Shown piece after piece: positions 1 through 37,648 of a stretch of 37,648 nt of DNA (position 1 is the first letter of the stretch; each line of letters begins with the position of its first letter). The notes below the pieces were generated by a model. It saw nothing but the letters and a program-made list of their open reading frames with translations, was not told where the DNA came from and did not search any database. Made by a program: the position numbers and the translations under genes. The stretch is from Mycolicibacterium chubuense (GTDB lineage: Bacteria; Actinomycetota; Actinomycetes; Mycobacteriales; Mycobacteriaceae). The stretch is from positions 1 to 37,648 of the forward strand of contig NZ_JYNX01000032.1 in assembly GCF_001044255.1 (NCBI RefSeq), read 5' to 3'.

Positions 1-83
1 GCAAAACCCTCGACTGGAAAACCCCAGCCGAAGCCCTCAACGAACTACTGTCAAAACCGCCAACTGTTGCATCGACCCCTTGA
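1..83 (+). mobile_element. IS30-family transposase, C-terminal tail (partial)
   Basis: The frame starting at base 3 reads KTLDWKTPAEALNELL and ends VASTP-stop at 81-83. The KTLxWxTPAEALN stretch is the conserved C-terminal signature of IS30-family transposases. The rest of the gene lies off the left edge of the window. The element end should lie a few bases after the stop codon, inside the adjoining DUF732 gene. The family assignment rests on this one motif, which is distinctive. Confidence 0.8.
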
Positions 84-87
84 ACTC

Positions 88-246
88 AAGAACGTGGCCA
101 AGCTTAAAAGCCTGTTCGGCGCTGATCGGCGCGTCCACTTTCTCGCGGACCTCGTCGAGAAACATGTAGTCGTCGGCAGCAGCCCCCCCGGCGGTCCCCA
201 AAGCCAATCCAGCACCAGCAAGGATTGTCAGCAACATCTTGATCAC
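88..246 (-). pseudogene. DUF732-type secreted protein, 3' end replaced by IS30 element
   Basis: A GTG at 246 is preceded by a good ribosome site (aagggggag). It opens a short protein with a signal peptide (MLLTILAGAGLALGTAGG, cleavage near AAA-DD), then DDYMFLDEVREKV and AFKLGHVL. This is the start of the small mycobacterial DUF732 secreted family, whose members normally run to about 100 residues with a Cys pair near the C-terminus. After HVL the frame enters IS30 DNA and ends in nonsense codons (FKGSMQQLAV), so the mature C-terminus and its cysteines are gone. The exact junction (about 84-90) cannot be fixed without the other IS end. A broken gene is therefore more likely than a short functional one. 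Confidence 0.65.
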
Positions 247-376
247 GGTCAAACTCCCCCTTCTGACGCGGCGGCGCTCACCAGCATTAGAGCGCCCTTC
301 GATGTAATCGCCTGCCGACGTCCTTTGGTTACTCCAGCCGAATTGCACGTTGTCGGCGCGGCATCGCTGATCGTGC

Positions 377-594
377 CTACCGGGAGCGAGGGTCATCAGT
401 GCGCTGCATCGTGTTGCGGTCAAGACAGTCGGTCACATCCGACCACCGATACAGAACCTTGCGCCCGACCCTGATGAACTTTGGCCCCGTGCCTGTGTAA
501 CGAAGTTGCGCGAGCGTGGCGCGACTGAGGACCGCAGGTAATCCGCCACTTCGCCGGGCGTGCCAAGAGCGGCCATCTCGGGCGGCTTGTTCAT
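377..594 (-). pseudogene. Frameshifted excisionase-like HTH protein
   Basis: The reading frame from ATG 594 gives MNKPPEMAALGTPGEVADYL, the start of a winged-helix excisionase/HTH_17 protein. After LRSSV the frame is lost. In the next frame the family continues as ATLAQLRYTGTGPKFIR, then VGRKVLYRWSDVTDCLDRN, ending at a stop at 377-379. Comparing the two frames, gtcgcgccacg stands where gtcgccacg would keep the frame, so a 2-nt insertion (cg) is the likely lesion. The start overlaps the stop of the upstream HTH gene by 4 bp (ATGA), so the two formed a small operon, as expected for mobile-element directionality factors. A sequencing error remains possible. Confidence 0.7.
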
Positions 595-917
595 GCGAGC
601 GCTTTCACGAACTCGGTCAGCGCCGCAGCCGTGACGAACCGACGACGCCCGATTCTCACGCTCGGTAGCTGCCCCTCATCCAGCAGGTGGTACAGGGTGG
701 ACCTGCTCACGCTCAACTTGCTCTGGATCTCTTTGACCGAGTAGAGCAACCGGTCTGGTCGTGTCGTCGATTGCTCGCTGAGCTGGTCCCGATCATCTAC
801 CGGGGCTTGAAGGCGACGCCGTAATCCAGCGAGCCGGGGCTGCGCGATGTCGAAGTCGTTGTTCGACCTTGGGGCCGAGAGCGTGCGGGTTATTGACGAT
901 CTCTCAGCGTTTGCCAC
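591..917 (-). CDS. Excisionase-family DNA-binding protein (HTH_17)
   Basis: A 108-residue ORF. Residues 58-108 form a compact winged-helix excisionase domain (LLYSVKEIQSKL, then SRSTLYHLLDEG, then VRIGRRRFVTAAALTEFV). Such proteins bind DNA as recombination directionality factors or small regulators in integrative elements. The first 50 residues look non-native: antisense to them (771-824) runs the 3' end of another gene, also found at 2860-2913. The N-terminus is therefore probably a recombination product, and the real start may be a TTG/GTG closer to residue 50. It overlaps the frameshifted second excisionase gene by 4 bp. No integrase gene is present in the window. Confidence 0.65.
   Translation of the reverse strand: MANAERSSITRTLSAPRSNNDFDIAQPRLAGLRRRLQAPVDDRDQLSEQSTTRPDRLLYSVKEIQSKLSVSRSTLYHLLDEGQLPSVRIGRRRFVTAAALTEFVKALA
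771..824 (+). pseudogene. 3' remnant of a small gene, homologous to 2860-2913
   Basis: In the frame starting at 771 the sequence reads LLAELVPIIYRGLKATP-stop. The intact ORF at 2644-2913 ends LLAELVPIIYRSLKQTA-stop. Over 771-812 against 2860-2901 I count 36 of 42 identical bases, with most differences at third positions, so this is diverged coding homology rather than chance. Only the last 17 codons survive here, running antisense to the start of the excisionase ORF. Confidence 0.6.
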
Positions 918-1055
918 GAGAGCTTTGGGACCCGAACTTTAAGGGCGATCTCGCTTGTCCCTCATCCAGGCTGCAGGAAACTTGCGGGGGCGCTCCGGAT
1001 AAGCCCGTTCAGCGTGGCGAAGGACGTCACCAAATCGATCGGTAGCCTCCGACTC
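918..1055. other. Intergenic, nothing recognised
   Basis: No convincing gene, hairpin or promoter could be identified between the divergent excisionase and GIY-YIG genes. Confidence 0.5.
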
Positions 1056-1880
1056 ATGACCGCGATTCCGCTGCGAAGCCTCATCGGCGAACTGGACCCG
1101 GCGGAGTGCAAGCTGCACTGCGCAGTGTTCAACGGCACCGACCACCCCATCGACGTCCTCGCTCGCTCATGGGATGAATGGGTGGCGTGGAACCGATGGA
1201 GAGGGACACGCGACGACTTCAACAGGCAGTACATCTTCTCGCTTGCCCGAGACCGAAACGACCCATCGCGCTGGCTGTTCGGCGGCGCCTTCGAAGTGCT
1301 GGCCCGCCGTCCAACACCGGGCGAGGGCTCATACGACATCGCGCTTCGCGAAGACCTAATGGGCGCATTCGTCAAGCGTCTCGTTGTGCAGTTCAAACCG
1401 CCGGGGAGGGCAGTCCGGCTAAATATGGAAACACATCTGCACCAGATTGAGGTCGTTTCCATCTTGGAGCAGCCCTACGCCGGAGAAGCCTTCCCCGGCC
1501 ACGACCGGATCAACCACACGCTCCGGGTGCTGGAGGTCGCTGTCAAGCAGGACTGGCACGACTGGCGCGGTGCATTGCAAAACATGAAAGGCGTCTACGT
1601 AATCCACGACCAGGAAACCGGCCAGCCCTACGTCGGCTCGGCCTATGGCGACACGGGGATCTGGGCGCGCCTGTGTGAGTACGTTGACTCACTCCATGGA
1701 GGCAATGTCGCGCTTCGCGAACTGGTCGGCCAGAAAGGCCCTGACTACGCCCGCGCCAATCTCCGCTTCGCCCTGCTGGAGTTTTGGTCAATGCGCGCCG
1801 CAGATGAGGACGTGCTCAGGCGCGAGAGCTACTGGAAAGACGTGTTGCTGTCGCGGAGGTTCGGACTGAACAGGAACTAG
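1056..1880 (+). CDS. GIY-YIG nuclease-domain protein
   Basis: The C-terminal third carries a GIY-YIG fold: GVYVI (residues 179-183, the GIY strand), YVG (192-194, the YIG strand), the helix Arg in GIWARL (about 205), and a conserved Glu in RRESYWKDVL (about 257) before the terminal FGLN. These are the catalytic positions of the family, so a DNA-cleaving or DNA-nicking function is likely. The first 170 residues are a separate domain I do not recognise. I chose ATG 1056 because the 14 codons before it do not look conserved; 1014 is an alternative start. It converges on the PD-(D/E)XK-like gene with only 37 bp between stops. Both lie in visibly less GC-rich accessory DNA, which fits a mobile or defence-type cargo role, but partner and target are unknown. 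Confidence 0.75.
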   Translation: MTAIPLRSLIGELDPAECKLHCAVFNGTDHPIDVLARSWDEWVAWNRWRGTRDDFNRQYIFSLARDRNDPSRWLFGGAFEVLARRPTPGEGSYDIALREDLMGAFVKRLVVQFKPPGRAVRLNMETHLHQIEVVSILEQPYAGEAFPGHDRINHTLRVLEVAVKQDWHDWRGALQNMKGVYVIHDQETGQPYVGSAYGDTGIWARLCEYVDSLHGGNVALRELVGQKGPDYARANLRFALLEFWSMRAADEDVLRRESYWKDVLLSRRFGLNRN

Positions 1881-1917
1881 TGGTGTGTCACGCAATTAGC
1901 TAATTGCATGCTCGGGA

Positions 1918-2493
1918 TTATGTGTCGGTGAGTGCATCACCAGCAGCCGCGTTGCCGATTCTGCCGCGATTGACCGCTGCTGCCGCTTTAATGGCGGCCT
2001 TGAGCTCGTCGTATGTGCACTGGCGCGGATGGAGGTCTTTCAGCAGCGGTCCGAGCCGAATCGTCTTCTGCGTCGGAACTTGTCGGTCGAGCTCGCTCGT
2101 CGGCAGCACATAAAACTCCCATTGTGCGACGTCGAGCGGGTCGATTTGATTGCGGTCATTAGCGGTGAGCAGACAGAAGACGTACACGTCGGCGCTTCGC
2201 TTCGCACTGGCCGCATAGGTGTTGTTACGGGCGTCCCAGCCCTTTGCGGGGCGGATGTTGAACGCGATCTCTGATAGCCGGGTTTGCTTCCACGTTTGCA
2301 CGTAGGCAGCCGATTTCACCTCGACACCGATATCGCCGATGACGAGGTCGTACTTGTCCCATTCGACGCGCTTCGTGTCGCAAATGCCGAGTGCTTTGGC
2401 CACGATGTACTCGGCCAGCACACCACGGGTGGTGTTCGTGAGCAGGTCGTCGTACGCCCAGGCTAGAAATTCCTGTTTATCCAAGCCAGTCAT
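1918..2493 (-). CDS. PD-(D/E)XK nuclease-like protein
   Basis: A 191-residue protein (from ATG 2493) with the hallmarks of a restriction-endonuclease-like core: Glu in RGVLAEYIVAKAL (about 28), Asp in WDKYDLVIGDIG (about 49), then EVK in VGVEVKSA-type context (about 58-60), followed by a Gln/Trp-rich helix (YVQTWKQ). This order of acidic residue, beta-hairpin and E-x-K matches PD-(D/E)XK nucleases. A longer ORF reaches 2619, but its start codon lies inside a perfect palindrome and its first 42 residues look unstructured. ATG 2493 has a gaagg ribosome site 7 nt upstream and is preferred. No methyltransferase is adjacent, so a classic restriction-modification pair is not shown. Function is inferred from the motif alone. 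Confidence 0.65.
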   Translation of the reverse strand: MTGLDKQEFLAWAYDDLLTNTTRGVLAEYIVAKALGICDTKRVEWDKYDLVIGDIGVEVKSAAYVQTWKQTRLSEIAFNIRPAKGWDARNNTYAASAKRSADVYVFCLLTANDRNQIDPLDVAQWEFYVLPTSELDRQVPTQKTIRLGPLLKDLHPRQCTYDELKAAIKAAAAVNRGRIGNAAAGDALTDT

Positions 2494-2613
2494 CGTCGAG
2501 CCTTCATCGCTTGCGCAGTTCCCATTCCCAGTACCGTCGTGTTTGTGCCGGTCGATGTCGTCGAGGGTCAGCACCGATTCGGGTCGGGCGGTCCGCTTCA
2601 TGTCCGTGGCATT

Positions 2614-2633
2614 CTGCATGTTCCAACATGCAG
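2614..2633. promoter_or_regulatory. Perfect 20-bp palindrome between divergent genes
   Basis: ctgcatgtt-cc-aacatgcag: two 9-bp arms with a 2-bp centre and no mismatch. It sits between the nuclease-like gene (minus) and the small ORF at 2644 (plus), where a shared promoter or operator would lie. It does not match the mycobacterial LexA box (TCGAAC-N4-GTTCGA). The short centre favours a dimeric-repressor operator over an RNA hairpin. Confidence 0.55.
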
Positions 2634-2643
2634 TTAACCACTA

Positions 2644-2913
2644 ATGAGACGGACTTCGAGCGCACGGCGGGAGATGCCTCCGCGCCGGACGTCGGACGTG
2701 CTTGCCGACTTAGGTGTGCATCCTTCCCCCGCTCTAGGTCGTTACTTCAAGTCGGCTTCATCGGCGGACACGACCTTCAGCACTCTGGTCGTCTCCCCGG
2801 TGGCCACATCCGAAGACCTTTCGACTCAGTTAGTCAACAACCCCGATCTATTCCAGAGGCTGCTCGCCGAGCTGGTGCCGATCATCTACCGGAGCCTTAA
2901 GCAGACGGCTTGA
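2644..2913 (+). CDS. Small hypothetical protein
   Basis: An 89-residue ORF I do not recognise. The first 17 residues are Arg/Ser-rich and may be untranslated; from VLADLGVHPSP onward the composition is protein-like and ends LLAELVPIIYRSLKQTA. The C-terminal 14 residues recur, diverged mostly synonymously, at 771-812. That shows the 3' part is or was a real coding sequence under selection. No signal peptide or membrane helix is visible. It begins 10 bp after a perfect palindrome that could control it. Function unknown. Confidence 0.45.
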   Translation: MRRTSSARREMPPRRTSDVLADLGVHPSPALGRYFKSASSADTTFSTLVVSPVATSEDLSTQLVNNPDLFQRLLAELVPIIYRSLKQTA

Positions 2914-3223
<310 letters not shown>

Positions 3224-3225
3224 CG

Positions 3226-3561
3226 ATGACCGAGCCCGCGAGCGGCGCCGAGTCCGAGGACGACGGCGAACCGCTCGCGGCGCCCAAGCGGTCGACGTGG
3301 CGGGTGCTCGCCGGCGGCCTCAGCCCGAGGTCCGTCTGGGCTATGGCCGGCGGCTATCCCGTGGTGCTGAAGCAGTTCATCCAGTTCTGCCTGATCCTCG
3401 TCTACCCGGCGTGGGTGGTCGGTGTGCTGGCCGCCATGGCGGTCTACGGCCTGTTCTACGTCACCGTGTATCCGGTTCTCTGGGTGCTGTTCTGGCCGAT
3501 GAGGGCGTGGATGAAGAAGAACCGGCCCGAGGAGTACGCGCAGAGCCAGCGCAAGAAGTAG
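3226..3561 (+). CDS. Small membrane protein of unknown function
   Basis: A 111-residue protein. It has an acidic, disordered N-terminus (about 1-25), a basic linker, a probable amphipathic stretch around AMAGGYPVVLKQF, and two close membrane helices (about 45-67 and 69-90). A cytoplasmic basic tail follows (RAWMKKNRPEEYAQSQRKK). The tail suggests inside-facing termini. It is likely co-transcribed with the 29-residue peptide just upstream and converges on the DUF2231 gene with only 12 bp between them. It looks like a conserved mycobacterial membrane hypothetical, but I cannot assign a role. Confidence 0.7.
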   Translation: MTEPASGAESEDDGEPLAAPKRSTWRVLAGGLSPRSVWAMAGGYPVVLKQFIQFCLILVYPAWVVGVLAAMAVYGLFYVTVYPVLWVLFWPMRAWMKKNRPEEYAQSQRKK

Positions 3562-3573
3562 GTCCGCTACCCC

Positions 3574-4050
3574 TCAGGGAGACTGCGTCGCAGCGACCTT
3601 GTCGGCCCAGGCAGATCGCGCCCCGGAGTCGCCGATCCGATACACCTGGGCCGAGGTGGCGACGGCGGCGACGACGACGATGCCGACAACGGCCCATCGG
3701 AGCGTCGGCTTGAGCTGTTGGTTGCGGTTCTCGCGAAGATGCATGAACGCCAGCAGCGCCGCGGCGACGAGCAGGCCCACCGAGAAGTAGACCATGGTGT
3801 CGCCGAGTTCGGTGTGCGCCTGCAGCACTGCGGTGGGTTCGGTGCGCTGCTCGAGCCACTCGCCGGCATCGGTCGTCAGCGGGGTCAAGAGCGTGGTCGC
3901 GGCGGCGAGGAGCACGACCAGCCATGTGAAGTGGCGCCGCGCGGTCGGCCACAGCGCGCACACGATCGCGAGCACGGCGGTCGCCGGCGCGAGCACCACG
4001 ATGAAGTGCACGAGCAGGATGTGAGCGGGAAGTCCCTGGAACGTGGACAA
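3574..4050 (-). CDS. DUF2231-family membrane protein
   Basis: A 158-residue protein with about four membrane helices. The opening LPAHILLVHFIVVLAPATAV is the family hallmark, with a conserved His in each of the first two turns (PAH, LVH). A second conserved pocket lies around LQAHTELGDTMVYF, between helices 2 and 3. The His residues could bind haem or metal, as proposed for this family, but that is inference. The start is TTG 4050; no nearer ATG or GTG keeps the conserved LPAH motif. It is the last gene of the minus-strand electron-transfer operon, 46 bp after the ferredoxin stop. Confidence 0.75.
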   Translation of the reverse strand: MSTFQGLPAHILLVHFIVVLAPATAVLAIVCALWPTARRHFTWLVVLLAAATTLLTPLTTDAGEWLEQRTEPTAVLQAHTELGDTMVYFSVGLLVAAALLAFMHLRENRNQQLKPTLRWAVVGIVVVAAVATSAQVYRIGDSGARSAWADKVAATQSP

Positions 4051-4096
4051 GGCGAGCCCTTTCTGGTGAAAGTGGTTGTCGGGACGGGATTTTGAG

Positions 4097-4327
4097 CTAG
4101 GCGCGCGTGGTCAGAGACAGCGCGAGGCGTGGGCAGCGGTTCACGGCCATCCGTGCCTCGGCCAGGTCGCCGCGCGGTATTACCGGCTCGCGGGACCCGT
4201 CACGCGCCAGGGGGTAGCCCCAGTCGTCGCGGCCGAGCACCCCGGGCAGCAGCTCGGTGCACAGGCCCCGGCCATCGCATCGGGTCCAGTCGATGTGCAA
4301 CCTGCGCGATGCCGCCGGGCGTTTCAT
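4097..4327 (-). CDS. Single-cluster ferredoxin, probably [3Fe-4S]
   Basis: A 76-residue acidic-core ferredoxin. Cys17 and Cys23 (CDGRGLC) and Cys65-Pro66 (NRCP) give the C-x5-C...C-P pattern, with the central cysteine of a [4Fe-4S] motif absent. That is the usual arrangement of actinobacterial [3Fe-4S] ferredoxins. Its ATG overlaps the stop of the NuoF-like gene (ATGA), so the two are translationally coupled and this ferredoxin is the obvious electron partner of that flavoprotein. There is no P450 next to it, unlike many ferredoxins of this type. It is likely cytosolic. Confidence 0.85.
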   Translation of the reverse strand: MKRPAASRRLHIDWTRCDGRGLCTELLPGVLGRDDWGYPLARDGSREPVIPRGDLAEARMAVNRCPRLALSLTTRA

Positions 4328-5598
4328 GCGATCTCCACAGCGCGTCGGGGACCGCGACGGTCGGCGCTGCGGGCGGTGACCAGTGCGGCGCTGCAGCGGC
4401 CGGCGCGGTGGTGGGCGATGTCGTCGGCGAAGGCGTTCAGCGCGCTGCGAACCATTCGGATAGTGCCGTCGGGGTGGCGGCACGCGCCGCGGCCGTCGAC
4501 GAGGCCGAGCATCCGGTGCAGCTCACGGATCTGTCCGTCGTCGACCCGGCCGTAGGCGAGCTCGTCGCACAGCTCGGCCAGCCGGGGAAGGCCGTTGCGG
4601 CACGGGCCGCACTGTCGGGCACCGTGATCGGCGAGGTAGGCGACGATGCCCGCGGTGTGGGCGAGGCCGCACTGGTCGGCGGCGAGCACATGGATGATGC
4701 CCGCGCCGGGGGTGGCCCCGCACGCTCGCAGGCCCGCACGGGACAGGCGGGCGTCGGTGAGGTTCGCCGCCGGGATCCAGCTGCCGTGGTAGCCCCCGGT
4801 CAGCACCGCTCGTGCGGTCCGCAGGTCGGTGAGGCCGCCGGCGGCGAGGACGTCCGCCAGCGGGGTTCCGGTGGGCAGCTCCATGACACCGCGTCGGGAT
4901 ACCGCTCCCGACAGTGTGATCAGCACGGTGCCGGGATCTTCCGGGTCACCGACCGACCGGAACCACTGCGGACCGTAGCGCGCGATCAACGCGACATGGG
5001 CCAGTGTTTCGACATTGTTGACCAGCGTGGGGCGTCCGCGCACCCCGGAGATCGACGTCGGGACCGTGCGGTCGCGGGGCAGCGCCGGACCGCCTTCGAG
5101 GCGCCGGACCACTGCGGACTCCTCGCCGGCGACGAACGTGTCGGAGGCCTCGACGAGGGTCACCCGGCGCGGGTCCACTCCGGCGGCGACCCGTTCGTCG
5201 AGGGCCTTCCGTACGGCCGGCGAAATGCGTTCCGGCACATAGAGGTAGACCCTGTCCGCGCCGACCGTCGACGCGCACACCTGCAGACCGTCCACCACCA
5301 GGTGGGGTGCCCGGGTCAGGAGCATGGCGTCTTTCTGGCTGAGTGGTTCGCCCTCGGCGCCGTTACCGATCACCACGGCGCCGCCGCCGGTGACCGAGTC
5401 GATCTTGCGGCCGGTGGGAAATCCTGCTCCACCCCGCCCCGTCAGACCCGCTGCGTGCAGTGACGCGACCACCTGCTCCGCCGGGTGGGTGGGGAGGGCG
5501 CCGAACCGCGTGTGATGTTCGGTCAGACCGGGCCCGCGGCCAGCGAAGAGACGTTGTGCACCAGGAGGATTCGTGTGCAACGGTGAGTGGGCGATCAT
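4324..5598 (-). CDS. NuoF-like NAD(P)H/FMN iron-sulfur flavoprotein
   Basis: A 424-residue homologue of the complex I 51-kDa subunit. It shows the nucleotide/FMN motif GRGGAGFPTGRK (54-65), EGEP (82-85), GEESAVVRRLEG (158-169) and VNNVETLA (193-200), then an SLBB-type region and the C-terminal cluster helix. It should oxidise or reduce NAD(P)H and pass electrons to the coupled ferredoxin. Oddity: in the cluster motif C-x2-C-x2-C of NuoF the first Cys is Ala327, leaving Cys330, Cys333 and Cys373, so a [3Fe-4S] or altered cluster is possible. Start ATG 5598 overlaps the upstream stop by 4 bp. No other complex I subunits are nearby, so this is a stand-alone module rather than nuo. Confidence 0.85.
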   Translation of the reverse strand: MIAHSPLHTNPPGAQRLFAGRGPGLTEHHTRFGALPTHPAEQVVASLHAAGLTGRGGAGFPTGRKIDSVTGGGAVVIGNGAEGEPLSQKDAMLLTRAPHLVVDGLQVCASTVGADRVYLYVPERISPAVRKALDERVAAGVDPRRVTLVEASDTFVAGEESAVVRRLEGGPALPRDRTVPTSISGVRGRPTLVNNVETLAHVALIARYGPQWFRSVGDPEDPGTVLITLSGAVSRRGVMELPTGTPLADVLAAGGLTDLRTARAVLTGGYHGSWIPAANLTDARLSRAGLRACGATPGAGIIHVLAADQCGLAHTAGIVAYLADHGARQCGPCRNGLPRLAELCDELAYGRVDDGQIRELHRMLGLVDGRGACRHPDGTIRMVRSALNAFADDIAHHRAGRCSAALVTARSADRRGPRRAVEIA

Positions 5599-6155
5599 CG
5601 GCGGGCCTCTGTTCGGGTGTCGGCGTATTCGACGAAGTCGGCCCGCAGTCGCCACATCAGCGCGCCCGCGACAACGACCGCGCAACCGCCGGCGAGTGCC
5701 AGGAACCAGACACGCTGGGAGTCGGTGCCGGCGCCGAGCGCATGTACCAGCGCGACCGGCCACAACGCGTAGGCGACCCAGTGGATGGCGCGGAACGCGC
5801 GCAGGCCGAGGCGGTGACGCAACAGGCTGCTGACCGCCACCACGACGAGGACGTCACAGGCGAGGGTGCCCAGACCGAGCCAGACAGGTCGGTACGCGGC
5901 GAGGAACGGAACGACGAAGTCGACCAGGCGCAGTTGGGCGTACGGGTCGAAGAACAGCAGGGTCAGATGCAGAGCGACCAGCCCGGTCCCGGCCAGCGCG
6001 GCGAACCGGTGAACGTCGGCGACGGCGAAGCGGGGGAGCGCGGCGACGCGGCGCCCGGAACGGGTGGCGATGCCCAGCGCCTGCGAGATCGTCAGGAACA
6101 CCAGGGCGGTGATCCCGGTACCGCGCCCCAGCGCCCACAGTGCCCCGCTGGTCAT
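5595..6155 (-). CDS. Ferric-reductase-like transmembrane haem protein
   Basis: A 186-residue membrane protein with about five helices. It carries four well-placed histidines: His49 and His63 in one helix pair (VHRF, ALHLT) and His125 and His138 in the next (AIHWVAYALW, LVHALG). Their spacing is that of the two b-haems in ferric-reductase/YedZ-like proteins. It would carry electrons across the membrane between the cytosolic NuoF-like/ferredoxin pair and an outside acceptor. ATG 6155 overlaps the ApbE stop (ATGA), and its own stop overlaps the NuoF-like start, so the order is fixed by coupling. It lacks the C-terminal FAD/NAD domain of NOX-type reductases, a role the NuoF-like protein could fill. 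Confidence 0.8.
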   Translation of the reverse strand: MTSGALWALGRGTGITALVFLTISQALGIATRSGRRVAALPRFAVADVHRFAALAGTGLVALHLTLLFFDPYAQLRLVDFVVPFLAAYRPVWLGLGTLACDVLVVVAVSSLLRHRLGLRAFRAIHWVAYALWPVALVHALGAGTDSQRVWFLALAGGCAVVVAGALMWRLRADFVEYADTRTEARR

Positions 6156-7054
6156 CGCCGGGCCTCCGCAGCAGCGCGCGGCCAGGTACCGATGGTGTGC
6201 TCGACGCACTCGCTGTCCACCAGTCGCGCCGACATTCCCAGCGCCGCAATCCATGTCAGTGCCGCCCACCCGCGCACGATCGCCGCTGTCGAAACGGTGT
6301 TCGCGGCCCAACAGGTCTGCGCCGCGACGGACACCGTGCGCCACACCGGATCCGCGGACCGGCCCGTGCGCGGGTCCAGGATGTGGTGCAGCACTGCGTC
6401 ATTGCGCCGCCAGGTGCGCCGAAGGGTGCTGGAGGTGGCCAGTGCGGTGCCGGACGGCAACGCGACCGCACTGTCCGGATCCCCATCGGCGTCGTGCACC
6501 AGGACCTGCCAGCCGCCGTCGGGCGCCGGCCCCGCGGTGGCGATGTCACCGCCGAGGTTGATCAGCACCCCGCTGCCCGTGACCTCGTGGACCCGGTCCG
6601 CGCACCGATCGGCGGCGACCGCCTTCGCGGTGGCACCCAGGTCGAGCAGCACTCCGGGCGGCACGGTGACGACCCGATCGTCGAGCGCGATCATCGACCA
6701 GCACGCCGGCGTGATCGTCGACAGGGCGGCGCGGCCACCGCCTTCGAGTGCGACCACCGCGGCGCCCACGGTGGGGTCGACGTCGCCGTCGGTGTCCCGC
6801 GCCGCGGTCAATGCGGCCGCGAGCAGGACGGCCAGCGTCTCGCTGATCCTGGTCGGCCGGCCATCGGAGGTGGCGAGCGCCATGACCTCGGAATCCGGCC
6901 GGAACCGGGACGCCGCAACGTCGACGGCGTCGAGCTCGGCGTCGACCTCGAACCGGGCGCGGCGCAGCGACGCCGGTTCGGTGACCACGATGTGCATGTC
7001 GGTGCTCCAGCGCTGCCATCGGCTGTGCGCGAGGTCCGGGGCGTCCAGGGTCAT
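6152..7054 (-). CDS. FAD:protein FMN transferase (ApbE family)
   Basis: A 300-residue protein. ApbE hallmarks are DLGATAKAVAADR (about 153-165), the ligand loop GVLINLGGDIATAG, and the C-terminal HHILDPRTG followed by VSVAAQTCWAANTVSTAA, where the family has its metal-binding Asp/Thr segment (here the usual D-A-D is changed toward C-W-A-A-N-T). ApbE enzymes covalently attach FMN to Thr/Ser in partner proteins, usually outside the membrane. No signal peptide is evident from ATG 7054, which overlaps the upstream Pro-rich gene stop by 4 bp. Since the operon lacks a recognisable FMN-binding substrate protein, its target is unclear. It could also act on a protein encoded elsewhere. Confidence 0.85.
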   Translation of the reverse strand: MTLDAPDLAHSRWQRWSTDMHIVVTEPASLRRARFEVDAELDAVDVAASRFRPDSEVMALATSDGRPTRISETLAVLLAAALTAARDTDGDVDPTVGAAVVALEGGGRAALSTITPACWSMIALDDRVVTVPPGVLLDLGATAKAVAADRCADRVHEVTGSGVLINLGGDIATAGPAPDGGWQVLVHDADGDPDSAVALPSGTALATSSTLRRTWRRNDAVLHHILDPRTGRSADPVWRTVSVAAQTCWAANTVSTAAIVRGWAALTWIAALGMSARLVDSECVEHTIGTWPRAAAEARR

Positions 7055-7533
7055 GAGCCGCGTGACACGGTCACGTGCGGTGAGTAGCTCGGCGACAGCA
7101 CGGGTGCCGGAGTGAGGGTGCGCCGCCGGGTCGTGGGCGGCGTCGACGACTCCCGGGTCCGGGTGGTCTGCGCAGGGATCGGTGCGGGATCGGACGTCTG
7201 TACCGGGGCGGGATCGTAGGTCGGTGGGGGCGTGTACCGGGGTGTCGTCGTCACCGGAGCGGCCGGCGTCCACGCGACCGTGGGCTCGGGAGCCGGAGGC
7301 GGGACGGGCGGCGTGTCGGTCACCGTGGTCGCGGGCGCCGGTGGCAGCTCGAGGACGGGCGGCGGTGCGTTCTCCGGCGGTGGGTCGACGACGACCTGGG
7401 CGGCGGGCGCCGCCGGTGCGGCGGTGCCGGCATAGGCCAGCGTGGAGGTGCCCGCGACGGCGGCGACGCCCAGGCCGGCCAGCGCCCATGAGGCGGCTCT
7501 GGCGCGGCGCACTCCGGAACGGGGTGATTCCAT
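7051..7533 (-). CDS. Pro/Thr-rich membrane-anchored protein
   Basis: A 160-residue protein with a basic N-terminus (ESPRSGVRRARA) and a hydrophobic helix (about 14-36) ending in an Ala-rich stretch that could be cleaved or stay anchored. The remaining 120 residues are disordered and Pro/Thr-rich (PPPENAPPPVLELPP, TPPPTYDPAPV). This looks like a cell-wall-spanning or wall-associated linker, common in mycobacterial exported proteins. It is the first gene of the electron-transfer operon and overlaps apbE. It has no FMN-binding domain, so it is not a typical ApbE substrate, although its many Thr residues make modification conceivable. The family is not recognised. Confidence 0.65.
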   Translation of the reverse strand: MESPRSGVRRARAASWALAGLGVAAVAGTSTLAYAGTAAPAAPAAQVVVDPPPENAPPPVLELPPAPATTVTDTPPVPPPAPEPTVAWTPAAPVTTTPRYTPPPTYDPAPVQTSDPAPIPAQTTRTRESSTPPTTRRRTLTPAPVLSPSYSPHVTVSRGS

Positions 7534-7554
7534 GAGGCCGATGCTGGCAGTCGA

Positions 7555-7574
7555 TTCTTCGAGCCTTCGAAGAA
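7555..7574. promoter_or_regulatory. Inverted repeat in the divergent promoter
   Basis: ttcttcga-gcct-tcgaagaa: perfect 8-bp arms with a 4-bp spacer, in the 62-bp gap between the electron-transfer operon (minus) and the response-regulator gene (plus). It is centred about 31 bp from either start codon. It is a plausible operator for control of both units, perhaps by the adjacent regulator. Confidence 0.5.
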
Positions 7575-7595
7575 CTGCCGTGGCACGCTCGTCGA

Positions 7596-8273
7596 GTGCC
7601 CGACCGCACCGCGAAGCCGAGGCTGCTGATCGTCGAGGACGACCGCGCCTTGAGTTCGATGCTGGACGGGCTGTTCACCGACGAGGGGTACGAGGTCGAG
7701 GTCGCACATGACGCGCAACGGGGCCTGCACGCCGCACTCACGCGGCGGCACGACGCGATCATCGTCGATCGCGGGCTCCCGGTCATGGACGGCCTCGACC
7801 TCGTCGTCGCGCTGCGATCGCGGGGAGCGGCGACCCCGATCCTGATGCTGACTGCGCGCGGTTCGCTGTCCGACCGGGTGGACGGTCTCGACGCGGGCGC
7901 GCAGGACTACCTCGTCAAACCCTTCGAGGTCCCGGAGCTGCTGGCCCGCATCCGTGCTCTGGTGCGACGGCCGAACGGTGACTCGATTCTGCGGGCCGCC
8001 GGGCTGTCGCTGGACCGGGTGACCCGGACCGTGAGCGGCCCCGCGGTGGCAGGGGAGGTCGAACTCTCCGAGCGGGAGGCGGCGCTGCTCAGCGTGCTGA
8101 TGACCACCCCCGGGCGTACCCACACCCGCGGCCAGCTGCTCAGCTCCGCCTTCGACGGGGTCGACAATCCCGGCGTGGTCGACACTTACGTGCACTACCT
8201 CCGTCGCAAGCTGGGGCGCGGCATCGTGCGCACAATCCACGGCACGGGATATCGCCTGGGGGCCGCCGGATGA
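7596..8273 (+). CDS. OmpR-family response regulator
   Basis: A 225-residue two-domain regulator. The receiver (about 8-120) has the acidic pair Asp15/Asp16, phospho-acceptor Asp58 (IIVDRGLPVMDG), the Thr in MLTARG and the Lys in DYLVKPF. The winged helix (about 130-222) ends in VVDTYVHYLRRKLG and VRTIHGTGYRLG. Start GTG 7596. The stop overlaps the start of the histidine kinase gene (4 bp), so this is a cognate pair. It is transcribed divergently from the flavin electron-transfer operon, 62 bp away, with an inverted repeat between, so that operon is a candidate target. Confidence 0.92.
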   Translation: MPDRTAKPRLLIVEDDRALSSMLDGLFTDEGYEVEVAHDAQRGLHAALTRRHDAIIVDRGLPVMDGLDLVVALRSRGAATPILMLTARGSLSDRVDGLDAGAQDYLVKPFEVPELLARIRALVRRPNGDSILRAAGLSLDRVTRTVSGPAVAGEVELSEREAALLSVLMTTPGRTHTRGQLLSSAFDGVDNPGVVDTYVHYLRRKLGRGIVRTIHGTGYRLGAAG

Positions 8274-9484
8274 CGTCGAGCAGCGACCTGGCCGTCGTTC
8301 GGCGCGCGGGCCGGATCGCCGCCCTGCAGGCGTCCCTGGCCCTCACCGCGGTGCTGCTGCTCGTCGGGGCGGTCATCTTCCTCGTCGACGCGCAGGTGCA
8401 GAAGCAACAGATCGCCGACCAGTTGACCTCGGTCGTCGGGACGGCCGACGATGTGACCGATCCGCCGCCGGGCATGCAACTCGTGCTCCAGGATCTGGCC
8501 GGTGAGACGTCCGCCAGCGCCGACGGGCTCCCGATCGCGGAGCTGCTCGGGCGGGAACCCGGCTTTTCTGACATCCGCATCGGTGACGAGTCGTACCGGG
8601 TGCTGGTCGCCGACCGGCCCCGGGGCAGGGTGGTGGCGCTGCTGGCGCTGGAATCCTATGAGGCGAGCCGCAACCGGCTGCTGCTGGCGTTGGGCGCCGC
8701 CGAACTGGCCGGCATCCTGGCCTCGGTCGGCGTGGTCGTCCTGCTCACGCGGCGCTCGCTCCGTCCTCTCACCGAAGCCCTGGCCCTGCAGCGACGGTTC
8801 GTCGCCGACGCCTCCCACGAATTGCGCGCCCCACTCACCGTGCTGCACACCAGGATTCAACTGCTGGCCCGGCGCTTCGACGACGGCGACGCCCACCGTG
8901 CCAAGGAACAGATCGAGGCTCTGGCCGCCGACACCCGCGTGCTCGGTGAGGTGATCGAGGATCTGCTGGCATCGGCCTCGATGGCCAGCAACGGTGTGCC
9001 GCGTGACCGCGTCGACGTCGCCGACCTCGCCGAGGACGTCCGCGCCAGTATGTCCGAGCACGCCGCGTCGGCCGGCGTGACCCTGGCGGTGAACCGCGAC
9101 ACCGAGGCTTCGGCAACGGCGTTCGTCGTTCTCGGGTCGGCTGCCGCGCTGCGTCGCGCGCTCACGTCGCTGGTCGACAACGCTCTCGCCCATGAACACG
9201 CGGGCGGCTCGATCGAGATCTGTCTGCGCCGGCGCGGACCGAACGTCGTCATCGACGTGCGCGACGACGGCGTCGGCGTCGATCCCGACGCAATGGACGG
9301 CCTGTTCGCCCGGTTCTCCCACGGGCACGCCCACACGGCGACCGGCGGCCGCGAACGCTACGGCATCGGACTGGCGCTGGTCCGGGAGATCGCCGTCGCC
9401 CACCGCGGCGACATCTCGGTCGCGCAGACCCCGGGCGGCGGAGCGACGTTCACGCTCACCCTGGCGGCGGCGCCGCCGGGCTGA
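8270..9484 (+). CDS. Sensor histidine kinase, partner of the OmpR regulator
   Basis: A 404-residue kinase. It has a membrane helix at about 20-42, a short extracytoplasmic sensor region (about 43-132, with DPPPGMQLVLQDL), a second helix at about 134-156, and no obvious full HAMP domain. The HisKA box has the phospho-His in FVADASHELRAPLTVL. The ATPase domain has the N box DNALAHEH, the G1 box DDGVGVD, and the G2 box YGIGLALVREI. It is translationally coupled to the regulator upstream. The sensed signal is unknown. The short sensor loop and the neighbourhood make an envelope or redox cue plausible, but this is inference. Confidence 0.92.
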   Translation: MTSSSDLAVVRRAGRIAALQASLALTAVLLLVGAVIFLVDAQVQKQQIADQLTSVVGTADDVTDPPPGMQLVLQDLAGETSASADGLPIAELLGREPGFSDIRIGDESYRVLVADRPRGRVVALLALESYEASRNRLLLALGAAELAGILASVGVVVLLTRRSLRPLTEALALQRRFVADASHELRAPLTVLHTRIQLLARRFDDGDAHRAKEQIEALAADTRVLGEVIEDLLASASMASNGVPRDRVDVADLAEDVRASMSEHAASAGVTLAVNRDTEASATAFVVLGSAAALRRALTSLVDNALAHEHAGGSIEICLRRRGPNVVIDVRDDGVGVDPDAMDGLFARFSHGHAHTATGGRERYGIGLALVREIAVAHRGDISVAQTPGGGATFTLTLAAAPPG

Positions 9485-9499
9485 GACGGTAACTCGTCG

Positions 9500-11002
9500 T
9501 CAGCGCGCGCCGACCGGGATGGCGGCGTCGATCCGGGTCCCCGCCCCCGGCTCGCTCGTCACCGTGAGCGCACCCGAGAGAGCCTCCACCCGGTCGCGCA
9601 GGCCTACCAGACCCGAACCGGCGCCCGCGGTGGCGCCACCGACGCCGTCGTCGGTGACCGACAGGTGCAGGGTGTCGTCGTCCAGGCCCACCTCGACGGT
9701 CACCACGTCCGCTTCGGCGTGCTTGGCGGCATTCGTCAACGCCTCTGCGACAACGTAATACGCGGCCACCTCCACCGACTCCGGCAGCCGGCGGTCCACC
9801 CCGACCGTCAACTCGACCGGCACCGAGGAGCGCCGCGCCAGCGCCTTCAGCGCCGACGGCAGGCCGCCCTTGGACAGCACCGCCGGGTGCATCCCGCGGG
9901 AGAGCTCCTGCAGATCCGAGTAGAGACCGGCCAGACCGGACACCGCGTTCGACAGTTGGGCACGCAGCGGCTCGTCGGCGGCCGCCTCGATCTGGCGCAA
10001 CTCGAGGCTGAGCGAGACGATGCGCTGTTGGGCGCCGTCGTGCAGGTCCCGCTCGAAGCCGCGGCGCGCCTCGTCCGCGGCGGCGACCAGGCGGGCCCGC
10101 GACGCCGTCAGTGCGGCCCGGGTCTGCGCGTTGGCGATCGCCGTGGAGATCAGATCGGCGAAGTCGCCGATGTGGGCGTCGAGATCCTCGGAGATCGCTT
10201 CGGAGTCAAGGCAACCCACCAACAGAGCGCCCAGCACCGCCCCGTCGACGATCAGCGGCACGCCCGTCGCCGAGCGCACCCCCAGACCGCGCAGCCTGGT
10301 CGCGATCGGGCCGGTCGCCACCGCGTAGTCCTCGATCCGGGCAGGCGCGCCGCGCTGCCGGATCCTGGTGCTCACGCTGTCGCCGGCCAGTGACAGCCGC
10401 TCGCCGGGGGTCAGACTGGGCTTGCCGGGCCGATCGCGCGCCGCCAGCACCGCCGCGGTGCCGTCGGCGTCGAAACGCAACAGCGTCACCTGGTCGACGT
10501 CGAGGCTGTGCGCCAGCTCTTCCACAGCGGCGGAGAACACCTCCGAGAGCTCGGCGCCGCCGGCGACCAGCGTGGCCACCCGACGCAGAGCCGCCTGCTG
10601 GGCGGCCAGTGCGTCGGCCTGCCGCCTCCGCTGCTCGGCCTCGGCGGCACGCAGCCGCGCCTGCCCGACCAGCGCGTTGGTCAGCAACGCCAGCGTCAGG
10701 AAGATCGCGAGCGCCGGCGCCAAACTGTCGCGCCCCTCCAGGTGCAGATAGGCGTACACCGCGGCACTGGCCAGCGACGTGGCGATCGCCAACCCGAACC
10801 CCCACCCCGCCGACACGACGAGCACGCCCAACAGCAGCAGCGCCCCGAACGCGTTCTCGGGCGCGATCCGCTTGAGCGCGAACACGGCGAGCACCTCGGC
10901 GACGAGGAAGGCGCCGGCGACGGCGATCCCGGCACCGAGCGGCCGGGCGGTGGGCCGCACGACCAGGGCCAGGAGCCGGGTCGGAAGCGAACGCCAGGTC
11001 AC
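9500..11002 (-). CDS. NarL-type GAF sensor histidine kinase
   Basis: A 500-residue protein. Four hydrophobic helices at the N-terminus (about 10-105) resemble the DUF4118/KdpD-type membrane module. A short coiled region (LRAAEAEQRRRQADALAAQ) leads into a GAF domain (about 150-290), then a HisKA_3 dimerisation box (FERDLHDGAQQRIVSLSLELR, phospho-His in DLHDGA) and an HATPase domain (VAEALTNAAKHA, DDGVGG, GLVGLRDRVEAL). I placed the start at GTG 11002; a longer ORF reaches 11065 and runs almost to the divergent receiver gene. Likely partners are the LuxR-type regulator at 11427-12080 and the single receiver at 11075. Confidence 0.88.
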   Translation of the reverse strand: MTWRSLPTRLLALVVRPTARPLGAGIAVAGAFLVAEVLAVFALKRIAPENAFGALLLLGVLVVSAGWGFGLAIATSLASAAVYAYLHLEGRDSLAPALAIFLTLALLTNALVGQARLRAAEAEQRRRQADALAAQQAALRRVATLVAGGAELSEVFSAAVEELAHSLDVDQVTLLRFDADGTAAVLAARDRPGKPSLTPGERLSLAGDSVSTRIRQRGAPARIEDYAVATGPIATRLRGLGVRSATGVPLIVDGAVLGALLVGCLDSEAISEDLDAHIGDFADLISTAIANAQTRAALTASRARLVAAADEARRGFERDLHDGAQQRIVSLSLELRQIEAAADEPLRAQLSNAVSGLAGLYSDLQELSRGMHPAVLSKGGLPSALKALARRSSVPVELTVGVDRRLPESVEVAAYYVVAEALTNAAKHAEADVVTVEVGLDDDTLHLSVTDDGVGGATAGAGSGLVGLRDRVEALSGALTVTSEPGAGTRIDAAIPVGAR

Positions 11003-11074
11003 CGGGTGATGGTAATCGCAAGGTTTCCCGTTAACAGGAATGCCATCGGGCGGTCGGCCCGGCATGCTCGAAGC

Positions 11075-11449
11075 ATGACTGGAGTGCGCTGCCTGATCGT
11101 CGACGACAGCCCCGGCTTCCGCGACGCTGCGCGCGACATGCTGGAGCGCGCCGACTTCGTCGTGGTCGGCACCGCAGCCGACGCCGAGGAGGCAGAGCAG
11201 CAGGCCCGCGCCTTACGGCCGGATCTCGCGCTGGTGGACGTCGACCTGGGCGCCGACAGCGGGTTCGACGTCGCCGAGCGGTTGGCCGAGGTGCCGGTGA
11301 TCCTGACGTCCACCCACGACGAGCAGGATTTCGCCGACCTGATCGCGGCCAGTCCCGCCCTGGGATTCCTGCCGAAGTTCGCGCTGTCCCCGGTGGCGAT
11401 CAACCGGTTGCTGGCCGGCCGGGACGTCAGCGGCCCTCGAGGAACATGA
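11075..11449 (+). CDS. Stand-alone receiver-domain protein
   Basis: A 124-residue CheY-like protein with no output domain. It has Asp10/Asp11 (LIVDDSPGF), phospho-acceptor Asp55 (LALVDVDLGADSG), a Thr/Ser at the end of strand 4 (VILTSTHD) and Lys in GFLPKFAL. All phosphorylation residues are present. It is divergent from the GAF kinase, and its 3' end overlaps the LuxR-type regulator's 3' end by 23 bp (tail-to-tail). It may be a phosphate sink or phosphorelay intermediate for the kinase next to it. Confidence 0.85.
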   Translation: MTGVRCLIVDDSPGFRDAARDMLERADFVVVGTAADAEEAEQQARALRPDLALVDVDLGADSGFDVAERLAEVPVILTSTHDEQDFADLIAASPALGFLPKFALSPVAINRLLAGRDVSGPRGT

Positions 11450-12080
11450 TCACCGCGCGCACCCGACGGTGATCGTCGCCCGTCTCGGGCAGGTTCAGCT
11501 TGGTCAGGATGCTGCGCACGTGCTTCTCCACCGTGCCCTCGGTGACCCACAGCCGCCGACCTATGCCGCCGTTGGACAGGCCCTCGGCCATCAACGTGAG
11601 CACCTCGCGCTCCCGGGCGCTGAGCGCGGCCAGCGGATCGTCACGTTTGCGCGCCCCGACCAGTTCGGCCACCAGCGCGGGGTCGACGACCGAGGCGCCG
11701 TTGGCCACCCGCTGCACCGTGTCGACGAAGTCGTCGACATCGGTGACCCGCGTCTTGAGCAGATAGCCGATCGCGTGGCCGCCGGCGAGCAACTCCATCG
11801 CGTGGTCCACGTCGATGTGCGCGGAGAGCACGACGATCGCGATCTGCGGTGACTCGCGGCGGATCACCTGGGCCGCGTCGAGCCCCTCGGTGCTGTGCGT
11901 GGGTGGCATGCGGATGTCGGTGAGAACGAGATCCGGCTGCTCGGTGCGAACCAGGTCCAACAGCGCCGACGCATCGCCGGCCTGACCGGCGACCTCCAGC
12001 CCCGCGCGCTGCAGCAGACTGGCCAGCCCTTCCCGCAGTAGCACGTCGTCGTCGGCCACCACGACCCGAAGAGCGCCCAT
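11427..12080 (-). CDS. NarL/LuxR-family response regulator
   Basis: A 217-residue regulator from ATG 12080. The receiver has Asp10-12, phospho-acceptor Asp55 (LVLTDIRMPP), Ser in VLSAH and Lys in YLLKTRV. The C-terminal LuxR helix-turn-helix begins LSAREREVLTLMAEG and continues GIGRRLWVTEGTVEKHV. The ORF continues upstream to 12128, but the 16 extra residues are not family-like. It pairs naturally with the HisKA_3 kinase at 9500-11002. The next gene upstream, divergent, is the molybdenum hydroxylase operon 125 bp away. Confidence 0.9.
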   Translation of the reverse strand: MGALRVVVADDDVLLREGLASLLQRAGLEVAGQAGDASALLDLVRTEQPDLVLTDIRMPPTHSTEGLDAAQVIRRESPQIAIVVLSAHIDVDHAMELLAGGHAIGYLLKTRVTDVDDFVDTVQRVANGASVVDPALVAELVGARKRDDPLAALSAREREVLTLMAEGLSNGGIGRRLWVTEGTVEKHVRSILTKLNLPETGDDHRRVRAVIMFLEGR

Positions 12081-12170
12081 GGTCTGACATTGTGACATCG
12101 CCGCGGCCGGGCGCGACCCGACGAACAACGATGGGGGCTAGCGGTAAGAGAGGACTCCGGGCAGCAGAGA

Positions 12171-12190
12171 AGCGATCGGCCCCGATCGCT
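12171..12190. promoter_or_regulatory. Perfect palindrome just upstream of the Mo-hydroxylase operon
   Basis: agcgatcgg-cc-ccgatcgct: 9-bp perfect arms with a 2-bp centre, ending 14 bp before GTG 12205. In DNA it would be an ideal repressor operator; in RNA it would be a tight hairpin immediately 5' of the ribosome site (tgaggc). It is also positioned to influence the divergent LuxR-type regulator gene. Confidence 0.55.
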
Positions 12191-12204
12191 GTGAGACTGA
12201 GGCG

Positions 12205-14394
12205 GTGAACGAATCCGTCGGGCGTCCGGTGTCACGGGTCGAGGGGGCCGACAAGGTGACCGGGCGGGCCCGCTACACCGCCGACACCCCGGTCGACGGC
12301 GTCACCTTCGCCGCGCTGGTGCAATCGGAGATCCCGCACGGCAGGGTCACCGCCGAATCGATGGCCGGCGCGGCTGCGCTCGCCGCCACGGCGCCGGGCG
12401 TGCTGCACGTGCTCACACCGCTGAATTGTCCTGCGCTGCATGTCCTTCCCGAAGAACTCACCTGGGATCTCCCGTTGGAGCGCCGGCCGCCACTGTCCGA
12501 TTTGTCCGTCCAGCACGTCGGCCAGCACCTCGCGTTGGTGGTGGCCGACACCCCGGAGAACGCGGCGCACGCCGCCTCCCTGATGTCCTTCGACTACGAG
12601 CGCGCCCCCGCTGCCCTGTCCGCAGCGCAGGTGCAGGCCGATCCGCCTGTCGCCGACGACGGACACGGCGCGGTCCGCCACGGCGCCTACCGGCCCGACC
12701 ACTTCGTCAAGTTGACCGAGGAGAAGCTGCAGGACCGCCGCGGCCCGGAGGCCGAACCGCCGGGGACCAAGGTCGAGGCCACCTACACGACGCCGGAGAA
12801 CGCGCACTATCCGATCGAGCTGTCGGCGACCATCGCGCAGTGGGAAGGCGACATGCTCGTCGTGCACGACAGCACCCGGTGGATCACCGGTGAGCGACGC
12901 GCGCTGGCGGCCTGGCTCGGAATCCCCGAAGACCGGATCCGGATCCTGTCACCGCTCGTCGGAGGGGCGTTCGGTTCCAAGAGCTTCCTGTGGATGCACG
13001 TGGTGCTGTGCGCGGTGGCCGCGCGTGCGGTGCGCCGCCCCGTCAAGCTCGTCCTGACCCGCAATCAGATGTTCACCTCCACCGGTCACCGTCCGCCCAC
13101 CGAGCAGCGGATCTCCCTGGTCGCCGACGACACGGGCGCCCTCGCCAGCACCGAACACCACACCCTGACCGAGACGTCGACCGTCGCGCACTTCTGCGAA
13201 CCGACCGGGTTGTCGACGCGCTTTCTGTACCGCTCGCCGCGGCTGGAGGTGTCGCACACCGTCGCCCGGATCAACGCGCCCACTCCCTGTTTCATGCGGG
13301 GACCGGGGGAGTCGCCGGGGCTGTTCGCGCTGGAGGTGGCCATGGACGAACTCGCCGAGGCCACGAACCGCGACCCGCTGCAGCTGCGGCTGGCCCACGT
13401 GACCGACCACGATCAGACCAATGGTCGGCCGTGGTCGGCCGCCGACCTGGCCGGGTGCTACCTGACAGGGGCACGCCGATTCGGCTGGGAGAACCGCCCG
13501 ATGATGCCACGGGCTCTGTCCCGCAACGGTGTTCAGATCGGCTGGGGCATGGCCACGGCGACCTACCCGGGCCGCAGGATGCCCGCCGACTGCCGGGTGC
13601 AGACCCTGCACGACGGCCGCGTGCGGTTCAGCGCGGCGACACACGAGATCGGCACCGGTGTCCGGACGGTGATGGCGCAGGTCGCCTCCGACGCCACCGG
13701 GCTGCCCCTGGACCGGGTGAGCTTCGACTCCGGGGACTCGGCGTTCCCCGACGCTCCGTACAGCGGCGCCTCTCAGACCACCGCGACCGTCGGCTCCGCG
13801 GTCTTCGCCGCGGCGCAGGAGTGGAAGCGCCGGCTGGGCGGCAGAACCCTTGCCGCCGGGGACGTTTCCGCTGAGCTCGCCGACGAGCTGAGTTTCACCG
13901 TCACCAGCGACGGGGCCCCCGACGGCGATGCGGTGTCCCAGTCGTTCGGCGCGCACTTCTGCGAAGTGGAGGTCGACGAAGCGTTGGGCCGCGCAACGGT
14001 CACCCGCTGGGTGGCCGTGATGGACTGCGGCCGGGTGCTCAACCCGAAGCTGGCGGCCAACCAGGTGATGGGCGGCATCACGTTCGGTGTGGGCATGGCC
14101 CTGCTCGAACAGGTGCCCCACGATCCCCATACCGCCCAGCCGCTCGGCGAGTACTACGTGCCGACGCACGCCGACCGGCCGGAATTCGACATCAGCTTCC
14201 TCGAGCGGCCGGATTACGCGCTCGACCCGATCGGTGTGCGGGGGATCGGTGAGATCGGCACCTGCGGGGTGAGCGCAGCCATCGCCAACGCCATTCACCA
14301 CGCCACCGGAAAACGCCTGCGCGCGTTGCCCATCACGCTCGAGGCTCTGCTGGAGCCCTCCGGGCCCGAACAGGAAGGTGTGTTGCGCCCATGA
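12205..14394 (+). CDS. Aldehyde/xanthine oxidase-family molybdopterin subunit
   Basis: A 729-residue large subunit of the xanthine oxidase superfamily. It opens SVGRPVSRVEGADKVTGRARYTAD, the usual start, has the Mo-cofactor binding segments GGAFGSKSF and FMRGPGESPG, and ends with the catalytic Glu of VRGIGEIGT (about 683). It hydroxylates an aldehyde or N-heterocycle using water. The two following genes overlap by 4 bp each and supply the 2Fe-2S and FAD subunits. The extra Cys-rich insert of the FAD subunit argues for the PaoC/YagR aldehyde-oxidoreductase branch rather than true xanthine dehydrogenase. Start GTG 12205. No maturation factor (PaoD/XdhC) gene is adjacent. Confidence 0.88.
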   Translation: MNESVGRPVSRVEGADKVTGRARYTADTPVDGVTFAALVQSEIPHGRVTAESMAGAAALAATAPGVLHVLTPLNCPALHVLPEELTWDLPLERRPPLSDLSVQHVGQHLALVVADTPENAAHAASLMSFDYERAPAALSAAQVQADPPVADDGHGAVRHGAYRPDHFVKLTEEKLQDRRGPEAEPPGTKVEATYTTPENAHYPIELSATIAQWEGDMLVVHDSTRWITGERRALAAWLGIPEDRIRILSPLVGGAFGSKSFLWMHVVLCAVAARAVRRPVKLVLTRNQMFTSTGHRPPTEQRISLVADDTGALASTEHHTLTETSTVAHFCEPTGLSTRFLYRSPRLEVSHTVARINAPTPCFMRGPGESPGLFALEVAMDELAEATNRDPLQLRLAHVTDHDQTNGRPWSAADLAGCYLTGARRFGWENRPMMPRALSRNGVQIGWGMATATYPGRRMPADCRVQTLHDGRVRFSAATHEIGTGVRTVMAQVASDATGLPLDRVSFDSGDSAFPDAPYSGASQTTATVGSAVFAAAQEWKRRLGGRTLAAGDVSAELADELSFTVTSDGAPDGDAVSQSFGAHFCEVEVDEALGRATVTRWVAVMDCGRVLNPKLAANQVMGGITFGVGMALLEQVPHDPHTAQPLGEYYVPTHADRPEFDISFLERPDYALDPIGVRGIGEIGTCGVSAAIANAIHHATGKRLRALPITLEALLEPSGPEQEGVLRP

Positions 14395-14927
14395 CGTCAC
14401 CCACCCATCGCGTACGGCTCACCGTCAACGGCGACCGGCGCGAGCTCGACACCGATGTCCGCTCCACACTGCTCGACCTGTTGCGGGAACGGCTCGGGCT
14501 GACCGGCACCAAGAAGGGATGCGACCACGGTCTGTGCGGGGCATGCACCGTCGAGGTCGGCGGCCGGCGGGTGCTGAGCTGCCTGACGCTGGCGGTGTCG
14601 GTCGACGACGCCGAGGTCCGCACCGTGGAGGGGCTCGCCGACGGCGATGAGCTCGATCCGCTGCAGCGCGCCTTCATCGAGCACGACGGGTTCCAGTGCG
14701 GGTACTGCACACCGGGGCAGCTCTGCTCGTCGCGGGCGCTGCTGCGCGAATACGCCGACGGCGACCTGTCCGCGGCCTCGTTCGAGGGCAGCCCCGACGA
14801 CGTCGTGCACGGCCCGCCCCGGCTGACCGAAGCCGAGATCCGCGAACGCATGGCGGGCAACATCTGCCGGTGCGGCGCGTACGCCAACATCGTCGCGGCG
14901 ATCGCCAGCGCACACGAGGCGTCATGA
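14391..14927 (+). CDS. 2Fe-2S subunit of the molybdenum hydroxylase
   Basis: A 178-residue protein with both clusters of the family. The plant-type cluster uses Cys44, Cys49, Cys52 and Cys64 (GCDHGLCGACTVE, LSC). The alpha-helical cluster uses Cys103, Cys106, Cys159 and Cys161 (QCGYCTPGQ, NICRCGAY). It relays electrons from the molybdenum centre to FAD. E. coli PaoA carries a Tat signal; none is seen here, so the complex is probably cytoplasmic. A stretch of about 20 residues between the two helical-cluster halves (DLSAASFEGSPDDVV) is longer than usual. The start overlaps the large-subunit stop (ATGA). Confidence 0.92.
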   Translation: MTSPTHRVRLTVNGDRRELDTDVRSTLLDLLRERLGLTGTKKGCDHGLCGACTVEVGGRRVLSCLTLAVSVDDAEVRTVEGLADGDELDPLQRAFIEHDGFQCGYCTPGQLCSSRALLREYADGDLSAASFEGSPDDVVHGPPRLTEAEIRERMAGNICRCGAYANIVAAIASAHEAS

Positions 14928-15907
14928 GGAGCTTCGCCTACCGCCGCGCCACCAGCATCGACGACGCGCTCAGCGCGGCGGCCCACGGCGCCCGCTACTA
15001 CGCGGGCGGCACCAACCTGCTCGACCTGATGAAGACCGGGGTGGAGACACCGTCGGCCCTCGTCGACATCGGCGACCTCGACCTGGCGTCGGTGCACGCA
15101 ACGGCCTCCGGCGGCCTGCTGATCGGCGCCGGGGTGTCCAACAGCGCCGCGGCCAACCATCCGCTGGTGCGCGCGGCGTATCCGGTGCTCTCCCAAGCGA
15201 TTCTGTCCGGGGCGACCACGCAGATCCGCAACATGGCCACCGTCGGCGGGAACCTGGTGCAACGCACCCGCTGCCCCTACTTCATGGACCCCGCTTTCGG
15301 TGCGTGCAACAAGCGGTCTCCCGGTTCCGGCTGTGCGGCGCTGGCCGGATTCAACCGCGAGCACGCGCTGTTCGGCGCCAGCACCGACTGCGTCGCCGTG
15401 CACCCCTCCGACATGGCCGTCGCCCTGGCGGCGGTCGACGCCGTCGTGCACGTCGCCGGTCCGTCGGGGCCGCGGTCGATTCCGATCGGCGACTTCTTCA
15501 CACTGCCGGGCGAGCATCCCGAACGGGACAACAGCCTCGCGCCGGGCGAGCTGATCACCGGCATCGAGCTCCCGCCGTGCCCCTACGGCGCGCGCAGCTG
15601 GTACCTCAAGGTCCGCGATCGGCACAGCTATGCCTTCGCGCTGGTCTCGGTGGCCGTCGGCCTGGACATCAGTGACGGCGTGATCCGATCCGCGTCCGTG
15701 GTGCTCGGGGGCGTTGCGGCCACCCCGTGGCGGGTGGCCGCCGCCGAAGCCGAACTCGTCGGCAGAACCGCCGACACCGAAGCCTTCCGGTCGGCCGCGC
15801 GGGTCGCCGTCGCCGGCGCAGAACCATTGAGCCAGAACGGTTTCAAGGTCCTGCTGGCGCGCAACAGCGTGGAGCGTGCGCTGACCCGCGCGGCCGGGCG
15901 CGGCTAG
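14924..15907 (+). CDS. FAD subunit of the molybdenum hydroxylase, PaoB-like
   Basis: A 327-residue FAD-binding subunit. It has the first FAD loop YYAGGTNLLDLM (25-36) and the second at ATVGGNLVQRTRCPYF (105-120). Between about 117 and 156 lie four cysteines, Cys117, Cys128, Cys137 and Cys156, in CPYFMDP, ACNKRSPGSGCAAL and STDC. This is the insert that holds an extra [4Fe-4S] cluster in E. coli PaoB and related subunits. The final electron acceptor is not encoded here. It overlaps the 2Fe-2S gene by 4 bp. Its stop overlaps by 4 bp the stop of the convergent permease gene. Confidence 0.9.
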   Translation: MRSFAYRRATSIDDALSAAAHGARYYAGGTNLLDLMKTGVETPSALVDIGDLDLASVHATASGGLLIGAGVSNSAAANHPLVRAAYPVLSQAILSGATTQIRNMATVGGNLVQRTRCPYFMDPAFGACNKRSPGSGCAALAGFNREHALFGASTDCVAVHPSDMAVALAAVDAVVHVAGPSGPRSIPIGDFFTLPGEHPERDNSLAPGELITGIELPPCPYGARSWYLKVRDRHSYAFALVSVAVGLDISDGVIRSASVVLGGVAATPWRVAAAEAELVGRTADTEAFRSAARVAVAGAEPLSQNGFKVLLARNSVERALTRAAGRG

Positions 15908-17487
15908 TTCCGCTCGTGACTGTCCTCCATCACCGTGCGGCCGATCTCGGCGTAGGTGTCGGGCCGGGAGAAACGCAGCCACAACGCGTAGGCGATACCG
16001 ACGCCGAACACGGCGGCGATCAGGTACGGGGCGCTCTTGAACACCAGTGAGTTCGCCGCGTAACCGGCCGCGAACGCGCGGTTGTCCCACAGCAGCCAGA
16101 CGACATAGCCCATCGCCACGGCGCCGATCAGCGGGCAGATCAGCGTGGTGATGATGTTGCCGCGGTGCGTCTTGCGGACCCAGAAGAACCAGATCACCGC
16201 GATGGAGCAGATCGCCTGCACGAGCAGGATCGCCGCGGTCCCGATGAGCGCCAGCAGGCCGTAGATGTTGGTGTAGGGCACCAGGGTCGGGGTGTCGACG
16301 GGCAGGCCGTTGGCGTCGGGCACCTGCACGGCGGTGAAGACGAAGAACAGCAGCACGATCACCATCGTGATCACGCTCTGCACCGCCGAGGCGATGTAGG
16401 GCGAACCGTGCTTGGGGTGGGCCGCGCCCAGCGTGGATTTGACCTTGGCGGCCGGGATCTCGCGACCGAGTGCGAACAGGTAGCGCGAGGCCGCGTTGTG
16501 GAACGCCAGCGCGCACGCGAAGGAGCCGATCACCAGCAGGATCTTGTAGACGTCGAGCAGGAACCCGCCGAGGTTGGCGTCGACCAGGTTGAAGAACAGG
16601 TCCAGCGGAGAGGAGCTGATGGACGCCTCCACCGAGGTCTTCGCGCCGTTGCCGGCCAGCACCATCGCGGAGATGAACGTGTAGAACAAGCCGAGCCCGA
16701 TGACGGCGATCAGCGTGGCGCGGGGGATGATCTTCTTCGGGTTGCGGGATTCCTCGCCGTACACCGCGGTCGTCTCGAACCCGACCCAGGACCAGAACGC
16801 GAAGAACAGGCCGACCGCCATGGACCCGGCGGCAGCCGCGGTTCCGAAGGCGCCCGCGGGCAGGCTCTCGAAGGCGTTGTTGAGCAACACCGTCTGATCG
16901 AGCATGAAGCCGTCGGGACCGCCGCCCTTGGCGATCACGGTGAACGCCAGCGCGAGCAGGATCAGCACCTCCGACACCAGCGTCACGCCCAGGATCGCGG
17001 CGGTCAGGCTGATGTGGAAGTGGCACAGCACACCGATGACGACGATGGCGGCGATCGCGAACACCAGCCACGGGATGTTCACTCCGACAATGGTGTTCAC
17101 CGCGTCGTTGGCGAAGTACGCGCAGCCGCCGATCAGCGATCCCTCGAACACCACGTAGGCGAAGGTGGCCAGGAAGCCGCTGGCCATGCCCCACACCTGC
17201 CCGAGGCCGTGGGAGATGAAGCCGTAGAACGCGCCCGTGGTGGTGATGTGCCTGGCCATCGCCACGTACCCGAGCGCGAACAGGGTCAGGGCGATCGTCG
17301 CGAACAGGAAGCCCGCCGGGGCGCCCAGTCCGTTGCCGAAACCGACCGCGATCGGCACGTTCCCGGTCATCGCCGTGATCGGCGCGGCGTTGGCGACCGC
17401 CATGAAGATGACGGCGACCATGCCGATGGCGCCCTTCTTCAGTCCTGCGGGCGCAGCGGATTCGACTGCTGCGGATTCAGTGGCCAT
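15904..17487 (-). CDS. APC-family amino-acid permease
   Basis: A 527-residue transporter with about 12-13 membrane helices. The first has the APC signature (GAIGMVAVIFMAVANAAPIT), and the EESRNPKKIIPRAT loop between later helices is diagnostic of amino-acid/polyamine permeases. It would import an amino acid, amine or related compound with proton symport. Start ATG 17487, preceded by a ggag ribosome site. It is alone on this strand and ends tail-to-tail with the FAD subunit. The substrate cannot be told from sequence. Whether it feeds the neighbouring molybdenum hydroxylase is a guess based only on proximity. Confidence 0.88.
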   Translation of the reverse strand: MATESAAVESAAPAGLKKGAIGMVAVIFMAVANAAPITAMTGNVPIAVGFGNGLGAPAGFLFATIALTLFALGYVAMARHITTTGAFYGFISHGLGQVWGMASGFLATFAYVVFEGSLIGGCAYFANDAVNTIVGVNIPWLVFAIAAIVVIGVLCHFHISLTAAILGVTLVSEVLILLALAFTVIAKGGGPDGFMLDQTVLLNNAFESLPAGAFGTAAAAGSMAVGLFFAFWSWVGFETTAVYGEESRNPKKIIPRATLIAVIGLGLFYTFISAMVLAGNGAKTSVEASISSSPLDLFFNLVDANLGGFLLDVYKILLVIGSFACALAFHNAASRYLFALGREIPAAKVKSTLGAAHPKHGSPYIASAVQSVITMVIVLLFFVFTAVQVPDANGLPVDTPTLVPYTNIYGLLALIGTAAILLVQAICSIAVIWFFWVRKTHRGNIITTLICPLIGAVAMGYVVWLLWDNRAFAAGYAANSLVFKSAPYLIAAVFGVGIAYALWLRFSRPDTYAEIGRTVMEDSHERN

Positions 17488-17701
17488 GGGGTCTCCTGAC
17501 GGGCGAATCAGTGCTGAATCGGCCCGCCCACCGGCGGACCGTTCAGAAGCGTCGCACTGTATAGACCACCCGACAACCGGAGAAATCCAGTGTTTACATG
17601 GCTCCCAGCGACTTCACAGCTGTGGTCGCGGGGATGAATGCCCGGCGAACACTGAGGCCGGTTCGGCACCGTTCGGGGGCGCTACGGCCCACACTGGTGA
17701 G
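17488..17701. other. Divergent intergenic region, permease/DUF3349
   Basis: A 214-bp gap with promoters presumably firing both ways. An imperfect dyad (gaatcag-tg-ctgaatc flanked by cgggc/gcccg) lies near 17510-17540, close to the permease start. No gene was found. Confidence 0.3.
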
Positions 17702-18043
17702 ATGGGCGCCACGTCGTTGCTGAGCTCGATCCTGAACTGGCTGCGTGCTGGTTATCCCAGCGGCGTGCCGGGTCCGGACCGGGTGCCGTTGCTGGCGCTG
17801 CTGCGCGCCACGCCACTGACCGAGGACCAACTGCGCGAGGTCATCGCGCACATCAGCGCGGAGGATGTCTCACCGGCGGTTCACGGGGCCATCGACAGCG
17901 ACGAGATCGCCGCCTTCATCGCCGATGTGACGCATCACGACGCCGGACCGGAGAACGTCGCGCGGGTCGCCGCGCGGTTGGCCGCGGCCGGATGGCCGCT
18001 CGCCGGTGTGGATCTCGGCGAGCAGCCGGCCGACGGGGATTAG
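17702..18043 (+). CDS. DUF3349-family protein (Rv3046c-like)
   Basis: A 113-residue, mostly helical acidic protein ([18 protein letters not shown], then [16 protein letters not shown]). These short mycobacterial DUF3349 proteins have no known biochemical role. In M. tuberculosis the homologue Rv3046c lies convergent to adhC (Rv3045), exactly as here, where it meets the alcohol dehydrogenase with a 4-bp stop-to-stop overlap. That conserved placement marks the left flank of the ancestral chromosomal neighbourhood. Start ATG 17702. Confidence 0.8.
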
Positions 18044-19086
18044 CGCAGCGTGGCGGTGTCGATCACGAAGCGGTAGCGCACGTCGCTGGCGAGCACCCGC
18101 TCGTACGCTTCGTTGATGTAGTCGGGCTGGATGACCTCGATCTCCGGGGTCACGTCGTGCTCGGCGCAGAAGTCGAGCATCTCCTGGGTTTCGGCGATGC
18201 CGCCGATCAGCGACCCGGACAGCCGGCGCCGACCGAAGATGAGGGCGGGCGCGGGCACCTCCATGGGGCGCTCGGGCATGCCGAGCTCCACCAGCGTGCC
18301 GTCGAGGGCCAGCAGGCCCAGGTAGTCACCCATGTCGAGGTTGGCCGACACGGTGTTGAGGATCAGGTCGAACTTGCCCTTGAGCTTCTTGAAGGTGTCG
18401 CGGTCACTGGTGGCGTAGTACTCGGACGCACCGAGGCGCAGACCGTCCTCCATCTTCTTCAGCGACTGGCTGAGAACCGTGACGTGGGCGCCCATCGCGA
18501 CCGCGATCTTGACGGCGAGATGGCCCAGACCGCCCAGACCGATCACCGCGACCTCGGTGCCCGGGCCGGCGTTCCAGTGCCGCAGCGGGGAGTAGGTGGT
18601 GATGCCGGCGCACAGCAGCGGGGCCGCCTTGTCCAGCGGGATGGACTCCGGAATGGTCAGCACGTAGTTCTCGTCGACGACGATCGCGCCGCTGTATCCG
18701 CCCTGGGTGGGCTGCCCGTCGAAGCCGACGGCGTTGTAGGTGCCCACCATGCCCGGGTTGTTGCAGTACTGCTCCTCGCCGGCCAGGCAGAACTCGCACT
18801 CGCGGCAGGAGTCCACGAAACATCCGACGCCCACGCGGTCGCCGACCGCGAACTTGGTCACCTCGGATCCGACCTCGGTGACGATCCCGGCGATCTCGTG
18901 ACCGGGCACGACCGGGTAGGCCGCCTGGCCCCACTCGTCGCGCACGGTGTGGATGTCGGAGTGGCAGATGCCGGCGAAATGGATGTCGAAGGCCACATCG
19001 TGGGGTCCGACCTCGCGACGCGTGATCGTGGTCTTCGTCAGGGGCTCGCCGGCCGCGGGGGCTGCGTAAGCGGAAACGGTGCTCAA
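18040..19086 (-). CDS. adhC: Zinc-dependent NADP alcohol dehydrogenase, AdhC type
   Basis: A 348-residue cinnamyl-alcohol-dehydrogenase-like enzyme. It has the catalytic zinc site at GICHSDIHT and GHEIAG, the structural zinc cysteines in SCRECEFC...QYC, and the Rossmann motif [13 protein letters not shown] followed by [11 protein letters not shown], typical of NADP-preferring CAD-type enzymes. It closely resembles M. tuberculosis AdhC (Rv3045), including the start STVSAYAA and the end [14 protein letters not shown]. The start is TTG 19086 with a gagga ribosome site; no ATG fits. It reduces aldehydes or oxidises alcohols in the cytosol. In M. tuberculosis fecB precedes it directly; here about 16 kb intervenes. 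Confidence 0.9.
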
Positions 19087-19121
19087 TGTCTCATCCTCTT
19101 CTCGTCTTTGGTGCAGGCGTG

Positions 19122-19138
19122 CGCCCCGAACCGGGGCG
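19122..19138. repeat. Short GC hairpin in the adhC leader
   Basis: cgccccg-aac-cggggcg: 7-bp perfect arms with a 3-nt loop, 36 bp upstream of the adhC start and about 90 bp after the tetR stop. It could terminate or attenuate read-through from tetR, or act as an operator. There is no U-tract. Confidence 0.4.
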
Positions 19139-19229
19139 TGCCGAAACCTGGGCCGCGATCCCACGGCCTCACGAACCAACACCCAGCGTGCCCCGCTTCA
19201 TCCGTCGGCAAGCGCTCCCGTGAGAAGGA

Positions 19230-19913
19230 TCACCGTGCGCCGGCGGTGAGAACCTCCGTGGTCCGGTCGTGCAGCGCATCGGGGTCGGGGACGCCGAGCA
19301 CCCGCAGACACGCGTCGGCGACGTGGCGGGGCAGCTGATCGCGGCGTTCTCCCTCGGGGGTCGACCACATGTTCACCAGCGATTCGACCAGCCGGAACGG
19401 GAGGTCGGCGGCCGCCGGGTCGACACCGGTGCCCCGCGAGATCGCCAGGCTCAGCTTCAGGTAGTGCCTGCGCAGGCGTTCGCGGTCGGAGTAGAACGGC
19501 TCGAGCCGGGCATCGCGCAACTCGGGCAGCAGGTAGAGCGCCCCCAGGTTCCACCGACCGCTGAGCAACTGGGTGCCGTCGAAGACCGCCAGCGCGTGCA
19601 ACTGCTGCGCCTCGCTCATCGCCGGGCGCGCAGCGCGCAGGGCGGGGATGAAGGACAGGGTGGGCGACACCGTCTGGCTCAGCAGCGCGCAGAGGATGTC
19701 GTCCTTGGTCTTGAAGTAGTGGTAGAGCGACGCCTGACGGATACCGACCGTTTCGGCGATGTGCCGGGTCGAGGTTCCCGCATAGCCCTGCGTGGTGAAC
19801 AATTCGCCTGCGGCATCGAGGATTTCGTCTCGGGCGGTGGTGCCGGGACGTCGCTGGGCGTGCAGACGTGGCCGTCCGGCGCGGGTCAGCGGCATGGTCC
19901 CATCGTGGCTCAT
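19230..19913 (-). CDS. TetR-family regulator, divergent to the catabolic operon
   Basis: A 227-residue regulator. The N-terminal helix-turn-helix (about 27-75) reads ARDEILDAAGELFTTQGYAG, then TSTRHIAETVGIRQASLYHYFKTK, the standard TetR/AcrR recognition domain. The C-terminal ligand domain is of the long TetR_C type (LSFIPALRAA, then GALYLLPELRDARLEPF). It is transcribed divergently from the ABC-transporter/allantoin operon, separated by about 250 bp holding a near-palindrome at 19943-19958. It is therefore the likely local repressor, responding to a substrate or intermediate. It is also 143 bp upstream of adhC on the same strand. Confidence 0.88.
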   Translation of the reverse strand: MSHDGTMPLTRAGRPRLHAQRRPGTTARDEILDAAGELFTTQGYAGTSTRHIAETVGIRQASLYHYFKTKDDILCALLSQTVSPTLSFIPALRAARPAMSEAQQLHALAVFDGTQLLSGRWNLGALYLLPELRDARLEPFYSDRERLRRHYLKLSLAISRGTGVDPAAADLPFRLVESLVNMWSTPEGERRDQLPRHVADACLRVLGVPDPDALHDRTTEVLTAGAR

Positions 19914-19942
19914 GGTCGATCCAAAGGGTATCGCCGACCATA

Positions 19943-19958
19943 TCTGTCACACGATAGA
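19943..19958. promoter_or_regulatory. Candidate TetR operator
   Basis: tctgtc-acac-gataga: a 16-bp dyad with one mismatch, 29 bp upstream of the tetR start and overlapping where its promoter should lie. Size and symmetry suit a TetR dimer. Downstream, atcggttac (19973) and attggttac (19993) repeat at a 20-bp interval and may be a second element. Confidence 0.4.
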
Positions 19959-20160
19959 AACGTCGGACACCCATCGGTTACCTCGGCCGCCGATTGGTTA
20001 CGCCAGCGACACCCACCGGGCTCGACGCACGGGAAAACTGTCGATCGACAGGCCGGTGGCCCATCGACGAGCCGCGGCAACACATTTCCCGACGAATCCT
20101 GGAGTGGTCGATTTGGGCAGCACCGCATCCACCGTCGCCGCGCCGGCGACGAGTCCGGGG

Positions 20161-22119
20161 ATGCCGCCGAACCACGACCCGGTCGCCACCGTCGCCGATC
20201 TGCGGGTGACGTTCTCCCGCAACGGACGCGACATCCACGCCCTGCGTGGCGTGTCGTTGGCCATCGCGCCGGGCGAGATCGTGGGCCTGGTCGGCGAATC
20301 CGGCTCCGGCAAGAGCGTGCTGGGCTTCAGCCTGCTCGGCCTGCTGGCCGACGGCGCACGGATCCGCGGCAGCGTGCGCGTCGCCGGCTCGGACATGGTG
20401 CCCTCGATGCCCGGGTTCGACGCCAGGAACCTGCGGAAGGTGCGCCGACTGGATCTCGGTGCCGTGTTCCAGGATCCGATGACGTCGCTGAACCCGACCA
20501 TGCGCATCGGGAGGCAGGTCGAGGAAGCCGCGGGCAGCGCCGAGGAGGCGCTGCGGCTGCTCACCGCCGTCGGCATCCCCGATCCGAAGGCGCGGATGCG
20601 CGCCTACCCGCACGAGCTGTCCGGCGGCCTGCGCCAGCGCGTGATGATCGCGATCGCGATCGCCGGCGACCCCGAGCTGATCATCGCCGACGAACCGACG
20701 ACAGCCCTCGACGTGACCGTGCAGGCGCAGGTTCTCCGGCTGCTCGAGCGGCTGCGCGACGAGATCGGCTGCAGCATCGTGCTGATCACCCACGACCTCG
20801 GCGTCGCCGCCCAGATCGCCGACCGGATCGCCGTGCTCTACGCCGGACGGATCGCTGAAATCGGGCCCACCGCAGCGCTCCTCGAGAGTCCCGCTCATCC
20901 CTACACCCACGGTCTGCTCCGATCCCGGCTGACATTGCAGACCCGACGGGACCGGCAGCTGGCCGCCCTGAGCGGCTCGGTGCCCAGCGCCGCCGCGCCG
21001 CTGCCCGGCTGCGCGTTCGTGCCGCGGTGCGCGCTGGCCGACGACGACTGCGCGAAGGCACCGCCGGACCCTGTCGCGGTGGCTCCGCAGCGGGTGAGTG
21101 CGTGCCTGCGTCCCGCAGCCCGCGTCGCCGAACTCGACGCAGTGGCAGCCCCCGATGAGGCGCCGTCGGCGCCGGCCCGCCAGCAGGGGGAGACCTCGGA
21201 GCCCGCCGTCGACCTGCGTGAGGTCACCAAGACGTTCACGGTGGCGCGCCGCTGGCTCGACCGCACCGACGGCGGCGGGAAACTACATGCGCTGCGCGGC
21301 GTTTCGGTCCAGGTCGGGCACGGCGAATCGGTGGCGCTGGTGGGGGAGAGCGGCTCGGGGAAGTCGACGTTGCTGCGGGTGATCGCGGGTCTGGAGAAGG
21401 CCACCTCCGGACAGGTGACCGTGAGCGGGGACCAGCGGCCGCAGATGGTGTTCCAGGACGCCGGTGCGTCGTTGACGCCCTGGCTGTCGGTCGGCGAGAT
21501 CATCGGTGAACGGGTCAAGGGCGGTACGCGTCGGGAGCGTGCCACCGCGGTGGCCGAGGTCCTCGAGCGTGTGGGTCTGGCTCCCGACATCGTCAAGGCG
21601 CGGGCCGGTCAGCTCTCCGGTGGTCAGCGTCAGCGGGTGGCACTGGCCCGGGCCACCGTGATTCCGCCGGCGGTGCTGCTGTGCGACGAGCCGACCAGTG
21701 CGCTCGACGTCTCACTGGCTGCGTCGGTGCTCAATCTGATCGGGCAGCTCAGGCGCTCCCTGCACATGTCCGTGGTGTTCGTCACCCACGATCTGGCCGT
21801 GGCCCGTGTCGTGGCGGACCGCATCGCGGTGATGTATCTGGGCCGCATCGTCGAGATCGGCCCCGCCGACCAGGTGATCACCCAGCCCACGCACCCCTAC
21901 ACTCAGGCGCTCGTCGACTCGATCCCCGATCTAGGTCGCGAATTGCGTTCTCTGGCAGGAGAACCCGCGAGCCCGCTGGCGCCGCCGCCGGGATGCGCGT
22001 TCCATCCGCGCTGCCCCATCGCGGTCGACGCCTGCGCCGACCCCCGCCTCGACGTCCGGCTGGAGGGCCGCCCCGGCGGCGAACACCGCGTCGCCTGCAT
22101 CGAGAGGCGGGCCCACTGA
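20161..22119 (+). CDS. Fused double ATPase of a peptide/opine-type ABC importer
   Basis: A 652-residue fusion of DppD-like and DppF-like ATPases. The first half has Walker A GESGSGKS (45-52), signature LSGGLRQR (about 153) and Walker [10 protein letters not shown] Cys-rich oligopeptide-type C-terminal segment follows ([14 protein letters not shown]). The second half has Walker [10 protein letters not shown] (about 395), LSGGQRQR (about 484) and VLLCDEP, and ends [15 protein letters not shown]. It energises the two permeases and lipoprotein encoded downstream. A GTG at 20104 would add 19 residues; ATG 20161 starts closer to the conserved domain. It is the first gene of the operon and overlaps the next by one base (tgatg). 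Confidence 0.9.
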
Positions 22120-22991
22120 TGGCGGTCGCGCTCCCCGCATCGGGTCTGATCCGGGGCCGGCAGCGACGACTGCTGACGCTGCCGGGGTCGAACTCGACGC
22201 TGCTCAACGGCATCGGCTTCGCGACGATCCTCGTCGTCACCGCGGTGGTCATCGCCGTGCCGGTGCTCGCACCCCATGACCCACTGCTGCCCGTCGGGGT
22301 ACCGCTGCAGGCGCCCGGGAAGAACGGATTCCTGCTGGGTACCGACAGCATCGGCCGCGACATCCTGTCGCGGGTGCTCTACGGCGCCCGCTCGAGCTGG
22401 TTCGCCGCACTGGTCGTGGTGGCGGTCGGACTGTTCATCGGGGGCCTGGTCGGGGTGATCGCGGGCGCGACCGGCGGCTGGGTGGACACCGTCCTGATGC
22501 GCATCACCGATGCCTTCCTGTCGCTGCCCGCTCCGGTCCTCGCGATCGCGGTGGTCGCCGCGCTGGGCCCGGGTTTCGTGCACACCCTGATCGCCGTGTC
22601 GATCGTCTGGTGGCCGTTCTATGCCCGGTTGGTGCGCGGCGAGATCGCCCGGCTGGCTGCGCGCCCGCACGTCGAGGCCGCGAAGCTGGCCGGCGTCGGA
22701 CCATGGCGGCTCGCCCGGCGGCATCTGGTGCCCGGAGCGGTCCCCAACGCCCTCGTCGCCGCAAGCCTCGACATCGGCACGCTGATCCTCACCCTGGCGT
22801 CACTGTCGTTTCTCGGCCTCGGCCAGGCCGCGCCGGCACCCGAACTCGGCGCCGACTCGGCACGCAATCTCAGTTACTTCCTGCAGCAGTGGTGGATCCC
22901 GGTGATGCCCGGTCTCGGGGTGCTGGTGCTGGCGCTGGTCGGCAACATCGCCGGAGACTGCCTGCGCAACCTCATGAAGGGCCGTGCATGA
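22119..22991 (+). CDS. ABC permease, DppC type
   Basis: A 290-residue inner-membrane permease. It has an N-terminal helix (about 31-52), the DppC-type loop PHDPLLPVGVPLQAPGKNG then LLGTDSIGRDILSRVLYG, about five further helices, and the ATPase-contact EAA loop (EAAKLAGVGPWRLARRHLVP). It forms the channel with the DppB-type partner encoded next (4-bp overlap). Start ATG 22119 lies within the stop of the ATPase gene. In Dpp and Opp operons the B-type permease usually comes first, so the order here is inverted, together with a leading ATPase gene. Confidence 0.9.
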   Translation: MAVALPASGLIRGRQRRLLTLPGSNSTLLNGIGFATILVVTAVVIAVPVLAPHDPLLPVGVPLQAPGKNGFLLGTDSIGRDILSRVLYGARSSWFAALVVVAVGLFIGGLVGVIAGATGGWVDTVLMRITDAFLSLPAPVLAIAVVAALGPGFVHTLIAVSIVWWPFYARLVRGEIARLAARPHVEAAKLAGVGPWRLARRHLVPGAVPNALVAASLDIGTLILTLASLSFLGLGQAAPAPELGADSARNLSYFLQQWWIPVMPGLGVLVLALVGNIAGDCLRNLMKGRA

Positions 22992-23992
22992 AGACCTTCG
23001 TGGTGACCCGGCTGTGCGCGATGGTGGCCATCCTGGTGGCACTGACCGCGGTGATGTTCCTGCTGCAGCACATCTCGCCGCTCGATCCCGTCAAGGCACA
23101 GCTGGGCGCGCAGGCCTCGGCGGAAGCCGTCGCGGCGCGCCGGGACGCGCTGGGCCTCAACGATCCGGTGCCCGTGCAGTTCTGGAACTATCTGACCGGC
23201 GCCGCCACGGGTGACCTCGGTACGTCCTACCGGACCCGGCACGCGGTGCTGTCCGATCTGGGCGACTTCGTCCCCGCCACAGCCGAACTCGCCCTGTACG
23301 GGCTGACGATCGCCTTGGCGCTCGCGGCACTGCTCGCATTCAGCACCACGCTCAAGTGGCCCGGAGCGGGGGTACTGCGCGCCGTGCTGTTCACCGGGTC
23401 CTCGGCGCCGATGTTCCTGCTCGGCATCCTCGGCCTGCTGGTGTTCTACAAGACCCTGGGCTGGGTGCCCGCCAACGGACGCATCGCGGTCGCCGACCCG
23501 CCCGACGGGCCGACCGGTCTGCTCACCGTCGACGGGCTGCTGCACGGCAGGCCCGACGTCACCGTCGACGCGTTGCACCACCTGATCCTGCCGGCGCTGG
23601 TGATCGCGCTGGGCCCCGCCGTCGCGATCGGCCGGGTGCTGCGGAGCAGCCTGCTCGGCGAGGTCGACAGCGACTACGCACGCACCGCCCGCGCCAAGGG
23701 GCTCTCCGAACCCGCGATCATGGCCCGGCACGTGCTCCGCAACTGCGTGGGCGCCGCACTGTCGATGACCGGTCTGCAAGTGGGGCTGATGTTCTCGGGT
23801 GTTCTCGTGGTCGAGCAGGTCTTCGGCTGGCCCGGCATCGGCCAGTACATCGCCCAGAGCATCCCGGTCGCCGACTTCCCCGCCATCGCCGGGGTCACGC
23901 TGATGCTCGGCGCCCTCTATGTCTTCGTCAACACGGTCGTGGACCTGCTTCAGGCCGCCGCCGACCCGCGCATCGCAATCACAGGAGGATAG
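22988..23992 (+). CDS. ABC permease, DppB type
   Basis: A 334-residue permease. The N-terminal helix VTRLCAMVAILVALTAVMFL is followed by a conserved segment (DALGLNDPVPVQFWNYLTG, then GDLGTSYRT), five more helices and the EAA loop (DYARTARAKGLSEPAIMARH). It ends with VEQVFGWPGIGQYIAQSI, a hallmark of DppB/OppB. An extra hydrophilic loop at about 155-195 (DPPDGPTGLLTVDGLLHG) is somewhat long. The stop TAG overlaps the following GTG start by two bases, with aggagg just upstream for the next gene. Confidence 0.9.
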   Translation: MKTFVVTRLCAMVAILVALTAVMFLLQHISPLDPVKAQLGAQASAEAVAARRDALGLNDPVPVQFWNYLTGAATGDLGTSYRTRHAVLSDLGDFVPATAELALYGLTIALALAALLAFSTTLKWPGAGVLRAVLFTGSSAPMFLLGILGLLVFYKTLGWVPANGRIAVADPPDGPTGLLTVDGLLHGRPDVTVDALHHLILPALVIALGPAVAIGRVLRSSLLGEVDSDYARTARAKGLSEPAIMARHVLRNCVGAALSMTGLQVGLMFSGVLVVEQVFGWPGIGQYIAQSIPVADFPAIAGVTLMLGALYVFVNTVVDLLQAAADPRIAITGG

Positions 23993-24640
23993 GTGCCGAA
24001 ACAGCCACTCATCGTGGGCAATCCCGTTCTGGTCGTCGTCGACATCCAGGAGGGCGGCGGCATGTCCGCCGACGACGCCGGTATCCCCGTGATGCCCGGC
24101 CACGGCGATCGTGTCGCCCGGGCGGAGCGGTTGGTCGCCGCCGCTCGCCGTGCCGGGATCCCGATCGTCTTCTTCCAGGAGGTGCACCGTCCCAGTGGCA
24201 TCGACTTCGGCCGGGAGCTCGACGGTGTGGAAGGCGAACACTGTGTGGAGGGCAGGCCCGGCACCGACCTCGAGCCGACCCTGCGACCGATCCTCGACGG
24301 TCCCAACCACGAGTTCCACATCGTCAAGCGGCGCTACTCCGGTTTCATCGGCACCGAGTTCGAGATCGTGCTGTCCGGTCTGAAAGCCGACACGCTGATC
24401 CTGATCGGCGGGTTGACCGACGTCTGCGTGCACTACACCTTCGCCGACGCGCACCAGCGCGACTTCTACGTCCGGGTGGTGACCGACTGCGTGGGCGGCT
24501 CCTCCCAGTACCGCCACGATGCCGCGCTGGATGCGATGGAGTACCTGCAGGCCGGTGCGCAGCGCAGCACCGACGAGATCCTCGACGCGTTCGCGTCGCT
24601 GACGTCCCCCGACGCCGTCCTCGAAGGAGCGCTCCGATGA
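23993..24640 (+). CDS. Isochorismatase-family cysteine hydrolase
   Basis: A 215-residue hydrolase with the family triad: Asp17 (VVVDIQEG), Lys112 (HIVKRRYSGF) and Cys145 (LTDVCVHYT). Members split amide or carbamoyl bonds: N-carbamoylsarcosine, ureidoacrylate, biuret and nicotinamide. The KRRYSGF loop and the location beside allantoinase and allantoicase favour a ureido or carbamoyl substrate, releasing ammonia or carbamate. It is placed between the permease and binding-protein genes, an unusual position for an enzyme, which implies its activity is closely tied to the imported compound. Start GTG 23993 behind aggagg. The exact substrate is not determinable. Confidence 0.88.
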   Translation: MPKQPLIVGNPVLVVVDIQEGGGMSADDAGIPVMPGHGDRVARAERLVAAARRAGIPIVFFQEVHRPSGIDFGRELDGVEGEHCVEGRPGTDLEPTLRPILDGPNHEFHIVKRRYSGFIGTEFEIVLSGLKADTLILIGGLTDVCVHYTFADAHQRDFYVRVVTDCVGGSSQYRHDAALDAMEYLQAGAQRSTDEILDAFASLTSPDAVLEGALR

Positions 24641-26217
24641 TCCGTCGCCTGAAAGCGGTGTCGGCGCTCGCCGCCGCGGCCGCGTTGATCCTGAGCGGCT
24701 GCGGCGGCTCGGACTCGGGCAGCAGCACCCCCAGCGCCGCCCCGACGGACAAGGTGCTGCACCTGTCCTTCCTGCAGGATCCGGGCCAGCCGCCGGACCC
24801 CGACATCTTCTACGCCGGCCAGGGCCTGCTGTTGACGACCAACACCTACGAGGGCCTGCTGCAGTACAAGGCCGGCACCGACAAACCGGAACTGGAACCG
24901 CTTCTGGCGACCGAGTGGACCGCGTCGCCGGACAACAAGGTCTTCACGTTCAAGCTCCGTGAGGGCGTCACGTTCCACGACGGCACCCCGTTCACCTCGG
25001 CGGCGGTCAAGGCATCCTTCGACCGCAGGCTCGCCGTCGACCAGGGGCCGGCCTACATGGTCAAGGACGTGGAATCGGTGACCACGCAGGGCGACTACGG
25101 CGTCACGATCACGCTCAAGGCGCCGAACTCGGCGTTCCTGGACTACCTGGCGTGCCCGTACGGACCGCGGATGCTCAGCCCTGAGGGTCTGCGCAAGAAC
25201 GCGGGCAGCGACAACGCGCAGGGGTACCTCACCACCCACGACCTGGGCACCGGGCCCTATGTGCTCACGGCCGCCGACGTCGGATCGCGGTATGCGCTCG
25301 AGGCCTACCCCGGATACTGGGGCACCAAGCCGTATTTCGAGAAGGTGGAGATCCCCGTCATCACCGACGTGTCGGCGCAGCAGTTGCAGTTCAACAACGG
25401 TCAGCTCGCCGCGATCCTGCACGACCTGCCGTCCTCGGCGGTGCAGTCGTATCTGGACAACAAGGCCTACGCGAACTACTCGCTGCCGACGATGATGTCG
25501 AACTACCTCTACGTCAACCCGCACAAGGGCATGCTGACCGACGCCAAGAACCGGACGGCCCTGATGCAGGCCATCAACGTCGACGAACTGGTCAAGCAGA
25601 CCTACTTTGGGCGCGGCGATGTAGCCGGGCAGATCTACCCCACCAACATGATGGGAGAGCAGTACGCCAAACAGGAAGTGCCGCATGACCCGTCGGTGCT
25701 CGCCGGCATCGCGGGCGGCCTGCCCGCCGACCAGAAGGCCATCACCGTCGGCTACGACTCGAGCAACCCGGACAACCAGTTGATCAGCAACCTGATCCAG
25801 ACCCAGCTGGCCGCGGCCGGTCTGACCGCCAAGGTGCAGGCCTATCCGACGTCGGAGATCTACGGCTGGATCGGCACCGACGGGCAGGCCGCGCCCGAGG
25901 TCTTCACGGCGTTGGCCTGGCCCGACGCGCCGTCCCCGTACACGTGGGGGCACATCTCCTGGGATCCCGACGGCGGCCTGAATTACCTGGGCTGCTCGGC
26001 GCCACCGGTGACCGACGCGCTGGCCCGCGGTCTGCCTACCGGGTCCGACGCCGACTTCTCGGCCGCCGGCCTGGAAGCGGTGAAGACGGGGTGCTGGCTC
26101 AACGTGGCCGACGTCAAGGACTTCATGGTCGCCCAGCCGTGGCTCAAGGGCATCGAGGCCGCCCATGTCGTGACCAACCCCAATTCGCTGCGGCTGGCGG
26201 CGTTGTCGGTCGGCTGA
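24637..26217 (+). CDS. ABC substrate-binding lipoprotein (SBP family 5)
   Basis: A 526-residue secreted lipoprotein. The signal peptide ends at the lipobox LSGC with Cys22, followed by a Gly/Ser-rich linker. The family-5 (Dpp/Opp/NikA) domain begins VLHLSFLQDPGQPPDPD and has the hallmark FKLREGVTFHDGTPFTSAAVKASFDR around residues 100-128. It captures the substrate outside the membrane for the fused ATPase and two permeases. Family 5 proteins bind peptides, nickel, opines and assorted small amides, so the ligand here may well not be a peptide. The start overlaps the hydrolase stop by 4 bp. Two Cys near the C-terminus (GCSAPP, GCWLN) could form a disulfide. Confidence 0.92.
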   Translation: MIRRLKAVSALAAAAALILSGCGGSDSGSSTPSAAPTDKVLHLSFLQDPGQPPDPDIFYAGQGLLLTTNTYEGLLQYKAGTDKPELEPLLATEWTASPDNKVFTFKLREGVTFHDGTPFTSAAVKASFDRRLAVDQGPAYMVKDVESVTTQGDYGVTITLKAPNSAFLDYLACPYGPRMLSPEGLRKNAGSDNAQGYLTTHDLGTGPYVLTAADVGSRYALEAYPGYWGTKPYFEKVEIPVITDVSAQQLQFNNGQLAAILHDLPSSAVQSYLDNKAYANYSLPTMMSNYLYVNPHKGMLTDAKNRTALMQAINVDELVKQTYFGRGDVAGQIYPTNMMGEQYAKQEVPHDPSVLAGIAGGLPADQKAITVGYDSSNPDNQLISNLIQTQLAAAGLTAKVQAYPTSEIYGWIGTDGQAAPEVFTALAWPDAPSPYTWGHISWDPDGGLNYLGCSAPPVTDALARGLPTGSDADFSAAGLEAVKTGCWLNVADVKDFMVAQPWLKGIEAAHVVTNPNSLRLAALSVG

Positions 26218-27044
26218 TGGCGACGCTGGTCCGCCGCAGCGGCGTTCGACGCATCGTCCTGCTGACGCTGGGATGGGAGGACCTGCCGAAGAACGTGTCG
26301 GTCTACGGCCTTCCTCCCGAGGAGCGGTTCCGGTGCCCGGTGCCCGGGGTGCTGTTACAGACCGATGGCGGCTGGGTGCTGTTGGACACCGGCTTCAACA
26401 CCGCGCTGATCCGGGACCCGTATCTGCGGCGGCGGTACTTCCCGTCCGCGGAGTACCAGCCGGTGCTGCCGGGTCCCGGTGAGCCCATCGAGGAGTCACT
26501 GTCGGAGATCGGGATCGACGTCGACGACATCGGGCTGGTCGCGGTGTCGCATCTGCACGTCGACCACGCGGGCGGCCTGAAGCTGTTCGCCGGCCGGGTG
26601 CCGGTGCACGCCCAGCGGCGCGAACTCGACTACGGTCTGTCCAATCATCCCGAGCCGCAGCGGCATTCCATCTTCCGGGTGGACTTCGACGATCCCGCCA
26701 TCGACTGGCGGCTCGCCGACGGGGAGGCCGAGATCGCGCCGGGTATCACCGCGATCCCGACGTACGGGCACACGCCGGGCCATCAGAGCTTCCTGGTCGA
26801 ACTCGACGAGTCCGTCGGCGGGGGCGGATACGTCTTCGCGTTCGACGCGGCCGATCTGACCGAGAACATCGAGGGGGAACTGCCGATCGGCGGTTTCATC
26901 GACGTCGACCCGCAGGACACCGTCGAACCGATCCGCCGGCTCAAGAGGCTGGCCCGGGACAAGGGCTACCCGCTGATTCCCGGCCACGACCCGCATGTGT
27001 GGCCGGAGATGACACAGCACTTCCACGAGCGGTTCGCGCACTGA
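26217..27044 (+). CDS. Metallo-beta-lactamase-fold hydrolase (lactonase-like)
   Basis: A 275-residue MBL-fold enzyme. The metal motif is SHLHVDHAGG (His112, His114, Asp116, His117), with further ligands in GHTPGHQS, FAFDAADL and PGHDPHVW. This order, including the second Asp and the C-terminal His, is that of the AHL-lactonase/glyoxalase II-like group, which opens cyclic esters or amides using two zinc or iron ions. In this operon it might hydrolyse a cyclic imide or lactone intermediate; that is inference. It overlaps the binding-protein stop by one base (tgatg), and its own stop overlaps the allantoinase start the same way. Confidence 0.85.
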   Translation: MATLVRRSGVRRIVLLTLGWEDLPKNVSVYGLPPEERFRCPVPGVLLQTDGGWVLLDTGFNTALIRDPYLRRRYFPSAEYQPVLPGPGEPIEESLSEIGIDVDDIGLVAVSHLHVDHAGGLKLFAGRVPVHAQRRELDYGLSNHPEPQRHSIFRVDFDDPAIDWRLADGEAEIAPGITAIPTYGHTPGHQSFLVELDESVGGGGYVFAFDAADLTENIEGELPIGGFIDVDPQDTVEPIRRLKRLARDKGYPLIPGHDPHVWPEMTQHFHERFAH

Positions 27045-28342
27045 TGGATCTGGTGCTGCGCGCCGAGCGGGTCCTCGTCGGCGGCGAGATCCGGCCCGCA
27101 GCGGTTGCTGTCGCGCAGGGGACCGTCGTCGACATCGGGCCTCCGGATGCGGGCTACGCCGCGCAGGACGACGTGTGGGTGCCGGCGGGCGCGGTCCTGC
27201 TGCCCGGGTTCGTCGACACGCATGTGCACATCAACGCACCCGGCACCGACTGGGAGGGCTTCGCCACCGCGACCGAGGCCGCGGCCCGCGCGGGTATCAC
27301 CACCGTGGTGGACATGCCGCTGGACTCGGTCCCGGTGACCACCACCGTCGAGGCGCTCCGGATCAAACAGGCTGCCGCGCAGAGCGACTCCTGTGTCGAC
27401 GTGGCGTTCTGGGGTGGTGTGGTGCCCGGCAACCTCGGTGCGCTGGGATCGCTGGCCGAGGCGGGGGTGCGGGGCTTCAAGTGCTTCCTGGCCGACTCCG
27501 GCAACCCCGACTTCCCCCACCTGTCGCCGGCGCAGTTCCGCGCGGCGGCCGCCGAGGTCGCCGCATTCGACGCGGTGCTGCTCGTGCACGCCGAAAGCCA
27601 CGCCGTCCTCGCAGCCAGCCCGTCACCGAGCGGAGCCGGTTACGCATCGTTTCTGGCGTCGCGTCCGGACTCCGCCGAGGTCGACGCCGTCGCGCTGGCC
27701 CTCGACACCGCACGCGGCACCGGAGTGCGCCTACACCTCGTGCACGTGTCGAGTGGGCAGACGCTCGAGCTGATCGCCGACGCCAAGGCAGCCGGCGTCG
27801 CTGTGACGGCGGAGACTTGTCCGCACTACCTCACCTTCGCCGCCGAAACGATCCCCGACGGCGCCACCCAGTTCGCCGCGTGCCCGCCGATCCGGGCCTG
27901 TGCCAACCGCGATCAGCTGTGGAGCGCGCTCGCGGACGGCACGTTGGACATGATCGTCTCCGACCACTCGCCGTGCTCACCGGAACTCAAGGGCGACGGC
28001 GACTTCCGAGACGTCTTCGCCGGCATCAGCTCCCTTCAGCTGAGCCCCAGCGCGGCCTGGACGCAGGCCGCCGAGCGCGGCTTCGGCCTCGCGGACCTCA
28101 GCCGGTGGATGTCCGAGCGGCCCGCCCGGCTGGCCGGTTTCGCCGACCGCGGCCGCATCTTCGTCGGCGCGCGCGCCGATCTGTGTGCCTTCGACCCGGA
28201 CACGGCCGACACCGTCCACGCGGCCGAGCTGCGTCACCGCCACCCGGTGAGCCCCTACGACGGGTCGACGCTGCGCGGAGGGGTGCTGGCAACGTGGGTC
28301 GCCGGCGACGCGGTCTACCGGTCCGCCGGGGTCGCGGCATGA
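27044..28342 (+). CDS. allB: Allantoinase (cyclic amidohydrolase)
   Basis: A 432-residue amidohydrolase. Metal ligands are His60 and His62 (PGFVDTHVHINAPG), the bridging Lys146 (RGFKCFLA), His in LLVHAESH, His in LHLVHVSSG and Asp at about 306 (IVSDHSPC). TAETCPHYL is shared with allantoinases. HINAPGTDWEGFATAT is the allantoinase version of the loop, where dihydropyrimidinases and dihydroorotases differ. It opens the hydantoin ring of allantoin to allantoate. The allantoicase gene two positions downstream supports this. A related cyclic ureide cannot be excluded. It overlaps the neighbouring genes at both ends. Confidence 0.9.
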   Translation: MDLVLRAERVLVGGEIRPAAVAVAQGTVVDIGPPDAGYAAQDDVWVPAGAVLLPGFVDTHVHINAPGTDWEGFATATEAAARAGITTVVDMPLDSVPVTTTVEALRIKQAAAQSDSCVDVAFWGGVVPGNLGALGSLAEAGVRGFKCFLADSGNPDFPHLSPAQFRAAAAEVAAFDAVLLVHAESHAVLAASPSPSGAGYASFLASRPDSAEVDAVALALDTARGTGVRLHLVHVSSGQTLELIADAKAAGVAVTAETCPHYLTFAAETIPDGATQFAACPPIRACANRDQLWSALADGTLDMIVSDHSPCSPELKGDGDFRDVFAGISSLQLSPSAAWTQAAERGFGLADLSRWMSERPARLAGFADRGRIFVGARADLCAFDPDTADTVHAAELRHRHPVSPYDGSTLRGGVLATWVAGDAVYRSAGVAA

Positions 28343-29091
28343 GAATCCTGGTGCTCAACCCCAACACGTCACCGACGATGACGGCCGAGATCGCCGTCGC
28401 CGCGACCGCGGCTGCTCATCCCGGAACCGACATCGTCTGCTGTGCACCGCGATTCGGGTCGACGGCCATCGATTCGGCTGCCGAGAGCTACCTGTCGGCC
28501 GTCGGGGTGATGGACGCCGTCGAGATTCTGCTCGCCGACGGCGCCTTCGACTACGACGCGGTGGTGCTCGCCGGCTTCGGCGAGCACGGCCGCGACGCAC
28601 TGGCCGAGATGCTCACCGTTCCCGTGTTCGACATCGCCGAGTGCGCCGCGCATGTCGCCACGCTGATCGGCCGGCGGTTCTCCGTGGTGACGACGCTGGC
28701 CCGCTCCATCGCGCCGATCGAGGACCGGCTGCTGCTGGCCGGTCTCGACGCGCACTGCGCGTCCGTGCGGGCATGCGGACTCGGCACCGCCGAGGTGGAC
28801 GCCGACCCGGCCGGCGCGGTCCGGGCCATCGTCGAGGAGGCGGTCCGTGCGGTCACCGAGGACGGCGCCGACGTGGTCTGCCTGGGCTGTGCCGGTATGG
28901 CCGGGGTGACGACCGCGATCTCGGACGAGGTAGGGGTGCCCGCCGTCGACGGCGTCGCGGCGGCCGTCGCCCTGGCGCAGGCGGTGGTGGGCCTCGGGTT
29001 GTCGACCAGCAAGGCGGGCGTCTACGCGCCCGGGCCGGACAACCCACGCAGTCACTGGCCGCTGTCGCGCGCACTGGGGATGAGCTCGTGA
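28339..29091 (+). CDS. Asp/Glu/hydantoin racemase-family protein
   Basis: A 250-residue member (MRILVLNPNTSPTMT start) of the hydantoin/allantoin racemase group. Hydantoin racemases use two cysteines, in A-C-F-G-D-P-G and L-G-C-A-G-M. Here the second is intact (Cys184, CLGCAGMAG), but the first position is Gly79 (LAGFGEHGRDAL). Arylmalonate decarboxylase, in the same fold, also has Gly plus a single Cys. An allantoin racemase role fits the context, since allantoinases are stereospecific, yet the missing Cys argues for caution: decarboxylation or isomerisation is possible. It overlaps allB by 4 bp and the allantoicase start by 4 bp (GTGA). Confidence 0.82.
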   Translation: MRILVLNPNTSPTMTAEIAVAATAAAHPGTDIVCCAPRFGSTAIDSAAESYLSAVGVMDAVEILLADGAFDYDAVVLAGFGEHGRDALAEMLTVPVFDIAECAAHVATLIGRRFSVVTTLARSIAPIEDRLLLAGLDAHCASVRACGLGTAEVDADPAGAVRAIVEEAVRAVTEDGADVVCLGCAGMAGVTTAISDEVGVPAVDGVAAAVALAQAVVGLGLSTSKAGVYAPGPDNPRSHWPLSRALGMSS

Positions 29092-30110
29092 TCGGCCCCG
29101 GCGCTGTGGATCTCGCGTCGCGTCGGCTCGGGGGCAGTGTCGTGGCCGCCAGCGACGAATCCTTCGGCGTCAAGGAACGCCTCATCGACCCGTCCGAGCC
29201 GGCGTTCGTCCCCGGCACCTACGATCTGCGCGGCGAAGTGGTCGACGGCTGGGAGACCCGTAGGCATGCCGGCCCGGACGGCGACTGGGTGATCGTCCGC
29301 CTGGGCGCACCGGGGCGGCTGTGCACCGTGGACGTCGACACCCGGTTCTTCTCCGGCAATCATCCGACCAGCTGCCGCGTCGACGCGTGCGTGCTCGGCC
29401 TCACCGACGACCCGACCGATCCCGGCACCGGCTGGGTGGAGCTGACGCCGTGGACCGTACTGCACCCCGATTCGTCCAATCCGTTGACGATCGCCGACCC
29501 CAGGCGGTGGACCCACCTGCGGCTGCGGCTGGGATCCGACGGCGGGGTGGCCCGTCTGCGCGCCTACGGCGAGGTGATTCCGGATCCGCTGTCCTGGACC
29601 GACGTCAGCGTCGAGGTGTCCGGGGTCGAACAGGGTGGCCGGGTCGAATGGTCCAGCGACAGCCACTATTCCGATGCGCACGCGCTCATCCGCCCCGACC
29701 GGCCCCGCGACATGGGAGACGGCTGGGAGACGCGCAGGCGGCGCGACATCGGCCCCGAGACCCATGACGCGGTGATGGTGTCGTTCGCCGCGCCCGCCCA
29801 TCTGCGCCGGCTCGAGATCGATACCTCCTATTTCGTGTTCAACGCCTCGCGGGAGGTCTCGGTGCTGGGCAGTAGGCATTGCCCGGACGGCGAGAACGGT
29901 TGGGCGCTGGTGCCGTTCGACATCCCCGTACTGGCCCGCACACCACTGGCCGCCGACGCGCGGCACACGTTCACCGTCGACGTGCCCGAGATCTGCGCGC
30001 TGCGGGTGCAGGCGTATCCCGACGGTGGACTCGCCCGGGTGCGCGCCATCGGAACGCCCACGCCGGACGGTATGCGCCGGCTGCGGAAGCGGTGGGAGGA
30101 GACACAGTGA
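29088..30110 (+). CDS. alc: Allantoicase
   Basis: A 340-residue protein made of two tandem allantoicase domains. The first begins LASRRLGGSVVAASDESFG and has DGWETRRHAGPDGDWVIVRL; the second repeats this as DGWETRRRRDIGPETHDAVMV. Conserved DVDTRFFSGNHP and EIDTSYFVFNA mark the same strand in each half. It hydrolyses allantoate to ureidoglycolate and urea. Start GTG 29088 overlaps the racemase stop. Its stop is immediately followed by the next gene's ATG. A 34-nt scrap closely matching bases 29948-29981 of this gene lies 2 kb downstream at 31899-31932. No gene for ureidoglycolate breakdown is recognised in the window. Confidence 0.93.
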   Translation: MIGPGAVDLASRRLGGSVVAASDESFGVKERLIDPSEPAFVPGTYDLRGEVVDGWETRRHAGPDGDWVIVRLGAPGRLCTVDVDTRFFSGNHPTSCRVDACVLGLTDDPTDPGTGWVELTPWTVLHPDSSNPLTIADPRRWTHLRLRLGSDGGVARLRAYGEVIPDPLSWTDVSVEVSGVEQGGRVEWSSDSHYSDAHALIRPDRPRDMGDGWETRRRRDIGPETHDAVMVSFAAPAHLRRLEIDTSYFVFNASREVSVLGSRHCPDGENGWALVPFDIPVLARTPLAADARHTFTVDVPEICALRVQAYPDGGLARVRAIGTPTPDGMRRLRKRWEETQ

Positions 30111-30638
30111 ATGAGTGAGGTGTCGATCGCCCGGTGCCGGGGACTGTGGCGCCGCACGCTGCTCGTCGGCGCCGACGGCACGCGGGACACGGGCACCGAC
30201 GTGGTGTGGCTGCAGGGCCTGACGCGCTACGTCGATTCACGCGGCTTCGCGGGCACGCTGACCCAGAACAGCGACGTCTTCTCGTGGCATCGCGATGTCG
30301 ATGTCGAGCCCGGCGAGCTTCCCGACGCGGGCCGGATGCGCTGGGAGGCAGACACACTGGTCGAGACCGGGGTGCACGAGACCTACGAGGAGCACTGGGT
30401 CCGCGAGTGCGGGGCCACCGAACCGGCCGGGGCGCTGCTGTTGTCCGCCGGTTCCCGAGCGCCCGCGGTGCTGGTGCGCGTCGGGGGCCTGATCGGCTGG
30501 GCCACGGCGGCGGGGGCGCGCATCGAGCACGTGCGGCACGGGGACTGGCAGGTTCACGACGACAGCCACGGTGCGCACGTCATCGCCGACGGGCAGCGCT
30601 GGGCGGTCGTCACACGAGAAGGGGACGTCGAATTGTGA
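30111..30638 (+). CDS. Unknown 175-residue beta-rich protein in the allantoin operon
   Basis: Starts directly after the allantoicase stop. The sequence alternates hydrophobic and charged residues in short strands (GLWRRTLLVGADGTRDTGT, VVWLQGLTRYVDSR, FSWHRDVDV, YEEHWVREC), suggesting an antiparallel barrel. The pattern W-R-R-x-L-L, V-W-L-Q, Y-V-D-x-R recalls the lipocalin-like HRI1 family, but I cannot confirm this. No signal peptide or membrane helix is seen. Its stop overlaps the dioxygenase GTG by 3 bases. Position at the end of an allantoin pathway makes it a candidate for handling ureidoglycolate or the dioxygenase substrate; this is inference only. Confidence 0.75.
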   Translation: MSEVSIARCRGLWRRTLLVGADGTRDTGTDVVWLQGLTRYVDSRGFAGTLTQNSDVFSWHRDVDVEPGELPDAGRMRWEADTLVETGVHETYEEHWVRECGATEPAGALLLSAGSRAPAVLVRVGGLIGWATAAGARIEHVRHGDWQVHDDSHGAHVIADGQRWAVVTREGDVEL

Positions 30639-31699
30639 GCAGCGCAGCACCATCTCAGGCATCCCGGTCCTTCACCGAGGTGCCGGTCGTCGACATCAGC
30701 GGGCTGTTCTCCGACCAGCACGCCGACCGTGAGCGGGTCGCCGCCGCGATCGGGGTGGCGGCGCGCGACGTGGGCTTCTTCTACATCAGCGGGTCCGGGA
30801 TCGACGAGACACTCTTCGACGGGTTGTTGGCCGCGGCGAAGCAGTTCTTCGCGCTCCCGCTCGAGGAGAAGATGCGCACCTACATCGGGCTGTCCCGGTG
30901 TCACCGGGGGTATGTGCCGGTGGGCGAGGAGGGCGTCGAATCGGGAGCGATCGGAGATCTCAAGGAGGCGTTCGACACCGCGTTGGATCTGCCCGTCGAC
31001 GATCCCGACCATGTGGCGGGCAATCCGATGCTGGGACCGAACACGTGGCCGGATCTTCCCGGTTTCGCCGAAGCGGTGACCGCCTACTACGACGCGGCGC
31101 TGGCCGTCGGGCACCGACTGCTGTGGGCGTTCGCGGTCGCGCTCGGTGAGAACCCCGGCGTCTTCTCCCGCCACGCCACCAAGACGCCGAGTCAACTGCG
31201 CCTGGTGCACTATCCGTACAACCCCGACGCACACGACGCGCAGGGGATCGGGGCGCACACCGACTACGAATGCTTCACCCTGCTCAAACCGACCGCGCCG
31301 GGCCTGGAGGTGCTGAACGGCGCGGGGGAGTGGATCGACGTCCCGCCGATCGAGGGCACGTTCGTGGTCAACATCGGTGACCTGCTGGAGCTGTGGACTA
31401 ACGGCGAGTTCGTCGCGACCAGTCACCGCGTCCGCAAGGTGGCCGAGGAGCGTTATTCGTTCCCGTTGTTCTTCAACGTCGACTACCACACCGAGGTCAG
31501 CCCGCTGCCGCAGTTCGTCACGCCGGGTGCCCCGCCGCGGCCGTCGCTGCGCGCCGGCGAACACCTCTTCGCCCAGACCGCACAGACATTCGCGTATCTG
31601 CGACGGCGCATCGACACCGGCGAGCTGGTGCTGCCGGACGGGGCACTGCAGCCCAACCAATTCGGGCAGCAGGCGCGCCATGCCGACCGGATCAGTTGA
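30635..31699 (+). CDS. Isopenicillin-N-synthase-like Fe(II)/2-oxoglutarate dioxygenase
   Basis: A 354-residue oxygenase. The N-terminal DIOX_N region (VPVVDISGLFSDQ, VGFFYISGSGID) is followed by the core with iron ligands His208, Asp210 (GAHTDYE) and His264 (TSHRVRK). The 2-oxoglutarate-binding Arg273 and Ser275 lie in RYSFPLFFNVDY. The enzyme would hydroxylate or cyclise a small substrate using oxygen and 2-oxoglutarate. Fungal XanA shows that enzymes of this chemistry can hydroxylate xanthine, but XanA belongs to a different subfamily. Last gene of the operon. Its final 12 codons lie in a 77-bp direct repeat whose second copy is at the intact fecB 3' end. Confidence 0.9.
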   Translation: MSSAAPSQASRSFTEVPVVDISGLFSDQHADRERVAAAIGVAARDVGFFYISGSGIDETLFDGLLAAAKQFFALPLEEKMRTYIGLSRCHRGYVPVGEEGVESGAIGDLKEAFDTALDLPVDDPDHVAGNPMLGPNTWPDLPGFAEAVTAYYDAALAVGHRLLWAFAVALGENPGVFSRHATKTPSQLRLVHYPYNPDAHDAQGIGAHTDYECFTLLKPTAPGLEVLNGAGEWIDVPPIEGTFVVNIGDLLELWTNGEFVATSHRVRKVAEERYSFPLFFNVDYHTEVSPLPQFVTPGAPPRPSLRAGEHLFAQTAQTFAYLRRRIDTGELVLPDGALQPNQFGQQARHADRIS

Positions 31700-31739
31700 T
31701 CGGCGCGTTGACCGGTCGCAGGTCGGCGACGATGCCGCG
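31663..31739. repeat. 77-bp direct repeat, copy 1 (dioxygenase/fecB junction)
   Basis: Bases 31663-31739 match 35362-35438 at 75 of 77 positions by direct comparison. The repeat includes the last codons and stop of the dioxygenase gene and the first 40-odd bases of the fecB 3' end. It contains the small dyad gatca-gt-tgatc at the two convergent stops. It marks the scar of a duplication or insertion. Confidence 0.9.
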
Positions 31740-31895
31740 CGCCTCGCGGTGGCGAACGACACGCAAATCAGGTCGCCCTCGCCGGCGCAGAAGTCCGGCG
31801 AGTTCCCCAGAACCTCGTCGGTGACGTCCACCTTCACACAGGGCTTGCGCTGAACCGCTGCGCACCGGTCGGTCCACCCCGACGTCGGCGATGAG
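31696..31895 (-). pseudogene. Decayed 3' fragment of fecB
   Basis: After the 77-bp repeat, the minus strand continues as a degraded copy of fecB. An internal stretch of about 120 bp (equivalent to roughly 35439-35558) is missing, joined at gcgcgcctcg microhomology. The remainder (31740-31895) aligns with about 35559-35717 with many substitutions and several 1-2 nt gaps, for example gcctcg-cggtgg against gcctcggcggtgg, and gggcttgcgctg against gggcttgtcgctg. It has no start, signal peptide or N-terminal domain. It is clearly non-functional and shows that the dioxygenase gene once ended against fecB. Confidence 0.85.
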
Positions 31896-31898
31896 ACC

Positions 31899-31932
31899 GG
31901 CCGCCGGCACGCGGCACACGTTCACCGTCGAC
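31899..31932 (+). repeat. 34-nt scrap of the allantoicase gene
   Basis: Matches 29948-29981 of the allantoicase gene at 32 of 34 positions (ggccgccg, then gcggcacacgttcaccgtcg). It lies just beyond the fecB fragment. No flanking homology to allantoicase was seen on either side. It looks like DNA captured during the rearrangement that made the scar. Confidence 0.7.
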
Positions 31933-32086
31933 CCAGGACGCGCCGCACGGCGAACGTGGCAACGCGCCCGGTGACCCGGCAGCTCACAGCGACTCGGGAA
32001 GTCACGCCGGCGCCGAGGAATGCCTTTGTTCCCTAGTTCAGTGCAGGTGCGGCGGTGTCGGATGGAGCTGACGAGGGAGTTCAGCG
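31933..32086. other. Scar-to-SDR intergenic segment
   Basis: No gene recognised. Together with the fecB fragment and allantoicase scrap it makes about 390 bp without an intact gene. A ribosome site (gaggga) precedes the SDR gene. A promoter is expected here but no clear boxes were seen. Confidence 0.4.
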
Positions 32087-33163
32087 ATGACGGTACTGAT
32101 GACAGGGTTTCCCGGGTTCCTCGGCAGTGCGCTGCTGCCGGGCATCCTGGACCGCACGGACGGTGCGGCGATCTGCCTGGTGCAGAAGAAGTTCGCCGCA
32201 GATGCCGAACGACGCGTGGCCGAACTCCGCGCCGCCCACCCATCCCTGGAGGGGCGGATCCAGCTGGTCGAGGGTGACATCACTCGGGCCGGGCTGGGCG
32301 TCGGCGCCGGTGTCCTCGACGAAGTCACGGAGGCCTGGCATCTCGCGGCGGTGTACGACCTGTCGGTGACCCGCGACGTGGGCGTCCGAGTCAACGTCGA
32401 CGGGACCCGAAACGTGCTCGACGCACTCGAGCTCTGTCCGGGGTTGACGCGCCTCCACTACTTCAGCACCTGCTACGTCAGCGGCCGCTACGCCGGTCCG
32501 TTCGGCGAGGACGACCTGGAAGTCGGTGCGCCGTTCAACAACTACTACGAGGAGACCAAGCACCTCGCGGAGGCGGAAGTGCGCTCGCGAATGTCGGCGG
32601 GGATGCCGGCGACGATCTACCGCCCGTCGATCGTCGTCGGCGACAGCCGGACGGGCGAAACGCAGAAGTTCGACGGGCCGTATTTCATCATGCAGTGGCT
32701 GTTGCGGCAGCCGCGGCGGGCGATTCTGCCGGTGGCCGGAGATCCGACGATGACGCGGGTCAACGTCGTCCCGCGCAACTTCGTCGTCGATGCGGTGAAT
32801 TACTTGAGCCGGCAATCGACCTCGCAGGGCAAGACGTATCAGCTCGCCGATCCGCGGCCGCTCACCGTCGAGGAGTTGATCGACGTGATCGGGTGGGCGA
32901 CCGGCCGGGAGGTCATCAAGGTGCCCGTGCCGCGCAAGGTCGCCAAAGCCGCGCTGGCACGCGTGCCCCGGCTGTACCGGTTGATGCGGATTCCTGCCGA
33001 GGATGTCGACTACTTCGTGCATCCCACGTCGTATCTGACCGAGCATTGCCGTGCCGATCTGGCAGGCAGCGGGATCGAACCGCCCGCGTTCCCCAGCTAT
33101 GTGCATCGGCTGGTTTCCTTCATGCGCAGCCATCCGGAGGTCAGCTCCGCTGCGATGTTCTAG
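32087..33163 (+). CDS. SDR-family oxidoreductase (NAD-dependent epimerase / acyl reductase type)
   Basis: A 358-residue extended short-chain dehydrogenase. The NAD(P) motif is TGFPGFLG (6-13), and the acidic position after strand 3 is VEGDIT (61-66). AWHLAAVYDLS and FSTCYVSG precede the catalytic Tyr154 and Lys158 (NYYEETK). The TGFPGFLG start and the VNVDGTRNVLDAL segment resemble the NAD_binding_4 group, which includes fatty-acyl-CoA and thioester reductases. The partner is a convergent aldehyde dehydrogenase whose stop lies 11 bp away. Together they could interconvert an acyl group, aldehyde and alcohol. This module is inserted between the allantoin operon and fecB. Confidence 0.85.
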   Translation: MTVLMTGFPGFLGSALLPGILDRTDGAAICLVQKKFAADAERRVAELRAAHPSLEGRIQLVEGDITRAGLGVGAGVLDEVTEAWHLAAVYDLSVTRDVGVRVNVDGTRNVLDALELCPGLTRLHYFSTCYVSGRYAGPFGEDDLEVGAPFNNYYEETKHLAEAEVRSRMSAGMPATIYRPSIVVGDSRTGETQKFDGPYFIMQWLLRQPRRAILPVAGDPTMTRVNVVPRNFVVDAVNYLSRQSTSQGKTYQLADPRPLTVEELIDVIGWATGREVIKVPVPRKVAKAALARVPRLYRLMRIPAEDVDYFVHPTSYLTEHCRADLAGSGIEPPAFPSYVHRLVSFMRSHPEVSSAAMF

Positions 33164-33174
33164 GACTGCTCTCG

Positions 33175-34896
33175 TCAGCCGCGCAGCGCGGAGGCGAAGA
33201 TGCCGGGCAGCGCCGTCGTGTTGCCATGTACGAGGAATTGAACCAGCCGACGAACTGTGGTCTCGGTGGTCTTGTTCGTGATGAAGAAGACCGGCTTCGG
33301 CGAGATGGTCCACTCGCCGTGCAAGAGGGCACGCGGTGACGGACGGAACGGGATCTCGGCGATGGTTTTCTGTACGTGCTGCAACAGGAAAGCGTTGTGC
33401 ACCACTCCCGTCCCGCTGCCGATGTTCTGCGGAGTCTGTCCGGGGAACGGGCCCCACGGCGTATAGCCCAGCAAGAAGTTCAGACCCGACCACACGTTGA
33501 CGCCGATGTCGCCGTAGCGCATTCTCGAGATCGCTTCATCGAAGGCCGCCGCATTCGCCTTTCGGGTCGCGGGATCGATGATCAGGGACGCCCCTAGAGT
33601 GCCGGGCAAAACGTCGTTGGCGAATTCAACTGCATTGGATAAGAATTCGCGTGCGGTCGCACCCGGCAGCCGCACAATTCCCAAAACGCCGGCGAAGACC
33701 TCGTCGCGCAGGATGCTGGCGGCGCTGTGCGGATCGAGATCGGCGATGATCGCGCGACTCTTGTCGCTGCTGAGGAACGCTACCCCGCTCATCCCCGCGC
33801 ACGCCTTGTCGGTCTTGTCCTCCGAGTGCGGGTAGTACGTGCGGCGAGGTTCAACCTCACGCATGACTCTGCGAACCTCGGCGACGAGCTTGTCCGCGAG
33901 TGGCCAATCCCGCGATATGACGACGATCTGGGTCGCTACACAGTTGTGACCGGCGTTGTTGAGCTTGCTCGTGGCGATGTGTTCGGCCTGGAACCTCATG
34001 TCCGCGTCGCTCCACTCGCCTGGCACGACGATCACGGGAGTGATGCCACCGAGTTCCGCGGAGATCGGCTTGTTCAGTATCGGTGTGTTGGCGGCTTTTC
34101 GGGCCGCGGCCTCGGCGTCGTCACCCCACACGATCGCGTCGTAGGTAGTGGCGGAACCTGTCATGTGGACGGAGTCGACCTTCGGATGGTGGGCCAGATA
34201 GCCGCCGACGTCGGCGTTCCCGTACACGAACCTCAACCACCCGCCCGAGACGAACTCACCGAAGATCTCCTCGTAGAAGGACCCGAGGTAGTCGTTGACC
34301 GGGTTCATCTTCACGACGCAGACGTTTCCCCGCGCGAACAACTGATCGAGGACGTCGAGTGTCGTGATGGCTCCGACGTTGCCCGCGCCCAGGACGAGTG
34401 CCACCCCCGGTTGTTCGTAGCCGGCGCCGCGGTACATCCTGGCTGCGTCCTTGCGAGTCTGCGCCGCAGTGAAGCCGGGCTCGATCCATACCTGCGCCCC
34501 GTAACCATTCAGCAGGAGTCGGTCGTATGCGGTGACGGGAAAGACGTCGACGACGACCTGGCCGTCCGGCCTCGTGTGTACCGCGCCGGGCGGGACCGGC
34601 GCTTTCCCGGCAAGTATCCGTTTCAGCACAAGGGCGTGGGACATGACGCCCTGGACGAAGGCCCACACGTTGACCAACCACTCCTCGCCGGCCCACGACG
34701 ACGTCGGGTCGATGCCCTTCGCCTTGTTGGCAGCAGCCGCCATCTGCGGGCTGAGGTCGAGAATCTTCTGGGGCAGTCCGTCGAGCAGCGCCACTTTGTC
34801 CTTGAGGGGCAGGGCGACCCATGCCGACGCGTCAGCGCGTAGTTCATCAAGCGCTTGATCAAGGGCCGTGGTGTCGAATGAAGCCTCTGTTGTCAT
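33175..34896 (-). CDS. Aldehyde dehydrogenase-superfamily protein
   Basis: A 573-residue protein, longer than typical ALDHs (about 490), with an N-terminal helical extension (LDQALDELRADASAWVALP). It has a Rossmann segment (VALVLGAGNVGAITTLDVL, then VVKMNPVNDYLG), HMTGSATTYDAIVWG, the Glu motif AELGGITPVIVVPG and the catalytic Cys at about 317 (NNAGHNCVATQ). It would oxidise an aldehyde or, with the SDR neighbour, reduce an acyl thioester. Start ATG 34896 with a strong gaggagg site. Codon use looks less GC-biased than its neighbours, which fits separate acquisition. It lies downstream of a lipase fragment on the same strand. Confidence 0.85.
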   Translation of the reverse strand: MTTEASFDTTALDQALDELRADASAWVALPLKDKVALLDGLPQKILDLSPQMAAAANKAKGIDPTSSWAGEEWLVNVWAFVQGVMSHALVLKRILAGKAPVPPGAVHTRPDGQVVVDVFPVTAYDRLLLNGYGAQVWIEPGFTAAQTRKDAARMYRGAGYEQPGVALVLGAGNVGAITTLDVLDQLFARGNVCVVKMNPVNDYLGSFYEEIFGEFVSGGWLRFVYGNADVGGYLAHHPKVDSVHMTGSATTYDAIVWGDDAEAAARKAANTPILNKPISAELGGITPVIVVPGEWSDADMRFQAEHIATSKLNNAGHNCVATQIVVISRDWPLADKLVAEVRRVMREVEPRRTYYPHSEDKTDKACAGMSGVAFLSSDKSRAIIADLDPHSAASILRDEVFAGVLGIVRLPGATAREFLSNAVEFANDVLPGTLGASLIIDPATRKANAAAFDEAISRMRYGDIGVNVWSGLNFLLGYTPWGPFPGQTPQNIGSGTGVVHNAFLLQHVQKTIAEIPFRPSPRALLHGEWTISPKPVFFITNKTTETTVRRLVQFLVHGNTTALPGIFASALRG

Positions 34897-34930
34897 CGCA
34901 TCCTCCTCAACCGGGGCCAGCCGACAGGAG

Positions 34931-35152
34931 TCAAGCCTGAGATCCCCTTCGACGTACGGCCAGAGGACAAGGTCCTCGCCGGCGGCCCGCCACGTGGTGA
35001 GGACGCCTGCGCGACTTCAGCACCGTTCCCCGTGGCTTGTCCGCCAGCTTCGCCGCGTCGTAGCGGTAGAACGCGTAGTCCTGGGGGAGGACCGCGGCCG
35101 CAGCAGGCCCGAAACGTTGATCGGGATACCAGCTCATCGATGGTGCCGTCAT
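34931..35152 (-). pseudogene. N-terminal fragment of a secretory-lipase-like gene
   Basis: From ATG 35152 the frame reads MTAPSMSWYPDQRFG, then LPQDYAFYRYDAAKLADKP, RGTVLKSR and HHVAG. The string F-Y-x-Y...PxGTVLKSR...HVAG is the beginning of the mature part of secretory lipases (LIP family), which are about 400 residues long. Here it has no signal peptide, degenerates into Arg-rich nonsense after HVAG (GRRRGPCPLAVRRRG) and stops 34 bp before the aldehyde dehydrogenase start. The rest of the lipase is absent, so this is a relic, probably carried in with the SDR/ALDH module. Confidence 0.6.
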
Positions 35153-35361
35153 GACGTCCCCCTCGTCACCGTGGGCCCATGGTGCCTCGGGTCGGAGAGC
35201 CGACAACAGGGCCTTTCGTCACGGGCGTCGAGAGCGGCCGAGGACCGGATCTCGAATCCGCGAAGAGGCCGTGCCGAGGACCCGCGGCGTCGTCGCGCCG
35301 GTGTGAAACCGTTGAGGGAGAACAACATCGGCGAGATACGGCCGGAGCCGCTCAGGAGTGC
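35153..35361. other. Unassigned segment before fecB
   Basis: About 210 bp with no recognised gene or hairpin. With the lipase relic it fills the 490 bp between the aldehyde dehydrogenase gene and fecB. The homology to the dioxygenase 3' end starts abruptly at 35362. Confidence 0.4.
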
Positions 35362-35438
35362 CGGGCAGCAGGGGCGCCATGCCGACCGGATCAGTTGATC
35401 GGCGCGTTGACCAGTCGCAGGTCGGCGACGATGCCGCG
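35362..35438. repeat. 77-bp direct repeat, copy 2 (fecB 3' end)
   Basis: Partner of 31663-31739, two mismatches in 77. It retains a relic of the dioxygenase tail (GQQGRHADRIS-stop in frame) immediately in front of the fecB stop, although no dioxygenase gene precedes it here. Confidence 0.9.
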
Positions 35439-36491
35439 GGCGGCGACGATGCCCTCCCCGGTCTGCCAGATCTCGTTGTTCACCGCGAAGACCCGGTTGT
35501 CCCGGTTGGCCGACAACCGCTTCCAGGCGTCGCTGCCCATCACCTTCGGCGCGCGCTCGCGCGCCTCGGCGGTGGCAAACGAAACGTAGATGAGGTCGCC
35601 CTCGGCGGCGGTGAAGTCCGGCGAATTCGCGAGATCCTCGTCGGTGATGCCCACCTCGACATAGGGCTTGTCGCTGAACCGCTGCGCCGGTGGCCGGTCC
35701 ACTCCGACGTCGGCGAGCACGCTGCCCGCGAAGTTGTCGGTGCCGAACACTCGCATCGTGGTGTCGGTGAACTGCACCACCGAGGCCTGGAAATGCGCGG
35801 CGTCGTGGTCGGCGCCCGTCTTGTCGGCGGTCCGCTCGAAGTCGTCGATGAGCCTGTTGGCCGCGTCGAGCCGGCCGGTGGCCGCACCGACCGTGCGCAG
35901 GTCGTCCTTCCACGCGACACCGGGCGCTCCGCTGAACACCGTGGGGGCGATCGCCGCGAGCGCGGGGTGGTCCTCGGGCGTGAGCGCGACCGAGCCCAGG
36001 ATCAGATCGGGTCGTGCGGACCGGATCGCCTCCAGGTCGGGATCGCTGCGCGTGCCGGCCGCGGGCAGGTCGTGGATCGCGGTGCCCAGGTACGACGGCT
36101 GGTCCGGCGAGCCGTCGGGCAGCGCGGCGGCGACGACACGCGACTGCAGCCCCAGCGCGCACAGCGCGTCGAGTTGGTCGCCGGCGAGCGCCACGATGCG
36201 CTGCGGGTCGGCGCGCACCACCGTGGTCTCGGGGATCGGCGGGGTGATGGCGTGCCCGGTCGCGTTGCGCACCTCGCGGTCGGGGGGACCGTCGTCGAGC
36301 GGCGCAGGGTCCGGGGCACACGATTCGTCGGGCCGCCGGTCGTTACCGAGCACCCCGGCGCTCGCGACGCGGGTGGTGCTGGTGATGATCGAACCCTGCG
36401 TCGCTGTGGTGGGTTCGCCCGACGAGCCGCACCCGGCCACGATCAGCGCCACGCCGAGTGCTCCCGCTACCCCCGCCGCCCGCACCGACAC
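35391..36491 (-). CDS. fecB: FecB-type periplasmic binding lipoprotein
   Basis: A 366-residue lipoprotein. Signal peptide SVRAAGVAGALGVALIVAGC with lipobox Cys21, then the helical-backbone binding-protein fold of iron-siderophore receptors (PQRIVALAGDQLDALCALG, GTRSDPDLEAIRSARPDLILG, TGEGIVAARGIVADL). It closely follows M. tuberculosis FecB (Rv3044), down to the ending APIN. It sits outside the membrane and binds an iron-chelate-type ligand; the M. tuberculosis protein has also been linked to envelope integrity and drug tolerance. GTG 36491 gives a normal signal peptide; GTG 36512 is an in-frame alternative. It is divergent from ctaD. Its 3' end is duplicated as a relic 3.7 kb away. Confidence 0.93.
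   Translation of the reverse strand: MSVRAAGVAGALGVALIVAGCGSSGEPTTATQGSIITSTTRVASAGVLGNDRRPDESCAPDPAPLDDGPPDREVRNATGHAITPPIPETTVVRADPQRIVALAGDQLDALCALGLQSRVVAAALPDGSPDQPSYLGTAIHDLPAAGTRSDPDLEAIRSARPDLILGSVALTPEDHPALAAIAPTVFSGAPGVAWKDDLRTVGAATGRLDAANRLIDDFERTADKTGADHDAAHFQASVVQFTDTTMRVFGTDNFAGSVLADVGVDRPPAQRFSDKPYVEVGITDEDLANSPDFTAAEGDLIYVSFATAEARERAPKVMGSDAWKRLSANRDNRVFAVNNEIWQTGEGIVAARGIVADLRLVNAPIN

Positions 36492-37648
<1,157 letters not shown>

What the first reader, a model, noticed from the sequence alone, without database searches (positions are those of the whole stretch)
19230..31699. Self-contained operon for importing and opening an allantoin/hydantoin-like compound
A TetR gene faces ten genes that mostly overlap by 1-4 bp: a fused ATPase, two permeases, an isochorismatase-type hydrolase, a binding lipoprotein, an MBL-fold hydrolase, allantoinase, a racemase-family protein, allantoicase, an unknown beta-rich protein and a dioxygenase. 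Allantoinase and allantoicase are clear. The Dpp-type transporter, the lactonase-like enzyme, the carbamoyl-type hydrolase and the dioxygenase are not part of any standard allantoin pathway I know. The set may degrade a more complex ureide, imide or N-heterocycle that converges on allantoate.
Basis: partly seen in the sequence, partly recalled or inferred. Interest (0 to 1): 0.75.

Follow-up and report, generated by a model that had tools for sequence, protein, structure and literature searches.

The report
Mycobacterial methylguanidine-type nitrogen-scavenging operon
A soil mycobacterium carries a compact gene set that appears to import a methylated, nitrogen-rich molecule, strip its methyl group with a recently discovered enzyme pair and recover the nitrogen, with altered allantoin enzymes where some relatives carry the guanidine pathway.

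Summary
In detail: a TetR gene faces eleven (not ten) tightly packed genes at 19230-31699. The allantoin reading is only partly right. The "unknown beta-rich protein" and the "dioxygenase" are homologues of MgdL and MgdH, the N-(hydroxymethyl)guanidine lyase and methylguanidine hydroxylase described in Vreelandella boliviensis in 2025 (MgdH 60% identical; both catalytic residues of MgdL kept). The TetR is AmtR-like; its promoter has two CTGTC-N4-GACAG-type boxes 94 bp apart, a layout shared with guanidine operons of relatives. Of 118 genomes of the genus, 25 carry the core. The allantoinase-racemase-allantoicase cassette is optional (14 full, 2 partial, 9 absent). The guanidine module sits next door in 7 of 10 loci without a full cassette and in 0 of 13 with one (flanks in view; few independent events). 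In five core proteins tested, no column consistently separates the forms apart from the dioxygenase's ends. The cassette is divergent: 14 of 14 allantoinases compared lack a conserved loop Arg; allantoicase is about 40% identical to the canonical kind, which coexists in 11 of 15 genomes. Best reading: an AmtR-type nitrogen operon built on MgdH/MgdL demethylation of a methylguanidino (or methylureido) compound, with a diverged allantoin cassette. The imported substrate is unidentified.

The parts
19230..19913 (-). TetR-family repressor of the AmtR type
   Evidence: Best PDB hit 5e57 'Transcription regulator AmtR' 185 bits; next five entries (TetR regulators and AmtR) 108-120 bits; then 56 bits
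19944..19957 (+). AmtR-type operator box 1, CTGTC-ACAC-GATAG (one mismatch)
   Evidence: relatives share TTTCTGTCACACGACAGAAA there
20038..20051 (+). AmtR-type operator box 2, CTGTC-GATC-GACAG (perfect), 94 bp from box 1
   Evidence: at least one exact box in 22 of 22 core loci (besides the window) whose TetR-ATPase region is held
20161..22119 (+). Fused Dpp/Opp-type ABC ATPase (start inferred)
   Evidence: PRK11308 473.7 bits
22119..22991 (+). ABC permease 1
   Evidence: PF00528
22988..23992 (+). ABC permease 2
   Evidence: conserved partner in the clusters; not scanned for families here
23993..24640 (+). Isochorismatase-type cysteine hydrolase; D17, K112, C145 in 25 of 25 clusters (that these are the catalytic triad is recalled)
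   Evidence: PF00857; residues; best PDB 3eef 61.7 bits, 6xjm biuret hydrolase 53 bits
24637..26217 (+). Family-5 solute-binding lipoprotein (lipobox LSGC)
   Evidence: PF00496 218.6 bits; PDB 8z1z/1dpe dipeptide-binding protein 106-108 bits
26217..27044 (+). MBL-fold hydrolase, AiiA/AttM lactonase-like; H112, H114, D116, H117, H185, D210, H257 in 25 of 25
27044..28342 (+). Divergent allantoinase (hydantoinase clan), metal ligands (assignment recalled) kept, loop Arg missing
28339..29091 (+). Allantoin-racemase-like Asp/Glu/hydantoin racemase
   Evidence: PF01177; PDB 5lfd allantoin racemase 230 bits
29088..30110 (+). Divergent allantoicase
30111..30638 (+). MgdL homologue (N-(hydroxymethyl)guanidine lyase family); D42 and R44 match catalytic D49 and R51
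30635..31699 (+). MgdH homologue (2OG/Fe(II) methylguanidine hydroxylase), 60% identical to V. boliviensis MgdH
18040..19182 (-). Zinc alcohol/aldehyde dehydrogenase next to the TetR, also upstream in L018, L023, L024, L062, L063 and L064; role unclear, may not belong

Best explanation
This is a nitrogen-scavenging operon under an AmtR-type repressor. Its core imports a small nitrogen-rich compound through a Dpp-type ABC transporter, releases a methylguanidine-like (or methylurea-like) unit from it with the MBL and isochorismatase-type hydrolases, and removes the methyl group with an MgdH dioxygenase (hydroxymethyl hemiaminal) and an MgdL lyase (formaldehyde plus the free guanidine or urea). 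In part of the genus the guanidine carboxylase module sits next door; in this form the operon instead holds allantoinase, allantoin racemase and allantoicase that have diverged from the purine-salvage set, most likely to act on an allantoin-like, methylated or guanidino relative of allantoin. Shown by sequence: the homologies, kept catalytic residues, AmtR-type regulator and boxes, and the modular gene content. Inferred: N-demethylation as the core reaction, the roles of MBL and isochorismatase, the control by this TetR, and the altered specificity of the cassette. Unknown: the imported substrate; oxidised creatinine products are one guess.
For: MgdH 60% identical over 352 aa to the dioxygenase of the V. 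boliviensis LC1 operon, in a record of that strain (L163) whose gene order and two riboswitches match the published operon. MgdL: D49/R51 kept, profile E 4e-14. 72 of the 80 fetched MgdH relatives have an MgdL relative within 2.5 kb; of the 34 outside the genus 13 show guanidine-pathway genes in view. Guanidine-I riboswitches in 6 of 19 loci scanned, all Halomonas/Vreelandella/Paraburkholderia. Full-length urea/guanidine carboxylase is over the cut-off in 12 of 118 genus genomes, all 12 among the 31 with an MgdH of 57% identity or more. The same spaced box pair lies in second-group guanidine loci L030, L075-L077, L157. In the five core proteins tested no column separates cassette from non-cassette forms, apart from positions 3-11 and 350 of the dioxygenase, where few rows align. 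Cassette enzymes are distinct from the canonical set.
Against: MgdL identity to the characterised enzyme is only 30% over 127 aa and its fold could not be predicted. No guanidine riboswitch in the window or in the 7 mycobacterial loci scanned. The window genome has no full-length guanidine carboxylase; it has a GdmH-like ureohydrolase elsewhere, but that gene is in only 5 of 25 core genomes against 22 of the other 93, so it does not explain the form. V. boliviensis needs neither an MBL nor an isochorismatase for methylguanidine, so the substrate here must differ. The exchange pattern rests on few independent events. 8 of 80 loci show no MgdL nearby.
Confidence: 0.55

Rival explanations
1. Two ordinary functions in one nitrogen operon: MgdH/MgdL scavenge methylguanidine, and the cassette is plain allantoin use, both under one AmtR-type switch.
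For: Allantoinase and allantoicase pass the NCBIfam cut-offs and the racemase is nearest allantoin racemase; metal ligands (assignment recalled) kept. The cassette comes and goes as a block.
Against: Allantoicase only just passes (281.8 v 277.9) and is about 40% identical to canonical allantoicases, which coexist in 11 of the 15 core genomes that have the cluster kind; the loop Arg is missing in 14 of 14 cluster allantoinases compared; no PF01014 uricase in the window genome (other urate oxidases not sought).
Confidence: 0.25
2. The operon degrades N-methylated hydantoins or allantoins (for example from methylxanthines or oxidised creatinine): the cassette splits them to methylurea, and the MgdH/MgdL pair here demethylates methylurea to urea for urease.
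For: Window genome has urease and no full-length guanidine carboxylase; the cassette lies between MBL and MgdL inside the operon; explains why this form needs no guanidine module.
Against: MgdH keeps 60% identity and MgdL keeps conserved Glu and Trp positions of the family; no column separates forms with and without the guanidine module in the five proteins tested; MgdH of V. boliviensis consumed O2 only with methyl- and dimethylguanidine among the compounds tested.
Confidence: 0.2
3. One reading: a complex ureide or imide is opened and converges on allantoate, and the dioxygenase is an entry oxidation.
For: Gene content of the window alone.
Against: The core, dioxygenase included, exists without the allantoin genes in 9 of 25 clusters.
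Confidence: 0.08
4. Peptide importer plus quorum-quenching lactonase and unrelated hydrolases.
For: SBP nearest dipeptide-binding proteins by sequence; MBL nearest AiiA/AttM.
Against: MBL scores 109.5 and 105.7 bits against cut-offs of 390 and 375; AmtR-type regulator and MgdH/MgdL partners.
Confidence: 0.03

Closest known systems
[quoted passage not shown]
   Same: MgdH (60% identity) and MgdL (catalytic Asp/Arg kept) as neighbours; in seven genus loci also a carboxylase and allophanate hydrolase next door, with UAAP-type genes in view in four.
   Different: AmtR-type repressor and boxes instead of guanidine riboswitches; Dpp-type (family 5) importer instead of the V. boliviensis type; extra MBL and isochorismatase; in the window no carboxylase module but a divergent allantoin cassette.
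AmtR regulon of Mycobacterium smegmatis (PMC4222082)
   Same: AmtR-like regulator; its targets include 'urf1/2', a urea carboxylase and an amidase, the gene types found beside seven core loci here.
   Different: Here the regulator lies beside a different operon with importer, MgdH/MgdL and, in the window, the allantoin cassette.
Canonical urate-allantoin genes of the same genus (G133:C58: uricase, allantoinase and allantoicase within about 4 kb; L180 by eye)
   Same: Allantoinase and allantoicase family members.
   Different: About 40% (allantoicase) and 49% (allantoinase) identical to the cluster kinds; the canonical allantoinases have the loop Arg; no urate genes in the cluster.
Guanylurea hydrolase (isochorismatase hydrolase-like family) of Pseudomonas mendocina (PMC9800807)
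   Same: Same superfamily, also feeds a guanidine pathway.
   Different: 28% identity over 202 aa to the cysteine hydrolase NDO41_26705 of plasmid pMET-2, which I take to be the assayed protein; too far to transfer the activity.

Membership tests
MgdH methylguanidine hydroxylase | Fe(II) facial triad HxD...H and 2OG-binding RxS (motifs recalled) | tested here: met
   H208, D210, H264, R273, S275 in 25 of 25 clusters
MgdH methylguanidine hydroxylase | Close sequence kinship with the characterised enzyme | tested here: met
   60% over 352 aa, 409 bits
MgdH methylguanidine hydroxylase | Hydroxylates methylguanidine | not testable with these tools
   Needs enzyme assay
MgdH/MgdL operon | Guanidine riboswitch control as in V. 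boliviensis | tested here: not met
   None in the window or in L022, L061, L064, L093, L098, L157, L158 at Rfam gathering scores; AmtR-type boxes instead
MgdL N-(hydroxymethyl)guanidine lyase | Catalytic Asp49 and Arg51 | tested here: met
   D42 and R44 in the window; Asp in 24 of 24 aligned rows and Arg in 24 of 25 (one Q) over the clusters
MgdL N-(hydroxymethyl)guanidine lyase | Beta-barrel fold with guanidinium-binding Glu, Asp, Trp | tested here: inconclusive
   E85, E94, W96 in 25 of 25, W33 in 24 of 24; the residue numbers are not in the text I read; fold not predicted
AmtR-controlled operon | AmtR-type TetR and conserved palindromic boxes | tested here: met
   that CTGTC-N4-GACAG is the mycobacterial AmtR site is recalled
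AmtR-controlled operon | Repression by this TetR and nitrogen response | not testable with these tools
   Needs gel shift and expression data
Canonical allantoin pathway | Family score of allantoinase and allantoicase | tested here: met
   482.7 v 357.85 and 281.8 v 277.9 bits
Canonical allantoin pathway | Conserved loops PGRTxWEGF and MPLN of allantoinase | tested here: not met
   Arg absent and Asn94 replaced by Asp in 14 of 14 cluster allantoinases compared; both present in 2 of 2 canonical genus sequences and in 3hm7, 8hfd, 3e74
Canonical allantoin pathway | Uricase in the genome | tested here: not met
   PF01014 absent in G000; present in 9 of 31 genomes searched, 2 of the 14 with a full cassette
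Guanidine carboxylase operon | UAAP1/2, carboxylase, allophanate hydrolase | tested here: not met
   Not in the window; no full-length carboxylase in G000
Quorum-quenching AHL lactonase | NCBIfam cut-off for AiiA/AttM | tested here: not met
   105.7 and 109.5 bits v 375 and 390

The most novel reading that the evidence does not exclude
A so far undescribed nitrogen pathway: AmtR-type repressors of actinobacteria sense guanidine or methylguanidine, and one operon imports a natural methylguanidino ring compound (for example oxidised creatinine), cuts it with an MBL and an isochorismatase-type enzyme, demethylates it with MgdH/MgdL, and finishes it either by the guanidine carboxylase route or by an allantoinase-racemase-allantoicase trio that has been re-purposed for guanidino or methylated analogues of allantoin.
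Probability: 0.3. Interest if true: 0.75.

Novelty: new variant of a known kind. Interest (0 to 1): 0.55.

Why it matters
The 2025 paper describes MgdH and MgdL in a halophile and calls natural sources of methylguanidine elusive apart from abiotic decay of creatinine (PMC12508155). The same pair, inside a recurrent mycobacterial operon with a dedicated importer and two extra hydrolases, offers a way to find a source. It also bears on an open question: when tested, urea and amino acids did not release M. smegmatis AmtR from DNA (PMC4222082), and the gene content here suggests guanidine or methylguanidine as the effector to try. Divergent allantoin enzymes in the same operon could be a case of re-purposed purine catabolism.

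Tried and rejected
Rejected or unproven: (a) a plain allantoin operon, because the core persists without the cassette. (b) Resemblance of the unknown protein to yeast HRI1 (recalled): not tested, since the structure job was interrupted and the tool then switched off. (c) A form-specific change of MgdH/MgdL: no discriminating column in the five proteins tested (dioxygenase, unknown, MBL, SBP, isochorismatase) except at the ends of the dioxygenase; ATPase, permeases and TetR were not tested this way. (d) Guanidinase GdmH as the stand-in for guanidine carboxylase in cassette genomes: present in the window genome but not enriched, 5 of 25 core genomes v 22 of the other 93; of seven candidates picked from the ureohydrolase search two (L176, L178) were not of this kind. 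(e) Isochorismatase as guanylurea hydrolase: only 28% identity. (f) Terminator after the operon: none found by the consensus scan. (g) Aspartate/asparagine test of the carboxylase (guanidine v urea): the position is not in the passages I read and the printed alignment was cut, so not tested. (h) Mutual exclusion of cassette and guanidine module: naive Fisher p 0.0005, but on the tree the cassette label changes 5 times and the module 2 times and only 3 independent pairs exist, so it is not significant once kinship is counted. (i) Context of isochorismatase homologues on plasmids: contexts vary (nitrile hydratase, phosphotriesterase-family enzymes); no substrate named; the record held no annotation.

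Results against the reading: 8 of 80 MgdH relatives show no MgdL within 2.5 kb at the threshold used, some of them on short contigs; phylum-wide the MgdL profile hit 5 of 396 genomes, 1 of them outside the genus; 13 of 19 loci scanned (and the window) have no guanidine riboswitch.

L019 and L068 were left out of the neighbour test because the contig ends; L066 is a second region of G108 and not a cluster; L065 was left out of the column test; allantoin-enzyme pieces under 80% of the length were left out. G075 of the second group was not fetched.


Full report
Observation. The window lies in an unnamed 5.9-Mb genome. Its genus-mates include records named Mycobacterium/Mycolicibacterium: for example contig G076:C11 and Mycobacterium sp. 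852013-51886 contig_19 both have 197,901 bases. A TetR gene (19230-19913, minus) faces eleven genes from 20161 to 31699; with the starts I chose, 8 of 10 junctions overlap by 1 or 4 bp and 2 abut.

Conservation. A dioxygenase at least 74% identical is found in 25 of 118 genomes of the genus, the window's included (the G108 match reads over one TAG). All 25 loci are in hand. In 23 the order TetR | ATPase-permease-permease-isochorismatase-SBP-MBL-...-unknown-dioxygenase is complete; in two (L019, L068) the contig end cuts it, with the visible part in the same order. The allantoinase-racemase-allantoicase block between MBL and unknown is full in 14, partial in 2 (L020 no racemase and a broken allantoinase; L065 no allantoicase) and absent in 9. 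One of the 14 (L028) has a split allantoinase and another (L067) a shortened match. The core without the block also occurs in Nocardia alni (L128, isochorismatase not seen) and a Marmoricola MAG (L162).

What the unknown and the dioxygenase are. A scan of named genomes with the dioxygenase alignment kept the best 80 loci of at least 562 relatives. In Halomonas/Vreelandella the gene lies in an operon with an ABC importer, UAAP1, UAAP2, a urea/guanidine carboxylase, a relative of the unknown protein and allophanate hydrolase. Guanidine-I and guanidine-II riboswitches are in the four such loci scanned (L149, L150, L155, L163), and guanidine-I riboswitches flank the gene in the two Paraburkholderia loci (L164, L165); the other 13 loci scanned, 7 of them mycobacterial, and the window have none. 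This is the operon in which Sinn et al. 2025 (PMC12508155; I saw the outline, parts 1-3 of 7 of the text, the Discussion and word passages) showed that MgdH hydroxylates methylguanidine and that MgdL splits N-(hydroxymethyl)guanidine, with Asp49 and Arg51 needed. L163 is a record of V. boliviensis LC1 with that gene order. The window dioxygenase is 60% identical to its MgdH. The unknown protein is 30% identical over 127 aa to its MgdL, profile E 4e-14, and keeps the Asp and Arg (D42, R44), which are conserved over the clusters except for one Gln in place of Arg. Of the 80 loci, 72 have an MgdL relative within 2.5 kb; of the 34 outside the genus, 27 have it and 13 show guanidine-pathway genes in view. 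The paper's main text mentions neither mycobacteria, actinobacteria, allantoin nor isochorismatase, and paper searches listed no paper that joins them.

Link to guanidine inside the genus. Six further genomes have a 57-63% dioxygenase. In L030 (families) and L075 (ORFs) the MgdL-like domain is fused to the C-terminus of an allophanate hydrolase, after a carboxylase and before the dioxygenase, an SSS symporter and a TetR; L157 shows the same fusion, and L158 is the named record of the L075 contig, with UAAP1/2 upstream. G007 (L029) differs: no full-length carboxylase over cut-off and an MgdL ORF of its own. Full-length urea/guanidine carboxylase (TIGR02712 over cut-off) is present in 12 of 118 genomes: 7 of the 25 core genomes and 5 of these 6, and 0 of the remaining 87. 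In those 7 core genomes carboxylase and allophanate hydrolase lie directly upstream of the TetR (L020, L021, L022, L061, L064, L069, L070); UAAP-type genes are in view in four of them (L021 one, L022, L061 and L064 both), the others being cut before that point. None of the 13 full-cassette loci with a flank in view (1.3-5 kb, more in the window) has them: 0 of 13 v 7 of 10, naive Fisher p 0.0005. The tree allows few independent tests, so this exclusion is a pattern and not a proof. In the five core proteins tested no column separates the forms apart from the dioxygenase's ends.

Regulation. The TetR is nearest AmtR structures (5e57, 185 bits). Between TetR and ATPase the relatives share TTTCTGTCACACGACAGAAA and a second CTGTC-N4-GACAG. 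At least one exact box is in 22 of 22 fetched core loci with that region held, and two boxes 94-96 bp apart in 18 of them. The window has one perfect box and one with a mismatch, 94 bp apart. A pair 95 bp apart also occurs in second-group loci L030, L075 (=L158), L076, L077 and L157 and in Geodermatophilus L147; L029 has none. In the window alone, CTGTC-N4-GACAG at one mismatch gives 4 matches against 1.67 expected, and 13 of 100 shuffles reach 4, so the support comes from conservation. M. smegmatis AmtR controls a permease, two 'urf' genes, a urea carboxylase and an amidase; urea and amino acids did not affect its DNA binding (PMC4222082, section 10 and passages). That CTGTC-N4-GACAG is its site is recalled.

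The allantoin cassette. An allantoicase is found in 34 of 118 genomes; cluster copies score lower than canonical ones, and 11 of the 15 core genomes with the cluster kind also have a canonical one (not G000, G019, G008, G090). Identity between kinds is about 40% (45% for the extra copy in L066). Cluster allantoinases keep H60, H62, K146, H182, H234 and D307 (metal ligands, recalled) but all 14 compared lack the Arg of PGRTxWEGF and have Asp for Asn at position 94 and Ala for Lys at 278 relative to two canonical genus sequences; the solved allantoinases 3hm7, 8hfd and 3e74 have the Arg and the Asn. The racemase is closest to allantoin racemase. The window genome has no PF01014 uricase, has urease (urease over cut-off in 29 of 31 genomes searched, one of them weakly), has only the cluster allantoicase, and has a GdmH-like ureohydrolase elsewhere (best PDB chains 508 and 490 bits, next 163; that these two chains are guanidinases is recalled). 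So the cassette is allantoin-like, open in the window, divergent and not fed by that uricase.

How it most likely works. Import by the family-5 SBP/ABC system; hydrolysis by MBL and isochorismatase-type enzymes, whose motif residues are kept in 25 of 25; methyl hydroxylation by MgdH; formaldehyde release by MgdL; then further breakdown by the cassette. Homology, residue conservation, box conservation and modularity are shown; the order of steps and the substrate are inferred. Oxidised creatinine products are a candidate because abiotic decay of creatinine is the one source of methylguanidine named in PMC12508155. A Streptomyces plasmid joins a TetR (40%), a similar importer and isochorismatase (58%) to two phosphotriesterase-family proteins and RidA without MgdH/MgdL, which suggests that importer and isochorismatase form a smaller reusable unit.

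Verdict. A real, conserved operon; a new variant combining known parts (MgdH/MgdL demethylation, AmtR-type control, allantoin-family enzymes). The odds given overlap: the best statement and the first two rivals share the MgdH/MgdL core, so they do not sum to one. Other papers: PMC12186494 and PMC9800807 passages; PMC5137332 whole text; the rest seen only in search listings.

Noticed in passing
L030:12045-14546, L075:8572-11028 (same contig as L158), L157: MgdL-like domain fused to the C-terminus of allophanate hydrolase in mycobacterial guanidine operons.
   Followed up: partly
L132, L133, L135 (Zavarzinia): Two tandem MgdH-like dioxygenases with an MgdL relative and an MBL-fold protein of 27-29% identity, no carboxylase in view.
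   Followed up: no
L021:15105-17506 (same locus as L104); also L102, L105: A second SBP and MBL copy after the dioxygenase; in L105 the SBP copies are in pieces.
   Followed up: no
L020, L028, L065: Decaying cassettes: broken or missing allantoinase, racemase or allantoicase, and a split MgdL match in L028.
   Followed up: partly
L172:8320-9477: GdmH-like ureohydrolase in the window genome followed by a carbon-nitrogen hydrolase; an SSS-like symporter (by eye) lies beside it in L173 and L174; 27 of 118 genus genomes have it.
   Followed up: partly
L167 (Streptomyces plasmid NZ_CP107787.1): TetR, amidohydrolase, Dpp-type importer, isochorismatase (58%), two phosphotriesterase-family proteins and RidA: a related import-and-hydrolysis operon without MgdH/MgdL.
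   Followed up: partly
L171 (Gloeocapsopsis dulcis plasmid): Isochorismatase homologue (45%) beside nitrile hydratase genes.
   Followed up: no
window 12205-14394 (+): Xanthine dehydrogenase/aldehyde oxidase-type molybdopterin subunit, with histidine kinase genes at 8270-9484 and 9500-11065.
   Followed up: no
L061:3032-3163 (-), seen again as L098:11451-11582 (+): ALIL pseudoknot (Rfam RF01497) a little beyond the dioxygenase end of one cluster; the two loci are the same contig.
   Followed up: no
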